This document shows, one piece after another, positions 1 through 64,000 of a DNA stretch of 64,000 bases (position 1 is the first letter of the stretch; each line of letters starts with the position of its first letter). The notes beneath the pieces were generated by a model. That model did no database searches. It saw nothing but the letters and a program-made list of their open reading frames with translations, and had not been told where the DNA came from. A program made the position numbers and the translations under genes. The DNA is from Thalassobium sp. (GTDB taxonomy: Bacteria > Pseudomonadota > Gammaproteobacteria > Pseudomonadales > Oceanobacteraceae): the NCBI GenBank assembly GCA_002733205.1, contig NVUW01000004.1, forward strand, positions 62,001 through 126,000, in the 5' to 3' direction.

Positions 1-1
1 C

Positions 2-472
2 AAACACCAGTGTGTCTCCACACCTGGATTCGTTCGTGACGAAGACAGCATTCTGAGTATATTAACCGGCCATTTCGGAGGAGCTACGGCGTTTCCGATT
101 CACAAACTGCGCGACACCTTTGCCCAGCGTGATCTACAGGATCGCGACTGTCATATCCTGCACATATCCGATGACGGTATCACCACCATGTTTGATCAGG
201 ATGAGCAGGGCAACAGCGGTTGGGATATCGCTGCAATGGCTCTGGAAAAGGGCCGTGCCGGCGGCACCATGGCTCTGAACCTGTATCGCGAATGGACAAC
301 ACAGAACGCCACCTACGCAAACGACCTGCGCAAGGCACGGGATCAGCAAGGTTGGGAGGTTTATGCCGTGACAGATCTTGCTCAATTGCTCGAATTTGCC
401 CGTGAATTCTCCCACCGGCACTATGGCCAGCGCTCAGGTACTCTCCCATCAGCCAAATTTAACGCGGAATAA
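2..472 (+). CDS. C-terminal part of a VWA-type protein (5' end outside window)
   Basis: The frame is open from base 2 to the TAA at 470-472, giving 156 residues with the start off the window. A beta-strand ending in HILHISDDG is followed by a long helix and a closing strand GWEVYAVTDLAQLL. This looks like the last third of a von Willebrand A fold, as in CoxE/MoxR-associated proteins. The next gene starts 31 bp after the stop or, with an earlier start, overlaps it, so this is probably the upstream part of the same operon. The fold call is by pattern only. The metal-site motif DxSxS, which would settle it, lies outside the window. Confidence 0.5.
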   Translation, partial: KHQCVSTPGFVRDEDSILSILTGHFGGATAFPIHKLRDTFAQRDLQDRDCHILHISDDGITTMFDQDEQGNSGWDIAAMALEKGRAGGTMALNLYREWTTQNATYANDLRKARDQQGWEVYAVTDLAQLLEFAREFSHRHYGQRSGTLPSAKFNAE

Positions 473-503
473 TCCCGGTGAACTCAATGACAAGGATTTC
501 AGC

Positions 504-1088
504 GTGAATAACATTGGACCAGATCTGCAACACCTGTTGCGGCGGATATCTGCCACACCAGCGGATTTTCTGGATGATCCGAAAATGCATGGCCGTGGCG
601 ACCTAGCAGTTGCCGCGCTGGTGCACGATACACTCCGCCAGACCGGCCATCAGGCCACTGCTGAACAACTGCAACGATTCACTGGCAGTCATGCAGAAAA
701 GGATCACAACCGACTGAGGTTGGTAGCATTGGCCATCTGGGTACTGAACGATGACTGGTTTAAGAGCACATTACATGATGCCGATGCACTGCTGTCCCTG
801 CTCGACCTGGCGATGCAGCAACTGGCCGATGTCAGTACGGCGACTAAATACATTAATGACAGTGAACGCCGTGAAGAATTTGCGCGTTTCCTTCTGGCGC
901 GCCTCGACTACCGCCCTGCGGGCGAAAGTATTACACAAGCGACAGATCGTCTCAGTGCCCTGAGCACGACTGAGCGCAATCGTCTGCTACAGGAAAGCCG
1001 TGAAGCAGAAGCCCGCGCGCGGGCTATCCGTGAAGCTCTCGCAAAGCAGGCGGCCGCAGAATCTGCCGACAAGTGGACACGGGAATGA
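504..1088 (+). CDS. Helical protein of unknown function
   Basis: I do not recognise this 194-residue protein. It is strongly helical, with an LRRISATPADFLDDP segment near the N-terminus and a charged, probably coiled-coil tail rich in Glu, Arg and Ala (about residues 160-190). I chose the GTG at 504 because AAGGA lies 7 bases upstream at 492-496. An in-frame ATG at 423 would overlap the VWA gene by 50 bp and has no comparable ribosome site. The stop TGA overlaps the next ATG (ATGA at 1085-1088), so translation is probably coupled to the PaaK-like enzyme. It sits between a VWA protein and an adenylate-forming enzyme, so a partner role in that operon is likely. Confidence 0.6.
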   Translation: MNNIGPDLQHLLRRISATPADFLDDPKMHGRGDLAVAALVHDTLRQTGHQATAEQLQRFTGSHAEKDHNRLRLVALAIWVLNDDWFKSTLHDADALLSLLDLAMQQLADVSTATKYINDSERREEFARFLLARLDYRPAGESITQATDRLSALSTTERNRLLQESREAEARARAIREALAKQAAAESADKWTRE

Positions 1089-2431
1089 ATCCGTATTTAG
1101 ACCCGGAACGCTATCCTACTCTGAGCGAAGACGGTGCCCGTATGCTCAAATTTCTTCGCGAACATCCACAGGCACCAATCTACCGCAACAGTAGTGGCAA
1201 TAAGCTTACCTCCGAGGATCTGAACCTGCTGGCTGACTATGAGCGAAAACTGAATAACAGCAGAGTCGACTGGAATGACCGTCAACTTCCACATTGGCTG
1301 AATACATTTGTCGATAACGTGTATCGCGACGTCCCATTTTACCGGTCGCAGGGACAAGTGCCCCAATTTAGCGGCATAACTCCAGTGACCCGAGCGGATT
1401 TCAGTCGCGATATTACCGCCTTCGTGCCTGACAGCGTCCCACTCGATCGCATGATCAATTTCCAGACCACAGGCACCAGTGGCAATCCATTATTGTTACC
1501 ATCACATCCCCGTATCGCTGCGACATATCTGTGTTTTCATCGCCGGGCACTGCGCCGGTTTGGCATCGAACTGAGCCACGGCCCTGATAACGTTGGGGTT
1601 GTGCTGGTCGGATATCAGCGTCGTTGCTTCACCTATATTTCGGTCACACCGCAACTGGGCGAATCCGGCCTGGCAAAAATCAACCTGCACACTGACGACT
1701 GGGGAAAGCCCAGTGACCGTGAAGCCTATCTCGATGCGCTGAATGCGGAGATTTACACGGGTGATCCGTTGTCTCTGAGCGCACTGAAAAATCTGCCGCT
1801 AAGCACCCGCCCCAAAGCACTCATATCTGTTGGCATGATGTTATCGGATGGACTGAGAACAGAACTTGAATCCCACTTTAACGCTCCCGTGCTCGACATT
1901 TATTCGTTAAATGAATCAGGGCCTGTAGCGGTTTTCGATCAAGCTCTTGGCGGACACCTGCTATTACAGCCCGAACTCTATGTAGAAATTCTGGATACCG
2001 AAGGTAAGCCCGTCTCCCCGGGTCAACGCGGCGAAATTACACTAACCGGTGGATTTAACTTCTGCCTGCCACTTCTGCGTTATCGTACCGGCGATTTCGC
2101 CTCACTCGCCTATTCACCAGAAGGCCCTTTGCTTAAAGGTCTGAGCGGGCGTAGTCCGGTACGCTTCCGTACGCAAGGCGGTGATTGGGTCAACAATATC
2201 GACATCACTCACGCATTAAAATCACTGCCATTGGCTCAGTTCGGTTTGCATCAGAACGCGGACGGCTCACTCTGCTTATCACTCGCACCGGTGTCTATGC
2301 ATTATGCGCCTGCCTGCCTCAGCGCATTAGCATCTGTTTTCGGCAATCAGCTCATAAACGTAAAGTCCATTGAGAAAGAAGATAAAATCATGCAGTACAC
2401 AAGCAATCTGAAAGGAGGGACACTGCAATGA
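1085..2431 (+). CDS. PaaK-like adenylate-forming enzyme
   Basis: The 448-residue protein belongs to the phenylacetate-CoA ligase branch of adenylate-forming enzymes, which activate a carboxylate with ATP. The phosphate loop reads TTGTSGNPLLLPS (about residue 126), the adenine-side motif SLNESGP is in place of YGxTE, and LRYRTGDF supplies the ribose-binding Asp. The C-terminus ends in a short lysine-bearing segment (EDKIMQYTSNLKGG) and is near family length. ATG 1085 is preferred since it makes an ATGA overlap with the previous stop; a GTG at 1073 is possible. The substrate cannot be read from sequence. The neighbouring PnuC and NadR genes suggest a pyridine carboxylate or another NAD-linked acid, but that is inference. 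Confidence 0.8.
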   Translation: MNPYLDPERYPTLSEDGARMLKFLREHPQAPIYRNSSGNKLTSEDLNLLADYERKLNNSRVDWNDRQLPHWLNTFVDNVYRDVPFYRSQGQVPQFSGITPVTRADFSRDITAFVPDSVPLDRMINFQTTGTSGNPLLLPSHPRIAATYLCFHRRALRRFGIELSHGPDNVGVVLVGYQRRCFTYISVTPQLGESGLAKINLHTDDWGKPSDREAYLDALNAEIYTGDPLSLSALKNLPLSTRPKALISVGMMLSDGLRTELESHFNAPVLDIYSLNESGPVAVFDQALGGHLLLQPELYVEILDTEGKPVSPGQRGEITLTGGFNFCLPLLRYRTGDFASLAYSPEGPLLKGLSGRSPVRFRTQGGDWVNNIDITHALKSLPLAQFGLHQNADGSLCLSLAPVSMHYAPACLSALASVFGNQLINVKSIEKEDKIMQYTSNLKGGTLQ

Positions 2432-3018
2432 GCGCGCTGGAAATCGCCTCTAATCTGATCACTACCATGTCTATTCTGCTGGCTGGGCGCAACAGCGTAC
2501 ACACCTGGTGGACCGGCATTATTGGTTGTGTCTTGTTCGGGTTACTGTTCTTTCAGGCTCAGCTTTATGCCGATGTAACGCTGCAGATATTTTTTGTTGT
2601 CACCAGTGCTTATGGCTGGATGCATTGGCGACGCGGAAATAATGGTCAGGCAAAGCCGATCACCCGTGCAGGTCTGCGCCATGTTGCACTAATTGCACCG
2701 CTCGGTCTGCTTGTCGCCTCGCTATACGCGCTGATGCTCCACCGTTTCACCGACGCCTACGCACCACTTCTGGATTCACTGGTCCTGACATTCAGCGTTA
2801 TTGCGCAATGGTTACTGATGCAGCGCCGCCTCGAAGCATGGTGGTTCTGGCTTCTTGTCAACACCATTGCAGTGCCCCTTTTCGCTAGCCGCGAGCTGTA
2901 TCTCACGTCTTTCCTGTACGCTTGCTATTGGGTGAATGCCATCGTCGCATTCTTCTACTGGCGTTCACAGCTCACAAAAGACATAGACGCAACAGCATCA
3001 GCCAATGTCCCAGCTTAA
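2428..3018 (+). CDS. pnuC: PnuC-type nicotinamide riboside transporter
   Basis: A 196-residue inner-membrane protein with about six or seven hydrophobic helices and tryptophan-rich segments (HTWWTGIIGCVLFGLLFF near residue 25 and LEAWWFWLLVNTIAVPLF near 135), which is the PnuC pattern. PnuC proteins move nicotinamide riboside by facilitated diffusion, trapped by later phosphorylation. The gene overlaps the PaaK-like gene by 4 bp (ATGA) and is preceded by a strong AAAGGAGGG site. The next gene encodes the matching NadR-type kinase/adenylyltransferase and overlaps it by 14 bp, which supports the substrate assignment. Confidence 0.85.
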   Translation: MSALEIASNLITTMSILLAGRNSVHTWWTGIIGCVLFGLLFFQAQLYADVTLQIFFVVTSAYGWMHWRRGNNGQAKPITRAGLRHVALIAPLGLLVASLYALMLHRFTDAYAPLLDSLVLTFSVIAQWLLMQRRLEAWWFWLLVNTIAVPLFASRELYLTSFLYACYWVNAIVAFFYWRSQLTKDIDATASANVPA

Positions 3019-4123
3019 CCAGCAACGCTTTATCAACGGTCTGGTGGTCGGAAAATTCAGTCCTTTGCATTTAGGTCACGAATTTCTGATCACTCAGGCT
3101 CAGGCAGAATGTGAAAATCTTTATCTGATTTCGTACAGTGAACCCGAGCTGCCGGGATGCAATCGCTCCCGTCGCGAATCCTGGCTGCGCCAACGCTTCC
3201 CGAAACTGCCAATATTGGTTCTGGATCAAAGCGAATTAAAACGCGCTGCTACGAACCAGGGCATAGACAACCCGCCGGATATCCCTGACAACGATGCCCC
3301 TGACAACGACCACCGCTACTTCTGTGGCTGGCTATGTCAGCACCTGTTTAATACTCACATAGACGCAGTATTCACCAGTGAAGATTACGGAGATGGATTT
3401 GCAGCCGAACTCACGAAGTACTTTCGCCAAACAGACCCTCAAGCTCCAGAAACGGTACACCGAAGTGTCGATCGCTATCGACAGAAGATTCCCGTATCCG
3501 GAACACAGCTACGCGCTGGCCCGCACAGTTTGAGGCACTTTATGGCACCTGAAGTCTACGCCGATTTTGTAGAACGAATTCTTCTGCTTGGTGGCGAGTC
3601 CACGGGTAAGACGACGTTGGCAGAAGCACTGGCTTCGGAGTTAGAGACACAATGGGCACCAGAATATGGTCGGGAGCGCTGGGATGAGCGCAACGGCAAA
3701 CTTATATTCGAAGATATGCTCCATATCGGACAAACTCAGGTCGCTCGTGAACAGGCTCTCGCACAAAAATCCAATAAATGGCTCGTATGCGATACCAGCC
3801 CACTCACCACAGCTCTCTATTCCCAGGTTTTGTTTGACCACGTAGATCCAGCGTTAGAAGTGCTAGCCACCCGACACTATGACCACGTATTTCTGTGTGC
3901 CGCAGATTTTGACTTTGTTCAGGATGGTACGCGGCAAGATCCGGCGTTCCGCCAACGTCAACAGGAGTGGTACGAGAAAGAGCTTAACCGGCGTGACATT
4001 GCTTACAAGGTTGTGAAAGGTAATGTTTCAGATCGTGTAGAGTATATATCTAACCAATTAGGGTTTAAGGCACCTCTGAATAATTCTGCACAGCTTCGCG
4101 TGAGTGCTGCAGAGTGCTTTTGA
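3005..4123 (+). CDS. nadR: NadR-type NMN adenylyltransferase / ribosylnicotinamide kinase
   Basis: A two-domain enzyme of 372 residues. The N-terminal nucleotidyltransferase shows VGKFSPLHLGHE (HxGH-type motif, about residues 15-26). The C-terminal kinase starts with the P-loop GGESTGKTT (about residue 197). It would phosphorylate nicotinamide riboside and make NAD from NMN, trapping what PnuC imports. No DNA-binding repressor domain precedes the catalytic part, unlike enterobacterial NadR. The last 19 residues, from Lys355 on, are encoded by an inserted MITE. Removing the element and one TTAA restores GGG TTT AAC AAA TAG, so the original protein ended in GFNK. The core domains are intact, so activity is probably retained. 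Confidence 0.85.
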   Translation: MSQLNQQRFINGLVVGKFSPLHLGHEFLITQAQAECENLYLISYSEPELPGCNRSRRESWLRQRFPKLPILVLDQSELKRAATNQGIDNPPDIPDNDAPDNDHRYFCGWLCQHLFNTHIDAVFTSEDYGDGFAAELTKYFRQTDPQAPETVHRSVDRYRQKIPVSGTQLRAGPHSLRHFMAPEVYADFVERILLLGGESTGKTTLAEALASELETQWAPEYGRERWDERNGKLIFEDMLHIGQTQVAREQALAQKSNKWLVCDTSPLTTALYSQVLFDHVDPALEVLATRHYDHVFLCAADFDFVQDGTRQDPAFRQRQQEWYEKELNRRDIAYKVVKGNVSDRVEYISNQLGFKAPLNNSAQLRVSAAECF

Positions 4124-4346
4124 CAAGGCGTCGGTTGCAGTGAATGGCGAGTCCTTTATAAAATCGACAACACCGTCAAAACGCTCTGCAGCCCACGCCC
4201 TTAGGGGCTTGCTGAAAAAAATCCAGCTCGGTGTTGTCACGTTTTGACGTAACCCATGATGCCTTCAATATAGTGCCTTCAACATAGCGTCTTGATCTGA
4301 ACTTTTTCAGTAAGCCGAAGCGGGCACTGAATTATTCAGAGGTGCC
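4069..4346 (+). mobile_element. MITE with 18-bp terminal inverted repeats and TTAA duplication
   Basis: GGCACCTCTGAATAATTC at 4069-4086 is repeated perfectly inverted at 4329-4346. The element is 278 bp, carries no transposase and is flanked by TTAA at 4065-4068 and 4347-4350. Inside lies a second inverted repeat, GGCTTGCTGAAAAA at 4206-4219 against 4303-4316 (13 of 14 match), as if another small element were nested. A 4-bp TTAA duplication fits the YTAR target of IS5-group elements, but I cannot identify the parent IS. The left end supplies the present 3' end of the NadR gene. Confidence 0.8.
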
Positions 4347-4625
4347 TTAACAAATAGCATCGATTTTTACAGAAATTACGATTTCCGAAGTTATATATTC
4401 CAATTACGACCTAAAATAAAGTCGATGAAAGCGCGCAAGATCATACACCAACGCCATCAACTTTTTAGGGGTGAAACTAGTGTAATGGTCAACTGTTTCC
4501 GGCCCCACTCAGGACCAAAGCTGCCAATGTGGCAAGCCTGCAGCACGGTTTATCCGTAAGCCGGGCATCTACGGAAGTTGCTACTAGAATTATCAGTTTT
4601 ACTACCTACCCAACGGACAGCTGGT
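4347..4625. other. Intergenic region, no gene seen
   Basis: AT-rich sequence to about 4440, including the pre-insertion NadR stop (TAG at 4355-4357), then about 180 bp of more balanced composition before the chemoreceptor fragment. I see no convincing open frame, tRNA or terminator. Confidence 0.5.
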
Positions 4626-5051
4626 ATGAGCGTCCAACGAAAACTGATCATTGTTTCTGCCCTTCCGGCCCAGCTGACGCTGTTTGTGATCATCACGAAA
4701 GCGGTCATCGACATGTTTGCCCAACGCGATAACCTGGTCGACAGCCTCAGCTGCCAGATCGTCGCTATGCCAGCGGTACCGGATGAATACGCTTTGCGCA
4801 CGCTCATCAGCCGCGAATTTGAGACATTTTTTTATGAAAAAGCCGAAATCGCGATTCCGGTTCTGGTTTTCGTTGCACTGACCAGCGTTAAACGCATTAC
4901 CGCCGGTCTGAATAATCTGGCTGAAGGTGTTACCCGCATCGCCGATCCCGCTACCCCGCTCTCCTATCGCCTGCAGGCACGGGATATAAACGAACTCAGC
5001 GCGCTGGGAAATGGCCTGAACCATTTTATCGATCGCATTGAAGCCACGTAG
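4626..5051 (+). pseudogene. Chemoreceptor N-terminal fragment
   Basis: A 141-residue frame similar throughout to the first 150 residues of the intact chemoreceptor at 5274: MSVQRKLIIVSALPA against [15 protein letters not shown], then the short periplasmic part, a second membrane helix and a HAMP segment. It ends at TAG 5049-5051 just after HAMP, so the whole cytoplasmic signalling hairpin is missing. The second membrane helix has lost about seven residues (VLVFVALTSVKRI against [20 protein letters not shown]). It therefore cannot signal by itself and looks like a decayed tandem paralogue. Confidence 0.75.
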
Positions 5052-5112
5052 CGGGCGTAGTCGAGCTGGCGAGACAACAGCGAAGGTACGACGCTGGTCC
5101 GAAGGACATCAG

Positions 5113-5133
5113 TCAATCCCGCCATCTCCACCA
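5113..5133 (+). other. tRNA/tmRNA 3'-end-like sequence, candidate attachment site
   Basis: TCAATCCCGCCATCTCCACCA reads as half a T-loop, the T-stem 3' strand, an acceptor 3' strand and CCA. No folded tRNA precedes it: the bases before it do not give the matching T-stem. A strong terminator follows 12 bp later, as after an intact RNA gene. This is the pattern left where an integrase has inserted an island at the 3' end of an RNA gene. The GAGCTGGCGAGA at 5063-5074 faintly recalls the tmRNA 3' domain. Confidence 0.45.
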
Positions 5134-5144
5134 TACAAATAGAG

Positions 5145-5180
5145 AAGCCTCAACCGCAGTTTGGTTGGGGCTTTTTTATT
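5145..5180 (+). terminator. Rho-independent terminator
   Basis: AAGCCTCAACC (5145-5155) pairs with GGTTGGGGCTT (5163-5173) apart from one G-U pair, with a 7-base loop and a T-run after the stem. It probably ended the RNA gene whose 3' end is at 5133. Confidence 0.85.
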
Positions 5181-5273
5181 TCTCAGAGTACGCACAGCAA
5201 CAGGCTAAAAACGCATATCTGACGTCGTTGTCTACACTTAAGGCATCTTCACTCAGAATGGATGCCACCCCTC

Positions 5274-6560
5274 ATGACCGTGCAACGTAAGCTGGTAATT
5301 GCTGCAGCTCTGCCTGCCATACTCACCATCATTCTGGTGATGGGCAAAGCCATTGCCGATATGCAGGTTCAACGCGACTACCTTATCGATCAGGTCAGCC
5401 GTTATCTGGCCAACAAGGATACAGTCCCTTCAGAGCAGGAACTGCAACGTTTTATGGCCAGCCAGTGGCAGGAAATTTTCAGCCAACAAGCCAGCGTCGC
5501 TATTCCCGTTCTGACCGCAGTGTCCATTGTGCTGATTATCTTATCGCTGCTCACCGTGCGCCGGATCACCAATGGTTTTACCCATCTGACTTCATCGGTC
5601 GAGACTCTGTCACGGCCAGAAACCCCGTTAACCTATCGCGTGCCGTTGCAAAATATGAATGAACTGCAACCTCTGGCTGAACGCCTTAACCGATTTATGC
5701 AGCGCGTTGATGATATGGTCGGAGGTATGGCCGACGCATCGGCAGCACTGAACCAAAGTTCATCAGTACTGAATAATAACTCCGCTGAAAATACCCGCCA
5801 TGCGCAAAGTATGTCGCGTATTATGGACGGTGTATCCAGTGCCATGAGCGAATTAATTTCTGCATCAGCCGAAATTACCCGTAATGTTCATCAGGCCCAC
5901 TCTCAGGTATCTGAGGTCAACAGTACCGGCCGCGCACTCAGCAACGATATTAAGGCACTGAATAATCAGTTTGGAGAACTGGGTAATATTATTAACAGCA
6001 GCTCTTCCGATGTCGCCGAGCTGAGCAATCAGGTCGATGGTATCTACGGCATCCTGCAAACAATCCGCGGCATTGCCGAGCAAACCAATCTGCTGGCACT
6101 GAATGCAGCCATTGAAGCGGCACGTGCCGGTGAACAAGGCCGGGGCTTTGCGGTCGTGGCCGACGAGGTACGTAATCTGGCCAGCAAAACCCAGAGCAGC
6201 ACCGGTGAAATTCAGGGTCTGATTGAAAACCTGAAACAAAGTGCCAATCGCTCCATTGATGCCATGACCAACAGCACCGAGGCCAGCGCTTCGATGGCGG
6301 CTTCTTTTGCTAAAGCCAACGATCAGATTCTGGGATTATTCGGCAGCCTGAACACCGTTAACGACCTTAACTCTGAAATTGCTGCCGCCAGTGAAGAGCA
6401 AAGCACCGTTATCAGTGGTATTAACCAACACCTGCAGGAAGCCAAAGAAATTGCGGTCTATACCCGCGAGGCCGCCCAATCTACCGGCAGCAAATCGTCT
6501 GAACTGGCCGGTATTGCCAACAAATTAAAAACCATGATTCAGGGCTTTCGCCTGAGCTGA
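5274..6560 (+). CDS. Methyl-accepting chemotaxis protein
   Basis: A 428-residue inner-membrane chemoreceptor. A first membrane helix (about residues 6-26) is followed by a small periplasmic part of some 50 residues, too short for a full sensor domain. Then come a second helix (about 75-97), HAMP (about 95-148) and a cytoplasmic coiled coil. The hairpin tip [20 protein letters not shown] lies near residues 266-285 and should bind CheA/CheW. ATG 5274 is chosen by alignment with the paralogous fragment at 4626; ATG 5262 is four codons upstream. A stem-loop terminator follows at 6569. The ligand is unknown, and the tiny periplasmic loop suggests membrane or cytoplasmic sensing. Confidence 0.92.
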
Positions 6561-6568
6561 ATATCAGG

Positions 6569-6613
6569 CCACTGCAATACGCAGGTGATGCGCATTGCAG
6601 TGGTGCTAATTTT
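6569..6613 (+). terminator. Terminator after the chemoreceptor gene
   Basis: CCACTGCAAT (6569-6578) pairs with ATTGCAGTGG (6594-6603), extended inward by ACGCA/TGCG, with TGCTAATTTTT after it. Confidence 0.75.
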
Positions 6614-6872
6614 TCTCGCAATCAGGCTACATAGCGGTACCATCCCTCAGGATCTCCCCCTGGATCACCCACAGGATCACCGGCCTTAACAACCTTTCCG
6701 CTGAACCTGAATATCTATCTTTATTCACCTTCTGCCTGCACCATAAAAACCTTGACCAGAGCTGTATGAAATCCGGACAATTTCGCTCAGGGACAGAATT
6801 ATTTTTATGTAATACCATCATGCATCACTATCAGAACGACAGCATGAACGATAAAACATCAGGAAAGGTATT
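6614..6872. other. Intergenic region upstream of the cyclase
   Basis: Contains three short GGATC-bearing repeats (about 6648-6680) and AT-rich sequence that probably holds the cyclase promoter. AGGAAAGG at 6860-6867 is its ribosome site. No gene is seen. Confidence 0.4.
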
Positions 6873-7472
6873 ATGCGGGTTAATGATCATTCACTGCTTG
6901 CAGAGTTACTGCAGCAGCATCACTTAAATCATAACTGTCCGGATTCAGCGCAGGCAGTGTGGCAAACCTATGGAACAACAGCAGCGGTACTGATTACCGA
7001 TATGAGCCGTTTTTCGGCCATTACCAAGGAAAAGGGCATTGTCTATTACCTGGCATTAATTCAGCGTATGCAGGGCATCGTTGAAGCCGTCACCCAAAAA
7101 TTTAACGGTACCCTGATCAAATACGTGGCCGACGATGCTTTTGTATTATTTGCCGACAGTGCTTCTGCCCTGAATGCATTACGCGAAATACGTGAGCTAT
7201 TACATCAGGATAACCAGCAATTCCCCCATCATCACAATATCGAAATTGCAGCAGGTATCGCCTTTGGTGAATTACTTAATTTTCACGACCGTGAAATCTT
7301 CGGCGATCCGGTTAATGAAGCCAGTAAACTGGGTGAAGATACCGCAGCCGCCTGGGAAATCCTGCTGACGGAATCTGCCTATCTGAATCTGCCGGCCAAG
7401 ATGCGCGAATATGACAAAGTCTGTGACCATAACTTCGGTGATCTGAGTATCCGCACCTATTATCTGAAGTGA
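6873..7472 (+). CDS. Stand-alone class III adenylate/guanylate cyclase domain
   Basis: 199 residues forming a single catalytic domain with no membrane, HAMP or sensor part. The two metal-binding aspartates appear as ITDMSRF (Asp43) and KYVADD (Asp87). Lys83 and Asp145 (FGDPVNEASK) occupy the positions that select adenine, so cAMP is the likelier product. The transition-state Arg usually found four residues after the conserved Asn is Lys152 here (N148-x3-K), so turnover may be reduced. The gene sits alone between terminators, beside a chemoreceptor and phospholipase A. Start ATG 6873 follows AGGAAAGG. Confidence 0.8.
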   Translation: MRVNDHSLLAELLQQHHLNHNCPDSAQAVWQTYGTTAAVLITDMSRFSAITKEKGIVYYLALIQRMQGIVEAVTQKFNGTLIKYVADDAFVLFADSASALNALREIRELLHQDNQQFPHHHNIEIAAGIAFGELLNFHDREIFGDPVNEASKLGEDTAAAWEILLTESAYLNLPAKMREYDKVCDHNFGDLSIRTYYLK

Positions 7473-7648
7473 AGTTCCGGAACAGGGTAAAAGCGGCTCT
7501 GGCGGCTTTGAATCTTTCGGCATAAAGCTGCCTGTTCAGCGGTGCCGGCGAACAGACCCGCCAATGCTCAACAGGCAAAGGCCACTTCTCAAATCCGGCA
7601 AAGCTATTTATGCTTGCAGCAACCATTTACAGGGAAAGGAAAACAACC

Positions 7649-8596
7649 ATGCAGAAGCGGTCTTTATGCTGTATCCACCCGGTTGCACTGGTGTTACTGC
7701 TTCTGCCTATGGCGATGCTTCAGGCAAATGAAGACAACAGTGGTTATGCGGGTTTGCAAAGTCATGAACCTATTTACATCGGCTACACCTGGGATGAAGA
7801 TGATGTCGGTTTTATGGACTTCAAACTCTCGCTGAAATATCCCATCTGGCACGATGCCAAACCCAAAGCCGCTGCCTTTGGTTTTCTGCCACACCCCTAC
7901 TTTGATTTCAGTGGTCGTTTCGGTCAGTACATCGGCACGCGGGAATCATCACCGGTGATTTCCAAACGCTTTAATCCGGAACTGATCGGCCGCTACTGGC
8001 TGCTACCGGAAGCCGGAAGCAATCTGCCCGCCAGCAGTTTTGATCTGATGTACGGCCACGAATCCAATGGTCAGAACGTCGGTGATTACAACAGCTATCT
8101 GGCAATGGAGCTGGAACTGGCGTTACAAGGGGAAGATTTAAAATACGCTGATGATTACATCAGCCGCGGCTGGGATTATGTCGGTGCCCTGTGGAGCCAG
8201 AACTGGGTCTCAGACAGTGGCCATCGGGTGACGACATTTCTGAAACTGCATTATTTTCTGGATGATGGTTTACTGCAGGGACCAGCAGAAGAATACAACA
8301 GCTGGGAAAATGACCGTGAAGGAAAAAACCGGCGAAAAGTCGATGGCATCAGTCTGTCGTATAAGCGCGATATAAGTTTGGGCAATGCTCTGCTCAGAGG
8401 CGAAAAAATATTCCTGCAGTATGTTACCGGAACAGAAAATACATTCCGTTTTAACACAGTACGTGCCGAGTTTTCATTTGTTATGGGCAACCTGCCGCTG
8501 ATGTTCTGGGTCAGTCATGGCTATAACAGTGACCTGGCGGATTACTACCGCGAGTTAAGCTCCGGTGGTATCGCTATTGAATTTCTCAGTATGTAG
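7649..8596 (+). CDS. pldA: Outer-membrane phospholipase A (OMPLA)
   Basis: 315 residues with a signal peptide (hydrophobic about residues 11-25, likely cut after LQA) and then a beta-barrel that hydrolyses phospholipids in the outer membrane. The catalytic His and Ser are in GHESNGQ (His137, Ser139). The third catalytic position, Asn in the SRSWN motif of the E. coli enzyme, reads SRGWD (Asp176) here. Start ATG 7649 is preceded by AGGGAAAGG. An upstream in-frame ATG at 7610 would put 13 extra residues before the signal peptide and is rejected. A copy of the efp terminator follows at 8619-8647. Confidence 0.88.
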   Translation: MQKRSLCCIHPVALVLLLLPMAMLQANEDNSGYAGLQSHEPIYIGYTWDEDDVGFMDFKLSLKYPIWHDAKPKAAAFGFLPHPYFDFSGRFGQYIGTRESSPVISKRFNPELIGRYWLLPEAGSNLPASSFDLMYGHESNGQNVGDYNSYLAMELELALQGEDLKYADDYISRGWDYVGALWSQNWVSDSGHRVTTFLKLHYFLDDGLLQGPAEEYNSWENDREGKNRRKVDGISLSYKRDISLGNALLRGEKIFLQYVTGTENTFRFNTVRAEFSFVMGNLPLMFWVSHGYNSDLADYYRELSSGGIAIEFLSM

Positions 8597-8610
8597 CTGG
8601 CATAAAAAGA

Positions 8611-8717
8611 ACAGATATAAAAAAATCTGCCGGAGCAGCTTTTTTTATGCAGCAATAAAAGCCAATCAGTTTTTTGCACGGTCTTTGAACTCACCGGTAC
8701 GGGTGTCGATTTCTACG
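8611..8717. repeat. Copy of the efp 3' end and its terminator
   Basis: This stretch matches 18917-19022 in the same orientation, about 85 percent identical by eye, with an exact 33-bp match at 8684-8716 against 18990-19022. It includes the efp terminator stem (8619-8647) and, on the minus strand, the last efp codons ending RAKN-stop against RAKS-stop in the real gene. It joins directly to chemoreceptor sequence at the shared TCTAC (8712-8716). Confidence 0.9.
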
Positions 8718-9103
8718 GCATCCTGCAAACAATCCGCGGCATTGCAGAACAAACCAATTTACTGGCGCTTAATGCGGTCATTGAAGTGGCACGTGCCGGT
8801 GAACGAGGCCGTGGTTTTACTGTGGTTGCTGATGAAGTACGTAATCTGGCCAGCAAAACCCAGAGCAGTACCGGAGAAATTCAGGGGCTGATTGAAAACC
8901 TGAAACAAAATGCCAATCGCTCTATTGATGCCATGACTAACAGCACCGATACCAGCGCTTCGATGGCGGCTTCTTTTGCTAAAGCCAACGATCAGATTCT
9001 GGGGTTATTCAGCAGTCTGAACAGCGTCAACGATCTGAACTCAGACATTGCAGCCGCCAGCGAAGAGCGGAGTACGGTCATCAGCGGCTTTCGCCTGAAC
9101 TGA
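8713..9103 (+). pseudogene. Chemoreceptor C-terminal fragment
   Basis: Corresponds to the chemoreceptor at 5274 from base 6043 to its stop. It covers the signalling hairpin tip (with changes such as AARAGEQ to VARAGER) and then an in-frame loss of about 42 codons: STVISG is joined to GFRLN where the intact gene has INQ...IQG in between. There is no membrane part, HAMP or credible start; the open frame continues back into efp-derived sequence. It is best seen as a pseudogene formed by duplication. Confidence 0.85.
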
Positions 9104-9130
9104 CCGGCATAAAAGGTAATGCGCGCAGGG

Positions 9131-10009
9131 TTATAGCCTGCGCACATCCACCGATACACTGAGCGTCGGATTTTCCCCACCGCCAAAAATAACGCCGCAT
9201 AAGGGCGTCACATCAAAATAATCCCGCCCCCAGGCGGTAATAATGTGCTGTTCACCGGCCATACAATTATTGGTCGGATCAAATTCGAACCATCCTTCTC
9301 CCGGAGCAAATACGGAAATCCAGGCATGGCTGGCATCGGCACCAAGCATTTTTTCCTGTCCGGGGGGCGGCAACGTTTCGAGGTAACCGGATACGTATTT
9401 GGCGGCAAATCCGAGTGCACGCAAACACCCAATCTGCAAATGGGCAAAGTCCTGGCATACGCCCTGTTTGTTCTGCATTACCTCATCAATAGGCGTTGCG
9501 ATGGTTGTCGCCTGCGGGCTGTAAGTAAATTCGCTGTAGATTTTCTGCGTTAACGCCATAACCGCCGACAGTAATGACTTTTCCGGCTGAAAAATACCAG
9601 CCGCATAGTCACGCAACGCATCATTGGCACGAATCATTGGCGAATCCAGCATAAACTCACGCGCCATTAAAACGGCTTCATCCTGATTATTCTGCATCTG
9701 CTGCAGCGCCGCGCCGCAGGTTATGCCCAGATCCAGATTCATTACCGTATCCTGAACATTGGTTTGCACATCGGTGGTGGCAATAATACGCAGGATTTTA
9801 TGCGGCTGTTGAATCTCAAAATGCTGCGCCCAGTTGCCGTAATAGTCTTCACGGCGCACGCTGAACGAAGCCGCTGGCTGAACGTCCAGCTGAGTATTAA
9901 TACATTGCTGCCGCCGTGTATTGCGTGGCATTAAATGCGCCAGGTTATAACAATGAGAAACCCGGCTTTGATACTGATACTCGGTAATATGACACACGCG
10001 GTAACGCAT
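9131..10009 (-). CDS. Transglutaminase-fold cysteine peptidase-like protein
   Basis: 292 residues: an N-terminal bacterial transglutaminase beta domain (about 1-90) and a transglutaminase core. The catalytic triad is Cys185 (GVCQDFAH), His228 (DASHAW) and Asp244 (FDPTNN). No signal peptide is seen, so it acts in the cytoplasm, either as a peptidase or as an amide-bond transferase. It is the last gene of the five-gene minus-strand cluster. Its ATG overlaps the stop of the ATP-grasp/alpha-E fusion (TGATG), so the two are translationally coupled. The protein has a PPP stretch (ETLPPPGQE), which would make its synthesis depend on EF-P. Confidence 0.85.
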   Translation of the reverse strand: MRYRVCHITEYQYQSRVSHCYNLAHLMPRNTRRQQCINTQLDVQPAASFSVRREDYYGNWAQHFEIQQPHKILRIIATTDVQTNVQDTVMNLDLGITCGAALQQMQNNQDEAVLMAREFMLDSPMIRANDALRDYAAGIFQPEKSLLSAVMALTQKIYSEFTYSPQATTIATPIDEVMQNKQGVCQDFAHLQIGCLRALGFAAKYVSGYLETLPPPGQEKMLGADASHAWISVFAPGEGWFEFDPTNNCMAGEQHIITAWGRDYFDVTPLCGVIFGGGENPTLSVSVDVRRL

Positions 10010-12564
10010 CAGAGACTCTCCCGGTTGCTGTGCACCAGCTGCTGGGAAGCTTCACGGTGATCAAAATATTTATCGGTAATCTGCTCGCTGATCTCAGCCA
10101 GTAACTCCCGGCAGCGGCTCATTGTTTCCAGTAAATGCGGACGAAGACCGGCATCGGTCTGAACCAGATTTTTCAGCGATGCCAATTTTATCAGCACTTC
10201 GGTTTCGAGCAGAGTTCGCTCTTCCCGGCTGAGTTCGTGCAAGCCGACGGCCGCTTTCGGTAAAGCACGTAAATGCTCCCCCAATTGCCCCAGCTGATAA
10301 ATTAATGAGCGCGGATTACTACTGTCCAGCAATACCAGATCAAGACTGGTATCAAGTACCATCCGGCCACGATAACGGCGACGGTAACTGATCAGACTTT
10401 CCAGCGATAATAATAACGCCTCCGCCAGTTTATTCTGATCCTGCGATGAAAATTCCGGAACCAGTAAATAATTCACCGCCAGACTGATCTGTTGTGCGCG
10501 TTCCAGTCGCCGCCCCATTTCCATAAAACGCCAGCCAAATCCACGGCTCATACTTTCCTGCGTCAGCCCGGCAAAGGCCATTAATGCAGTGACCAAAGGA
10601 TCAAGCGCTTCTTCCGGTGCCGAGCCCAGACTGGCGTTCAAATTACCGGGCAATACCTGCAATGCATCGCGGATATCGTTAATCACGCGGAATGTGTCGG
10701 ACGACAATAGTTCTTTGGTTTCGTCGGCGCAATACAGCATCGCATTCAGGCTGGTAGCAATGCTGTTGGTCAGGCTGCCGTCAGACACCAGCTGCTGAAG
10801 ACGCTGTTCCGCGGCAACGAAGCGATTATCGCTGGCTTCGTCGGCAGGCGCGGCAAGCGGTATAGCAGCCACCGCCAGCAAGGCCTGTAGTAAGGGTTGC
10901 TTAACCGCGTCACTGATAGGCTCTTCGCCATTCAGCAGCATAAAGGTTGTGCGTAACATGCGCAGGGTGGTTTCTGCACGCTCGGCATAACGTCCCATCC
11001 AGAACAGATTTTCCACCACCCGGCTGGGCAGGCTGATCAGATCGGCTTCACGCACCACCACGCTGTCATCCTGCGCACTGTCTGCCAGAACACGTTCAGG
11101 TTCGGAAGCCACAACCCAGGTATCTTTACTGCGGGCACCGGCCTGATTGGCAATAACAAAACTGTTTTCACTGTTGCCAACCCGGGTCAGACCACCAGGC
11201 ATCAGGGTGTAGGAAGAATCGCTGGCGACGGCAAAAGAACGCAGAATGGCCGGACGCGGAACCAGTGCATTGCCATTTTCAAACGTGGGAATATGTCCTG
11301 CAACGACCATAGGCTGAGCAACATATTGCAGCGGCTCGGCTTTAATTTTTGCCAGTAATTGTTGTTGCTCATCCGCGCTTAAACCGGCGACCTGAACACT
11401 GCGACTATCGAGGTTGCGGTAGACGGGTTTAATGACCAGGTCGGAGAAATTTTTCTGCACAAAATCGAGATCATTTTGATCACCGCACCAATAGGTTGGC
11501 ACCGATGGTAAACGCAATTCCCGCCCCAGAAGGGCTTTGGCTATCTCCGGCAAATAACGTAAAAACACCGGATTTTCCAGCACCCCGGAACCTAACGGAT
11601 TAGCCACCACCAGATTGCCAGCCCGCACAACTTCGAGTAAACCGGCCACTCCCAGACGCGAGTCAGAGCGTAATTCCACCGGATCACAGAACCAGTCATC
11701 CACCCGGCGTAATAAAACATCCACCCGGCTGAGACCATCAAGGGATTTCATCCACAGAAATCCGTTACGCACCACCAGATCGTCACTTTGCACCAACGGA
11801 AAACCGAGGTAGTTCGCCATATACGCATGCTCGAAATACGTTTCGTTGTGCGCGCCCGGCGTTAATACCGCGACTCTGGGTTGATGAATATTAGGAGACA
11901 GGCTGATCAGCTTCGCCCGCAGGCGCTGAAAAAAAGCCGCCAGCCGATGCACATGGCTGTCGCGAAACAAGCTGGGAAATACCCGCGACATAACGGTGCG
12001 ATTTTCCAGCGCATAACCGGCTCCGCTGGGTGACTGAGTACGGTCACCCAGCACCCACATACGGCCGTCAGCACCGCGCATTAAATCCACGGCATGAATA
12101 ATCAGGTCATGATCGCCGGGTAACTGAATACCATGGCAGGCACGCAGAAATCCGCGATGGCAAAATAAAGCCTCTGGCGGAATCACGCCTGTTTTAATTA
12201 AACGACGCTGACCATAAATATCGCGCAACAACAGATTGAATAATTCCGCCCGCTCCAGCAGACCGGCTTCAACATCGGCCCAGTCATCGCTGCTGATAAT
12301 ATTCGGGACAAGATCAAGTCCCCAGGTATGCGCAGGCGAGCTGGTATCACCGTATATGTTATAGGTTGCCCCATCATCCCGCAGGATACGCAGTGCTTTT
12401 TGCTGACGCTCGGCAAAGGCTTCCGCGCCCAATTCATCCAGACTGCCCAGCAGGTAATGCCAGTGCGGTTTGATCTGACCTTCGGCATCGAAAGCATCAT
12501 CCACCAACCCACTGACGGGCTGGTAGATCATCGCAGGGTTGTTGTTGGCTGGAGAAACACTCAT
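10009..12564 (-). CDS. Circularly permuted ATP-grasp / alpha-E fusion protein
   Basis: 851 residues combining two families that are usually separate. About residues 1-480 form a circularly permuted ATP-grasp ligase (DUF404/DUF407 type: IVRPVYRN-like lysine region as LVIKPVYRN, and GSKDTW-like ARSKDTWVVASEP). About residues 510-850 form an alpha-E (DUF403) helical domain beginning SRVVENLFWMGRYAERAE. ATP-grasp enzymes make amide bonds from a carboxyl phosphate. The alpha-E domain accompanies them in these operons and its biochemical role is not established. The same two domains occur as separate genes at 17002-18516 and 16067-17002, so this looks like a duplicated and fused set. Confidence 0.85.
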   Translation of the reverse strand: MSVSPANNNPAMIYQPVSGLVDDAFDAEGQIKPHWHYLLGSLDELGAEAFAERQQKALRILRDDGATYNIYGDTSSPAHTWGLDLVPNIISSDDWADVEAGLLERAELFNLLLRDIYGQRRLIKTGVIPPEALFCHRGFLRACHGIQLPGDHDLIIHAVDLMRGADGRMWVLGDRTQSPSGAGYALENRTVMSRVFPSLFRDSHVHRLAAFFQRLRAKLISLSPNIHQPRVAVLTPGAHNETYFEHAYMANYLGFPLVQSDDLVVRNGFLWMKSLDGLSRVDVLLRRVDDWFCDPVELRSDSRLGVAGLLEVVRAGNLVVANPLGSGVLENPVFLRYLPEIAKALLGRELRLPSVPTYWCGDQNDLDFVQKNFSDLVIKPVYRNLDSRSVQVAGLSADEQQQLLAKIKAEPLQYVAQPMVVAGHIPTFENGNALVPRPAILRSFAVASDSSYTLMPGGLTRVGNSENSFVIANQAGARSKDTWVVASEPERVLADSAQDDSVVVREADLISLPSRVVENLFWMGRYAERAETTLRMLRTTFMLLNGEEPISDAVKQPLLQALLAVAAIPLAAPADEASDNRFVAAEQRLQQLVSDGSLTNSIATSLNAMLYCADETKELLSSDTFRVINDIRDALQVLPGNLNASLGSAPEEALDPLVTALMAFAGLTQESMSRGFGWRFMEMGRRLERAQQISLAVNYLLVPEFSSQDQNKLAEALLLSLESLISYRRRYRGRMVLDTSLDLVLLDSSNPRSLIYQLGQLGEHLRALPKAAVGLHELSREERTLLETEVLIKLASLKNLVQTDAGLRPHLLETMSRCRELLAEISEQITDKYFDHREASQQLVHSNRESL

Positions 12565-12621
12565 AAAACCGCAATATCCATTGTTGTGTACCTGCCGCTC
12601 AGGTTGAACCTGATGTTCATC

Positions 12622-15600
12622 TTAACCCATCCGGCGCAGATCAAGGGTATTCGGATAATCGGCCGGCGCTTCTTCCGGCGGCGGACTCATGGGTTTCGGA
12701 TCATGGTGCGGGAAGAACTGACGTAAAGCATCAATATCCGGTCGGGGTGAATACACACCCTGAGTATGGCCCAGCTCGCTGAACCGATTCACCCGGCGAG
12801 ACTCCGCCTCAAAAGCATTGACCGGAAAGCTGTCATAGCTGCGGCCACCGGGATGGCTGACATGATAAGTACAACCGCCAATCGAGCGGCCATTCCAGGT
12901 ATCAATCAGATCAAATACCAGCGGCGCATGAATATCGACCGTTGGATGCAACGCCGAAGGCGGAGCCCAGGCTTTGTAGCGCACGCCAGCCACAGATTCA
13001 CCTTTGCGCCCGGTTTCACTCAGCGGAACGCGGCGGCCGTTACAGGCCAGCACATAGCGCTCAGCCGTCATACCCGTCACTTTAACCTGCAGGCGCTCAA
13101 CCGATGAATCCACATAACGGGCAGTACCAAAGCTACTGACCTCTTCGCCCAATACGTTCCAGGGTTCAATCGCCCAGCGCAATTCAATGCTGATGTCGTC
13201 CAACTGTACCCGGCCATAATGTGGAAAGCGGAATTCTTCAAATGGACGCAGCCATTCAGCGCGGAAATCAATACCATGCGCCTGCAGGTCTGCCGCCACA
13301 TCGCAGACATCGCGCCAGACAAAATGCGGCAGCATAAATTTATCGTGTAATTGTGTGCCCCAGCGTACCAAAGGTTTTTTATAAGGCTGGCGCCAGAAAC
13401 GAGCGACCAGCGCCCGGATTAATAATGCCTGCACCAGCGCCATACGCGAATGCGGTGGCATTTCAAAGCCACGGAATTCGAGCAAGCCTAAACGACCACT
13501 GCTGCTGCCGGGGGCAAATAATTTATCGATACAGAATTCAGCACGATGGGTATTGCCGGTTACGTCGATCAATAAATTACGCAATATACGATCAACCAAC
13601 CAGGGTTGTGGCACTTCTCCATCGGGTATCTGCTGGAAAGCGATTTCCAGCTCATACAGTGATTCATCACGTGCTTCATCCACCCGCGGCGCCTGACTGG
13701 TCGGGCCAACAAAAGCACCGGAGAATAAATAAGACAACGATGGATGATGCTGCCAGAACGTAACAAAGCTGCGCAGCAAATCCGGCCGGCGCAATAACGG
13801 ACTGTCCGCCGCCGAGTGACTTCCCAGCGTAATATGATTACCGCCACCAGTACCGGTATGACGGCCATCCAGCATAAATTTCTCGGCACCCAAACGTGAC
13901 TCACGGGCAGCCTGATAAAGCTCGGTCATATTACTGACCAGATCACGCCAGCGGCTGGCCGGGTGAATATTCACTTCAATCACACCCGGATCGGGTGTTA
14001 CCAACAATTTCTGCAGCCGAGGATCACGCGGAGGCTCATAGCCTTCGATCATTAACGGTAATTTTAATTGCGCCGCACAGGCCTCCAGCTGCGCCAATAA
14101 CTGAACGTAATGCTCCAGATAACTTAACGGCGGCATAAACACATGTAATTTTCCGTCCCGCGCTTCGATCGCCAGGGCCGTACGCACAACGTCTTCAGCA
14201 TCATTCGCAGTCGCGTCTTCTGTTGTTTCCTCTGCCTCTTTTTTAACACCTTGTGGCGCTTGTTTTTGCACGTCGGCGGACTGCACAGCCGATAACGGAG
14301 CAAACGCCACCTGAGCCAGCTGCTCATGAGGAGGCAACGGCGGGTGCTCACGGAAAGGGTCCGCTTCAATTGATGGCGGTAACTCTTTCACCCAAGGCAG
14401 ACTGTCCAGCGGTAAACGCAGACCGATGGGGGAATCGCCGGGAATTAATACCAGACGGCCACGACGGAACTCCCACAAACTGGATTGCCAGCAATTGCTG
14501 CTCATTTTCCAGCTTAACGGCAAAATAAATCCGGTTGGCGTATCCAACCCCTGATCCAGTACACGCGCCAGACGCCGGCGCGTCAGACTGTCTTTACTGC
14601 CGGCAATCTGTGCATCCAGGTTGGCCGGTAAATTTTGCTCCTGTAATAAATAATGCAGGCCATCTTCATAGGCCGGCTGTACATAACCGGCATCCAACCC
14701 CAGACGGGTACAGAGCAGGCGGGAAAATGCCTCAGCCTGAGCAAGCTCGTGTCCATAATCCTGATCCACCCGAGCCAACAGACCCGGATTACGCCATAAC
14801 GGTTCGCCATCGGTACGCCAGAACAATCCCAGCGCCCAGCGCGGAACTTCTTCACCCGGATACCATTTTCCCTGACCGTAATGCAGCAAACCGCGTGGCG
14901 CAAAATGATTACGTAAACGCAGCAATAAACTCTTTGCCAGAGCCAATTTTTCTTTGCCCAGCGCAGCGGTATTCCATTGCGCCGATTCCATATCATCAAC
15001 CGATACAAACGTCGGCTCGCCCCCCATGGTCAGACGCACATCGTCGTGTTCCAGCATGGCATCAACCGCATCTCCAAGGGCTATAACATCCGCCCATTGA
15101 TCATCGCTGTACGGCTTGGTGACTCTGGGATCTTCCAGAATCCGTTCGACAGTATTGCTGAAATCAAAGCTGACTTTGCATTTATCCGTTGCCCCCTGAA
15201 TCGGCGCGGCTGATACCGGATCGGGTGTGCATGCCAGAGGAATATGCCCTTCCCCGGCAAACAATCCGGAGGTTGGATCAAGACCCACCCAACCAGCACC
15301 GGGAATAAATACCTCACACCAGGCGTGCAGATCGGTAAAATCTTTTTCCGGCCCGGAAGGGCCATCCAGCGCTTTTTCATCGGCGGTTAACTGCACCAGA
15401 TAACCGGAAGCAAAACGCGCAGCCAGACCACTGTGCCGCAGTAATTGCACCAATAACCAGGCGCTGTCACGGCAGGAACCTTTGGCCAACTTCAGTGTTT
15501 CTTCCGGTGTCTGCACGCCGGGTTCCAGCCGGACGCAATATTCAACCAATGCCTGTACCTGCTGATTCACCGCCACCAGAAAATCAATCGTGCGTTGTTT

Positions 15601-16011
15601 TTGTCGCGGGACCTTAGCCAATTGCTTAGCAAATCGCCGGCCTTCTGTACTGGTTTTAAGATAAGGCGTTAATTCTTTTTTCAGTTGTTTATCGTATTTG
15701 AATGGAAAGTTCTCAGCATACTCTTCCAGAAAAAAATCAAAGGGATTAATAACCGTCATATCGGCAATAACTTCCACCTCAACCGATAATTCACGGGTTT
15801 TCTCCGGAAATACGATACGTGCCAGAAAATTACCGTAGGCATCCTGCTGCCAGTTAATAAAGTGCTCTGCCGGAGTCACTTTCAGACTGTAGCTGTGAAT
15901 AGGAGTACGGCTGTGAGGTGCCGGACGAAGACGGATCACATGAGGCGAAAGATTAACCGCGCGATCAAAGTGGTAATACGTATTGTGCTGTAGTGCAACC
16001 CGGATGGTCAT
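12622..16011 (-). CDS. Transglutaminase core fused to DUF2126
   Basis: 1129 residues. The N-terminal transglutaminase beta domain and core carry Cys180 (GSCRDSAW), His229 (DLHAW) and Asp245 (GLDPTSG). The remainder is DUF2126, with the motifs LTMGGEPTFVS, PGVIEVNIHPASRW and GTGGGNHITLG. The E-x-N and G-x-G-x-H arrangement recalls the glutamine-synthetase/GCS ligase fold, as has been proposed for this family; I state that from memory. If so, the protein carries both an amide-cleaving or transferring domain and a ligase. The start ATG follows GGAGACACT. Near the C-terminus are prolines (MSPPPEEAP) likely to need EF-P. Confidence 0.85.
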   Translation of the reverse strand: MTIRVALQHNTYYHFDRAVNLSPHVIRLRPAPHSRTPIHSYSLKVTPAEHFINWQQDAYGNFLARIVFPEKTRELSVEVEVIADMTVINPFDFFLEEYAENFPFKYDKQLKKELTPYLKTSTEGRRFAKQLAKVPRQKQRTIDFLVAVNQQVQALVEYCVRLEPGVQTPEETLKLAKGSCRDSAWLLVQLLRHSGLAARFASGYLVQLTADEKALDGPSGPEKDFTDLHAWCEVFIPGAGWVGLDPTSGLFAGEGHIPLACTPDPVSAAPIQGATDKCKVSFDFSNTVERILEDPRVTKPYSDDQWADVIALGDAVDAMLEHDDVRLTMGGEPTFVSVDDMESAQWNTAALGKEKLALAKSLLLRLRNHFAPRGLLHYGQGKWYPGEEVPRWALGLFWRTDGEPLWRNPGLLARVDQDYGHELAQAEAFSRLLCTRLGLDAGYVQPAYEDGLHYLLQEQNLPANLDAQIAGSKDSLTRRRLARVLDQGLDTPTGFILPLSWKMSSNCWQSSLWEFRRGRLVLIPGDSPIGLRLPLDSLPWVKELPPSIEADPFREHPPLPPHEQLAQVAFAPLSAVQSADVQKQAPQGVKKEAEETTEDATANDAEDVVRTALAIEARDGKLHVFMPPLSYLEHYVQLLAQLEACAAQLKLPLMIEGYEPPRDPRLQKLLVTPDPGVIEVNIHPASRWRDLVSNMTELYQAARESRLGAEKFMLDGRHTGTGGGNHITLGSHSAADSPLLRRPDLLRSFVTFWQHHPSLSYLFSGAFVGPTSQAPRVDEARDESLYELEIAFQQIPDGEVPQPWLVDRILRNLLIDVTGNTHRAEFCIDKLFAPGSSSGRLGLLEFRGFEMPPHSRMALVQALLIRALVARFWRQPYKKPLVRWGTQLHDKFMLPHFVWRDVCDVAADLQAHGIDFRAEWLRPFEEFRFPHYGRVQLDDISIELRWAIEPWNVLGEEVSSFGTARYVDSSVERLQVKVTGMTAERYVLACNGRRVPLSETGRKGESVAGVRYKAWAPPSALHPTVDIHAPLVFDLIDTWNGRSIGGCTYHVSHPGGRSYDSFPVNAFEAESRRVNRFSELGHTQGVYSPRPDIDALRQFFPHHDPKPMSPPPEEAPADYPNTLDLRRMG

Positions 16012-16066
16012 AGTGTCTCCGACACAAATTTACTGAGGCCTGTTTGTACAATCTGGCTGGCAACGA

Positions 16067-17002
16067 TTACTGATCGGATAAAAACCAGGTTTTTCCAATC
16101 AGAGTATGCGCTTCGGCCATGGTCAGTTGCAGGGTATTAAGCATATCGCGGAAGACTTCGCCTAATTCTTCCGGTTCAGCACAAGCAGGAATTTCTTCCT
16201 GTAGCTGGCGTAAAAAAGTAACCACCGCTTTGGATTTTGGCAGACCGCTGGCAACATCAGTCATTTGCGTGACGCAATACAGCAGCGAACGGGGAAAATC
16301 CTCATCAGCCAACAAATAGCGCACCACCAGATCGCCCTTCACCGACGATCGTGTTGTCCGTCGGTATGGCTGATCGGCATTTAATGAACGCAATACATTG
16401 CCCCAGATAATCTGCCGGCTGTTGACCGCGAAGTCATCGTCCTCAACCTGCAGAATCGCCGCGACGCCGGCATCCAGATTGCGTGTGGTCATATCCGCAC
16501 GCTCCAGATTCTGACCCAGCTGCACCATATCCCAGGCTTCGTCACGTGGCATATTGACATACCAGAGACCGACCACCTGCTGACAGGCTTTAATGATATT
16601 ATCGAGAAACTCATGGCGATTACTGCGGTTAATTCCCTGAGTCAGGTTTTCCTGAACATAGAGTGTTAACTCATTCACCATTTCCCAGGTTTCCGGTGGA
16701 ATCACATCGCGGGTGGTACGGATATTTTCCCGTACTGCCTGCAATGAACTGATAACGGAGGAATAATTGCTTTCGTCGCCCAGTAGAAACTTCACCACAT
16801 TACGTTCATCACGCACGGAGTAACGTTCGTTAAAATCCTGCTCCAGACTGTTAATCACAATCAGGTTATACCAGCCCAGATTAACCTGGCGTGGCAAGTC
16901 GAATAACAATTTGTCATAAATACTGAGCAGGCGCGCCGTACTCTCCACGCGTTCCAGATAACGCGCCGCCCAATAAATCCGTTCTGCAACTTTTGATAAC
17001 AT
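16067..17002 (-). CDS. Alpha-E domain protein (DUF403)
   Basis: 311 residues, almost wholly helical, starting MLSKVAERIYWAARYLERVE, the diagnostic alpha-E opening with repeated charged pairs. Such proteins occur beside circularly permuted ATP-grasp and transglutaminase genes; no activity has been shown for the domain. Its ATG overlaps the stop of the ATP-grasp gene as TAATG, which means translational coupling and suggests a stoichiometric complex. It is a homologue of the C-terminal half of the protein at 10009-12564. Confidence 0.88.
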   Translation of the reverse strand: MLSKVAERIYWAARYLERVESTARLLSIYDKLLFDLPRQVNLGWYNLIVINSLEQDFNERYSVRDERNVVKFLLGDESNYSSVISSLQAVRENIRTTRDVIPPETWEMVNELTLYVQENLTQGINRSNRHEFLDNIIKACQQVVGLWYVNMPRDEAWDMVQLGQNLERADMTTRNLDAGVAAILQVEDDDFAVNSRQIIWGNVLRSLNADQPYRRTTRSSVKGDLVVRYLLADEDFPRSLLYCVTQMTDVASGLPKSKAVVTFLRQLQEEIPACAEPEELGEVFRDMLNTLQLTMAEAHTLIGKTWFLSDQ

Positions 17003-18516
17003 TATTCACCTGCCTTACTTGTCTTATCACTGCTGCCTTGCGACTGGCTCTGGCTTTGCTTCTGCGTTACGTTATCGACAATCCAGGTATCCTTGCTGCC
17101 GCCGCCCTGCGAAGAGTTAACCACCAGCGAGCCTTTTTTCATGGCAACACGGGTCAGGCCGCCGGTCGTTACATAAGTATCCCGGCCTTGCAGAATAAAC
17201 GGACGTAAATCCAGGTGACGTGGTTCAAGTTTGTTTTTACTGATCAGCGCCGGTGCCGTAGAAAGTGCCAGCGTTGGCTGAGCAATATAATTACGCGGGT
17301 TAGCTTTAATTAATTCGGCAAAGGTTTCACGTTCTTTTTTGGTCGAGTGCGGACCAATCAGCATACCGTAGCCACCGGATTCGTTGGCCGGTTTCACCAC
17401 CAGTTTATCGAGGTTGGCCAATACATATTCACGTTGTTTATCGTCGTAACACAAAAAGGTTTCAACGTTCGGAATCAGGGGCTCTTCACCCAGATAATAT
17501 TTAATAATCTGGGGGACAAAGGCGTACACCACTTTATCATCGGCAACACCGGCACCCGGAGCATTCGCCAGAGCCACATTACCCGCACGCCAGGCACGCA
17601 TTAAGCCCGCCACACCTAATACAGATTCCGAGTCAAAAACTTCCGGATCAAGAAACAGATCGTCGATACGGCGATAAATCACATCAACCCGTTCCAGACC
17701 AGCAATGGTTTTCATATACACGCAGTCGTCATCACCAACGACAAGATCACTGCCTTCGATTAATTCTGCCCCCATACGCTGGGCAAGGAAGGCATGTTCA
17801 AAATACGCCGAGTTATAAATACCCGGTGTCATTACCACAATCACCGGTTTACTCACACGACGCGGCGACAGCGAACTCAGGGTTTCGAATAAATGTTCCG
17901 GATAATCACCCACAGGAGCGATATTCACCTTCTCGAATACTTCCGGAATAACCCGTTTCATAATCGAGCGGTTTTCCAGCATATAAGACACACCGGACGG
18001 TACGCGCAGGTTATCTTCCAGTACATAAAACTGGCCGTCTTTATCGCGCACCAGATCCGTGCCGCAGACATGAGCCCAGACGCCAAAACGCGGTCTGACG
18101 CCTTCGCATTCTTTACGGTAATTTTTGGATTGCTTGAGGACAAACTCCGGGATGATGCCGTCGCGGATAATTTTCTGATCGTGATACAGATCGTCAATAA
18201 ACATATTCAGCGCCGTCAGCCGCTGCTTCAGGCCCGCTGCTGTTTTATCCCACTGACTGCGGGAAATAACCCGCGGTACAATATCAAAAGGCCAGGCACG
18301 GTCGATATTGCCACCTTCGGTGTATACCGTGAACGACACCCCCATTTCTTTGATGGTGGCATCGGCAGCAATTTTGCGCGAAATAATGTCGTCTTCCGAC
18401 AGCGAACTCAGATAGTTAACAAGACGTTTGGCGGGCTGGCGGGGGTTGCCGGCACTGCTGAACAGTTCGTCATAAAACTCACCCTCTGGGGTGTATTCCT
18501 TCCACTCGATCGACAT
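17002..18516 (-). CDS. Circularly permuted ATP-grasp protein
   Basis: 504 residues of the DUF404/DUF407 type. Recognisable parts are the FDIVPRVI segment, LEDNLRVPSGVSYMLENR (about residues 168-185), VVKPANESGGYGM (the nucleotide-binding lysine region) and GGGSKDTWIVDN near the end, followed by a Gln/Ser-rich tail. It would be a peptide or amide ligase of unknown substrate. It is the first gene of the five-gene minus-strand cluster; the start ATG follows AAGGAGTGAT. A 65-codon frame of doubtful coding value ends one base before it. Confidence 0.88.
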   Translation of the reverse strand: MSIEWKEYTPEGEFYDELFSSAGNPRQPAKRLVNYLSSLSEDDIISRKIAADATIKEMGVSFTVYTEGGNIDRAWPFDIVPRVISRSQWDKTAAGLKQRLTALNMFIDDLYHDQKIIRDGIIPEFVLKQSKNYRKECEGVRPRFGVWAHVCGTDLVRDKDGQFYVLEDNLRVPSGVSYMLENRSIMKRVIPEVFEKVNIAPVGDYPEHLFETLSSLSPRRVSKPVIVVMTPGIYNSAYFEHAFLAQRMGAELIEGSDLVVGDDDCVYMKTIAGLERVDVIYRRIDDLFLDPEVFDSESVLGVAGLMRAWRAGNVALANAPGAGVADDKVVYAFVPQIIKYYLGEEPLIPNVETFLCYDDKQREYVLANLDKLVVKPANESGGYGMLIGPHSTKKERETFAELIKANPRNYIAQPTLALSTAPALISKNKLEPRHLDLRPFILQGRDTYVTTGGLTRVAMKKGSLVVNSSQGGGSKDTWIVDNVTQKQSQSQSQGSSDKTSKAGE

Positions 18517-18924
18517 ATCACTCCTTGCCGTCTGCTGTCAGACGCAATGTTTCTGTTCCGCCAGTCCCATCTCGTCCTGCCGCATCGTTCTGCTGCAGTG
18601 TCCTGTTGTTGCGTACTGTTGTAGCTCCCAGTAGTCGCGCCCTGTTGTAGCGCAGCTGGATTTCAACGGCGTTACCGAACGCACCAAAAAGGCTCACAGC
18701 GAACAAAGTTGCCATTGAGTCGGGACGGTTAGTCAGACCTCTTTCAAGATCAGTGCCAGTATTTGAGTGTGCTGCCTGACCGCTGAAGACAAAACATCTG
18801 TCGATACTTCTGCAACTAAAAGCTGAGTTTTTGCAGGCTTAAGAAAAGCCGAACATGGCTTCGAAAAGACGATGTAGCCAAAAGATGAATCAAAAGAAGA
18901 GGCTGAAAGAGATATGACAGGTAT
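18517..18924. other. Leader region of the transglutaminase/ATP-grasp cluster
   Basis: About 400 bp between the first cluster gene and the efp terminator. A minus-strand frame at 18518-18715 (65 codons, hydrophobic start MATLFAVSLFGAFG) ends one base before the ATP-grasp start but has no ribosome site and uses several rare codons (AGG, CGA, CTA). The promoter for the cluster must lie here or further upstream, but I cannot pick one out with confidence. Confidence 0.4.
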
Positions 18925-18951
18925 AAAAAAAGCTGCCGAAGCAGCTTTTTT
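18925..18951. terminator. Bidirectional terminator downstream of efp
   Basis: AAAAAAAGCTGC, loop CGAA, GCAGCTTTTTT. The A-run before and the T-run after the stem let it work on both strands. It lies 21 bp after the efp stop. A diverged copy is at 8619-8647. Confidence 0.9.
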
Positions 18952-18971
18952 ATGTGGCGGGAAAAAGCAGA

Positions 18972-19538
18972 TCAGCTTTTTGCGCGGCCTTTGAACTCAC
19001 CGGTACGGGTGTCGATTTCTACCGCATCACCGATTTCAACAAATGCAGCAACCTGCAGTTCGTAACCGTTTTCCAGAGTGGCCATTTTCATCACTTTACC
19101 AGAGGTATCACCACGAACCGCAGGCTCGGTGTAAGACACGGTACGGACGATGGTGGTTGGCAGTTCGATGCTGATCGCTTTGCCTTCATAGAAAACCGCT
19201 TCACACACGTCGGTCATGCCGTCGGTCATAAAGTTCAGGGTATCGCCCAGGTTTTCTTTTTCCACTTCGATCTGGTTGTACTCTTCGTCCATAAACACGT
19301 ACAGCGGGTCTGCGAAGTAAGAGTAGGTTACCTGACTGCGTTCCAGAATGATCGGTTCGAGTTTGTCGTCAGCCTTGAAAACCGGCTCCTGCGACGCACC
19401 GGTCAGCAGGTTCTTCAGTTTCATCTTTACAACAGCGGCGTTACGGCCGGATTTGTTGAATTCAGCTTTCAGGACAACCCATGCCTGACCATTCAGGCTC
19501 AGTACCTGACCGGCACGAAATTCGTTAGCAGTTTTCAT
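18972..19538 (-). CDS. efp: Elongation factor P
   Basis: 188 residues, full length for EF-P, which rescues ribosomes stalled at polyproline stretches. The modified loop residue is Arg32 in [10 protein letters not shown] rather than the lysine of E. coli EF-P. This is the type rhamnosylated by EarP, whose gene lies 39 bp upstream on the same strand. All three beta-barrel domains are present, ending [16 protein letters not shown] bidirectional terminator follows at 18925-18951. A copy of the last 13 or so codons with the terminator occurs 10.3 kb away at 8611-8717. Confidence 0.97.
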
Positions 19539-19577
19539 AGAGAATTACCGGATATCAGTCGTTAAAAATGCGCTGCA

Positions 19578-20795
19578 CTATACCCGATCCGTGGCGTAAT
19601 GCACGAGATTTGATGCGAGGTCTCCAAGCGTCAACAGCTGCTGCTGCCAGGCCTGTGAATGGGCCTGCCAGAGCGGTAATTGTTGCAGCACCTCAGCCCA
19701 GTCTGCATGGGCGCCGGAGCCATTAAGCGGTGCCGCCAAAGGGGCCTGATTCCAGTGCCTGAATGCCGTTATCAGCAGCGACGATAATGAGGGTTTATCA
19801 CCACTCTCAAAGCGCTTCGTGCCGTGCAGATAATGCTGCAGAAAAGCGTCCAGCTTAAGCAGATGTGCGTCGTCTTCCTGACGGTAAATATGCCACAGCA
19901 TCGGTTTGCCCAACATCTGCGCACGCACGAACGATTCTTCTCCGCGCACAAAATTCAGGTCGCACATCGCCAGCAACTGGTCATAACGTTGCTGCGACAT
20001 AAACGGCATCACAGAAATATTTAATGATGCGCGGCGATAGGTATTACCTGCCGCCGTCACTTCGCCCAGCCAGGCATCCAGACCGGCCGATATACGCCCC
20101 GCCGGAACCAACAGATGCACGCTCTGCGGGTGCGCGGCCAACGCATCCAGCAACCCTTCCAGTGCCGGGTTTTCATAGGCAAACAGGCTGATCTGCAACG
20201 CGTATCCGGCCAGAGTTTCCGCCAGGCCAAACTCGGCCAGAAACGCCTGCCGTGCCAGCGGCTGCGCCATGTGTTGCGGCAACAACGCCAACTCCGGTTC
20301 ATACAACAGGCCACCGGTACCGGCGACAAAACCGGGAAAGAAAAAGGTCTTGCTCATGTTGTGCACCGGCGATTGGCTGAGATGAAAGCCAGGCACCCAA
20401 TCTTCGGCACTCAGATACTCCAGATTAATCCAGCACGCGGCCTGACGGCGCTGCGCCATGGCGGCGATATAACGGTCGGGTAACTCACAGGCAAAGGCCT
20501 CAATCACCACATCACCGGTCTGCTGCGGACTGAGCGGCGCAAAGTCCTCTGTCCAGTGACGGATAATAATGCCCTGCTGTTGTTGCTCGGCCTGGTTGAT
20601 ATCCAGCGCCGGACACAAGGCGCAAAAACTGACCAGATCATCCACCCACAGCGTTACCTGCTGGCCATGCTGCTGACGTAATTGCCGGGCAAGACGCCAG
20701 CACACACCGATATCGCCGAAGTTATCGATCACCCGGCAGAACAAATGCCAGTGGCGGACGGGCGGCAGGTCAGGCATGACGGTCATGGGCAGCAT
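19578..20795 (-). CDS. earP: Protein-arginine rhamnosyltransferase EarP
   Basis: 405 residues of the DUF2331/EarP family, a GT-B glycosyltransferase that moves rhamnose from dTDP-rhamnose to Arg32 of EF-P. Seen are the N-terminal DNFGDIGVCWRLARQL with the conserved aspartates and the C-terminal RGEESFVRAQ motif that holds the nucleotide sugar. It is directly upstream of efp on the same strand, the usual pair. Three in-frame ATGs (20795, 20786, 20777) precede the conserved region and none has a clear ribosome site, so the exact start is uncertain. Confidence 0.95.
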   Translation of the reverse strand: MLPMTVMPDLPPVRHWHLFCRVIDNFGDIGVCWRLARQLRQQHGQQVTLWVDDLVSFCALCPALDINQAEQQQQGIIIRHWTEDFAPLSPQQTGDVVIEAFACELPDRYIAAMAQRRQAACWINLEYLSAEDWVPGFHLSQSPVHNMSKTFFFPGFVAGTGGLLYEPELALLPQHMAQPLARQAFLAEFGLAETLAGYALQISLFAYENPALEGLLDALAAHPQSVHLLVPAGRISAGLDAWLGEVTAAGNTYRRASLNISVMPFMSQQRYDQLLAMCDLNFVRGEESFVRAQMLGKPMLWHIYRQEDDAHLLKLDAFLQHYLHGTKRFESGDKPSLSSLLITAFRHWNQAPLAAPLNGSGAHADWAEVLQQLPLWQAHSQAWQQQLLTLGDLASNLVHYATDRV

Positions 20796-21004
20796 CCATA
20801 GGCAAGGTCATATAGTGATGGGGGATACACAGGGTGTGTGCATGAAAGCTGAAAAAGGGCGTCATGATAAGAGCAGATGAGTTGTGAATGAAGTCGGCCA
20901 CGATGCCGGTAACGGCTCAATTTGACAAAAATTCATACCTGGGACTGATCTCAGTGACATTTCTCTGCTAGTCTGTGGAAACATTGGCTAACAAACAACC
21001 AATC

Positions 21005-21784
21005 ATGGGTACAGTATCGCGTCTTTTCTGGCTGATAACCGCATTCATGCTCTTGTCAGCGCCAGCATCAGCGGAGCCTGCTTCCGGCAACCAATCTGCT
21101 GCCTTAACCAACGGCCAGTTTGCACCTGACACCCTGGTGATCGGCGTGGAAACGACCGACTATGCACCCTACTACCATATACAAAATGACCGCTACAGTG
21201 GTCTGGCACGGGATATCCTCGATAGCTTTCTGACCGATGCCCACCTGATGGCCGATTATTATCCGCTGCCGGTGCCGCGCTTGTTTATGTTATTTACCCA
21301 ACAACAGCTCGACTTTAAATTCCCCGATAATCCTCAGTGGTCAGAAAACCTCAAAGCCGGACTCACCATCCACTACAGCCAGCCGGTGGTGCAGGTGACC
21401 GAAGCGGTGATGATACTCAAAGATCATCAGGGGCCGGTGCGTAATATCGGCACCATTCTGGGCTTCACCACCCCCGGTATTAATGCAGAAATTAAACGGG
21501 GAGAGCTGTCCCTGACTCAGGTAAATGGCATGGAGCAGATGCTGAAAATGCTGGAAAACCAGCGCATTGACGGTATCTATTTCAATACCCGTGTGGCGCA
21601 GGAAGCGGCCACTGAACGCGCAGAACCTTTAACTCTGATCACGCTGAACAGCATTGCCCCCTACCGTTATGCTTATTATTTATCGAGCATCAAACACCCA
21701 CAATTGATCGAGCGCTTTGACCGTTTTATGCAGGAAAACCCGGAGGTCATCCGGGCGATACGCCAAAGCTACAGCGTTCCCTGA
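21005..21784 (+). CDS. Periplasmic solute-binding protein, family 3-like
   Basis: 259 residues with a signal peptide (MGTVSRLFWLITAFMLLSAP, cut near ASA-EP) and the fold of an extracellular family 3 binding protein: LVIGVETTDYAPYYHI opens the first lobe, and YSGLARDILDSF follows. No permease or ATPase is adjacent, so it may be an orphan receptor rather than part of a transporter. ATG 21005 is preferred because it starts the signal peptide; a GTG at 20975 would add ten polar residues. A good -35-like TTGACA is at 20922-20927, but no matching -10 is evident. The 3' end overlaps the convergent gene by 16 bp. Confidence 0.75.
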   Translation: MGTVSRLFWLITAFMLLSAPASAEPASGNQSAALTNGQFAPDTLVIGVETTDYAPYYHIQNDRYSGLARDILDSFLTDAHLMADYYPLPVPRLFMLFTQQQLDFKFPDNPQWSENLKAGLTIHYSQPVVQVTEAVMILKDHQGPVRNIGTILGFTTPGINAEIKRGELSLTQVNGMEQMLKMLENQRIDGIYFNTRVAQEAATERAEPLTLITLNSIAPYRYAYYLSSIKHPQLIERFDRFMQENPEVIRAIRQSYSVP

Positions 21785-22224
21785 ACGTCGTCAGCGCGCA
21801 ATAACGGGTCCAGTGCTGTGGCCAGTTCAAAACCTTCCTTTTTAAGCCAGCGCAAGGCCGCCTCAGTGTCGGCAAAAGCGCGGCGATGAAAACCCTGCTC
21901 CGACTCCGTTACCATGTCTTCGAGCTGTAACTTCTTCAATAATGATGGCGTGTAAACATGGGCGGCGCGGCGCAAACCATGGTCAATGCACCAATGCACC
22001 AAAACCTCAATAATCGGTCCCATTTCCGGCACACCCAACTGCCATTCATCCAGCAGAACCATGTGCCCCCAGGGAGAGGATGACAGCTCCGCGGCATGCT
22101 CACGCAAGGCCTTGTCAAAAGCCCGCGCCGCTTCTTCATTCCAGCTGCCGGATAAACGGGCGACCAGAATATTACCATTGGTGGTTATAACAAACTCGCC
22201 ATGCTGGATCCGCGTGTTAAGCAT
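21769..22224 (-). CDS. STAS/SpoIIAA-like protein
   Basis: 151 residues, soluble. The order of strands and helices (GNILVARLSGSWNEEAARAF, then HMVLLDEWQLG, then RRAAHVYTP) resembles small SpoIIAA/STAS-fold proteins, which often act as anti-sigma antagonists or membrane-associated regulators. I see no phosphorylatable Ser in the canonical place, so the regulatory mode is unknown. It is transcribed towards the solute-binding protein gene and overlaps it by 16 bp. Confidence 0.6.
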   Translation of the reverse strand: MLNTRIQHGEFVITTNGNILVARLSGSWNEEAARAFDKALREHAAELSSSPWGHMVLLDEWQLGVPEMGPIIEVLVHWCIDHGLRRAAHVYTPSLLKKLQLEDMVTESEQGFHRRAFADTEAALRWLKKEGFELATALDPLLRADDVQGTL

Positions 22225-22391
22225 AGAAATTCCCAGAGCCTGTGGTCACGAATGGGCGTACTGCCTGCCCTGTATAATTAACCCGGCGGCATAACCGGTC
22301 AAGCTGCTGCGCGGAATACGGCAGGAAAATCAGCGCGACACGGTTGTCCGCAGGGTATCACGTGTCTGGCAAAAGTAACGATAAAGCTATA

Positions 22392-22429
22392 CATTAGTTA
22401 TACATCAAGCCTCCTATGTATAACTAATG
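22392..22429. promoter_or_regulatory. 14-bp inverted repeat ending on the start codon of the FeS photolyase
   Basis: CATTAGTTATACAT (22392-22405) and ATGTATAACTAATG (22416-22429) are perfect inverted repeats around CAAGCCTCCT. The right arm finishes with the ATG of the photolyase gene. As DNA it is a large operator of the ATGTATAA type, in the range bound by LitR/CarH-like MerR proteins that control light genes. As RNA it would fold a 14-bp stem that hides the start codon. No Shine-Dalgarno sequence is present in the loop; the loop instead carries CCTCCT. Confidence 0.75.
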
Positions 22430-23989
22430 CCAAAACTGGGTCTTATTCTCGCCGATCAACTTACTCCCTCGCTGGCCAGCCTGCGCGCGCTGAACCCGCA
22501 ACAGGACATACTGCTGCTGGCGGAAGTGGCGGAAGAAACCACCTACGTTGCCCACCATGTGCAGAAAATTGCCCTGCTGTTTTCGGCGATGCGTCACTTT
22601 GCTGAAGAACTAAGGCGTGCTGGCTGGACCGTGATCTACCGCCCGCTGGATGCACCGGATAATGACCACAGTCTGCTGGATGTGGTGCAGCGCACCGTCA
22701 CTGCGCAAGGCTGCAGCGAGCTGGTGCTGACCCAGTGTGGCGAATACCGCCTGCAGCACGCCATGAACAACGAATGGTCAGCGCAGCTTGGCGTGCCGCT
22801 TCAGGTCTTTGAAGACGACCGCTTTATCTGCCCAACCGCCGACTTCTCCCGCTGGGCCAACGGCCGCAAACAGTTGCGCATGGAATACTTCTACCGCGAT
22901 ATGCGGCGCAAAACCGGTCTGCTGATGGAAGGCGACCAACCCGTTGGCGGGCAATGGAATTTCGATGCCGACAACCGCGCCGCCTATAAAGGCGAAGTGC
23001 CGGTGCCGGACGCCCTGAACTTCAGCCGCGATGCTATCGATAACGACGTACTTGAGCTGGTGAGCAACCGCTTCGCTCAACCGCACAATCAGCATCCCGG
23101 CCAGCTACACCCCTTCCGCTGGGCGACCACGCGTGAGCAGGCGCTCACGGCGCTGGAGCATTTTATTCAACATCGCCTGCCGCATTTTGGCCGCTATCAG
23201 GATGCCATGGTCAGCCGTGAGGCACTTGGCGAGCGTGCCGACACTCTGTTTCACAGCCTGCTGTCGCCCTATATCAATTGCGGCCTGCTGACACCACTGG
23301 AAGTGTGCAAAGCCGCTGAAGCGGCGTATTTCCACGGCCAGGTGCCACTGGCCGCCGCCGAAGGATTTATCCGCCAGATCATCGGCTGGCGCGAATATGT
23401 GCGCGGCATTTACTGGGCCTATATGCCGCAATACGCCAGCCGTAACAGCCAGCACAATGACCGTGCCCTGCCGCACTATTACTGGAGTGGCAACACCCAA
23501 ATGCACTGCATGAGTGAGTGCTTTCGTACCACCTTTGATAACGCCTACGCGCACCATATTCAGCGTTTAATGGTGACGGGAAATTTCGCCCTGCTGGCCG
23601 GAATCCGCCCGCAGGAGATTTGCGACTGGTATCTGGCGGTCTACGCCGACGCCTACGACTGGGTAGAGCTGCCCAATACGCTGGGCATGATGATGCACGC
23701 CGACGGCGGCCTTTTGGGCAGCAAACCTTACTGCGCTTCCGGCAGTTATATTGCCCGTCAGTCCGACTACTGCGGCCATTGCCGCTACAACGTCAAAACC
23801 AGCGACCAGCCGGACAGCTGCCCGTTCAACAGCCTGTACTGGCACTTTTTAATCCGCCACCGCGACAGCTTCGCACGTAATCCGCGCATGGCCATGATGT
23901 ATCGCAGTTATGAGCGCATGGCAGAAACCAAACAGCAGGCCATTCTGGCCCGGGCAGAGCACTGCCTGATCAATCTGGAGGCGTTGTAA
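22427..23989 (+). CDS. Iron-sulphur bacterial cryptochrome/(6-4) photolyase (FeS-BCP, PhrB/CryB type)
   Basis: 520 residues beginning LGLILADQLT, the family opening. Four cysteines for a [4Fe-4S] cluster are at 361, 449, 452 and 465. Their spacing of 88, 3 and 13 is that of the Agrobacterium PhrB cluster ligands as I recall them. The FAD-binding helical part includes GNFALLAG and WVELPNTLGM. Members repair (6-4) photoproducts or act as blue-light receptors. It opens an operon with DUF2256 and two further photolyase-family genes. A long palindrome covers its start codon, so it is probably under tight, likely light-linked, control. Confidence 0.93.
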   Translation: MPKLGLILADQLTPSLASLRALNPQQDILLLAEVAEETTYVAHHVQKIALLFSAMRHFAEELRRAGWTVIYRPLDAPDNDHSLLDVVQRTVTAQGCSELVLTQCGEYRLQHAMNNEWSAQLGVPLQVFEDDRFICPTADFSRWANGRKQLRMEYFYRDMRRKTGLLMEGDQPVGGQWNFDADNRAAYKGEVPVPDALNFSRDAIDNDVLELVSNRFAQPHNQHPGQLHPFRWATTREQALTALEHFIQHRLPHFGRYQDAMVSREALGERADTLFHSLLSPYINCGLLTPLEVCKAAEAAYFHGQVPLAAAEGFIRQIIGWREYVRGIYWAYMPQYASRNSQHNDRALPHYYWSGNTQMHCMSECFRTTFDNAYAHHIQRLMVTGNFALLAGIRPQEICDWYLAVYADAYDWVELPNTLGMMMHADGGLLGSKPYCASGSYIARQSDYCGHCRYNVKTSDQPDSCPFNSLYWHFLIRHRDSFARNPRMAMMYRSYERMAETKQQAILARAEHCLINLEAL

Positions 23990-23991
23990 CC

Positions 23992-24192
23992 ATGAGCGTC
24001 GCGGATGGCTTCCGTAACCCACACAACCTGCCGGTAAAAACCTGTCCTCAATGCCACCGTCCCTTTTGCTGGCGGCACAAATGGGCGCGCAGCTGGGACG
24101 AGGTAAAGTACTGCAGCAAAGGTTGCAAACACAGGGCACAAAAAACACCGGCCAATATATGTGCCGCCGGTTCGGTGGAGGATGAATTCTGA
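23992..24192 (+). CDS. DUF2256 zinc-ribbon protein
   Basis: 66 residues with CPQCHRPF and YCSKGCKHR, two cysteine pairs that should form a zinc knuckle. DUF2256 genes are found next to FeS-type photolyases; the role is not known. It starts 2 bp after the photolyase stop and its own stop overlaps the next ATG (TGATG at 24190-24194). Confidence 0.85.
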   Translation: MSVADGFRNPHNLPVKTCPQCHRPFCWRHKWARSWDEVKYCSKGCKHRAQKTPANICAAGSVEDEF

Positions 24193-25595
24193 TGACTTCA
24201 TCACCAGCGTCACAGAATCTGATCAATCTGGTATGGCTGCGCAATGATCTGCGCCTGCATGACCAGCCCATATTCAATACACTGGCAGCGCAGTCCAACG
24301 GCCCCGGTCTGGCCGTCGCTTTTATTCTGCCAGCGTATTGGCAACAGCCTGACAGACAGGGTCAGACCCGACTGGGGCTGGCGAAAACCCGCTTTCTGCG
24401 CGCCTGCCTGATTGATCTGCAGCGCAGCCTGTATGACCAGAATATCCGCCTGAATCTGCTCTACGGCGAGCCGGTTGAGTTACTGCGCCGCTGGTACGCC
24501 CAGCAACCCTTTCATCTGCACACCGCCTGTGCACAGGCACCGGAAGAGGCTGCCTGGCTGGAGCAAATCGCGACATTCGCGCCACTCAGTACTTACACCA
24601 CACACACCTTGTTCAGCGCCGGGCAACTGGCGCCGCTGCTTAACGACGCAGACTGGCCAGCCAGTTACAGCGCCTTCAGCCGCTGGCTGGATAAGCACCA
24701 GCGGCTTGCGGACATCGCCACGCCATTGCCCCCCTCGCTGTTGCGCGCCGATCCGTATGAGGCGCCATTCCGCGCCGCCGTACAGTGGCCCGATCATCAG
24801 CTGCATCAAATGCCGCCCTGGTGCGGACGGGTGCCGGTGAATACATTTCACGGTGGGGAAGACGCCGGGGTACGCCACCTCAGCCGCTATTTATGGCGTG
24901 ACAACGCTATCCGCCATTACAAAGACAGCCGAAATCAGCTCGGCGGTCCGGGCTTTGCCAGCCAGCTCAGTCCCTGGCTGGCCTGGGGCGCACTGTCGGT
25001 GCGTAAGGTATGGGCCGAGATTGTGCGCTGGGAAACGAACAACCAAGACCATGAACACAGCGGCTGGCTGAAGAAAGAACTGTTGTGGCGCGAGTATTTT
25101 CACTGGACGCTGCGCATCAAAGGGTCTGCGCTGTTCCAGAATCCGGCCCCCGCAGCGTTTGATCAGCAACGCTGGCAGGCCTGGTGTGAAGCCCGCACCG
25201 GCTACCCGGTGATTGATGCCGGCCTGCGTGAGCTGATTCACACCGGCTACAGCGCCAACCGCATGCGGCAATGGCTGGCGAGCTTCTTTATTCACCAACT
25301 GGGGCTCGACTGGCGACTCGGTGCGCGCTTTTTTGAGCAACATCTGATCGATGCCGATGTCGCCAGCAACTGGGGCAACTGGGCTTATATCGCCGGTTGC
25401 GGTCAGGACCCGCGCGGCGGTCGCTGTTTTAACCTCAACAAACAGCTGGAACTGTACGACCCGCACCTCACGCATCTGCAGCAATGGTTGCCGGAACTGG
25501 GCAGCGTAACCCTGAGCCAGGTGCAACAGCATCAGAGCGCTGGCCCGACACTGTCTTTGTGGCCGGCCCCCCTATCCTTGCCAGCAGCAACCTGA
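24192..25595 (+). CDS. DASH-type cryptochrome/photolyase
   Basis: 467 residues with an N-terminal antenna-binding Rossmann domain (NLVWLRNDLRLHDQ) and a C-terminal FAD domain: FHGGEDAGVRHL, YKDSRNQLGG, SPWLAWGALS, ELLWREYFHW and the DASH-like ASNWGNWAYIAG with DPRGGRCFN. DASH proteins repair cyclobutane dimers in single-stranded DNA or act as light sensors. The start overlaps the DUF2256 stop, so it is co-translated with that gene. Confidence 0.87.
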   Translation: MTSSPASQNLINLVWLRNDLRLHDQPIFNTLAAQSNGPGLAVAFILPAYWQQPDRQGQTRLGLAKTRFLRACLIDLQRSLYDQNIRLNLLYGEPVELLRRWYAQQPFHLHTACAQAPEEAAWLEQIATFAPLSTYTTHTLFSAGQLAPLLNDADWPASYSAFSRWLDKHQRLADIATPLPPSLLRADPYEAPFRAAVQWPDHQLHQMPPWCGRVPVNTFHGGEDAGVRHLSRYLWRDNAIRHYKDSRNQLGGPGFASQLSPWLAWGALSVRKVWAEIVRWETNNQDHEHSGWLKKELLWREYFHWTLRIKGSALFQNPAPAAFDQQRWQAWCEARTGYPVIDAGLRELIHTGYSANRMRQWLASFFIHQLGLDWRLGARFFEQHLIDADVASNWGNWAYIAGCGQDPRGGRCFNLNKQLELYDPHLTHLQQWLPELGSVTLSQVQQHQSAGPTLSLWPAPLSLPAAT

Positions 25596-25605
25596 GGCGC
25601 CGTTG

Positions 25606-27192
25606 ATGCTGCATCTGGTTTGGTTAAAACGTGATCTTCGCCTGTACGACCATGCCGCGCTGACGGCCGCTATCAACGCCGTACACCAGCAGGGTGGCCG
25701 CCTTGCTTTGCTGTACGTCATCGAACCCGGCGTCTGGAGCCAGCCTGACAGCAGCCTGCGCCAGTGGCAGTTTGTGCGCGAAGCTCTGTTCGATCTGCAG
25801 CAGCAGTTAGCGCAGGATGCAGCGTTATGGTGTTTACCCGGCGATATGCCCGATGTGCTGCAGAGACTGTGGCAACAGCAGCAGGCGAAAGGGCAATCCT
25901 TCTCACTCTACAGCCATGAAGAAACCGGTAACCTGTTCAGTTACCGTCGCGATCTGGCTGTCGGGCAATGGTGCCGGAAACACCAAATAACCTGGCATGA
26001 ATTTGCCCAGTTTGGTGTGCGCCGCGCCAGCCGCAGCCGTCCCCACAGTCGCGATGACTGGGCTGCCCACTGGGCCGCGTTTATGGAACAGACGCAACAC
26101 GCAATGCCGTTGCTCAGCGAGTGTCCGTGGCTGCCCTGCCCGCTGCCGGATGCATTGCCGGTAACAGCACTGCCCACCAACCTCGGTTACGATCAGACCC
26201 CCTGCCCCGGTCGCCAACCCGGTGGGCGCAGTGCTGCACTGGCCCTGCTCAGCAGTTTTCTGCACAGCCGCGGGCGTTTTTACCGTGGCTCATTAGGCTC
26301 ACCGCTGACGGCCGAACACCATGCTTCACGCTTAAGTCCTTATCTGGCCTGGGGCTGCCTGAGTGTGCGTGAAGTGCTGCAGGCGGTGCGCGCCGCCCAA
26401 CAACAGGCACCGGATACACGCTGGCGCAACAGTCTGGCGGCATTCGAATCACGCTTATGGTGGCACTGCCATTTTATTCAGAAGCTTGAGGATGCTCCGC
26501 AACAGGAAAGCCAGCCCTTACACCCGGCCTGGGCCGGAGTGCGGCAGTTTAACGCGGCGTGGTACGCCGCCTGGGCTAACGGCCAGACGGGCTGGCCACT
26601 GGCCGATGCCTGCATGAAGTACTTACAGCACCATGGCTGGCTCAACTTCCGCATGCGCGCGATGCTTATGTCACTGGCCAGCTACCCGCTGTGGCTGCCC
26701 TGGCAACAACCGGCGCTGCATCTGGCGCGCTGGTTTACCGACTATGAACCCGGCATTCATTACCCGCAGGTGCAGATGCAGTCAGGCACCACCGGCATTA
26801 ATCCGCCACGTATGTACAACCCCACCCTGCAGGCACAGAAACAAGACCCGCAGGGCGTCTTTATCCGCCGCTGGCTGCCGCAACTGGCACAGGTGCCGGA
26901 CAGCTGGATTCATCAGCCCTGGGGCATGAGTCAGCGCTTACAGGCGCAGTGCGGCGTGCTCATTGGCCGCGATTACCCGGTGCCGCTGGTCGATTTTGAG
27001 CAGGCCACCCGGCTGGCACGCGAGCATATCCGCCAGTTACGCCAGCAACCGCAATATTTCAGCAATGCCGCCGACATTGGTCATCAACATGGCTCGCGCA
27101 AACGCCGTCAGAGCCGTGCGGTAAAAAGCGGTGATAGCAAAAGCGGCAGCAGCAAAATCAAAGCCAGCCCGGATCAGCTCGACCTGTTCTGA
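25606..27192 (+). CDS. Photolyase/cryptochrome family FAD protein
   Basis: 528 residues with the photolyase opening LHLVWLKRDLRLYDHAAL, the middle SPYLAWGCLSVREVL and a C-terminal FAD region (HGWLNFRMRAMLMSLAS, LARWFTDYEPGIHYPQVQM). The usual NW-N-W stretch is replaced by this DYEPGIHYPQ form, which marks a separate cryptochrome-like branch. I cannot say whether it repairs DNA. The tail is short, basic and Ser/Lys-rich (about residues 500-525), possibly binding nucleic acid. Start ATG 25606 is chosen over the TTG at 25603. It is the last gene of the photolyase operon. Confidence 0.85.
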   Translation: MLHLVWLKRDLRLYDHAALTAAINAVHQQGGRLALLYVIEPGVWSQPDSSLRQWQFVREALFDLQQQLAQDAALWCLPGDMPDVLQRLWQQQQAKGQSFSLYSHEETGNLFSYRRDLAVGQWCRKHQITWHEFAQFGVRRASRSRPHSRDDWAAHWAAFMEQTQHAMPLLSECPWLPCPLPDALPVTALPTNLGYDQTPCPGRQPGGRSAALALLSSFLHSRGRFYRGSLGSPLTAEHHASRLSPYLAWGCLSVREVLQAVRAAQQQAPDTRWRNSLAAFESRLWWHCHFIQKLEDAPQQESQPLHPAWAGVRQFNAAWYAAWANGQTGWPLADACMKYLQHHGWLNFRMRAMLMSLASYPLWLPWQQPALHLARWFTDYEPGIHYPQVQMQSGTTGINPPRMYNPTLQAQKQDPQGVFIRRWLPQLAQVPDSWIHQPWGMSQRLQAQCGVLIGRDYPVPLVDFEQATRLAREHIRQLRQQPQYFSNAADIGHQHGSRKRRQSRAVKSGDSKSGSSKIKASPDQLDLF

Positions 27193-27230
27193 ATCATAGT
27201 TAAAAACTTAATAAGGGATCGTTTTAATAA

Positions 27231-27243
27231 AATAGATTCTATT
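27231..27243. promoter_or_regulatory. Short palindrome upstream of the ZIP transporter gene
   Basis: AATAGATTCTATT is a 6-1-6 palindrome in an AT-rich region 58 bp before the ZIP gene, where a metal- or stress-responsive repressor could bind. It does not fit a full Fur or Zur box, so the regulator is unknown. Confidence 0.35.
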
Positions 27244-27301
27244 ATCAGTACCACTACAATAAAGCCATCAACACAACAGATTCCGGCTCAGTGAGGTTTT
27301 C

Positions 27302-28231
27302 ATGGACATCGGCCAACGCCCCAACCATCAATGGATGGCGATCTTTCGCCAGCATGTCATCGAACACCCGTACATTGCCGCTGCGCTGGCTACGGCCCTG
27401 ACACTGGTCATCGTGTTGCTGGTGCAGAGTCTGATCCATGTACTGACCACCGACAGCAGCCTGTTTACCCGTTATGCCTTGCTGGGCGGCAGTGCCGGTT
27501 TTATCGCCACAGCGTTTGGCGCTTTACCCGCCTTAATGCTGAAAAGAATCCCTCAGGCGGCGGAAGATGCGATGCTCGGCTTTGCCGCCGGTATGATGCT
27601 CGCAGCCTCGGCATTTTCTCTGCTGTTACCCGGTATTGAAGCCGGTACGGAGTTATTGCAAAGCGCCACACAGGGCGGGCTGATCGTGGTGTTCGGTATG
27701 TTTATGGGTGTGGCGCTGATGCTCGGGCTGGATGAATTTACCCCGCATGAACATGACAAAACCGGCCCCTGCGGTCCGGGCCACGAGCGCTGCGGTAAAG
27801 CCTGGTTATTCGTGTTCGCCATTGCCCTGCACAATCTGCCGGAAGGTATGGCGGTGGGGGTCAGCTTTGCCCAGGGCGATTTAACCGTAGGTCTGCCACT
27901 GGCGACGGCCATTGCCCTGCAGGATATTCCCGAAGGTCTGGCAGTTGCGCTCACGCTGCGCGCCGCCGGTTTCAGCCCGTTGTTTGCGGTATTGGTCGCT
28001 GCGGGCAGCGGTTTGCTGGAACCGGTCGGAGCATTATTGGGTGTAAGCCTGGGGGGCGGATTATTACTCGCCTATCCGATCGGACTTGGACTGGCCGCTG
28101 GTGCTATGTTGTTTGTGGTGTCCCATGAAGTGATTCCGGAAACCCACCGCAATGGCCACCAGACCATCGCCACACTGGGGTTAATGGTCGGTTTTGCCTT
28201 AATGATGATTCTGGATACCACGCTCGGTTAA
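27302..28231 (+). CDS. ZIP-family metal transporter
   Basis: 309 residues with about eight membrane helices. The metal-site helices carry HNLPEGMAVG and QDIPEGLAVA, the ZIP signature. A cytoplasmic loop DEFTPHEHDKTGPCGPGHE offers extra His and Cys ligands. ZIP proteins bring zinc, iron or manganese into the cytoplasm; the metal here is not known. Dps follows 49 bp later, so the pair could supply and store iron, or protect against it. Confidence 0.88.
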   Translation: MDIGQRPNHQWMAIFRQHVIEHPYIAAALATALTLVIVLLVQSLIHVLTTDSSLFTRYALLGGSAGFIATAFGALPALMLKRIPQAAEDAMLGFAAGMMLAASAFSLLLPGIEAGTELLQSATQGGLIVVFGMFMGVALMLGLDEFTPHEHDKTGPCGPGHERCGKAWLFVFAIALHNLPEGMAVGVSFAQGDLTVGLPLATAIALQDIPEGLAVALTLRAAGFSPLFAVLVAAGSGLLEPVGALLGVSLGGGLLLAYPIGLGLAAGAMLFVVSHEVIPETHRNGHQTIATLGLMVGFALMMILDTTLG

Positions 28232-28280
28232 GAGCGAGCCCAAAAGACTACTTTTATCAAAGCAACCGCAGGAGCAGCTT

Positions 28281-28757
28281 ATGACGACTGTAAACATTGG
28301 CATCAGTGCCGAACACCGTGAAGCCATCAGCCAAGGACTCGGCCGCTTACTGGCCGATACCTACACGCTGTACTTAACCACCCATAATTTTCACTGGAAC
28401 ATTACCGGGCCGATGTTCAACAGCCTGCACGCGATGTTTATGACCCAGTACACCGAGCTGTGGAACGCCGTCGATCCGATTGCCGAACGCATCCGTTCGC
28501 TTGGTCATGTTGCACCAGGTTCGTATGCGCAGTTTGCTGAGCTGGCTTCATTACCGGATGCACCACAAGTGCCGCCAAAAGCCACCGAGATGATCCGCAT
28601 TCTGGCCGATGGTCATGAAGCCACCGCCCGTACCGCACGAAGTCTGTTTAAACTGGTGGAAGAAGCATCCGACGAACCAACCGCTGATTTATTAACCCAG
28701 CGGCTGGCCATTCACGAGCAGACCGCCTGGATGCTGCGCGCGCTGCTGGAGGAATAA
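28281..28757 (+). CDS. dps: Dps-type ferritin-like DNA-protection protein
   Basis: 158 residues of the Dps family, a dodecamer that oxidises iron at subunit interfaces and shields DNA. The ferroxidase ligands are in THNFHWNITGP and in the helix ending AVDPIAERIRSLG. The N-terminal tail is short and has few lysines, so DNA binding may be weak. AGGAG lies 7 bases before ATG 28281. It follows the photolyase operon and the ZIP gene, consistent with a light and oxidative stress block. Confidence 0.92.
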   Translation: MTTVNIGISAEHREAISQGLGRLLADTYTLYLTTHNFHWNITGPMFNSLHAMFMTQYTELWNAVDPIAERIRSLGHVAPGSYAQFAELASLPDAPQVPPKATEMIRILADGHEATARTARSLFKLVEEASDEPTADLLTQRLAIHEQTAWMLRALLEE

Positions 28758-28784
28758 TCACTCAGGCCCATAAGGCTGGCTGTT

Positions 28785-29018
28785 TTATTGCAGCCAGCCT
28801 TCAATATCCTCACGGTGTGGAATTGAGCCGCTGTGTACCAACTGCTCGTCCACCACCACCGCCGGTGTACGCATCACACCATAACTCATCATGGCTTCCG
28901 GGCTGGTTTCTTTAATTAATTCTATTTCGATCTTTTTTTCTGCGGCAATGGCGCTGATCGACTGCGCGACTTTTTCGCATTTACTGCATCCTGAACCCAA
29001 TACTTTAACGATTTTCAT
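28785..29018 (-). CDS. Small thioredoxin-like redox protein
   Basis: 77 residues of the redox-active disulphide protein 2 family: a thioredoxin fold with the active-site pair in GSGCSKCEK (Cys10 and Cys13 from this start) and cis-Pro in RTPAVVVDE. ATG 29018 has AAGGAG 5 bases upstream; the adjacent ATG at 29021 is too close to it. The gene follows an ArsP/YraQ-type permease on the same strand, a common pairing in which the redox protein may reduce the permease substrate or its cysteines. Confidence 0.8.
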   Translation of the reverse strand: MKIVKVLGSGCSKCEKVAQSISAIAAEKKIEIELIKETSPEAMMSYGVMRTPAVVVDEQLVHSGSIPHREDIEGWLQ

Positions 29019-29050
29019 CATGACTCCTTACCGTCATAAAAACGGCTGTT

Positions 29051-30040
29051 TTACAGATACGGAGTGAGTGCATTCAACACCCAACCCACCAGCGTAAATG
29101 CCACCAACAGCATGAAAAAAATCAGCGCCAGAAGACGGATTTTCATGACCTGTTTCAGCAGGATAAATTCGGGAAAACTGGCGGCAACCGTGCTCATACA
29201 AAACGCCAGCGTAGTACCCACCGGCAGGCCTTTGGTAATCAGGCTCTCCATCACCGGAATCACCCCGGTGGCATTGGAATACAGCGGAATACCCGCCAGT
29301 ACCGCAGCCGGTACAGACCACCACTCGCCCTGCCCCAGTGTGTCAGACACCCACTGATCCGGCACAAAACCGTGCAGCCCGGCGCCCAGACCGACACCTA
29401 AGATGACCCACTTCCACACGCGGGAAAAAATATCGGTCATTTCTTCTTTGGCAAATTCATGACGTTCTTTCAGGGTCATACTGCCGGTGCTTGCGGTTCC
29501 GGTATGACCGGCCTGTTGCGCCTGACTGTAAGCACGGGCGGCAAAAGGCTGCAGCCAGCGTTCGGCTTTTAACAGATGCAATACCAGACCACCGGCGATG
29601 CCGACAGCCATGCCGGTAACGATATACAGCAGCGTGAATTTCCAGCCGAGCAGGCTCATCAGCAACAGTACGGCCACTTCATTAATCAGCGGTGACGTCA
29701 GCAGAAAGGCCATGGTAATACCCACCGGAATACCGGCAGAAGTAAAGCCGAGAAAAACAGGAATGCTGGAGCAGGAGCAGAACGGCGTAATGGCACCAAA
29801 GGCCGAGCCCAGCAATAAGCCCAGCCCGGTATGTTTGCGCGCCAGATAATCGCGCACCCGCTCAACATTCAGCGAGGCTCTGAGCAGGGCGATGATATAA
29901 ATCATCAGCAGTAACAGGGCAAAGATTTTACTGACGTCTTCAACAAAGAAATGCAGCGCATCGCCCCACTTACTCTGGGCGGACAAGCCTGCTAAATCGA
30001 ATACCAACCAGTCGGCCAGGCGGGTGAAGATTTCCAACAT
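29051..30040 (-). CDS. ArsP/YraQ-type permease (DUF318)
   Basis: 329 residues with about eight hydrophobic helices and the hallmark cysteine motif TPFCSCSSIPVF near residue 85, repeated in weaker form in the second half (IPLYSNATGVIPVM). The family includes ArsP, which exports trivalent organoarsenicals, and YraQ proteins of unknown substrate. The N-terminal part is longer than minimal ArsP. A thioredoxin-like gene follows 33 bp after its stop. No ars regulator is nearby, so the substrate is left open. Confidence 0.8.
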   Translation of the reverse strand: MLEIFTRLADWLVFDLAGLSAQSKWGDALHFFVEDVSKIFALLLLMIYIIALLRASLNVERVRDYLARKHTGLGLLLGSAFGAITPFCSCSSIPVFLGFTSAGIPVGITMAFLLTSPLINEVAVLLLMSLLGWKFTLLYIVTGMAVGIAGGLVLHLLKAERWLQPFAARAYSQAQQAGHTGTASTGSMTLKERHEFAKEEMTDIFSRVWKWVILGVGLGAGLHGFVPDQWVSDTLGQGEWWSVPAAVLAGIPLYSNATGVIPVMESLITKGLPVGTTLAFCMSTVAASFPEFILLKQVMKIRLLALIFFMLLVAFTLVGWVLNALTPYL

Positions 30041-30198
30041 ATCAGTCTCCGCTTATCGTCAGCTGAGCTGTGCCCGACAGAGCACCACACCAGTAACGCT
30101 GGCCGCAGTGTAGCGGAAAAGCGCTGCCGACCACTTGATCTGCGGCATCAGGATCAGACAGCAGCGCGAAACAGGCTGACTATGTATGCCCCGGGGCC

Positions 30199-31149
30199 TT
30201 AGTCTTCCGGCGATTGCTGTTTTTGCCGGGTCTTTTCCATGGCTTCACACAGCTGACGGGTACCCAGCAAAAAACGCGGCGTCGGCCGGTGCAATAAATC
30301 CGGATGAATATGATAAAGACTATTGGTTTTAACCGCCGTCAGGTGCTGGTACTGCCCCCAGGCATCTAACCAGTCGGGGCGGCTTTCGCCCATGCCACTA
30401 GCCACAATCACATCCGGGTTCATTTCCAGCACCGACTCGATACTGACCTGCGGCGCTTTAATTTCCAGATCGGCGTACACGTTACGGCCACCGCAGAGTT
30501 CAATGGCACGGGAAATAAAGGTATCGCCATTCTGGGTTAATAACGGCTGATGCCAGACCTGGTAAAAAACCGTTAATGGTTTTTTATCAGAATATTCCGC
30601 CCGTAACTGCGCCACCTGACGGCGGAAATCGGCCGCTACCTTTTCGCCTTCTGCTTTATGGCCAGACGCCGTGGCAAAGTTTTCCAGATTACGGCCAATA
30701 GTTTCGTAGGTGTTCGGATCGCTGACAAAAATTTCATAACCAAGTTGTTTCAGGCGCGACAAATCACGGGTCGGGTTACCTTCCGGCCAGGCGATAATTA
30801 AATCAGGTTTCAGGGCCACAATGGCTTCAATATTCAAAGCCGAATAACCGCCAACCCGGGGAATACTTTTTGCGGCTTCCGGATAATCGGAATACTGCAC
30901 GGCACCAACAATGGCATCGCCACCGCCCACCGCAAACAACAGCTCGGTGCTGTGCGGAATCAGGCTGACAATACGCTGTGCCGGTTGTGAAAAATGATGC
31001 ACCGTACCGGCATCATCGGTCAGGCTGAATCCCTTGCTGTCTGTATCGGACAGGCTTTCCGGACTTTTTTCTGCCGCAGCAAACAGCACAGAGCTGCAGA
31101 AAGACAGCACGATCAATGCAGCTGGTATCCGTAATGCATTTAATATCAT
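30199..31149 (-). CDS. btuF: Corrinoid ABC transporter substrate-binding protein
   Basis: 316 residues with a signal peptide (hydrophobic residues 8-24) and the helical-backbone metal receptor fold: RIVSLIPHSTELLFAVGGG, then PRVGGYSALNIEAIVALKPDLIIAW, and PDVIVASGMGESRPDW. BtuF hands B12 or cobinamide to BtuCD; neither btuC nor btuD is in the window. Its ATG overlaps the stop of cobD by 4 bp, and cbiB lies upstream in the same operon, which supports a corrinoid rather than haem or siderophore ligand. Confidence 0.87.
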   Translation of the reverse strand: MILNALRIPAALIVLSFCSSVLFAAAEKSPESLSDTDSKGFSLTDDAGTVHHFSQPAQRIVSLIPHSTELLFAVGGGDAIVGAVQYSDYPEAAKSIPRVGGYSALNIEAIVALKPDLIIAWPEGNPTRDLSRLKQLGYEIFVSDPNTYETIGRNLENFATASGHKAEGEKVAADFRRQVAQLRAEYSDKKPLTVFYQVWHQPLLTQNGDTFISRAIELCGGRNVYADLEIKAPQVSIESVLEMNPDVIVASGMGESRPDWLDAWGQYQHLTAVKTNSLYHIHPDLLHRPTPRFLLGTRQLCEAMEKTRQKQQSPED

Positions 31150-32201
31150 AAAAGGAATTCTCTCAGTTCATTCAGCGCTTGCTGTAGCTGCTGTTGTTTA
31201 CAGGCATCGTCGCCCACCAATCCCAGGCGGATTAACTGCTGCTGTTTAAAGCAACGGCTCCATATATAGCGTTCGGCTAAAAAAGTCTGCACTCGTTCGG
31301 CATTGGGAAATTTCAGGGTAAAAAATAAATTACTTTTCCCGGCCAGAAAAAAACCATTCAGCCACTGCGCCATTAATGCATGATTGTCTTTCAGACGTGA
31401 CCGCTGCTGGGCAATCCATGACTCATCACTCAGCGCCTGCTGTGTCAGCCACAGACTGTGCCCGGCCACCGGCCAGGGGCCGAGTCTGTTCGCCAGATTC
31501 TGCAGCACATCGGCCGTGGCAAATACCACACCAATACGCAGCCCCGCCAGACCAAAGAATTTTCCCAGCGAGCGTAATACCAGCACATTATCTGCCAGTG
31601 TCTGAGTTAACAGGCTGTCGTCTGGCGTACAATCCATAAAGGCTTCGTCACACAACAACCACCCCTGGCGTTGGTGTTGCTGTAACTGTTCAGCCCAGCG
31701 GCGTAATTCAGCCGCACTGAAACGTTCACCACCGGGGTTCCCCGGATTAACCAGCACCAGCATATCGGGTAATTCGCAGTCGTTATCGGTAGCCACATTA
31801 AATGCCTGACGAATATCGTCTGCGGTTTTTTCATACACAGAATGCCCGGCTTTTTTCCAGCACGATGCATGTTCGCCATAGGTACCGGCCAGAATCCACA
31901 CATTGCCACGACTGAAACAGCCGGGTAATTCCGCAATGGCGCGCTGGCTGCCGGGAACCAGCAAACCGTCATGACCATAATAGGTGCGGACGGCACGGTT
32001 TAAGTCAGGCTGAATGCCGGGCAACTCATGAATAAAAGACACTGGGCAGGATAGCTCCTTCCCCTGTTCAGACCACCAGCAGTAAGGGCTGACCGCACTG
32101 GATAAATCCAGCCACTGCTGTGGCTCACCGCCAAATTGTTTGATCGCGCGCTGCAGATCGGCACCATGAATAACGGTTTCGGCTACGTCAATTAATTGCA
32201 T
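31146..32201 (-). CDS. cobD: Threonine-phosphate decarboxylase
   Basis: 351 residues, a fold type I PLP enzyme. NPGNPGGERFS binds the cofactor region and LRSLGKFFGLAGLRIG holds the Schiff-base lysine. It turns L-threonine phosphate into (R)-1-amino-2-propanol phosphate, the linker that CbiB attaches to cobyric acid. The gene starts 1 bp after the cbiB stop and overlaps btuF, so it lies in the cbiB-cobD-btuF operon. In Pseudomonas nomenclature it is called cobC. Confidence 0.9.
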   Translation of the reverse strand: MQLIDVAETVIHGADLQRAIKQFGGEPQQWLDLSSAVSPYCWWSEQGKELSCPVSFIHELPGIQPDLNRAVRTYYGHDGLLVPGSQRAIAELPGCFSRGNVWILAGTYGEHASCWKKAGHSVYEKTADDIRQAFNVATDNDCELPDMLVLVNPGNPGGERFSAAELRRWAEQLQQHQRQGWLLCDEAFMDCTPDDSLLTQTLADNVLVLRSLGKFFGLAGLRIGVVFATADVLQNLANRLGPWPVAGHSLWLTQQALSDESWIAQQRSRLKDNHALMAQWLNGFFLAGKSNLFFTLKFPNAERVQTFLAERYIWSRCFKQQQLIRLGLVGDDACKQQQLQQALNELREFLL

Positions 32202-32202
32202 A

Positions 32203-33231
32203 TCAGCCGCCGAAAACCAGCTGAATAATGGCGTTCAGCAGCAGAGTGACAAACAGCCAGAACAGGAAAAACAGAGACAGACTGCGCTTAACCAGTTTCA
32301 CCGCCGGTGCAATATGCTGTGGCGTTGCAGCGATACCACAACCCATCGGCGGCTTATTCTTCCACTCGCCGTGATAACAGGCTCGTTCGCTTAAGCGGAT
32401 ATTTAATGCACCGGCACCGGCGGTCATTACCGCACCGCCATTCGGGCTGGCACAGTGTTTTGCCTGTGTACGCCAGCAGCGCCAGGCATCTTTTCTGTTC
32501 GGCCCGGCGAGAATAAAACACAAGGCGGTAATACGGGCTGGCCAGTAAGCCAGTACATCATCCAGCCGTGCAGCCGCACGGCCAAAATAATTAAAGCGCG
32601 GATTACGGTAGCCCCACATCGCATCCAGCGTATTCACCCAACGATGCAGCAGAACCGGTAATGCACCACCCAGCGCAAACCAGAATAATGAGGCGAATAA
32701 GGCATCGGATGAATTTTCCAGCAGGCTTTCAATATCGGCCTGAGCAATTTCGTCGGCCGATAACTGCACGGTATCACGACTGACAATCCAGCCCAGTTTT
32801 TCCCGGGCAGAGGCAATATTGTTCTGTTCCAGCGCACTGGCCACGGCCAATACGTGTTGCTGCAGACTTTGCCAGCCGATACAGCTGTACAACACCAGCA
32901 CCTGTACGATTACCCACAGCAGCAAGGATTGCTGCGCCAGCCAGATAAATAATACTGCCAGCGGCAGCAATGGCGACAAAACAACAATGAGTGCCAGCAG
33001 TCCACGTAAAGCGGTGACAGGTTCAGCCATTTTTTCAGGAATATTAAAACGCCGCTCCAGCCAGGCCGCCCAACGGCCGAATGCCACCAGCGGATGAAAA
33101 CGCGACGGTTCGCCGAAAAGACGATCACACGCCAATGCCAGCAGCATAAGCCCGCCCATAAAGAACAACAGCAACAACGGGGGAAGATGGCTAACGCCGG
33201 CGGGAAAAAATCCACTGAACAGGGGAATCAT
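32203..33231 (-). CDS. cbiB: Adenosylcobinamide-phosphate synthase
   Basis: 342 residues, an inner-membrane protein with several helices and the motifs [39 protein letters not shown] and [18 protein letters not shown]. It joins aminopropanol phosphate, made by the next gene, to cobyric acid. The frame extends upstream to 33402, but ATG 33231 is chosen because the extra residues are not family-like and would overlap cobQ. The divergent cobQ start lies 42 bp away, so the two share a promoter region. Confidence 0.92.
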
Positions 33232-33273
33232 GTCATACAATGGCCGGTAAATTTCAGACGCCAAGTGTACCAG

Positions 33274-34773
33274 ATGTCCGACTTCTCCGCTGTTATGCCA
33301 ATGCTGCCCACACACCAAACGCTGATGGTGCAGGGCACCACGTCCGATGCCGGCAAGAGCACACTGGTCTGCGCACTGGGGCGCATTCTGGCCGACGCCC
33401 ATATCCGCACCGCACCGTTTAAACCGCAGAATATGGCACTCAACAGCGCAGTAACGGCCGATGGTGGAGAAATTGGCCGCGCGCAGGCATTACAGGCACA
33501 GGCCTGTCGTCTGGCCCCCACCACCGATATGAACCCGGTATTACTTAAGCCCAACAGTGACACCGGCGCTCAGGTAATTATTCAGGGCAAGGCGGTCGGT
33601 AATCTGCCGGCGCAGGATTATCACGCCTATAAAAAAACCGCCATGAATGCGGTACTGGATTCTTATCAGCGCCTGCAGCAAAGCTATCCCTGGGTGTTGG
33701 TCGAAGGTGCTGGCAGTCCGGCAGAAATTAATCTGCGCGCCAATGATATTGCCAATATGGGCTTTGCTGAAGCCGTCGATTGCCCGGTGATTCTGATTGC
33801 CGATATTGATCGCGGCGGTGTCTTTGCGCATTTACTGGGAACGTTAGCCTGCCTCAGTGACAGTGAGCGCGCACGGGTGGTTGGCTTTATCATTAACCGT
33901 TTCCGCGGCGATATTGCCCTGCTGCAGGATGGCCTCGACTGGCTGGAAGAAAAAACCGGAAAACCGGTGCTTGGGGTTCTGCCTTACCTGCACGGTTTAT
34001 ATCTGGACGCCGAAGATGCCGTCAGCCAGCAGCAGGTTGAGCAGGATAAAGACAAGGTCATTAATGTGGTGGTGCCGGTGTATCCACGCACCAGTAACCA
34101 CACCGACTTTGACGCATTGCGCGTACATCCGCAGGTCAATTTAATTCTGGTCGGCCCGGAACAAACACCACCGCCAGCCGATTTTGTGATTCTGCCCGGC
34201 TCTAAAAATACCCGCGCCGATCTTAACTGGCTGCAAACACAACCCGGCAACTGGCCGCAGTATCTGCAGCGACATCTGCGTTATGGCGGAAAACTGCTGG
34301 GAATCTGTGGTGGCCTGCAAATGCTGGGAGAAAGCATCAGCGATCCGCATGGCCTTGAAGGACCAGCCGGCAGTAGCGTGGGTTTGGGGTATCTGCCATT
34401 AATCAGCGAATTAAAAGCCGATAAAACGTTACGCCTCGCCAGTGGCGAACTACGCTTGCCGGATCAGCCGGTTGTGGTGGCTCAGGGTTATGAAATTCAT
34501 GCCGGAATTTCACTCAGCAACGACGATGTTCAGGATATCGGCTGCGGCTGGCTCAGTAACGATGGTCAGATAATGGCCACTTACTGGCATGGTATTTTTG
34601 ATACGCCGCAAGCCCTGCAGCAGATTTTGCACTGGGCGGGATTGTCTGACAGTAAGACCGTTGACTTTAACAGCATCCGTGAACAGCAACTCGATCGTCT
34701 GGCCCTCAGCGTAAAACAGAATATTAACTGGCAAAAACTCAATAGCGCCTTGCAGCAATTTCGGCCGCGGTAA
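33274..34773 (+). CDS. cobQ: Cobyric acid synthase
   Basis: 499 residues. An N-terminal ATP-binding domain opens with [20 protein letters not shown] and is followed by a class I glutamine amidotransferase domain with the catalytic Cys in [10 protein letters not shown] and His in TYWHGIFD. It amidates four side chains of adenosylcobyrinic acid a,c-diamide. ATG 33274 is preferred over 33295; the open frame upstream to 33094 is antisense to cbiB. It is divergent from the cbiB operon. Confidence 0.95.
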
Positions 34774-34884
34774 CACAGTGTCACAACATTACGACGAAAG
34801 CCCTTTTGCAATTTGCGACAAAAATCCGTACCCTGCGCCGCCTTTTCTCTCTCCATAACAGCGCTATCAACAAGGTACAGAATC

Positions 34885-35283
34885 ATGGGCGATGCCGATA
34901 AGGTTTTTCAAAGCTATGGCCGCAGCTGTAACAACCCTGTTTTTTACGAAGATTTCTACAACGCATTCATGAACAAATCTGCCGATATCCGGGCCATGTT
35001 CGTTAACACCAATATGGACTCGCAACGCGGTTTGTTACGCGGTGGCATTATGTGGCTGGTAATGCACGCCCGTGGCATGTCAGACAGTAAAATCCGCGCG
35101 CTGGGTGAAAGCCACAGCCGCAAGAATATGAACATCAATCCGGCGCATTACAGCCTGTGGATGGATGCACTGATGGAAACGCTGAGCAAACACGACCCGT
35201 TGTTTGATGCCGAGCTGGAACGCATCTGGCGCGTTACGCTGCGTCCGGCGATTGAAATGATTCAGAGCATGTACGACCAGTAA
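34885..35283 (+). CDS. Single-domain globin
   Basis: 132 residues of a bacterial single-domain globin. The proximal haem ligand is His77 in LGESHSRKNMNI, and the aromatic-rich CD region and final helix (WRVTLRPAIEMIQSMY) are intact. There is no reductase domain, so it binds O2, NO or another gas and may act as a sensor partner or in detoxification. The start ATG follows AAGG at 34872-34875. It lies between cobQ and a convergent TetR gene, with no obvious operon partner. Confidence 0.82.
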   Translation: MGDADKVFQSYGRSCNNPVFYEDFYNAFMNKSADIRAMFVNTNMDSQRGLLRGGIMWLVMHARGMSDSKIRALGESHSRKNMNINPAHYSLWMDALMETLSKHDPLFDAELERIWRVTLRPAIEMIQSMYDQ

Positions 35284-35340
35284 GTGCTGCCTGCAGGACC
35301 ACGATGGTGCACTCGATAGAACGTGCTCAATGCGTCAGGC

Positions 35341-35952
35341 TCAGCACAATGTATCCAGCACCATACCTACCATCGCTTCCAGCGTCGCGCGCTCTTCTCC
35401 GGCGCGCACTCTCAGCGCCAGACTCTGCAGCAACGAATGCAATACCACCGCCGCAGCCCCGGCCGAACGCTCTGCGGGCCACTGGCCAGCAGACTGCGCC
35501 AAACGCAGTCTGCGCTCCAACACGGCATCAACCTGCACGATCACATCCTGCAACTCTTCCTGTATCGCCGGAAACAACAAAGCTTCGGCCGGGCTTGTAC
35601 AGGTCACAAAACACCCCAGCGACCGCTCACCGCTAAGATAAATATCCAGCGCCGCTGCGTAAAACCGCTGCAGACTGACCTTCAGATCATGGCCGCTAAA
35701 CAGAGCCTCCTCCAGCCGGCTACTGATCTGTGCCACAAAAAGCTGCAAAGCCTGCCGGTATACAGCTTCTTTATTACCAAAGGCGTTATACAGACTGGGA
35801 CGGTTCATATTCATCGCCCCTGCCAATTCATCCAGAGACACGGCGGCAAAACCTTTTTCCCAGAATAACTGCATCGCTGCGCTCAGCGCCTGGTCACGAT
35901 CAAACTGACGGGGGCGTCCGCGTCGCGCCGGTATTTTTGTACTGTTCTGCAT
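35341..35952 (-). CDS. TetR-family repressor
   Basis: 203 residues. An N-terminal helix-turn-helix (FDRDQALSAAMQLFWEKGF, then LDELAGAMNMNRPSLYNAFG) is followed by a helical ligand domain with GCFVTC near residue 113. It is divergent from the HD-domain gene at 36019. The 66-bp gap holds two GGTA-containing direct repeats (about 36000-36015), a plausible operator, so it probably controls its own gene and the HD gene. Confidence 0.88.
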   Translation of the reverse strand: MQNSTKIPARRGRPRQFDRDQALSAAMQLFWEKGFAAVSLDELAGAMNMNRPSLYNAFGNKEAVYRQALQLFVAQISSRLEEALFSGHDLKVSLQRFYAAALDIYLSGERSLGCFVTCTSPAEALLFPAIQEELQDVIVQVDAVLERRLRLAQSAGQWPAERSAGAAAVVLHSLLQSLALRVRAGEERATLEAMVGMVLDTLC

Positions 35953-36018
35953 AAAAACATTGATCCATGAATTTCCATCTGTTTATATTATGCGAAACGG
36001 TACAAAAATGGTAACACT

Positions 36019-36738
36019 ATGACACTGACCAGCCATAAACCTGCCCCATCACATTGCAGCCTGTTGCACGCTTTTATCCGCCACGACCTGACCACGGCCG
36101 TAGGGCGCGTCCGCCGCGCACTCAGTAAAGAACAGTTGGCCTATGTCGCCCGTCAGCACTATGCCATGCCGGATTCAGCCGCCTGTCACAATGCGCTGCA
36201 GCTGGTACGCCAGAGCAGCCCGGAGTTTTTGCTTAATCACTGCCTGCGCAGTTATGCATTCGCCGTTGCAATGGCCCATAAAACCAAGCAAAAAATTGAT
36301 CAGGAAGTGTTGTTCCTTGGTGCCGTCATGCATGACCTGGGACTGACAGAGCACTGCCACAGTGAAGAAACCTTTGAGGTCGCCGGAGCACGTGCCGCCA
36401 GAGAGTTATGCCTGCAACACAACCTCAGCCACAGCCGGGCGGATCTGGTGCATGAAATGGTTGCACTGCATAACTCCGTCGGGATTGCCGATAAAAAAGA
36501 TGCCGAAATTGCTCTGCTGCACTTCGGTGCGGGGGCCGATGTTGCGGGGTTATGGCTGAATGACATTCACCCGCAGACACTGCATGAAGTACTGAATGAC
36601 TATCCGCGACTGGAATTCAAAGAAGGAATGATAAAACTGCTGAACGAACAGATAAGCGCCAAGCCACACAGCTATATGGCACCCATGATCCGGCTGGGCT
36701 TTCTGAAAAAAATCCGGCAGGCACCGTTCAGCAGCTGA
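36019..36738 (+). CDS. HD-domain hydrolase-like protein
   Basis: 239 residues. The metal-binding H...HD pattern is His74 (LLNHCLRSYAFA), His105-Asp106 (GAVMHDLGL) and further acidic or His residues around EMVALHN. The shape resembles the cyanamide hydratase-like branch of HD proteins more than nucleotide phosphohydrolases, but the substrate is unknown. It is divergent from a TetR gene, which likely represses it; a LysE exporter gene follows 57 bp later on the same strand and could be co-expressed. Confidence 0.75.
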   Translation: MTLTSHKPAPSHCSLLHAFIRHDLTTAVGRVRRALSKEQLAYVARQHYAMPDSAACHNALQLVRQSSPEFLLNHCLRSYAFAVAMAHKTKQKIDQEVLFLGAVMHDLGLTEHCHSEETFEVAGARAARELCLQHNLSHSRADLVHEMVALHNSVGIADKKDAEIALLHFGAGADVAGLWLNDIHPQTLHEVLNDYPRLEFKEGMIKLLNEQISAKPHSYMAPMIRLGFLKKIRQAPFSS

Positions 36739-36795
36739 GACTGTTATCAGGAAGAGCAGACAGGTACACTTTGACTTTTCAGCAGGCACATTCCT

Positions 36796-37428
36796 ATGGA
36801 TTTACTGCAGGGCTTATTACTGATTACTTCCATCCATCTGCTGGCGGCCGCCTCTCCCGGCCCCGACTTTATTTTTGTCAGCCAACAAACCTTACGCCAC
36901 GGGCGCAAAGCCGGACTGCTCAGTAGCTTAGGTATTTCGCTCGGGCTGTCGGTACATATAGCGTATTCAGCCGTTGGCCTGGCTGCGCTGATGGCTAACT
37001 CGGCATTCGCGTTATTGATACTGAAAATCGCCGGTGGCTGTTATCTGATATATCTGGGTATTCAGGGGCTGAAAAGTAAAGCCGGCAGCATGGACAATGC
37101 TCCCACAGAAGCAATAACAGCAAAACCAAAAACGGCCGCACGCAGCATTGGTGCCGGTTTTTTATGCAATGCGTTAAACCCTAAAGCACCGGTGTATTTT
37201 GTTTCATTATTTACGCTGGTTTTATCGTCCGATATGCCGCTGTATCAGTTAGCGATTTACGGTGTGTGGATCATGCTTATTCAGATGGCATGGTTTTCTG
37301 CGGTGGTCATGATGCTGTCCCGTCCGGCGGTGTCAGCGAGCTTTAAACGCTTCGGCCATTGGATTGACCGTATTTTAGGCGGAGCCATGATTGCTCTGGG
37401 CGTGAAATTACTGGCCAGTCGCCAGTAA
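36796..37428 (+). CDS. LysE/RhtB-family exporter
   Basis: 210 residues with six hydrophobic helices and the family opening AAASPGPDFIFVSQQTLRHG plus the FLCNALNPKAPVYF motif. These proteins export amino acids or related small molecules. The substrate cannot be inferred; with the TetR and HD genes upstream it may remove the HD enzyme's substrate or product. Confidence 0.88.
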   Translation: MDLLQGLLLITSIHLLAAASPGPDFIFVSQQTLRHGRKAGLLSSLGISLGLSVHIAYSAVGLAALMANSAFALLILKIAGGCYLIYLGIQGLKSKAGSMDNAPTEAITAKPKTAARSIGAGFLCNALNPKAPVYFVSLFTLVLSSDMPLYQLAIYGVWIMLIQMAWFSAVVMMLSRPAVSASFKRFGHWIDRILGGAMIALGVKLLASRQ

Positions 37429-37442
37429 TTTCATTTTCGGCA

Positions 37443-37733
37443 TCAATCGAACTGCTGTGTGAACTCTGCCTGCTCAGCAGGCAGCGAATGGTCAGGTTGG
37501 CGCGGAATGTACTTTGAAGAACCCACCGGCTCACCCACTTCGCGGATAATTTCCTGCATTGAAGACCGCTCTTCCAACTCGTAATAATTACCGAAAGCAG
37601 AAGAATCCACTTCGGCAGTGGTGGTATCCGGATAGCTGCTTCCATTAGCAGATACATTCTGTTCGCCAGCAATAACAACCGCAGAAAAAATCAGTCCACA
37701 CACACCCGGCAGTAATATATTGTTGCGCAGCAT
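37443..37733 (-). CDS. Small exported protein of unknown function
   Basis: 96 residues with a signal peptide (hydrophobic about 6-22, cut near VIA-GEQ) and an acidic, Ser/Thr-rich mature part containing QEIIREVGEPVGSSKYIPRQ. I do not recognise the family. The ATG overlaps the lipoprotein stop as TAATG, and GGAGG lies 8 bases upstream inside that gene, so both are made together. It is the last gene downstream of the cobU-cobT-cobC-cobS cluster. Confidence 0.6.
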   Translation of the reverse strand: MLRNNILLPGVCGLIFSAVVIAGEQNVSANGSSYPDTTTAEVDSSAFGNYYELEERSSMQEIIREVGEPVGSSKYIPRQPDHSLPAEQAEFTQQFD

Positions 37734-38086
37734 TACTTCACCCTCCATATATAATCAAAGCCGCATTTGAGCAGAACATCTTTCTGAATCACTTCTGCCG
37801 CATCGGTACGCACCGCTTTCATGGTGTAGCTTTTTCCGCATTCAATATCGCTGACGGTATAACTCTGACCGGTAGAAATAAATTTACCTTCAATCTGATT
37901 GGGGCCATAGCCGCTGCCGTCAGAAAGATAAAAACCTTTCAGGCTGGTAAAGGCTTCATTGTATATCGTCACCGATGAGGTCGTACCAACGGGTTGATCG
38001 GTATCGTCGACTTCCGGGCCACAGCCCAGTAAAAAAAGGGTTAACAAGGGAATTAATACGTTACGCACAAGGGTATTCCGGATCAT
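37733..38086 (-). CDS. Small lipoprotein of unknown function
   Basis: 117 residues. The signal sequence ends in the lipobox LFLLGC (Cys22), followed by GPEVDDTDQPVG, so outer-membrane sorting is expected. The mature part has two cysteines (IECGKS and LLKCGF) that could form a disulphide. ATG 38086 is preferred over the one at 38122. It is 51 bp downstream of cobS, coupled to the small exported protein after it. A link with corrinoids is possible by position only. Confidence 0.6.
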   Translation of the reverse strand: MIRNTLVRNVLIPLLTLFLLGCGPEVDDTDQPVGTTSSVTIYNEAFTSLKGFYLSDGSGYGPNQIEGKFISTGQSYTVSDIECGKSYTMKAVRTDAAEVIQKDVLLKCGFDYIWRVK

Positions 38087-38137
38087 TTTTATATTGATGA
38101 GCAGAATAACATTGCACTGCATCAGCGGAAAACAACA

Positions 38138-38923
38138 TTACAAAGCAATGGCCGCCAGCAGCAGAGCTTCCTGAATTTCGATGGTGGCACCCAGCGTATC
38201 ACCGGTACAGCCGCCCAGGCGTTTTATCATCGCCGCACGGGCCATCATCAGAATGGTCAGCCACAGAGCCAGAATAAACAGCGCCTGCGTCTGTAAAAAC
38301 ACACCGGCCAGCAATGCCAGAAGCGTTCCGGTAATGCCGACCACTAACGGCGTTGCCCCCGCCACCAGCGCACTGGCTAAGCCTTTTTTACGAACATAAG
38401 GTGTGGTTGCCAGCAAACCCGGAACAGAACCACGGGCGAGCATTGGCACCAGCATAAAACCGGCCAGTAACAACCAGATATTCCATAAACCATTAACGCC
38501 AGACGCTTTATCCAGCAACGCATAAATGGCGGCAAATTTAACCAGCAAAACCACCACCACCACGGTAACGCCCATCGGCCCGCTTTGCGGGTCTTTCATA
38601 ATCGCCAGCGTGCGTTCTTTATTGCCCAGTCCGCCCACCCAGGCATCGGCACTATCAGCCAGACCATCCAGATGCAAAGCACCACTAAACGCCACCCAGA
38701 TGGTTAACAATAAAGCGGCTAACAGCAGCAACGAAACCTGCGGATTATAAAAAACGCAGGCGGCGGTAAAAGCCAGCAAACTGAGGCCAAGCAAGCAACC
38801 GATCAGCGGATAAAACACCAGCGAGCGGGCCGCGACCGCATCGTCCACACGTTTTAAATACGGCGTTGGCAGACGCGTCAGAAAAGCCATGGCATACCAG
38901 AATGCCCACCAGTGCAGATTCAC
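38138..38923 (-). CDS. cobS: Adenosylcobinamide-GDP ribazoletransferase
   Basis: 261 residues, polytopic membrane protein. GALHLDGLADSADAW and the KDPQSGPMGV motif are diagnostic for CobS. It joins alpha-ribazole phosphate to adenosylcobinamide-GDP, the last assembly step at the inner membrane. The start overlaps the cobC stop by 4 bp (ATGA), in the order cobU-cobT-cobC-cobS. Confidence 0.95.
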   Translation of the reverse strand: MNLHWWAFWYAMAFLTRLPTPYLKRVDDAVAARSLVFYPLIGCLLGLSLLAFTAACVFYNPQVSLLLLAALLLTIWVAFSGALHLDGLADSADAWVGGLGNKERTLAIMKDPQSGPMGVTVVVVVLLVKFAAIYALLDKASGVNGLWNIWLLLAGFMLVPMLARGSVPGLLATTPYVRKKGLASALVAGATPLVVGITGTLLALLAGVFLQTQALFILALWLTILMMARAAMIKRLGGCTGDTLGATIEIQEALLLAAIAL

Positions 38924-39564
38924 AGCGCCTCCTCATCGTCCGGGCGCAGGACCGAGCCGTCCATGCCCTCCAGACTGACCCAAACCTGTGCCTTGCCTTC
39001 GTACTCGCTGTGATCAATGCGAAAGCGCAGTAAACCGGCATACGGAATGGCCAGCCGGTTCATGGCTTCCGGCGCCAGACTCAACAGGTGTTGCGCCAAT
39101 ACACGCATCACGCCACCATGGCTGACCAGCAGCAGATGTTCTCCACGGTGAACGTCGAGTAATTCCTGCCAGGCAGCCAGCACCCGTTGCTGCAACTGCG
39201 GTACCGGCTCGCCATTCGGCGCGCAGAAATTCAGCGGATCCGCCCACAGACGGCGCGAGTCATCGGCATATTCAGCCATCACCTCGCTGACCTCGCGGTT
39301 TTCCCAGTCGCCGTAATCAATCTCCGCCCAGCGCTCATCGCACAACAGCGTCAGCTGACGGGCGCTGGCCAGCTGTTCCGCTGCACTGTGGCAACGGCTT
39401 AACGGCGAGCTGATAATCCGCGTCCAGCGGCTGTCAAAGCGGCGCACCCGTTCGGCAAACTGCCAGCGGCCAAGCTCAGTCAGGGCATGGTCAGTACGAC
39501 CACGAAAGACGTTGCCACCTTCCGGTTCGCCGTGACGGATAAGATCGATACGGGTGGTGCTCAT
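38920..39564 (-). CDS. cobC: Alpha-ribazole phosphatase (histidine phosphatase family)
   Basis: 214 residues beginning MSTTRIDLIRHGEPEGG, the catalytic RHG motif, with the second histidine in LVSHGGVMRVL. In this position it dephosphorylates alpha-ribazole phosphate or adenosylcobalamin phosphate. ATG 39564 is chosen since the upstream frame to 39723 is antisense-like Trp/Arg-rich sequence. It lies between cobT and cobS. Confidence 0.9.
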   Translation of the reverse strand: MSTTRIDLIRHGEPEGGNVFRGRTDHALTELGRWQFAERVRRFDSRWTRIISSPLSRCHSAAEQLASARQLTLLCDERWAEIDYGDWENREVSEVMAEYADDSRRLWADPLNFCAPNGEPVPQLQQRVLAAWQELLDVHRGEHLLLVSHGGVMRVLAQHLLSLAPEAMNRLAIPYAGLLRFRIDHSEYEGKAQVWVSLEGMDGSVLRPDDEEAL

Positions 39565-39580
39565 CAGCGGCTTCCTTATT

Positions 39581-40636
39581 TCAGTTACCGGACTGTACTG
39601 CGGCTTCAGCAAAGGTCGCCATCTGGTTATGCAGCGCCAGCGCCTGCTGTACCAGACCCACCGCCACCGCCGCACCGGAGCCTTCACCCAGACGCAGACC
39701 CAGCTGCACCAGCGGCTTACCATCCAGCGCGGTCAGTAAGGCGCGGTGACCCGGTTCGGCAGAACTGTGACCAAACAGCATCCAGTCACGGGCACCGGCA
39801 TTCAGCTGCACCGCCAGCAAGGCTGCAGAGCTGGCAATAAAACCATCCACCAGCACCGGAATACCAAGCTGCGCAGCACGCAGATAAGCGCCGGCCATGG
39901 CGGCAATTTCCAGTCCGCCCACCTGCTCCAGCGCGGCCAGTGGCGAATCCGCCAGCGCCCGGGCGCGCTCACAGCTTTGCGCCAGAATCTGTTGTTTATG
40001 GCTGAGGGCTTCGCCCTGTACACCGGTGCCCGGGCCAACCAGCGCATTCACATCCTGCTTTAATAACAAGGCGCTCAGGCAGCTGGCCGCCGAGGTGTTA
40101 CCAATGCCCATTTCACCGGCAATAAACAGGTCACAGCCTTCACCATGCAGACGCTCAATCTGCTCGGCGCCAATCTGCAGAGCCTGCTGGGCCTGTTCAT
40201 GGCTCATCGCCGCCTGCTGTGAAAAATCGTTGGTGCCGGGCATCACCGCGCGCTGAATCACGCCGCTTAGCTGGTCGGCCGGGAACGCCGTGCCACAGTT
40301 CACCACCGACAGGCCCATCTCATGGAAGCGTGCCAGTACCGAAATCGCAGCACCGCCGGCAACAAAATTTTTCAGCATCTCAACCGTCACCGCCTGCGGA
40401 AACGCCGATACGCCTTGCGCCACCACACCATGATCACCGGCAAACACCACGCACTGGGGGTTATTAATCTGCGGTTTAACCTGCCCCTGCCAGGCAGCAA
40501 AAGCCACGGCAATGTCTTCCAGCTGGCCCAGAGAACCCGGTGGTTTGGTTAATTGTGACTGACGCTCCAGCGCCTGTTGTTGGGTTTCAGCAGAAAGAGG
40601 AGCAGTGGCCTGTTGCCACCAGAATTCAACGGTCAT
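39581..40636 (-). CDS. cobT: Nicotinate-nucleotide-dimethylbenzimidazole phosphoribosyltransferase
   Basis: 351 residues, full length. Motifs include QSQLTKPPGSLGQLEDIAV, FAGDHGVVAQGVSAFPQAVT, GEMGIGNTSAAS and ALDGKPLVQLGLRLGEGSGA, which hold the phosphoribosyl donor and base. It makes alpha-ribazole phosphate, the lower-ligand nucleotide. It starts 51 bp after cobU and runs 16 bp before cobC in the same operon. No DMB synthase gene (bluB) is seen in the window. Confidence 0.97.
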   Translation of the reverse strand: MTVEFWWQQATAPLSAETQQQALERQSQLTKPPGSLGQLEDIAVAFAAWQGQVKPQINNPQCVVFAGDHGVVAQGVSAFPQAVTVEMLKNFVAGGAAISVLARFHEMGLSVVNCGTAFPADQLSGVIQRAVMPGTNDFSQQAAMSHEQAQQALQIGAEQIERLHGEGCDLFIAGEMGIGNTSAASCLSALLLKQDVNALVGPGTGVQGEALSHKQQILAQSCERARALADSPLAALEQVGGLEIAAMAGAYLRAAQLGIPVLVDGFIASSAALLAVQLNAGARDWMLFGHSSAEPGHRALLTALDGKPLVQLGLRLGEGSGAAVAVGLVQQALALHNQMATFAEAAVQSGN

Positions 40637-40687
40637 AACACCTGTCTTAATTTATTGATAAAACATTCATTGTAAAAGGCGTGCACC

Positions 40688-41224
40688 TTAACTGCGCTTA
40701 ACCGCCATGGGAATACCCGCAACCACCAGCGTCACATCATGCGCCAGCCGGGCAATGTCCTGATGCAGCCGTCCGGCCTCATCAACAAAGCGCCGGCTCA
40801 GCTCGCCCATCGGCACAATGCCATAGCCCACTTCGTTGGACACCAGCAGCAGCGGCTGCTGTAACTGTTGCAGCTCATCCATTAACGCTGCTTTCTGCCG
40901 TTCCCAGTAATCGTTCTGATCACTGAGCAGGCAGTTGGTCAGCCACAGGGTCAGGCAGTCAACCAGAATCACCGCCGCCGGATGCTCTGTCCGCACACGC
41001 TGCAGCGCGACTGCCAGCTGCAAAGGCTCTTCCAGCGTCAGCCAGTGCGCCGGGCGCTGCTCACGATGATGGATAATGCGTTGCTGCATTTCGCCGTCCA
41101 GCGCCTGTGCGGTGGCAATATACACCACCTCTGCGGCCTCTCCGGCCAGCTGCTCTGCCTGAGCCTCGCCGTAACGGCTTTTGCCCGAACGTGCGCCGCC
41201 CAGAATCAGTTCAAGCCTGTTCAT
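40688..41224 (-). CDS. cobU: Adenosylcobinamide kinase / GTP guanylyltransferase
   Basis: 178 residues starting MNRLELILGGARSGKSRYGE (P-loop), with the nucleotide-binding LVDCLTLWLTN and SNEVGYGIVPMGELSR. It phosphorylates adenosylcobinamide and adds GMP. ATG 41224 is chosen; the frame to 41422 is antisense to the PilZ gene. First gene of the cobU-cobT-cobC-cobS operon, divergent from PilZ by 58 bp. Confidence 0.95.
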   Translation of the reverse strand: MNRLELILGGARSGKSRYGEAQAEQLAGEAAEVVYIATAQALDGEMQQRIIHHREQRPAHWLTLEEPLQLAVALQRVRTEHPAAVILVDCLTLWLTNCLLSDQNDYWERQKAALMDELQQLQQPLLLVSNEVGYGIVPMGELSRRFVDEAGRLHQDIARLAHDVTLVVAGIPMAVKRS

Positions 41225-41282
41225 GTTGTTTAGTAACCTTGGGTCTACACTAGAAAAATGGAAACTTACCAGAGAAAGATCA

Positions 41283-41633
41283 ATGAGTACGAACTCTGAC
41301 CACGAACAACGCATGCACCCACGCTGGATTCTGAAAAGCAACGTCAGTGTATTCGAACGGCAAAGTAAGGAATACCTTGGCCTGCTGGTCGACTGCTCGG
41401 AACAGGGCGTGATGATTTCCACCTACGATCAACTGCAACCCGGCACCACATTGCAGATTGATCTGGTCGACATTGCCCCGCACGCCAACAGCCGCCGTAC
41501 CGGCCAATGCCGTGCTGAAGTCGTCTGGTGTGACAAAATCACCCCCAGCCTCTACGGCAGCGGTTGCCGCATCAGCCAGCAGGACGACACCTTTGACGTC
41601 ATGCTGAAAGGCTACAGCCACGCGCACGAGTAA
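41283..41633 (+). CDS. PilZ-domain protein
   Basis: 116 residues in one PilZ domain. The DxSxxG element is VDCSEQGVMI (about residues 36-45), and a short basic start (RMHPRW) stands in for the usual RxxxR, so c-di-GMP binding may be weak. It would be a small effector of c-di-GMP signalling in motility or surface growth. Transcribed alone, with a stem-loop terminator just after it, and divergent from cobU. Confidence 0.8.
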   Translation: MSTNSDHEQRMHPRWILKSNVSVFERQSKEYLGLLVDCSEQGVMISTYDQLQPGTTLQIDLVDIAPHANSRRTGQCRAEVVWCDKITPSLYGSGCRISQQDDTFDVMLKGYSHAHE

Positions 41634-41644
41634 TTCTCCTTTAA

Positions 41645-41680
41645 GGGCCTGTTCATACTCATTAAACAGGCCCTGATTCT
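41645..41680 (+). terminator. Stem-loop terminator after the PilZ gene
   Basis: GGGCCTGTT (41645-41653) pairs with AACAGGCCC (41665-41673), with an 11-base loop and a weak T tract afterwards. Confidence 0.7.
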
Positions 41681-41754
41681 TCCTTCAACAGTCTGTTGGC
41701 GAGCGCCTACAGGCTGTTACACTGCCGCCAGTTTCTTTCTGACGAGCCTTCACC

Positions 41755-42672
41755 ATGCTGCAATTCGGCATCGACCTGGGTGGTACCAAAACCGAAATCA
41801 TCGTCCTCGACCCACAGGGCAACACCCTGCTGCGCGAGCGTACTACCACTCCCACACACTCTTATGACGCCATTGTCGCCAATATCGCGGCCATGGTGGA
41901 AAGTGCCGCCAGTCGTCTCAGCTGCAATGACTTTTCCCTGGGTATTGGTATTCCCGGTGCGGTCAGCCCCGCCAGCGGACTGATCAAAAACGCCAACACC
42001 ACCTGCCTGATCGGCCGCGATTTACAGGGCGATCTGCAAAAGCAACTGCACCCTCTGCTGCAACGCCCGCTGGTACTGGCCAACGACGCCGACTGTTTTG
42101 CCCTGTCCGAAGCCAGCGACGGCAGCGGCGCCGGTTTTGCCTCGGTGTTTGCGGTGATTATCGGCACCGGTTGCGGCGGCGGCTGGGTGATCAACGGCCG
42201 TCTGCTCAGTGGCCCCAATGCCATTGCCGGTGAATGGGGGCACAACCCGCTGCTGTGGCGTGAAGCCTCCGACACTGAAATCGACTGTTACTGCGGCCAG
42301 AAAGGCTGCCTCGAAACCCTGTTATCCGGCCCCGGACTGCGTCAGCAGGCGGCCCAGGAAACCGGCATCAGCCTCAGCGCGCAGGAGTGGAACACGCTGG
42401 CTGAACAACAGGACCCACAGGCGCAGGCGGTGCTTGCGCGCTACTACCGGCGTCTGGCCAAAGCCCTTGCCGGTGTCATCAACCTGATCGACCCGCACGT
42501 GATTGTACTGGGCGGTGGTGTATCCAACCTGCCCGACATTTATCAGGAAGTCCCTAAACTCTGGGCTGAATACGTGTTCTCCGATTCCGTCAGCACACCC
42601 TTGAAACAGGCACTGCATGGTGATTCCAGCGGCGTACGCGGTGCCGCCTGGCTGGGAGCGGCGGCATGCTGA
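41755..42672 (+). CDS. mak: ROK-family sugar kinase, fructokinase (Mak) type
   Basis: 305 residues. FGIDLGGTKTEIIVL binds ATP phosphate, NDADCFALSEA holds the catalytic Asp, and GEWGHNPLLW with CYCGQKGCLET is the ROK zinc site. The protein matches the E. coli Mak fructokinase pattern closely, down to the end HGDSSGVRGAAWLGA. It phosphorylates fructose or a related hexose. The merR gene start lies inside its last codons, so both are expressed together. Confidence 0.88.
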   Translation: MLQFGIDLGGTKTEIIVLDPQGNTLLRERTTTPTHSYDAIVANIAAMVESAASRLSCNDFSLGIGIPGAVSPASGLIKNANTTCLIGRDLQGDLQKQLHPLLQRPLVLANDADCFALSEASDGSGAGFASVFAVIIGTGCGGGWVINGRLLSGPNAIAGEWGHNPLLWREASDTEIDCYCGQKGCLETLLSGPGLRQQAAQETGISLSAQEWNTLAEQQDPQAQAVLARYYRRLAKALAGVINLIDPHVIVLGGGVSNLPDIYQEVPKLWAEYVFSDSVSTPLKQALHGDSSGVRGAAWLGAAAC

Positions 42673-43028
42673 TCGGCGCGGTATCAAAACAGACCGGGCT
42701 GAGCCAGAAAGCCATCCGCCTGTACGAACAGCAGGGCCTGATCCGACCGCAGCGGATCGGCCGTTACCGCCACTTTTCGGCGGCCGATATCGATCTGTTG
42801 CTGCTGATCCGTGAAGCCCGTGCTCTGGGTATTCCGCTGCAACGGCTGAAAGCCGCCATCCGTTATCAGAATCAACAGCCTGACTGGAGCACGCTGCGCA
42901 CGTTTTTGCTGCAGTTCCGTGGTGAAGTCGAAGCCGAAGTGATGCGCCAGCAACAACGCCTGCAGCAGCTCGACCATTGTTTGCACAGCATCAGCGATTG
43001 TCCGCTGCTGCCAGCAGAGAAAATATGA
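42666..43028 (+). CDS. MerR-family regulator
   Basis: 120 residues: an N-terminal winged helix-turn-helix (IGAVSKQTGLSQKAIRLYEQQGLI) and a dimerising coiled coil ending in CLHSISDCPLL. Metal- or redox-sensing cysteines, if used, are two near the C-terminus (Cys105, Cys113). It overlaps mak by 7 bp. A MerR-type promoter with a palindrome lies 26 bp after its stop and drives the oxidoreductase gene at 43122, the likely target. Confidence 0.9.
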   Translation: MLIGAVSKQTGLSQKAIRLYEQQGLIRPQRIGRYRHFSAADIDLLLLIREARALGIPLQRLKAAIRYQNQQPDWSTLRTFLLQFRGEVEAEVMRQQQRLQQLDHCLHSISDCPLLPAEKI

Positions 43029-43053
43029 TGCTGTCCTTTAATCCTGCCCGGTC

Positions 43054-43085
43054 TTGACTCTGCCCTTAGGGGCAGACCCGATACT
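43054..43085 (+). promoter_or_regulatory. MerR-type promoter with long spacer and palindromic operator
   Basis: TTGACT (43054-43059) and GATACT (43080-43085) are separated by 20 bp. Across the spacer lies TCTGCCC-TTAG-GGGCAGA (43059-43076). An over-long spacer occupied by a palindrome is the layout that MerR proteins untwist to activate. Confidence 0.75.
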
Positions 43086-43121
43086 TGAAAACCCAATCAT
43101 ACCTACCGGAGTTTTCTGCTT

Positions 43122-43715
43122 ATGCCCAAACACATTCTGATCCTCAACGGCCACCCGGACCGTAACCGTCTGTGCGGGGCGCTGGCTGACGCTTACCAGA
43201 ACGCGGCGGCCAAGGGGGATAAGGGGGCTGAGATTCAGCGCTTTGATCTGGCCGACATGCAGTTCAATGCCAACCTCAGCCAGGGTTATGCCGAACAAGC
43301 TCCGCTGGAGCCCGATCTGCTCAGTTTTCAGCAGGCATTGCGTGATTGCGATCATCTGCTGCTGGTCGCTCCCGTCTGGTGGGGCAGTGTTCCGGCCCGC
43401 CTGAAAGGCCTGTTTGACCGCACCTTACTGCCCGGTTTTGCCTTCCGCTATGAAGCCGGACAAACCCTGCAGGAAAAGCTGCTGCGCGGTAAAAGTGCCG
43501 AAGTGTTTCTGACGCTCGATACCCCGCCCTGGTATTTCCGCTGGTTTCAGAAAGCTCCGGCGGTGTATCAGCTGAACCATGCCACCCTGGGTTTCTGTGG
43601 TTTCAAACCGGTTACCACCACGCTGTTCGGGCCGGTGATCAAATCCAGCGCCAAACAACGTCAGCAGTGGCTTGAACAGGCTGCCGAAAAAGGCCGCCGT
43701 ATTCTGCGTCAATAA
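43122..43715 (+). CDS. NAD(P)H-dependent flavodoxin-fold quinone oxidoreductase
   Basis: 197 residues of the flavodoxin_2 (NQO1/KefF/MdaB-like) family. ILILNGHPDRNRLCGAL binds FMN or FAD phosphate and VAPVWWGSVPARLKGLFDR is the core flavin loop. It reduces quinones or related electrophiles by two electrons. It sits behind a MerR-type promoter and directly after the merR gene, so it is likely induced by redox-active compounds. Confidence 0.87.
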   Translation: MPKHILILNGHPDRNRLCGALADAYQNAAAKGDKGAEIQRFDLADMQFNANLSQGYAEQAPLEPDLLSFQQALRDCDHLLLVAPVWWGSVPARLKGLFDRTLLPGFAFRYEAGQTLQEKLLRGKSAEVFLTLDTPPWYFRWFQKAPAVYQLNHATLGFCGFKPVTTTLFGPVIKSSAKQRQQWLEQAAEKGRRILRQ

Positions 43716-43730
43716 ACGCTCCGTGTTTTA

Positions 43731-43757
43731 GGCACCGCTGAATTATTCAGAGGTGCC
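43731..43757. repeat. Palindromic copy of the MITE end
   Basis: GGCACCgCTGAATTATTCAGaGGTGCC is the terminal repeat of the element at 4069-4346 arranged as a near-perfect hairpin. It has no TTAA duplication (TTTA before, TTCA after). It may be two element ends left after deletion of the middle, or a seed of a small palindromic repeat family. It may also act as an RNA hairpin after the oxidoreductase gene. Confidence 0.65.
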
Positions 43758-43853
43758 TTCAATCTGCCAAAATTGCGGCGAATATTTAAAGAGGGGCGTA
43801 TCACCACAGCCTGATTCTGCAGCCGTGGTTGATAACAAAGAAAGCGCCGAGGG

Positions 43854-45284
43854 CTAACGCATTTCGGAGGTGCTGCCCGCAGGCTCCTGCGCTGATAATG
43901 GTTCTGACAATTCGGCTTCACGACGCTGATGTTGCATCAGCACCAGTACCAGAATAATGGCGGGCAACCCCAGTCCGGCCGCGACCATAAAAAATTCCAT
44001 ATAGCCGGCAACATCCACCACCCAGCCGGAGAAGCCGGAAATGAATTTCCCCGGTAACGTCATCAGCGAACTGAACAGCGCGTATTGTGTAGCGGTGTAG
44101 TTTTTATTAGCCAGGCTCGACAAGTAGGCAATAAAGGCGGTACCGGCAATCCCCCCGCTGAGGTTATCAGCGCTGATAACCACCGCCAGCGCTGTCAGCG
44201 GTGGCGTACCAAGGTTACCGATCAGCGCCAGCAGCGCGAACAGCAGATTGGTCACGGCAACCATCACCGCGCCCAGCAGCAAGGGCCGCATAATGCCGTA
44301 TTTCACCACCAGAACCCCGCACAGTGCAGAGCCCAAAATGGTCATAAAGAAGCCAAACACTTTGGCCACACTGGCGATCTCCGCTTTGCTGTAACCGAGA
44401 TCGAGATAGAAAGGATTGGCCATGATACCCATGGTGATATCACTGAGGCGGAATAAAGCGATAAAAGCCAGAATCAGCAATGCAAACTGGCCATTACGCT
44501 GGAAAAACTCCAGCACCGGACAGATAACAGCCCCTAATAGCCAACGCTGCCAGCGCGGACGCTGTTGCAGGTGCATTGGCCGCCCCATGATTTCATCGAC
44601 CAGCAAAATTTCATTACGGCCACGCTCGTCTGCCGTTTGATGAGGCGGTTCATCGGCCCAGAAAATGGCCAGCATGCCCACGACCATCAGCAGGGCCATG
44701 GTCAGGTAAGCGATGTGCCAGTTGGCAAATTCAGCGATATACAGAGCACCGGCGCCGGTCACCAGCAAGGCCAGCCGATAACCAAAAATATAGGCCGCCG
44801 ACATGGCCCCTTGTTGCTCATCGTCCGCCGACTCAATCCGCAACGCATCCAGCGCGACATCTTGTGTTGCCGCCGAAAAAGCCACCAGCAGTGCCGCCAG
44901 GGCAATCATCCATAACGAGTCTTGCGGATGGGCAAAACTCATCAGCAACAGGCCACCGGCAATGCCGCACTGACCCAGAAAAATCCAGCTGCGACGCTGA
45001 CCAAAGCGACTCAGCACCGGCAACCGCAGGCGGTCGACCACCGGCGCCCAGAACACTTTGACCGAGTAGGTAATACCGACCCAGGCAAAAAAACCGATGG
45101 TGGTTCGTTCTATCCCCTCATCCCGCAGCCAGGCCGTCAGCGTGGTAAACACCAGCAGGTAAGGCAATCCGGCACTGAAGCCCAACAGGGTGATCACCAA
45201 TACCGGCTTCTGCCGATAAATTTCCCAGGCTTCTTTGAGCCAGCGCTTTACCTCCGGCGGGATGCGGAAATAAGGGATGATCAT
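43854..45284 (-). CDS. ampG: AmpG-type muropeptide permease
   Basis: 476 residues, major facilitator with twelve or more helices. The opening GFSAGLPYLLVFTTLTAWL and WVGITYSVKVFWAPVVDR are AmpG signatures. It brings anhydromuropeptides from peptidoglycan turnover into the cytoplasm. The ATG overlaps the yajQ stop (TGATG), so it is translated after yajQ. No ampC or ampD is nearby. Confidence 0.9.
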   Translation of the reverse strand: MIIPYFRIPPEVKRWLKEAWEIYRQKPVLVITLLGFSAGLPYLLVFTTLTAWLRDEGIERTTIGFFAWVGITYSVKVFWAPVVDRLRLPVLSRFGQRRSWIFLGQCGIAGGLLLMSFAHPQDSLWMIALAALLVAFSAATQDVALDALRIESADDEQQGAMSAAYIFGYRLALLVTGAGALYIAEFANWHIAYLTMALLMVVGMLAIFWADEPPHQTADERGRNEILLVDEIMGRPMHLQQRPRWQRWLLGAVICPVLEFFQRNGQFALLILAFIALFRLSDITMGIMANPFYLDLGYSKAEIASVAKVFGFFMTILGSALCGVLVVKYGIMRPLLLGAVMVAVTNLLFALLALIGNLGTPPLTALAVVISADNLSGGIAGTAFIAYLSSLANKNYTATQYALFSSLMTLPGKFISGFSGWVVDVAGYMEFFMVAAGLGLPAIILVLVLMQHQRREAELSEPLSAQEPAGSTSEMR

Positions 45285-45769
45285 CAGTCTTTAAAGTTCT
45301 TGAACGCCAGTGGCATATCAATGCTTTCTTCGCTGCGGAACATGGCCATCACGGCCTGCAGATCGTCACGGGCTTTACCCTGTACGCGCACGGTTTCACC
45401 CTGCACAGACGCCTGCACTTTGATCTTGCTGTCTTTGACCATTTTGACCATTTTACGGGCCAGATCACTGTCGATGCCCTGGCGCATGGTCGCTTTTACT
45501 TTGACCTGCTTACCCGCACCTTCCAGTTTGCCAAACTCCAGACAACTCACCTTAATGCCACGTTTGGTCATGGCACCGGTAAGCATGGATTTCATCTGGT
45601 CGATCTGAAATTCATGGTCAGCGGTCATGGTCACGATCAGATCTTTCAGCTCGTAACTGGCGGTCACACCACGGAAATCGAAACGCGTGCTCAGTTCACG
45701 ATTGGCCTGATCGACCGCGTTCTGGGCTTCGTGCTTGTCGACTTCAGATACGACGTCAAATGAAGGCAT
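45284..45769 (-). CDS. yajQ: YajQ-family nucleotide-binding protein
   Basis: 161 residues, full length, beginning MPSFDVVSEVDKHEAQNAVD with two ferredoxin-like domains. YajQ proteins bind c-di-GMP in some bacteria and have been linked to virulence and phage functions. ATG 45769 is family-like; the longer frame to 45967 is rejected. It is first in a two-gene operon with ampG. Confidence 0.93.
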   Translation of the reverse strand: MPSFDVVSEVDKHEAQNAVDQANRELSTRFDFRGVTASYELKDLIVTMTADHEFQIDQMKSMLTGAMTKRGIKVSCLEFGKLEGAGKQVKVKATMRQGIDSDLARKMVKMVKDSKIKVQASVQGETVRVQGKARDDLQAVMAMFRSEESIDMPLAFKNFKD

Positions 45770-45956
45770 AAAAATTCTCCTTATCAGGGCCTGAAGGCGG
45801 CCGGTAAAAATCTGGGAGCCAGCGGGATAGCAGCCAGCTCCACGAAAGAGCGGCATTGTATACCGTCCACGGCCGATAAAGCCAAAGTCTCCGCAGGGCG
45901 GTACTGACGGCATGGCCTCACTGGCGACTATACAAAAGTCAGCTAAAATTTTTGCT

Positions 45957-47042
45957 ATGCAAACCAAAATGACCCTGCACGGCGCCGGAGTGTATTACTT
46001 CGCAGTGACCGGAGCGAAAGACCAGCCCATTTTCAACTCGGTATTTGAGTATGAATATGGCCTCAATATTCTGTCCAAAGTGGCCGGAACCCGCCTGCTC
46101 GCTTATGTTCTGGACGATCAGCACATGCAGTTTGTGCTGCGCTGCCAGCGTGACTGGACCGAGGTGATGGACGATATCCAGGCCGCCTTCGACAGCATGC
46201 ATGAGCGCTGCTGGCACAAACGCCGTCAGGTTTTATCCGATCAGGGCGTGGTGTTATTGGTCGATGAACGTGCCAGTCTGGTTGATCTGGTGTTGCAGCT
46301 GCATCACTGGCCGGTGCAATGCGCTCTGGTCGCCGATGCCAGCCTGTGGCCATGGAGCAGCGACCGCTATTACCGTGAGCCTCATCCTCCTACCTGGCTC
46401 GATACCGAGTCCATGCTGAACCTGCTGGTGAATGGCCGCCGTAACCGCGCCCAGCATTACATCGATGTCATGAAAGCGCCGTTCAAGCCCAAACTTGATC
46501 TGATTCACGGCAGCCATCCGCTTTATCAGGCGCTGGCACGCGATCAGTGGGTCGATCAGCATCTGAAAAAAGAGGCATTAATTCAGTCAGCCTATTCACG
46601 CAACGACATTCAGCGCATGTTCGACGATGCCTGCCAACTGGTTGCCCGGCAGTTTAATCTGAGCACCGCCGAGCTGTGCGACAAACATAACCGCCGCCGC
46701 TTTCATCACCTTATGCCATTGGTTATCTGGCTGCTGCGTGAACGCGGTGTGCATCTGGAAGCCATGACCAAACTGGTGGATGAAGATGAAGTGCGACTGC
46801 AGCTGTGGCTGCGTAATCTGCCGGCCGATCACACCCGCAACATCCGCGACAAATTGGCCCAACAGTGGTCCCCCTCAGCACCCGTGCTCACAACCATGGC
46901 CAGCATACGTACTGACAATCCGACCGCCGAGCATGCCGAACCCGCTGACAACCGAATTGCTGCCGACGCTGAGCACAGCAGCATAAGCCCTGACAGCCCG
47001 GCCACAGCAGAAACCGCAGACGACAGCGTCATACCCCATTAA
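45957..47042 (+). CDS. Domesticated REP-associated transposase-like protein with DnaA-like tail
   Basis: 361 residues. The first 160 follow the Y1 transposase fold of RAYT proteins: GVYYFAVTGAKDQPIF, LLAYVLDDQHMQFVL and ADASLWPWSSDRYY. The catalytic HxH is H56-M-Q58 and the tyrosine position in the HHWPV helix aligns to Gln115, so it should not cut DNA. Residues about 205-285 (LVARQFNLSTAEL, then RRRFHHLMPLVIWLLRERG) resemble the DNA-binding domain IV of DnaA. The tail is acidic and disordered. I infer a DNA-binding protein from a domesticated transposase. The start may also be ATG 45969. Confidence 0.65.
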   Translation: MQTKMTLHGAGVYYFAVTGAKDQPIFNSVFEYEYGLNILSKVAGTRLLAYVLDDQHMQFVLRCQRDWTEVMDDIQAAFDSMHERCWHKRRQVLSDQGVVLLVDERASLVDLVLQLHHWPVQCALVADASLWPWSSDRYYREPHPPTWLDTESMLNLLVNGRRNRAQHYIDVMKAPFKPKLDLIHGSHPLYQALARDQWVDQHLKKEALIQSAYSRNDIQRMFDDACQLVARQFNLSTAELCDKHNRRRFHHLMPLVIWLLRERGVHLEAMTKLVDEDEVRLQLWLRNLPADHTRNIRDKLAQQWSPSAPVLTTMASIRTDNPTAEHAEPADNRIAADAEHSSISPDSPATAETADDSVIPH

Positions 47043-47096
47043 CGTCATCCGCGGGCCGTGGCTGCTTTCCGCGCCCGGCCTGCTTATAATCGTGCG

Positions 47097-48074
47097 ATGA
47101 CGACTTCATCCTCTTCCGTTCATCACGTTTCACCGTCTTCGCAGCGATCACCACAAGCGCCGCTGAGTATTGGCCTGCTGGGCATGGGGGCGGTTGGTAC
47201 GCTGATGGCCAGCCACTGGCGGCAACACAAGGTGTTTGCTCTGCCCCGCGATCATAAATCTGTGTTTACCCTTAATCTGTTCACTGCCGCAGCGCAAACG
47301 GCAGAGCAGCAAACAGCTGAGCATCAGCAATGGCAACTCCCCTGCTGGCAGGGCGAACCCCTCGACTGGCTGGTGCTGACCACCAAAGCCGGCGATACAC
47401 TGACGGCCTTAAAACCCTGGCTCAGCCATCTGCCACGGGTCAAAAATCTGCTGTTATTACAAAACGGAATGGGGCAACAGCAGCAATGCGCTGACTGGCT
47501 GGCACAACACCGGCTGCCTACAAAGCTCTGGGCCGGAATTTCCACCGCTGGTGCTTACCGGCGTGCCGCCAATAACCCTCAAGGCAGCGAGGTGGTGTTT
47601 GCCGGTGCCGGACAGACCATCGCCGGGCGCTGGGCGCAGGAAAACCCTGCCGATAATGACAACACAGACACAACACCACTGCCTCCGGGGATAGAGTCCG
47701 TCCGTGATATTCCCGCCAGAATGCGCGAAAAACTCGCCGTAAATGCTGTGATCAATCCGCTGACCGCCGTACTGCGTTGCCATAACGGCGAGCTGGTCAG
47801 CAACCCGCTTTATCTGCCACAGTTACAGGCACTAGCGGCAGAAGTAGCCGATCTGTACCAACAATTGCACTGGCCACTGTCTCAGGATCTGAGCGAGCGC
47901 GTACAGCAGGTGGCGCAGGCCACGGCCGCAAACCGCTCCTCCACACTGCAGGATATTCTTGCGGCCAGACCCACCGAGCTGGTGTTTATTTGTGGATACC
48001 TGCAACAGCAGGCACAGAGCCTGGGTCTGACACTGCCGCTGACCGCCCGGTTAATGCGGCAGCTATCCGACTGA
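47097..48074 (+). CDS. panE: Ketopantoate reductase family protein
   Basis: 325 residues. GLLGMGAVGTLMASHW is the NADPH Rossmann motif, LLLQNGMGQQQQCADWL follows, and MREKLAVNAVINPLTAVLRC carries the catalytic Lys of the PanE family, which reduces 2-dehydropantoate to pantoate in CoA synthesis. ATG 47097 is preferred over a GTG at 47058. Some PanE-like proteins have other substrates; no pan gene is adjacent. Confidence 0.85.
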   Translation: MTTSSSSVHHVSPSSQRSPQAPLSIGLLGMGAVGTLMASHWRQHKVFALPRDHKSVFTLNLFTAAAQTAEQQTAEHQQWQLPCWQGEPLDWLVLTTKAGDTLTALKPWLSHLPRVKNLLLLQNGMGQQQQCADWLAQHRLPTKLWAGISTAGAYRRAANNPQGSEVVFAGAGQTIAGRWAQENPADNDNTDTTPLPPGIESVRDIPARMREKLAVNAVINPLTAVLRCHNGELVSNPLYLPQLQALAAEVADLYQQLHWPLSQDLSERVQQVAQATAANRSSTLQDILAARPTELVFICGYLQQQAQSLGLTLPLTARLMRQLSD

Positions 48075-48134
48075 CAGAAACAAAATGAGGACTGGCAGGA
48101 TGCAGCAGGACACGCACAGGAGACTTCAGTCACC

Positions 48135-50075
48135 ATGTTATTAGCGCGGCAGAAAACCATGCTGGCCACAGTGACGGTCTGTGCGCTGATTATTATCCTC
48201 ACCACACTGGCGTATATTGCCGCCGCCGATCGCGTCGGGCGCGAGCAATTAGCACCGGAAATCAGCGACGCTTTTGCCGATATTCTGCAGATTCAGCTGA
48301 CCCACAACATTACCGACCTGCCAACACTGCAATCCATGCTGGAGCGTTTTACCCGTCATTTTCAGATCCGCGAAGCGGCGCTCTACAATAGCCATGGTGA
48401 ACGCATCAGCCACAGTTACCGGCGCGCGCCTCAACTTTCAGCCAGTCTTGACGACAGCCTGCTGGTCAGCAAACTGCATCAATACCGGCTCAGCAGTCCG
48501 CGTGGTGAACTGCAATTACTGGTGATCAGTGATCGCTCCCTGCCCGGCTTTTTTATTCTTGATACCCTGACCACCACGTTGTTTGTGGTCAGCATTTCTG
48601 CCCTGCTGATTTTTGCGTTGTACGCCCTGACCCGACGCTGGCAAAAGCGCCCTTACCTGCAATTACTGAGCAGCGTGCGTCGCGCCACGCGTGATGGTGA
48701 AAAAGAAGAAGCCATTACGATCCGCAGCGATGATCCGGATATTCAGCCGCTGACCAATGCACTGAATGATTTACTGTGGCAGTACGATCAACGCACCCGG
48801 AATTTACGTAATGCCCATCAACAGGCAGAAAGCGCACGCCTGCGAGCGACCCGGCTGTCCACCGAAACACGCCAGATTAACGAAAACCTGGCGCAGGAAA
48901 TTTCCGTGCGGCGCGGTATCGAAACCCAGCTGAAAAATACCCAGACACTGCTCGACGGTATTATTAATGCGATGCCATCGGCGTTATTCACTCTGGATGC
49001 CCAACTGCGTATTGTGCAATGCAATCAGCAGGCCGGAGACTGGCTGGGTAAACAGCGCCAGCAATTAACCGGCCGCCACTTGCTGCAACTGATTCCGGAA
49101 CTCTCCCCCCACGCCGATCTGCTGAATGCTGCCGAACAGAATTCGGCCACTCATAAACTGGAAAGACTAGCGATTAACAGTTTTATTCAGCCGCTGATGA
49201 CCGACACCATGATTTATCCGTTGCCGGAACAGCAACAGGCAAAGCTGGTACTGCGTATTGATGACGTATCACAGCGCCTGCAGCTCGAAGAAATTATGGT
49301 ACACAGCGAGAAAATGATGACGGTCGCCGGACTGGCAACCGGTATCGCCCATGAAATTAACAACCCGCTGGGAGCGATTTTACAGAACCTGCAAAATATT
49401 CGCCGCCGTCTGCAGCCGGGCCTGCCGGCCAACGAACGCATTGCAGCAGAAACCGGTCTGCCGCTGGAAAATCTGGATCTTTATTTGCAGCAACGCCATA
49501 TCCTGCAGTTTATGGATAATATTCAACAGGCGGGAGAACGCGCCGCCAATATTATTGCCAACATGCTGCAATTTTCCCGCAGCGATCAACAGCAAAAACA
49601 ACACATCGACCTGAACGCCCTGATCAATAACACCTTAACCATCGCCCGCGGGGATTTTGGTTTACGCCATATTCAGCTGAAATTTTCCGCCAGCACATCC
49701 CCCGCCTGGGTCGAGTGTCTGCCTGGCGAGATCGAACAGGTGCTGCTGAACCTGTTGAAAAATGCCGTGCAGGCGCTGAGCGATTACCCGTCGGAAGATA
49801 CGCACTGGCAACCCATGATTCACCTCAGCATCGAACATCGCGACCAACAGCAGGTGATTGTGCTGGAAGACAATGGGCCAGGCATTCCCGCAGCCGTTGC
49901 CGCGCATATTTTCGAACCGTTTTACACCACCAAAGACGTGGGAGAAGGCACCGGGCTGGGCTTATTCGTTTCTTATTTCATCATTACCAGCCACCATCAT
50001 GGACAGCTGCGCTATCGCCCTGCCAGCCAGCAAGGCGGAGCCTGTTTTGAGATTGCTCTGCCAGCGGGTGATTGA
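48135..50075 (+). CDS. Sensor histidine kinase with PAS domain
   Basis: 646 residues. Two membrane helices (about 9-30 and 140-165) enclose a periplasmic sensor; then come a HAMP-like linker, a PAS domain (about 268-370), the dimerisation helix with His406 (GIAHEINNPLGAI) and a catalytic domain with NLLKNAVQAL, LEDNGPGIP and GEGTGLGLFVS. No response regulator is next to it, so it is an orphan kinase. The start follows AGGAGA about 12 bases upstream. Confidence 0.92.
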   Translation: MLLARQKTMLATVTVCALIIILTTLAYIAAADRVGREQLAPEISDAFADILQIQLTHNITDLPTLQSMLERFTRHFQIREAALYNSHGERISHSYRRAPQLSASLDDSLLVSKLHQYRLSSPRGELQLLVISDRSLPGFFILDTLTTTLFVVSISALLIFALYALTRRWQKRPYLQLLSSVRRATRDGEKEEAITIRSDDPDIQPLTNALNDLLWQYDQRTRNLRNAHQQAESARLRATRLSTETRQINENLAQEISVRRGIETQLKNTQTLLDGIINAMPSALFTLDAQLRIVQCNQQAGDWLGKQRQQLTGRHLLQLIPELSPHADLLNAAEQNSATHKLERLAINSFIQPLMTDTMIYPLPEQQQAKLVLRIDDVSQRLQLEEIMVHSEKMMTVAGLATGIAHEINNPLGAILQNLQNIRRRLQPGLPANERIAAETGLPLENLDLYLQQRHILQFMDNIQQAGERAANIIANMLQFSRSDQQQKQHIDLNALINNTLTIARGDFGLRHIQLKFSASTSPAWVECLPGEIEQVLLNLLKNAVQALSDYPSEDTHWQPMIHLSIEHRDQQQVIVLEDNGPGIPAAVAAHIFEPFYTTKDVGEGTGLGLFVSYFIITSHHHGQLRYRPASQQGGACFEIALPAGD

Positions 50076-50226
50076 ACCCAAGCATAATCACTTTGACTCA
50101 GAACACCAACACCCATACAAACACCAACATCAGATGAATTATTTTCAAGCCAACCATGTGGATAATTCACTGCCTTTTGTACCCTCGCTATTGACCCATC
50201 GCACAGGGCTCTATACCCTTCGCGCT

Positions 50227-50421
50227 TTCAGGTGCCCTCAGCATTTTTACTGACGAGGGTTAAACGGGAAGTCTGGTGTCGCGTGTTCCTACCGCCAATC
50301 CAGCGCTGCCCCCGCAACGGTGATCAACCATACTGATAACAAATGCCACTGTGCTGTGCATGGGAAGGTGTTATCAGCGAGCTGCTCTCAGCTCAGGTTG
50401 TAAGCCCGGATACCGGCCTGA
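50227..50421 (+). ncRNA. Cobalamin riboswitch
   Basis: Conserved pieces occur in order: AAACGGGAAGTCTGGT (about 50262-50277), the B12 box GCTGCCCCCGCAACGGTGA (50305-50323), GCCACTG (50345-50351), TGGGAAGG (50361-50368) and AAGCCCGGATACC (50402-50414). It lies directly upstream of btuB and should shut off the gene when adenosylcobalamin is bound. The expression platform of about 115 bases up to 50538 contains GC-rich stem pieces and a T6 run at 50523-50528, but I could not fold it fully. Confidence 0.95.
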
Positions 50422-50538
50422 ATAACGATACTGACGTTGCGGTGGGCGACGGAGACCGATCGCAATAACTGCTGCATCATTGCAGCGCACTTTGCTTTTT
50501 GCGCCTCCGCCACTGCAACCGCTTTTTTGGGTTTGCGG

Positions 50539-52503
50539 GTGAGCACTCTGAATACTGTTTTTTTGCAACGCTGTGGTTTTTGTTCTCTCTTCACGCTGGC
50601 TTGTTTAGCCGGTGAAGCATCATTGCATGCGGAAGAAGCTCAGCTGGGGACAGTAGAGACGCACGCGTCTTCACCGCAAACGTTAAATCGACCCGGATAT
50701 CAGTTTTTTTCGCGGACAGATATTGAACGTCGCTTTGCCAATCTTAGTGAATTCCTCAGTCAAGTAAATGGGATACAGGTACAACAGTTAAGTGGACTGG
50801 GTAATCCGGCACTTATCTCCATCCGTGGTGCAACAGCGCAACAAACCAAAGTGTTAATTAATGGCATCGAGAGTACTGATGCACAAAATGGTGGTTATGA
50901 TCTAAACCAGTTACCGATCAGCCAGATTGAAAGTATTGAAATTTCTCAGGATGGTAGCAGTAATGGCTACGCTGATCGTGCGATTGGCGGCACTATCAAT
51001 ATTATTACCCGTAAGACAAAGAGCAATTCTCAGCTCGGTATTCAGGCAGGTTCTTATGGAACCTACCGGGCATCGTTAAGCCAACAAGCTGCCAGAAATA
51101 TCAATATTCAACTGGAACACGAACAGAGTAACAACAACTATCTGTATCCGGTCGCAAGCCCAGCGTTCGATAGTCAAAACCGCAATAACAAAGAGGCACT
51201 GAATAATGCCGGTTTTTCGCGTCAATCAGTACAGGTTAATAGTGGCTCTGAGGAGTTAACGGCACGTCTGCGTCTATCTCAACAAAAAAAGAACATTCCT
51301 GATTATTACCGTAATCATCCTGACAATAATGCATATCTGAGTGAACGTAATGCTGTTCTGGAATTAAATGGTGAACAGAGCCTTTCCAGCATGCAACAAC
51401 AATGGCGGATAGGACACTCTCAACGTTTTGAAAACTTTCGCAATACACTGGGCCTGATAGGACTGAGCCAAAATGATAACCGCTATCGATATGAAAAAAA
51501 TTATCTGTCCGCTTCAAATATAAAGACCTGGGCACAATGGCAACACCGCGTTGACCTGAACTTCAGTGAAGAAACCTATCGCAGTGACTACCGTTTGGAC
51601 AACGACAGTAAGCGCTGCCTAACGCCTCAAGGCAATTGTGATGCTTTTTCATTTCAGCGAAGTACAAATATCGGATCGCAACTTAACTGGAATAGCAAGA
51701 GTCAGCAACAACAGGCATATATCGATATATACAGACAGAATACCAGCGACATCAGTCGTCAACGTTATGCTATCGCAGATGAAAGCACTCAGAGTGATGC
51801 GTTTATCGGTGCTGCTATCGGCTATCTCTGGTATTCAGATCACAGTGACTGGAGTTTAACCTGGAAGCGTGCGGCACGAATTCCAACCTTGTATGAGCGC
51901 TATGGCAATCATGGTCTTTTTTTAAGTAACCCTGACCTGCAACAGGAGATAAGCAATACGCTTACTCTGAATAATTTATGGCGCATTACTGAAAAAACGC
52001 AGATATCCGCTTCAGTATTTTATCGCGACCTTGATAATGCCATTGTACCTGTCTATGACGCACGCGGTATTGGCCGCTACGAAAACACCAGCCAGGCAAC
52101 CCTGACCGGAGTTGAATGGAATGCAGCCTATTGTGCCGATTATTGGTTCGGCACATTGTCAGGCAGTCATTATGACAGCCTGACAACCAGCGAGATAAGA
52201 TCGTTTGATGAGAAGAAATTGCCTGGCACTTACCACACCAGCCTGAAAGCCAGTACTGGATTCAACATTTCAAAACATCACATCGAATCCAGCGTTGAAT
52301 ACAGTGACGATTTATACATAGACAGAAGCAATCTGATTGAGGGCGAAGCACGCGCGCTGATCAATCTATCATACCGCTACCAGGCAACAGATCACGAAGC
52401 AGGTCTTCGCATGATCAATATCAGCAATAACCGTTTTCTTGATTTTACCAACCGCCCGACGACTGGTCGGGAATGGTTGATCTTTCTTAACACCCGTTTT
52501 TAA
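50539..52503 (+). CDS. btuB: TonB-dependent vitamin B12 outer-membrane receptor
   Basis: 654 residues from GTG 50539: a signal peptide ending SLHA-EE, a plug domain (NGIQVQQLSGLGNPALISIRG; LISQIESIEI-like LPISQIESIEISQDG) and a long beta-barrel ending in Phe (LIFLNTRF), as outer-membrane insertion requires. It takes cobalamin or cobinamide into the periplasm. The GTG start is uncertain; the frame is open from 50437 with only a TTG there. The gene is AT-richer than its flanks. It follows a cobalamin riboswitch and precedes a lipoprotein and an adenosyltransferase. Confidence 0.9.
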   Translation: MSTLNTVFLQRCGFCSLFTLACLAGEASLHAEEAQLGTVETHASSPQTLNRPGYQFFSRTDIERRFANLSEFLSQVNGIQVQQLSGLGNPALISIRGATAQQTKVLINGIESTDAQNGGYDLNQLPISQIESIEISQDGSSNGYADRAIGGTINIITRKTKSNSQLGIQAGSYGTYRASLSQQAARNINIQLEHEQSNNNYLYPVASPAFDSQNRNNKEALNNAGFSRQSVQVNSGSEELTARLRLSQQKKNIPDYYRNHPDNNAYLSERNAVLELNGEQSLSSMQQQWRIGHSQRFENFRNTLGLIGLSQNDNRYRYEKNYLSASNIKTWAQWQHRVDLNFSEETYRSDYRLDNDSKRCLTPQGNCDAFSFQRSTNIGSQLNWNSKSQQQQAYIDIYRQNTSDISRQRYAIADESTQSDAFIGAAIGYLWYSDHSDWSLTWKRAARIPTLYERYGNHGLFLSNPDLQQEISNTLTLNNLWRITEKTQISASVFYRDLDNAIVPVYDARGIGRYENTSQATLTGVEWNAAYCADYWFGTLSGSHYDSLTTSEIRSFDEKKLPGTYHTSLKASTGFNISKHHIESSVEYSDDLYIDRSNLIEGEARALINLSYRYQATDHEAGLRMINISNNRFLDFTNRPTTGREWLIFLNTRF

Positions 52504-52515
52504 AAAGGAAAAGAG

Positions 52516-53697
52516 ATGAAAAATTACTCACTCATTCTTCTGGCCAGCGCATTATTAGCAGGATGCTTTGGCGACGATGATAAAAAATCAACACCACTGA
52601 CTGAAGGCTCCTATGCCGTACAAACCGTAGCAGCTGATTACACAAGTAGCTCCGTCGTTACCGGAAACATTCTGGGTGAGCGATCTGTTTCACAAACCAT
52701 TCTGGTAAAAGATAAGTCGGATTTCACCGTGAATACATACGGAAAATACCTCTACCATATCGGTCGGTACAACACAGACAGTATCGCTCGCTATGATTCT
52801 ACCAATAGCCTGAACGTAGCCCAATGGGAGTACAGTACTAATGATAATGGTGCGGAGAAATCTAACCCATATAAAATCGTTCATGTCTCCGATGATAAGG
52901 CTTACGTAATCCGTTACGGCGCCAAGACGGTATGGCAAATAAATCCTCAAGCAGAAACTTCCGACCAGTTGGTTGTCGACACCATTGACCTTTCAGCCTA
53001 CAACTATCCTGATTCAGACTTTCCCCGTATGAGTGAAGCCGCGCTCTATAACGACAAACTGTTTGTAGTTATGCAGCGTCTTGATGCTGCCTATAAACCA
53101 CAAACAGCTTATGTTGCCGTGATAGATACTGCTGATAACACAGAAATTGACACCGATCCAAACACGAGCGGATTAAAAGGTATTCCACTATCTGTCACCA
53201 ACCCGATTTCAACAGAGGCTAACAATGGATATCTCTACATTGCAGGTCGCGGCAACTTCGGTTCTGACACTGGAGGTCTGGAAAAAATAGATATGACAAC
53301 ATTTGCTTCCAGCAATATTATTAACAACACTACGTTTACATCTCTGAATAATACTGAAACTAACACTTACTTCCATATCACTGATGTTGCACTGGCCAGC
53401 GATCAACACGGTTATGTCACGGTAAATATTGAAAAAAACTACGATACACTATCGTCAAAAGTGTATGAGTTTAATCCAACCAGTAAGACAATAGGTCAGT
53501 CGCTCAATATGACTTCATTGAATGAAGTCATTATTTCAGATATTGCAATCGATACTAACCAACGCCTTTGGGTAGGAGTTTCCAATAAAACAAACCCTGG
53601 TATCGTCGTAATAGACACCGACACCAACACTCAAAGTGGTAATCGTATTGAACTGCAAATGCCACCTAAATCTATTAATTTCCTGAGTATCGACTGA
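52516..53697 (+). CDS. Lipoprotein with probable beta-propeller, BtuB partner candidate
   Basis: 393 residues: the signal ends in LLAGC (Cys17), followed by FGDDDKK, so it is anchored at the outer membrane. The mature part consists of repeated strands of the type GKYLYHIGRY, DKAYVIRYGAKTVWQI, DKLFVVMQRL, GYLYIAGRG and QRLWVGVSNK, which suggests a six- or seven-bladed beta-propeller. It lies 12 bp after btuB and before the PduO adenosyltransferase, under the same riboswitch. In Bacteroides the surface propeller lipoprotein BtuG captures B12 for BtuB; a like role here is inference, not family identity. Composition is AT-rich like btuB. Confidence 0.6.
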   Translation: MKNYSLILLASALLAGCFGDDDKKSTPLTEGSYAVQTVAADYTSSSVVTGNILGERSVSQTILVKDKSDFTVNTYGKYLYHIGRYNTDSIARYDSTNSLNVAQWEYSTNDNGAEKSNPYKIVHVSDDKAYVIRYGAKTVWQINPQAETSDQLVVDTIDLSAYNYPDSDFPRMSEAALYNDKLFVVMQRLDAAYKPQTAYVAVIDTADNTEIDTDPNTSGLKGIPLSVTNPISTEANNGYLYIAGRGNFGSDTGGLEKIDMTTFASSNIINNTTFTSLNNTETNTYFHITDVALASDQHGYVTVNIEKNYDTLSSKVYEFNPTSKTIGQSLNMTSLNEVIISDIAIDTNQRLWVGVSNKTNPGIVVIDTDTNTQSGNRIELQMPPKSINFLSID

Positions 53698-53708
53698 ACG
53701 GAGATCAT

Positions 53709-54278
53709 ATGGGCAACCGCTTATCAAAAATCGTAACCAAAACAGGTGACGGTGGTGAAACCGGTCTGGGTGATGGTTCACGCGTCAGCAAAAGCAGCGA
53801 ACGTATCCACGCTATTGGTGATGTGGATGAGCTGAATTCCTGGATGGGATTACTGCGCGCCGAATTGAGCGCTGATGACGACCTGCAACCGCTGTTGCAT
53901 CAGATTCAGCATGATTTATTCGATCTCGGTGGTGAACTGTCTGTCCCAGGGTTTTATGCTCTGAGCGAAGAACTGCTGCAGGATATTGAAGATAATCTGG
54001 AAGCCCTTAACGATACCCTGCCACCGTTAAAAGATTTTATCTTACCGGGTGGTAATCGTTGTGCAGCCTGCGCGCACATGGCGCGTACCGTTTGTCGCCG
54101 AGCTGAGCGTTCTTTGGTCGAAATGGCGCGCAGTGAAACAGTAAGCACACTGGCGCTGCGTTATCTGAACCGTTTATCAGACCTGCTGTTTATTCTCGCC
54201 CGGGTTCTCGCCCGACGTGACAATGGCCAGGAGGTTATCTGGCAAAGTCGGCATAAACGCGATAATAATGCGCAATAA
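53709..54278 (+). CDS. PduO-type cob(I)alamin adenosyltransferase
   Basis: 189 residues starting RLSKIVTKTGDGGETGLGDGS, the ATP-binding motif of PduO-type enzymes, with VDELNSWMGLLRAE and the terminal YLNRLSDLLFILARVLARR helix. It transfers the adenosyl group of ATP to cob(I)alamin. Third gene behind the riboswitch, 11 bp after the lipoprotein, ending in a bidirectional terminator. A second, unrelated CobO-type enzyme is encoded at 60952. Confidence 0.93.
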   Translation: MGNRLSKIVTKTGDGGETGLGDGSRVSKSSERIHAIGDVDELNSWMGLLRAELSADDDLQPLLHQIQHDLFDLGGELSVPGFYALSEELLQDIEDNLEALNDTLPPLKDFILPGGNRCAACAHMARTVCRRAERSLVEMARSETVSTLALRYLNRLSDLLFILARVLARRDNGQEVIWQSRHKRDNNAQ

Positions 54279-54293
54279 TTGAGCGTTAAAACC

Positions 54294-54325
54294 AAAAAAA
54301 ATGCCCACATCGGTGGGCATTTTCT
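54294..54325. terminator. Bidirectional terminator
   Basis: A run of A, then ATGCCCACATCGGTGGGCAT (54301-54320), then TTTTC. It ends the btuB operon and the convergent chemoreceptor gene. Confidence 0.9.
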
Positions 54326-54342
54326 TACTGGCAGATCCGGAA

Positions 54343-56358
54343 TCAGACTTTAAACTGCTCTACCCGTTGAGCCAATGAATCGGTAATGGCCTGAGTCTGC
54401 CGCACCGCTTGTACCGTTCCTTCGGCATTACTTGAGGTTTGCTGGCCACTGTCGCGAATGGCTTCAAGGTTGTTTTCCAGATCAGTGGCACTGCGTTTCT
54501 GCTCGTTCGCCGTCACTACAATATCGGTCGTTTTCTTCTGAATATCGCCCATACTGATCTGAATTTCATTCAGCGTCGTACCGACATGCTCAGAATGAGA
54601 AACGGTGCTTTCTACCATTTTCCGGTTCACTTCCATCGTATCAACAGCGCTAATGATATTTTTCTGTACTTCGCTGATCAGCCCTTCAATTTCCTGCGCT
54701 GACCCCTGAGTACGGCTGGCAAGTGTACGAACCTCATCGGCAACCACAGCAAAACCGCGCCCTTGTTCACCGGCCCGGGCTGCTTCAATGGCCGCATTCA
54801 GAGCCAGCAGGTTAGTTTGCTCGGCAATCCCTTTGATGGTGGCCAGGATACTGCTGATGCTGGACGAATTTTCAGCCAAACGATTAACCGCCTGCATTGA
54901 ATTCGCCATTTCATCCGATAAGCTGCGCACCTGATCCATCACCTGAGTCACGACTTTTCCGGCTTCATCCGATTTTTTGTGACCACTGTGCGCCGCCTCT
55001 TCTGCTTCTTCCGCCAGTTGCGTCACGGTAACCGCACGATCGGCCATGTCGCTGATAATTTGTGAAACCTGATTGGTTTGTTCCAATTGTATCTGCACGG
55101 CCTGACGGCTGCGGTTGGCAATACTTTCCACTTCATTCACATTGGCGCTCACCGAACCAGCACTGTCTTTGACAGCGGTCAGGGTATTACGGATGTTACC
55201 GATCATTTCATTAAAGGCATCGCGTAATTGCCCCATTTCATCACGGCCATTAAATTTTATTTCATGGGTCAGATCACCATTAGCAATATCCCGCGCGGTT
55301 CCGGAAAAGCGTTTAATGGTGTAGCGAATCGACATAAAAAAGGCGAGATACAAATAGACAATGATTGTCAGTGCCGACAGTAGAACCAGAGCAAGAACAC
55401 CGATGCGTTTTTGTTGGCCATCAAGACGAGACTGCAACTTACGGTTAATTAACGGAAAGGCTTTGCTTTCAAGATCTTTGATAACTTGCCACTGAGTCTG
55501 GTAAAACTGATCAAAATCCTGCCAGCTGGATTCGATGGTTGCGGCAGCAATAATATCTTCGTCTATTTTCAGACGAATATTTTCTACAGCTTTAACACCC
55601 GCCTGAGCGGATGTTAATAAATCGGCATCACCAATCGCTTCTGCGCTGCTGACCATGAGTTGCATATTCGGCTGTGCCGCCAATAGCTGATCATAAACAA
55701 CGTTCATCAGATCGTAGGTTGCTGACTGCAGATACTGTTCTACGAAGGCGTATATTCCCGACGCATGGCCCATACCAATAACACCATTGGTTTCGGGCAG
55801 TGTCATAACAATACCGACCAGACGCTGAATATCACCATCTGAATCCAGTGAAATACCGGAAGACTGGGTATACTGACGAATGACCAGATACAGTTCATCG
55901 ATAACAATCTGATAATATTTGTACTGATCGCGGAACGTTGGCTGACGATGTTCACCGCTCATTTTCAGACGATGAGCATATTTTTCTTCCCAGCCTTTCA
56001 ATAAGGAAATCAGCTCCTCATCTTCTGTAGTCTGCAGCAACGTTTGAATCTGTTGAGGAATTTCGTTCATACGCTGTTCTGCACGTGCGCGGAGTTCATC
56101 ATTATTCTGATGCGGCACCACGGCAGCCAGGTCACGGAATGCTTCAAGCTCATGGGCAAAATTAAATAATTGCTGAGTGCTCTGAAGCCCACTTAGCTCC
56201 AGCTCTGTTTTTTTCATGGACTCAAACGCCGCAAGAAACACCTGTCCACTCAGCACCACAAGAGGCACCATAAACAAAAAACTGATCAGGCCGAATTTGG
56301 CAGCATAATTCAGCTGCCCCATAAATTTGATTGCCGGCCACATTAGTGCTTTCAGCAT
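54343..56358 (-). CDS. Methyl-accepting chemotaxis protein with large sensor domain
   Basis: 671 residues. A first membrane helix (about 22-46) is followed by a helical periplasmic domain of some 270 residues ([14 protein letters not shown] onward), then a second helix (about 318-340), HAMP, and a long cytoplasmic coiled coil with the tip [20 protein letters not shown]. The periplasmic part differs from the chemoreceptor at 5274 and is long enough for a four-helix or NIT-like sensor; the ligand is unknown. It is transcribed towards the btuB operon. Confidence 0.93.
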
Positions 56359-56492
56359 AGACTCCTCACACCCTTACTTATGCTTGTTATCTGGAAAACT
56401 GCCGGCGTCAGAATCATCGGTCACCGGCAACTCTCTGGGTACTATTTATTGCTTATGCAGCATTGGCTGAACGTCTGGCCGCAAGAGCACCA

Positions 56493-58124
56493 CTACATCA
56501 GAACATCGCGTAAATCCTGCAGGTACATAACCAGCCTCTGGCCAAAACGTGCTGCTTCCGCACCGTCTACGACCCGGTGGTCATAGGACAGCGACAGTGG
56601 CAACATAAGACGCGGCACAAAAGCCGAACCATCCCATACCGGTTGCATCGACGCTTTCGATAAACCAAGAATGGCGACTTCCGGAGGATTCACAATGGGG
56701 GTAAACGCTGTACCACCAATACCTCCGAGACTGGACAGACTGAAACAGCCGCCCTGCATGTCAGTTAATGGTAGCTTACCCAGTCGGGCCAATTCGGCCT
56801 TATCGGTAAGCTCTTGTGTAATTTGTGTAACCGACTTCTGATTAACATCACGAATAACCGGCACCAGTAGTCCTTTCGGCGTATCAACCGCCACTCCGAT
56901 ATGAACATACTGTTTCAGAATCAGTTTCTCGCCATCGGCACTGAGCGAAGCGTTAAACACAGGGAAATCTTCCAGTGTTTTGGCAATCGCTTTAAGCACA
57001 AAAGGTACAATGGAAAATTTTATTCCCTGGCGGGCATAGCGATCATTTTGTTGCTTACGATAATTTTCCAGGTCGGTAATATCGGCCTGATCAAATTGCG
57101 TGACTTGTGGCACATTCAGCCAGGCCGTTGTCATCGCCCGTGCTGTCGCACGCTTAATATTATTCAGTGGGCTTTCACTGACCGGCCCGAATTTAGCGAA
57201 ATCGACGACCGGAACGGTAGGAATTCCAGCTCCCGTTTGCACCGTTGAAGACGCTGCACTTAATCGCTGTTTTACATAATGCTGGATATCATCTTTAGTA
57301 ATCCGGTGCTTAGGGCCATTACCTTTAACTAACGCCAGCTCCACACCAAATTCCCGAGCCAGTTTACGCACCGCAGGGCCGGCATGAACCTCTCCCTGGG
57401 GGGTAGATGATGAAGTCACAGTGTCTGGCGCTGCCCGTTGAGGTTCAGATGCCGCAGCCACTTCGCTTTCCGCCGTTTCTGTTTTTTTCGGTGGTGTTTT
57501 AGCGATTTCTGTTTTTGTTGATAATGCCGCTTTCGGCTGTAGCGTCAGCATCAGATCACCCGCACTGACTTTAGCGCCGACGGCTACCGCCAGACTGACA
57601 ATGGTGCCAGCCTGGCCCGCCGGAATTTCCATCGACGCTTTATCTGATTCCAGCACCAGCACCGTTTGTTCGGCATCAATCTCATCACCGGCACTGACCT
57701 GCACTTCAATCACTTCCACCTGTTCAGATCCGCCCAGATCGGGGATAACAATATCCACAGCAGCAGGTTCAGCACTCTGTGGCGAAGTACTTTCTACAGC
57801 ACTTTTTACCGGAACTTCCATTGTTTTCTGTTCTGCTGCAGGAGCGTTTTCAGCGTTTTTTTCTTCAGCAGCATTTTCTTCAGTACCTGAAGCATCGCTA
57901 TCCAGTTCACCGAATACATCACCGCTGCTGACTTTATCGCCCACTTTAACGCTCAGGCTTTTAATCACACCGGCAGTTTCTGCCGGAATCTCCATCGTCG
58001 CTTTATCGGTTTCCAGCACAATCAATGCTTGTTCCGCTTCCACGCTATCACCGGCGCTTACCAAAATTTCGATAATTTCAACCTGACTGGGACCGCCGAG
58101 ATCCGGAATTTTTAAAGTCGTCAT
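56493..58124 (-). CDS. aceF: Pyruvate dehydrogenase E2, dihydrolipoyl acetyltransferase
   Basis: 543 residues: two lipoyl domains with attachment lysines at 41 (ETDKATME) and 162 (ESDKASME), an Ala/Glu-rich linker, a subunit-binding domain (GPAVRKLAREFGVELALVKG, about 249-270) and the catalytic core with SYDHRVVDGAEAARF. It passes acetyl groups to CoA. ATG 58124 follows GAGGATGG; the frame to 58169 is rejected. It starts 10 bp after aceE. No E3 (lpd) gene follows; the next gene is a chemoreceptor, so E3 is encoded elsewhere. Confidence 0.96.
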   Translation of the reverse strand: MTTLKIPDLGGPSQVEIIEILVSAGDSVEAEQALIVLETDKATMEIPAETAGVIKSLSVKVGDKVSSGDVFGELDSDASGTEENAAEEKNAENAPAAEQKTMEVPVKSAVESTSPQSAEPAAVDIVIPDLGGSEQVEVIEVQVSAGDEIDAEQTVLVLESDKASMEIPAGQAGTIVSLAVAVGAKVSAGDLMLTLQPKAALSTKTEIAKTPPKKTETAESEVAAASEPQRAAPDTVTSSSTPQGEVHAGPAVRKLAREFGVELALVKGNGPKHRITKDDIQHYVKQRLSAASSTVQTGAGIPTVPVVDFAKFGPVSESPLNNIKRATARAMTTAWLNVPQVTQFDQADITDLENYRKQQNDRYARQGIKFSIVPFVLKAIAKTLEDFPVFNASLSADGEKLILKQYVHIGVAVDTPKGLLVPVIRDVNQKSVTQITQELTDKAELARLGKLPLTDMQGGCFSLSSLGGIGGTAFTPIVNPPEVAILGLSKASMQPVWDGSAFVPRLMLPLSLSYDHRVVDGAEAARFGQRLVMYLQDLRDVLM

Positions 58125-58134
58125 GCATCCATCC

Positions 58135-60846
58135 TCAGCTGTACAGTGGGTCAGGTTTAGCAGCATCAATATTCAGCTCGCTGCGCCACTGCTCAAGATC
58201 AGCGGCTTTTAACGCGCCACTTTTTACCAGCTCGGTACCGGCCGCCCAGGCCACATGCTGCCAGTCGATTTCAAAGAAGCGGCGTAAATTTTCACGCGAA
58301 TCACTGCGGCCAAAACCATCAGTACCCAGTGTTTTATAACGACGTCCATCGGGAATAAATGCCCGGATTTGTTCGGCATAGGTTTTCATATGATCGGTCG
58401 TTGCAACGATGGGGCCCTCACTGTCCGCCAGTTGACGGGTTACCCAGGGCTGGGGCATCTGTTCGCCTGCCGTTAATAAATCGGTACGATCACACGCCAG
58501 ACCATCACGACGTAGCTCATTAAAAGAAGTTACACTCCAGACATCGGCGGCGATGCCTTTTTCTTCCAACCACCTGGCTGCCTGTTCAACCTGGCGTAAA
58601 ATAGAGCCGCTGCCCAGCAGCTGAATACGCGCCGGCTTCTTGTTTTTCGCACCTTTAATTGCCGATGTTTTCAGGCGATACAGCCCGCGTTTAATCCCCT
58701 CTTCCACACCTTCCGGCATCGGCGGATGAACGTAGTTTTCATTCAGACTGGTTATGTAATAGAAGACTTTTTCTTTCTTCTCATACATGCGCTTCAGACC
58801 ATCCTGAATAATGACCGCCAATTCATAAGCGTACGTCGGATCGTAGCTGACACAGTTCGGAATAGTGGACGCCAGAATATGACTGTGACCATCCTGATGC
58901 TGCAAGCCTTCGCCATTCAGGGTTGTCCGCCCCGAAGTTGCACCAATCAAAAATCCCTGACACTGCATATCGCCAGCCGCCCAGGCCAGATCACCAATGC
59001 GCTGGAAGCCAAACATGGAGTAATAAATATAAAACGGAATCATCGCCAGACCGTTGGTACTGTACGAACTGCCCGCTGACATCCAGGCGGCAAAAGCACC
59101 GGCTTCATTAATACCTTCTTCCAGAATGCGGCCTTTTTTATCCTCGCGGTAATACATTACCTGGCCCTGATCAACCGGCTCGTATAACTGACCTTCGGAT
59201 GAATAAATACCCAACTGACGGAATAAACCTTCCATACCAAAGGTGCGCGCTTCATCCGGCACGATTGGTACTACGCGATCGCCCATGATTTTATCTTTCA
59301 CCAGCTGCGACATAATGCGCACAAAGGCCATAGTGGTGGATATTTCACGCTCACCGCTGCCTTCGGTCTGGGCTTTAAAAAACGCCAGATCCGGTGCGGT
59401 TAATGCCGTCCAGTTTTCTGTGCGCAGTGGTAAATAGCCTCCGAGTTTTTCGCGCTGCTTGCGCATGTATGTCAGCTCCGGGCTATCCGCCGGTGGCCGG
59501 TAAAAGGGCATATGCGGCAGGTCTTCATCACGTACCGGAATATCAAAACGGTCACGGAACGCTTTAATGCTTTCGATATCGAGTTTTTTAACCGAATGCG
59601 CCTGATTCTGCCCTTCAGCTTCGGCACCCATGCCGTAGCCTTTAATGGTATGAGCCAGAATAACCGTTGGCTGTCCTTTATGATTTACTGCCGCGTGATA
59701 GGCGGCATAGACTTTATAAGGATCATGGCCGCCACGGTTAAGACGGAAAATATCTTCATCAGATAAATCTTTAATTAATTCCGTCAGCTCCGGGTATTTA
59801 TCAAAGAAATGTTCGCGGGTGTATTTTCCGCCTTTGGCTTTGTAATTCTGATACTCACCATCAACGGTTTCGTCCATGCGCTTCTGCAGCATGCCTTTAC
59901 GGTCTTTGGCTAATAACGGGTCCCAGTGACGCCCCCACACCACTTTAATCACATTCCAGCCAGAACCACGAAACTGGCTTTCCAGCTCCTGAATAATTTT
60001 ACCATTACCCCGCACCGGGCCATCCAGACGCTGCAGATTGCAGTTAACCACAAAGATTAAATTCTCTAATTTTTCCCGTCCGGCCAGACCAATAGCACCC
60101 AGGGTTTCCGGCTCATCACATTCGCCATCCCCCAAAAAGGCCCATACTTTGCGGCCTTTGCGTGGCAACAGGCCCCGAGCTGACATATAGCGCATAAAAT
60201 GCGCCTGATAGATCGCCTGTAAGGGTCCAAGCCCCATCGATACCGTCGGAAATTGCCAGTAATCCGGCATTAATTTCGGGTGTGGATAAGACGATAATCC
60301 CGGCGCTAAGGCTTCACGGCGGAAACGTTCCAGATCCGATTCCTGAAAACGCCCTTCCAGATAAGAACGGGCATAAATACCCGGCGCCACATGGCCCTGA
60401 TAATAAATCAGATCGCCCAGTGGTGATTCATCACTATTGGCATTAGGCGCGCGGAAAAAATGGTTAAAAGCCACATCATAAAGTGTGGCACTGGAGGCGA
60501 AGCTGGAAATATGGCCACCTAAATCACCAGCGCCTTCTTTGTTGGCGCGCAACACCATCGCCAGCGCATTCCAGCGCACCAATGAACGGATGCGGCGTTC
60601 CATAAACAGGTCACCGGGCATCGGCGCTTCGTTTTCCGGAGCAATGGTATTGCGGTAAGGCGTATTCAGCGCATAAGGCAGCGGCATGCCATCACGGGTG
60701 GCACGTTCGGCGATACGTTCGATCAGAAAATGGGCGCGTTCGACCCCTTCGGCGCGGATCACAGAGTGAATGGCATCGACCCACTCTTTGGTTTCCTGCG
60801 GATCAGGATCGACCGTAACATCCTGATTTAACTTGCGTTCATCCAT
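58135..60846 (-). CDS. aceE: Pyruvate dehydrogenase E1 component
   Basis: 903 residues, the homodimeric E1 type. The thiamine diphosphate site is GDGECDEPETLGAIGLAGRE with NLIFVVNCNLQRLDGPVRGN. It decarboxylates pyruvate and acetylates the E2 lipoyl groups. ATG 60846 is chosen, giving the family start MDERKLNQDV; the frame runs to 60906. First gene of the aceE-aceF operon, divergent from cobO with 105 bp between the starts. Confidence 0.97.
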   Translation of the reverse strand: MDERKLNQDVTVDPDPQETKEWVDAIHSVIRAEGVERAHFLIERIAERATRDGMPLPYALNTPYRNTIAPENEAPMPGDLFMERRIRSLVRWNALAMVLRANKEGAGDLGGHISSFASSATLYDVAFNHFFRAPNANSDESPLGDLIYYQGHVAPGIYARSYLEGRFQESDLERFRREALAPGLSSYPHPKLMPDYWQFPTVSMGLGPLQAIYQAHFMRYMSARGLLPRKGRKVWAFLGDGECDEPETLGAIGLAGREKLENLIFVVNCNLQRLDGPVRGNGKIIQELESQFRGSGWNVIKVVWGRHWDPLLAKDRKGMLQKRMDETVDGEYQNYKAKGGKYTREHFFDKYPELTELIKDLSDEDIFRLNRGGHDPYKVYAAYHAAVNHKGQPTVILAHTIKGYGMGAEAEGQNQAHSVKKLDIESIKAFRDRFDIPVRDEDLPHMPFYRPPADSPELTYMRKQREKLGGYLPLRTENWTALTAPDLAFFKAQTEGSGEREISTTMAFVRIMSQLVKDKIMGDRVVPIVPDEARTFGMEGLFRQLGIYSSEGQLYEPVDQGQVMYYREDKKGRILEEGINEAGAFAAWMSAGSSYSTNGLAMIPFYIYYSMFGFQRIGDLAWAAGDMQCQGFLIGATSGRTTLNGEGLQHQDGHSHILASTIPNCVSYDPTYAYELAVIIQDGLKRMYEKKEKVFYYITSLNENYVHPPMPEGVEEGIKRGLYRLKTSAIKGAKNKKPARIQLLGSGSILRQVEQAARWLEEKGIAADVWSVTSFNELRRDGLACDRTDLLTAGEQMPQPWVTRQLADSEGPIVATTDHMKTYAEQIRAFIPDGRRYKTLGTDGFGRSDSRENLRRFFEIDWQHVAWAAGTELVKSGALKAADLEQWRSELNIDAAKPDPLYS

Positions 60847-60951
60847 TGTGCATTCCCGGTTCAGGCGATGGTTGTAATCCAGTATAGTTAAGGACTCAGT
60901 GAACACCCGTTAGCCAGCGGAAATCCCACCTTTCAGGAATCACAAAAAAGT

Positions 60952-61566
60952 ATGAGTAACAGCGAGCAAACAGCTAATACCGATCGCCACCAGCAGAAAA
61001 TGCAGAAGCATAAAGAGAAGGTCGATGCCGCCATCGCCCGCGCTCAGGAAGAACGTGGCGTCATCATCGTGCTAACAGGCAACGGCAAGGGAAAAAGCAG
61101 CTCCGGCTTCGGCACCGTTATCCGCACGCTGGGCCATGGCTACAAAGCTGGTCTGGTGCAGTTTATTAAAGGCACCTGGGATTGCGGCGAAGCCAAAATT
61201 CTCGCCACCCTGCCGGGTCTTACCCATGAAGTAATGGGCTCGGGCTTTACCTGGGAAACACAGAATAAAGAGCAGGATCAGCGTGCCTTTGATGCGGTCT
61301 GGCCAAAAGCCAAAGCCATGCTCAGCAATCCAGAGCTACGCACCGTGATGCTGGATGAAATCACCTATATGCTGGCGTACGATCTGCTGGATTTTGATGA
61401 ATTAAAAACGGCGCTGGAAAACCGCCCGCCGGAGCAGAATGTGATTCTGACCGGCCGTGGTGCACCAACGGCACTGCGCGATCTGGCCGATACCGTCACC
61501 GAGATGAAAATGGAAAAACACGCTTTTAAAGCCGGAGTGAAAGCTCAGGCCGGTATTGAGTGGTAA
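60952..61566 (+). CDS. cobO: CobO/BtuR-type corrinoid adenosyltransferase
   Basis: 204 residues with an unusual Gln/Lys-rich start and the P-loop TGNGKGKSSSGFGTVIRTLGH. MLDEITYMLAYDLL and TGRGAPTALRDLADTVTEM are CobO signatures. It adenosylates cobyrinic acid diamide and salvaged corrinoids. It is unrelated in fold to the PduO-type enzyme at 53709. It overlaps nothing and is convergent with the pirin gene 8 bp away. No riboswitch precedes it. Confidence 0.95.
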   Translation: MSNSEQTANTDRHQQKMQKHKEKVDAAIARAQEERGVIIVLTGNGKGKSSSGFGTVIRTLGHGYKAGLVQFIKGTWDCGEAKILATLPGLTHEVMGSGFTWETQNKEQDQRAFDAVWPKAKAMLSNPELRTVMLDEITYMLAYDLLDFDELKTALENRPPEQNVILTGRGAPTALRDLADTVTEMKMEKHAFKAGVKAQAGIEW

Positions 61567-61574
61567 TTGCGCAC

Positions 61575-62270
61575 TCAGGCCTCGCGGATCATCACCAGCG
61601 CAAAACCGCTTTCTGCCGTCAGGCTCAGTGACTGTCCGCTGAGCCTGAACAAATCCCCGCGCTGTAAACGCTGCCCATCGGCACTGATGGCCGTGCCACG
61701 GAATACATAACCCAGCGCATCATCTTCAAGCTTCCACTCATCGCCTGCCGCCAGTTGCAGCACATCCATCCGGGTTGAAGCTGCAAACATTTCGCCACCG
61801 TATACACAGGTCAGGCCAGACTTGAGCTCAATAACCTGATAACACGCCTCGCCCTCATGGCTCTGCGGCACCAGCCAGATCTGCACCATAGCCGGATAAT
61901 CCGCGCCCGGATTCTGCTCGTTATGACGAAAGCCTTTGGCGCCACTGCGCTGTAACTGCACCTGTCCGGCCTGTAAAACTTCACCATCGCCGATACTGCC
62001 CTGATGATGCAGCTCACCACGGGTCATCACACTGACGATATCAATCTGCTCATGGCTGTGCAGTCCGGTCGAACCTCCGGGTAAAAACCAGGCATTGGCT
62101 AAATAAACACAGGCGCCAAAACCCGGCCAGCATTCCTCGCGCACATAATGACCAAACTGGCGCGGGTCCATTACCAGCACCCGTTCGCGGATGCCGCCAA
62201 AACCGGAAATCTCAATCTTCTCTTCTGTCAGCAGCTCTAATGCCACGCTCTTTTCTCCGTTCTGCCCCAT
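61575..62270 (-). CDS. Pirin-family bicupin protein
   Basis: 231 residues from ATG 62270. The N-terminal cupin metal motif is LHSHEQIDIVSVMTRGELHH, and a second cupin half is more degenerate. E. coli YhhW of this family oxidises quercetin; other pirins are regulators. The frame continues upstream to 62306 into a tandem repeat, so the later ATG is preferred. Convergent with cobO. Confidence 0.85.
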   Translation of the reverse strand: MGQNGEKSVALELLTEEKIEISGFGGIRERVLVMDPRQFGHYVREECWPGFGACVYLANAWFLPGGSTGLHSHEQIDIVSVMTRGELHHQGSIGDGEVLQAGQVQLQRSGAKGFRHNEQNPGADYPAMVQIWLVPQSHEGEACYQVIELKSGLTCVYGGEMFAASTRMDVLQLAAGDEWKLEDDALGYVFRGTAISADGQRLQRGDLFRLSGQSLSLTAESGFALVMIREA

Positions 62271-62280
62271 GACATTGCAG

Positions 62281-62346
62281 CGCTGCGTTGCGCCACTAGA
62301 TTGCACCGCTGCGTTGCGCCACTAGATTGCACCGCTGCGTTGCGCC
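62281..62346. repeat. 26-bp tandem repeat upstream of the pirin gene
   Basis: CGCTGCGTTGCGCCACTAGA followed by TTGCAC makes a 26-bp unit, present at 62281-62306 and 62307-62332 and in part at 62333-62346. It lies 10 bp upstream of the pirin start and may vary in copy number. Confidence 0.85.
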
Positions 62347-62431
62347 GTCAGGGACTGTTTACACCCCTTACGCCAGCCATGCGAACAATCGGGCCAAGGT
62401 GGTAGAACGTAAGTACCAAAGTTTCAAAAAA

Positions 62432-62465
62432 CTGTCACGGCGCTGACACAGAGCCTGCCTAGACT
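62432..62465 (+). promoter_or_regulatory. Candidate Pho box and -10
   Basis: CTGTCAC, 4 bp, CTGACAC (62432-62449) matches the direct-repeat layout of a PhoB site. TAGACT follows 10 bp later (62460-62465) as a -10. This fits a phosphate-starvation promoter for the phosphatase gene at 62544. Confidence 0.5.
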
Positions 62466-62543
62466 CGCTCATCCTTTAGCACGCACCACACTCACCCGTC
62501 GCGTGGATTGTATGCCGATCCACCTATAAAAAAGGAGTCCGAC

Positions 62544-64000
62544 ATGGATATCAGCCGCCGTAAATTTCTATCCCGCACCGGCGCCGGCGTTGCCGGTATG
62601 GGAGCCCTGAGTCAGTCCGGTCTGAGCATGGCGATGAGCAGCCCGACGCCAATTGAAGCCAATGATCCCGGCCACTTTAACTACGGCGTTGCCAGTGGCG
62701 ACCCGCGCGCCGACCGTGTCATCCTCTGGACTCACTTTCTGCCAGAAGTAAATATGCCGCTGACCGTCAGCTGGAAAGTCGCGCTGGATGAAAATATGAC
62801 TCAGGTGGTACGCAACGGCGACTTCCGCACCGACGCCAGCCGCGACTTCACCGTTAAAGTCGATGCCGACGGCCTGCAGCCCGGCACCATCTATTTCTAC
62901 CAGTTCAGTGCCCTGGGCAAAGATTCCGAAATCGGCCGTACCCGCACCGCCCCGGAAGGCGATATCGACAGCGCCCGTTTTGCCGTGGTGTCCTGCTCCA
63001 GCTACCCGCACGGTTACTTTAATGTGTACCGCGCGCTGGCCAACCGCGACGATCTGGATGCCGTCATTCACCTCGGCGACTATATCTACGAATATGGCCA
63101 GGACGAATACGGCGAACTGCTGCTGCGCGAAAAACGTGCGCTGGCTCCGGCTCATGAAATTGTCAGCCTGTCCGATTACCGCCGCCGCCACGCCATGTAC
63201 AAACTGGACGAAGATTTAAAAGCCGCCCACCAGCGTCATCCGTTTATCACCGTCTGGGATGACCACGAATTTGCCAACGATTCCAACGCTTACGGTGCCG
63301 AAAACCACAACGATGGCGAAGGTGACTGGAACGAGCGTAAAGCCGCGGCCAAACAAGCCTATTTTGAATGGATGCCGATTCGCGAAAACAGCAACGGCAG
63401 CATCAGCCGCAACCTGCGCTACGGCGATCTGCTTGATTTGCTGATGCTCGATACCCGCATCGAAGGCCGTGACGAAGCACCAGAAGGCAGCGATAAACAA
63501 CGCGAAGCCAAAGACGAAAACCGCACCCTGCTTGGTTTTGAGCAGGAAGCCTGGCTGCATCAGCAGTTACAGAGCAGCAGCGCACGCTGGAAGATTGTCG
63601 GTCAGCAGGTGATGATGGCGCAGCGTTACTTTATTAACCTGCCGGATCACTTTGGCGGCGGCGCGTCTCTCTGGCTCGACAGCTGGGACGGCTACAGCGC
63701 TACCCGCGACCGCTTACTGGCGCTGCTGCGTAACGAACAGATTGATAACGTGGTGATTCTCACCGGCGATGTGCTCAGCTCCTTTGCCGCCGACCTGAGC
63801 GATAACCCTTACGACCGCAATAACTACAACCGTCACAACGGTGACGGTTCGCTGGCGGTGGAATTTGTTTGTCCGTCGGTCACCTCTCCGGGCTTCCCGC
63901 CGGTGATTGCCGAAGCCGGCGCACAGACCATTATGGATGCCAGCCCGCACATTAAATTTGCCGAACTGCGCCAGCATGGGTTTATCCTGCTGAGCGCCAG
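62544..64000 (+). CDS. phoD: PhoD-family alkaline phosphatase/phosphodiesterase (3' end outside window)
   Basis: 485 residues are seen; the gene runs off the window. The Tat signal is SRRKFLSRTG (residues 4-13) with a hydrophobic stretch after it, so the folded enzyme is exported. Metal-binding motifs are HLGDYIYEYG and WDDHEFANDS, with LMLDTRIEGRD and LTGDVLSSF further on, the PhoD pattern. It releases phosphate from mono- and diesters and is Fe/Ca-dependent in studied members. AAGGAG is 6 bases before ATG 62544, and a candidate Pho box lies about 95 bp upstream. Confidence 0.93.
   Translation, partial: MDISRRKFLSRTGAGVAGMGALSQSGLSMAMSSPTPIEANDPGHFNYGVASGDPRADRVILWTHFLPEVNMPLTVSWKVALDENMTQVVRNGDFRTDASRDFTVKVDADGLQPGTIYFYQFSALGKDSEIGRTRTAPEGDIDSARFAVVSCSSYPHGYFNVYRALANRDDLDAVIHLGDYIYEYGQDEYGELLLREKRALAPAHEIVSLSDYRRRHAMYKLDEDLKAAHQRHPFITVWDDHEFANDSNAYGAENHNDGEGDWNERKAAAKQAYFEWMPIRENSNGSISRNLRYGDLLDLLMLDTRIEGRDEAPEGSDKQREAKDENRTLLGFEQEAWLHQQLQSSSARWKIVGQQVMMAQRYFINLPDHFGGGASLWLDSWDGYSATRDRLLALLRNEQIDNVVILTGDVLSSFAADLSDNPYDRNNYNRHNGDGSLAVEFVCPSVTSPGFPPVIAEAGAQTIMDASPHIKFAELRQHGFILLSA

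Follow-up and report, generated by a model that had tools for sequence, protein, structure and literature searches.

The Anbu operon, in which genes for an ATP-grasp protein, an alpha-E protein and a transglutaminase accompany the gene for the proteasome relative Anbu, was predicted by Iyer et al. in 2009, as retold in passages of PMC5666114 and PMC6376114. For co-expressed Y. bercovieri operon proteins, a passage of PMC6376114 records no specific interaction with Anbu as bait, a point against the complex proposed below. In Burkholderia cenocepacia, the four genes BCAM1233-1236 encode DUF404/DUF407 (CP-ATP-grasp), DUF403 (alpha-E), transglutaminase-like and large transglutaminase-like proteins and are NtrC- and sigma54-dependent, being placed among the common targets of both regulators (PMC5491218, in its account of these genes). 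PP_2685-2688 of Pseudomonas putida comprise transglutaminase-like and CP-ATP-grasp genes together with a proteasome-beta-like (Anbu) gene (passages of PMC3325844 and PMC8050072). In the Rlo operon of Pseudomonas, as summarised in PMC12239564, the partner of an ATP-grasp protein is a transglutaminase that is inactive, which sets a precedent for a dead component in systems of this sort.

The window analysed here, the whole 64,000-nucleotide stretch of Thalassobium sp. DNA, contained a cluster of five open reading frames on the minus strand (9131-18516), transcribed in the order A, E, TD, A~E and T. Pfam profile searches of the five proteins identified A (17002-18516) as a stand-alone CP_ATPgrasp_2/1 protein (CP_ATPgrasp_2, E = 6.5e-167), E (16067-17002) as a stand-alone alpha-E protein (Alpha-E, E = 2.2e-75), TD (12622-16011) as a protein with Bact_transglu_N, Transglut_core and DUF2126 domains (E = 0, 1349.5 bits), A~E (10009-12564) as a fusion of CP_ATPgrasp_2 and Alpha-E with a degenerate ligase site, and T (9131-10009) as a short Bact_transglu_N and Transglut_core protein. 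A/E and A~E/T overlapped by one base each, start on stop, at 17002 and 10009, and gaps of 55 and 57 bases separated E from TD and TD from A~E. The reading frames, domains and overlaps given in the original prediction were thereby confirmed. One-base overlaps, taken earlier as a possible sign of fixed stoichiometry, were also present in relatives (e.g. loci L047 and L052, the latter belonging to the isolate Thalassolituus maritimus and holding all five genes). The nearest relatives were an unclassified MAG of the Pseudomonadota, Thalassolituus and other Oceanospirillaceae. The same five-gene order was shared by 26/80 named loci and 5/60 survey stretches, and such recurrence is therefore not a matter of chance. 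No match was returned for the cluster proteins by NCBIfam, and no RNA element reached the gathering thresholds between 8900 and 19000. A reading of the cluster as a defence system was rejected, as PADLOC matched none of the five proteins.

The system is of a known kind, that of the predicted amidoligase/Anbu systems, and the relation to the Anbu operon and the theme of peptide ligation and cleavage proposed earlier were both supported. All classical partner components (CP-ATP-grasp, alpha-E and transglutaminase) are present together, adjacent and co-directional, and the genome encodes an Anbu; unlike in the classical operon, Anbu lies on another contig (C20, the cluster being on C5), and DUF2126 and the degenerate A~E are added. 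The A~E fusion is not named in the account of BCAM1233-1236 in PMC5491218, nor mentioned in the passages of PMC3325844 and PMC8050072 on PP_2685-2688. The Rlo operon differs in having an ATP-grasp protein with 24 percent identity to RimK, a membrane protein and an aspartic protease (PMC12239564, same summary), and its dead part is a transglutaminase, whereas in the present cluster it is a ligase. A literature search covering sources other than Iyer et al. 2009 gave no report of the conserved site loss in the fused paralogue or of its pairing with a live copy.

Protein A is predicted to be an active carboxylate-amine ligase. Residues E167, D168 and N169 and the GG-x-G loop (381, 382 and 384) were invariant in all 84 stand-alone A proteins aligned, so that both markers of an active ligase, the E-x-N metal motif and the glycine loop, were present in 84/84; K328, H434, D436 and N467 were likewise invariant. 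The E-x-N and D positions presumably match D318/E330/N332, the metal ligands of glutathionylspermidine synthetase from E. coli. This mapping was made by position: the E. coli protein has fitting letters at these numbers, and the sequence-profile comparison of A with this enzyme yielded no alignment. In the stand-alone E proteins, R91, E92, N93, R95, R174 and W200 were retained in 79 to 81 of 81; a sequence search of solved structures with alpha-E found no match.

TD and T each carry a transglutaminase-like domain. The Cys-His-Asp triad was present in 79, 77 and 79 of 79 T proteins and, at each residue, in 51/51 TD proteins; T is classed as a transglutaminase-like cysteine-peptidase protein. 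For the T-triad and alpha-E-half counts, survey proteins were accepted at lengths of 290-460 (E), 780-905 (fused) and 250-345 residues (T). The DUF2126 domain is a putative amidoligase. A search by sequence against solved structures matched only the transglutaminase part of TD, with a low E-value; the link between DUF2126 and glutamine synthetase came from a fold search of the structural model, in which the domain has a glutamine-synthetase fold. Identity to glutamine synthetase and GmaS fold enzymes was approximately 10 percent, and DUF2126 differs from these in being fused to a transglutaminase domain. Its alignment contained many invariant polar columns, although the 16 recounted were chosen from the same list and provide no independent test; by motif likeness, such columns may be equivalent to catalytic residues of glutamine synthetase. 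No paper containing the word DUF2126 was found in the literature search. One survey genome (G163) has three consecutive DUF2126 genes, two of them lower-scoring (locus L169, 1-9936), and frames of 713 to 716 residues in four others (G184, G043, G154 and G048) matched DUF2126 in part (e.g. positions 23-160 and 343-826), apparently representing a second, shorter DUF2126 family in those genomes.

The fused protein A~E differed from A. The alignment set 84 stand-alone A proteins against 72 fused A~E proteins, after A~E frames shorter than 780 residues (L079 and L117) and one short Anbu frame had been dropped. Among the 72 fusions, N169 was retained in none, E167 in 2 (L078 and L084) and the GG-x-G loop in none, K328 was replaced by P in 60 and N467 by S in 55. 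The cluster had been described earlier as holding two complete sets of genes with up to three ligase domains; neither statement stood, since the fused ATP-grasp half lacks the E-x-N and glycine-loop residues invariant in A, leaving two domains predicted to be active, A and DUF2126. Loss of active-site residues, one of the findings that the original prediction had named as refuting it, was thus seen for one protein of the five, A~E.

The alpha-E half had also changed. Comparison of 70 fused with 81 stand-alone sequences showed R91 in 2 vs 81, E92 in 1 vs 79, N93 in 1 vs 79, R95 in 7 vs 81, D170 in 0 vs 77, R174 in 8 vs 81 and W200 in 1 vs 81; the whole R-E-N-x-R motif occurred in 77 of the 81 stand-alone proteins and in 0/70 fused ones. 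Other residues were still present in the fused half (W11 in 70, R14 in 69, R18 in 70, G163 in 70, E167 in 69 and P237 in 67). The loss of residue sets from both halves suggests that the lost residues of ATP-grasp and alpha-E belong to one shared active site spanning A and E. This comparison predicts which residues may form such a site, above all R-E-N-x-R of alpha-E, and the conserved, apparently inactive twin of the ligase offers a natural control and a handle on the system.

On balance, we favour the view that the cluster encodes a system of the Anbu-operon kind for making and cutting amide (peptide-type) bonds, in which A~E would most likely be a non-catalytic partner. From the gene content, motif loss, conservation, co-occurrence and modelled DUF2126 fold, all of them computed, we infer the following chemistry and complex. 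The ATP-dependent ligase would be formed by A and E together. A second ligase would be the DUF2126 domain of TD, with its glutamine-synthetase fold, joined to a transglutaminase-like cysteine-peptidase domain, and T would be a second transglutaminase-like peptidase or an acyltransferase. Anbu, whose gene lies elsewhere in the genome, may contribute in trans. A~E, a long-separated paralogue that has lost the ligase site and R-E-N-x-R while other residues remained constrained, would most likely scaffold or regulate the A and E ligase and pass the product to T. In some relatives, nitrogen limitation would switch the system on through sigma54 and NtrC.

Evidence for nitrogen control came mainly from these relatives. 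P. putida PP2685-2687 were raised 6.6- to 11.1-fold in nitrogen-limited vs carbon-limited culture (PMC3325844, in the data on these genes), and PP_2685 and PP_2688 are described as nitrogen-sensitive genes whose promoters were used in sensor constructs (excerpt of PMC8050072). A sigma54 site is listed upstream of a CP_ATPgrasp gene in Bradyrhizobium (PMC13207237, site list), and a correlation with urea metabolism is noted for marine metagenomes (passage of PMC3597751); as a counterpoint, expression of the Anbu operon proteins was unchanged under various other conditions, according to a passage of PMC5666114. Sigma54-type sites scoring at least 9 of 11 preceded presumed lead genes in 16/54 cases for A, 17/78 for TD, 0/31 for A~E and 1/24 for Anbu, vs 24/717 control leaders, and at a score of at least 10 there were 7 before A, 0 before TD and 9 before controls; perfect NtrC palindromes were found before TD in 5/78, A in 1/54, Anbu in 1/24, A~E in 0/31 and controls in 1/716, all these counts being from related, non-independent loci with guessed gene starts, which makes their p-values too small. 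The presumed promoter region of the present cluster, approximately 400 bases upstream (18517-18920, minus strand), lies behind a hairpin with a T run, read by eye, that follows an EF-P gene (named by eye). Its best sigma54-like match was TGGCACTGATCTTGA, without the -12 GC, and its best NtrC-like palindrome scored 8/10; in contrast to BCAM1233-1236, neither type of site was convincing upstream of A in the window. The same was true before A in six close relatives (best sigma54-type score 8, one NtrC-like score of 9), and the inspected part of an upstream alignment of 440 bases from 11 loci showed, by eye, no clear conservation of a small peptide gene. Nitrogen control of the kind proposed for some relatives may extend to the source genome.

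The product of the preferred system may quite possibly be a small soluble peptide or polyamine conjugate, a nitrogen or redox metabolite resembling glutathionylspermidine, rather than a protein tag, and such a product is compatible with the explanation given above. The solved structure closest to A is 3n6x, filed as a putative glutathionylspermidine synthase, and the nitrogen-status control in relatives points the same way; against this, 3n6x owes its name to annotation rather than to a tested function, and no dedicated transporter or substrate gene was seen by eye next to the cluster within the window.

An unlikely alternative is that A~E remains an enzyme whose site has been re-tooled, with altered nucleotide or metal binding, or as a ligand binder that senses substrate. 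Several residues were retained among the 72 fusions, namely D154 (68), K375 (57, with R in 14), R282 (69), R283 (67), K475 (70) and D476 (72), and some of the switched residues were themselves conserved (R171 to Q in 71, S177 to G in 72). Against an enzyme stand the loss of N169 and of the glycine loop in 72/72 and of E167 in 70/72, together with the absence of R-E-N-x-R from all 70 alpha-E halves. In one genome (locus L172, 5241-7877), a canonical ATP-grasp domain with E-x-N intact was joined to alpha-E in the vicinity of a degenerate A~E, an independent fusion.

The source assembly is 4.15 Mb in 22 contigs and 86.9 percent complete. The original prediction stated that no Anbu accompanied the cluster, which holds for the cluster and the window; the genome-wide search for the Proteasome family found two matches elsewhere, on C8 and C20. 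That on C20 (G000:C20:61484-62203) encodes an Anbu which gave matches of 1e-65 to 1e-90 to five Anbu-type sequences of solved structure and starts with Met-Thr, with Thr1, Asp17 and Lys32 present when counted from that Thr (triad numbering after the relevant passage of PMC6376114). An Anbu gene elsewhere in the genome was another of the findings that the original prediction had named as refuting it. The C20 gene stands alone between ferrochelatase-like and small membrane-protein genes (named by eye), and the match on C8 was about HslV length. Both alpha-E and both Bact_transglu_N matches of the genome lay within the cluster; therefore, a classical Anbu operon separate from the cluster was not found in this incomplete assembly.

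In a survey of 274 genomes of the class, DUF2126 occurred in 50, Anbu in 69 (two of the matches, in G022 and G170, spanning only half of the query) and alpha-E in 79; Anbu accompanied DUF2126 in 44/50 and alpha-E in 66/79, and alpha-E accompanied DUF2126 in 50/50. Within the alpha-E genomes, DUF2126 was no predictor of Anbu (44/50 with vs 22/29 without, p = 0.21, relatedness ignored), so alpha-E looks like the hub of co-occurrence. A~E was present in 22 survey genomes, recognised from long alpha-E frames and fetched stretches, all 22 with a further alpha-E match and 20 with DUF2126; it was not found in the other 57 of the 79 alpha-E genomes (the long alpha-E frame of G247, 807, lay outside the fetched stretches). 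Among five-gene genomes, 12/26 had an Anbu match and 14/26 had none, and Anbu adjoined the cluster in two five-gene loci (L075 and L085). The further DUF2126 genomes had an Anbu match in 20/49, a count made, like that of long A~E matches, without loci L079, L091, L097, L115 and L083.

These counts bear on the idea that the A~E-T module substitutes for Anbu and makes it dispensable, which is suggestive as a lead only and which we regard as improbable. Anbu was found in 51/57 survey alpha-E genomes without A~E vs 15/22 with it (p = 0.039) and, across all 121 DUF2126 rows, in 30/32 without A~E vs 42/89 with it, fragmented DUF2126 genomes (G010, G033, G093 and G157) being left out of the comparison; the lack of an Anbu match in 14/26 five-gene genomes also fits. 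However, for DUF2126 genomes in the survey or the named rows alone the association gave p = 0.07 and 0.08, and independent pairs on the TD tree were not significant (median p = 0.375, 9 to 12 pairs). Moreover, many genomes were drafts, the search for Anbu used a single query protein, and the source genome retains both Anbu and A~E-T. Similarly doubtful is a broader scheme in which A~E, as a doubly inactivated pseudo-ligase, would pair with live A and E in a two-lobed machine subject to regulation and, together with T, take over Anbu trimming under nitrogen starvation, so that Anbu could be lost. In the five-gene genomes that gave no Anbu match, the system may operate without Anbu, whose role would then become testable by genetics in harmless marine or soil bacteria.

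In a tree of 90 of the 156 rows (45 A and 45 A~E, drawn at random), a single branch separated A from A~E with SH-aLRT 100. A~E was followed by T in 51/52 named loci and 20/21 survey loci. Comparison with L047 gave pN 0.195 and pS 0.69 for A~E, indicating purifying selection, and a stronger constraint on A (pN 0.072, pS 0.63); rows L116 and L120 of this comparison were invalid for A~E and T, the minus-strand genes having been compared on the wrong strand. That A~E is a functionless, decaying duplicate is hardly credible and is contradicted by this selection, by the conserved order beside T, by 37/40 long matches free of stop codons and by a distribution reaching from Pseudomonadota as far as Bacteroidota and Poribacteria, even though its identity to L047 was the lowest of the five (70 percent, vs A 89, TD 82, E 75 and T 73) and one stop codon each occurred in three long matches (G314, G334 and G345).

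Other genes of the window were named by eye. The EF-P gene directly upstream of the cluster lies beside an EarP-like rhamnosyltransferase gene (18972-20795). On the other side, a chemotaxis receptor gene that is intact lies between two fragments of the same kind of gene, one N-terminal-like, the other C-terminal and closely similar (4578-5051, 5262-6560 and 8786-9103); the fragments are apparently broken duplicate copies. Three consecutive photolyase/cryptochrome-type genes occupy 22427-27192 on the plus strand.
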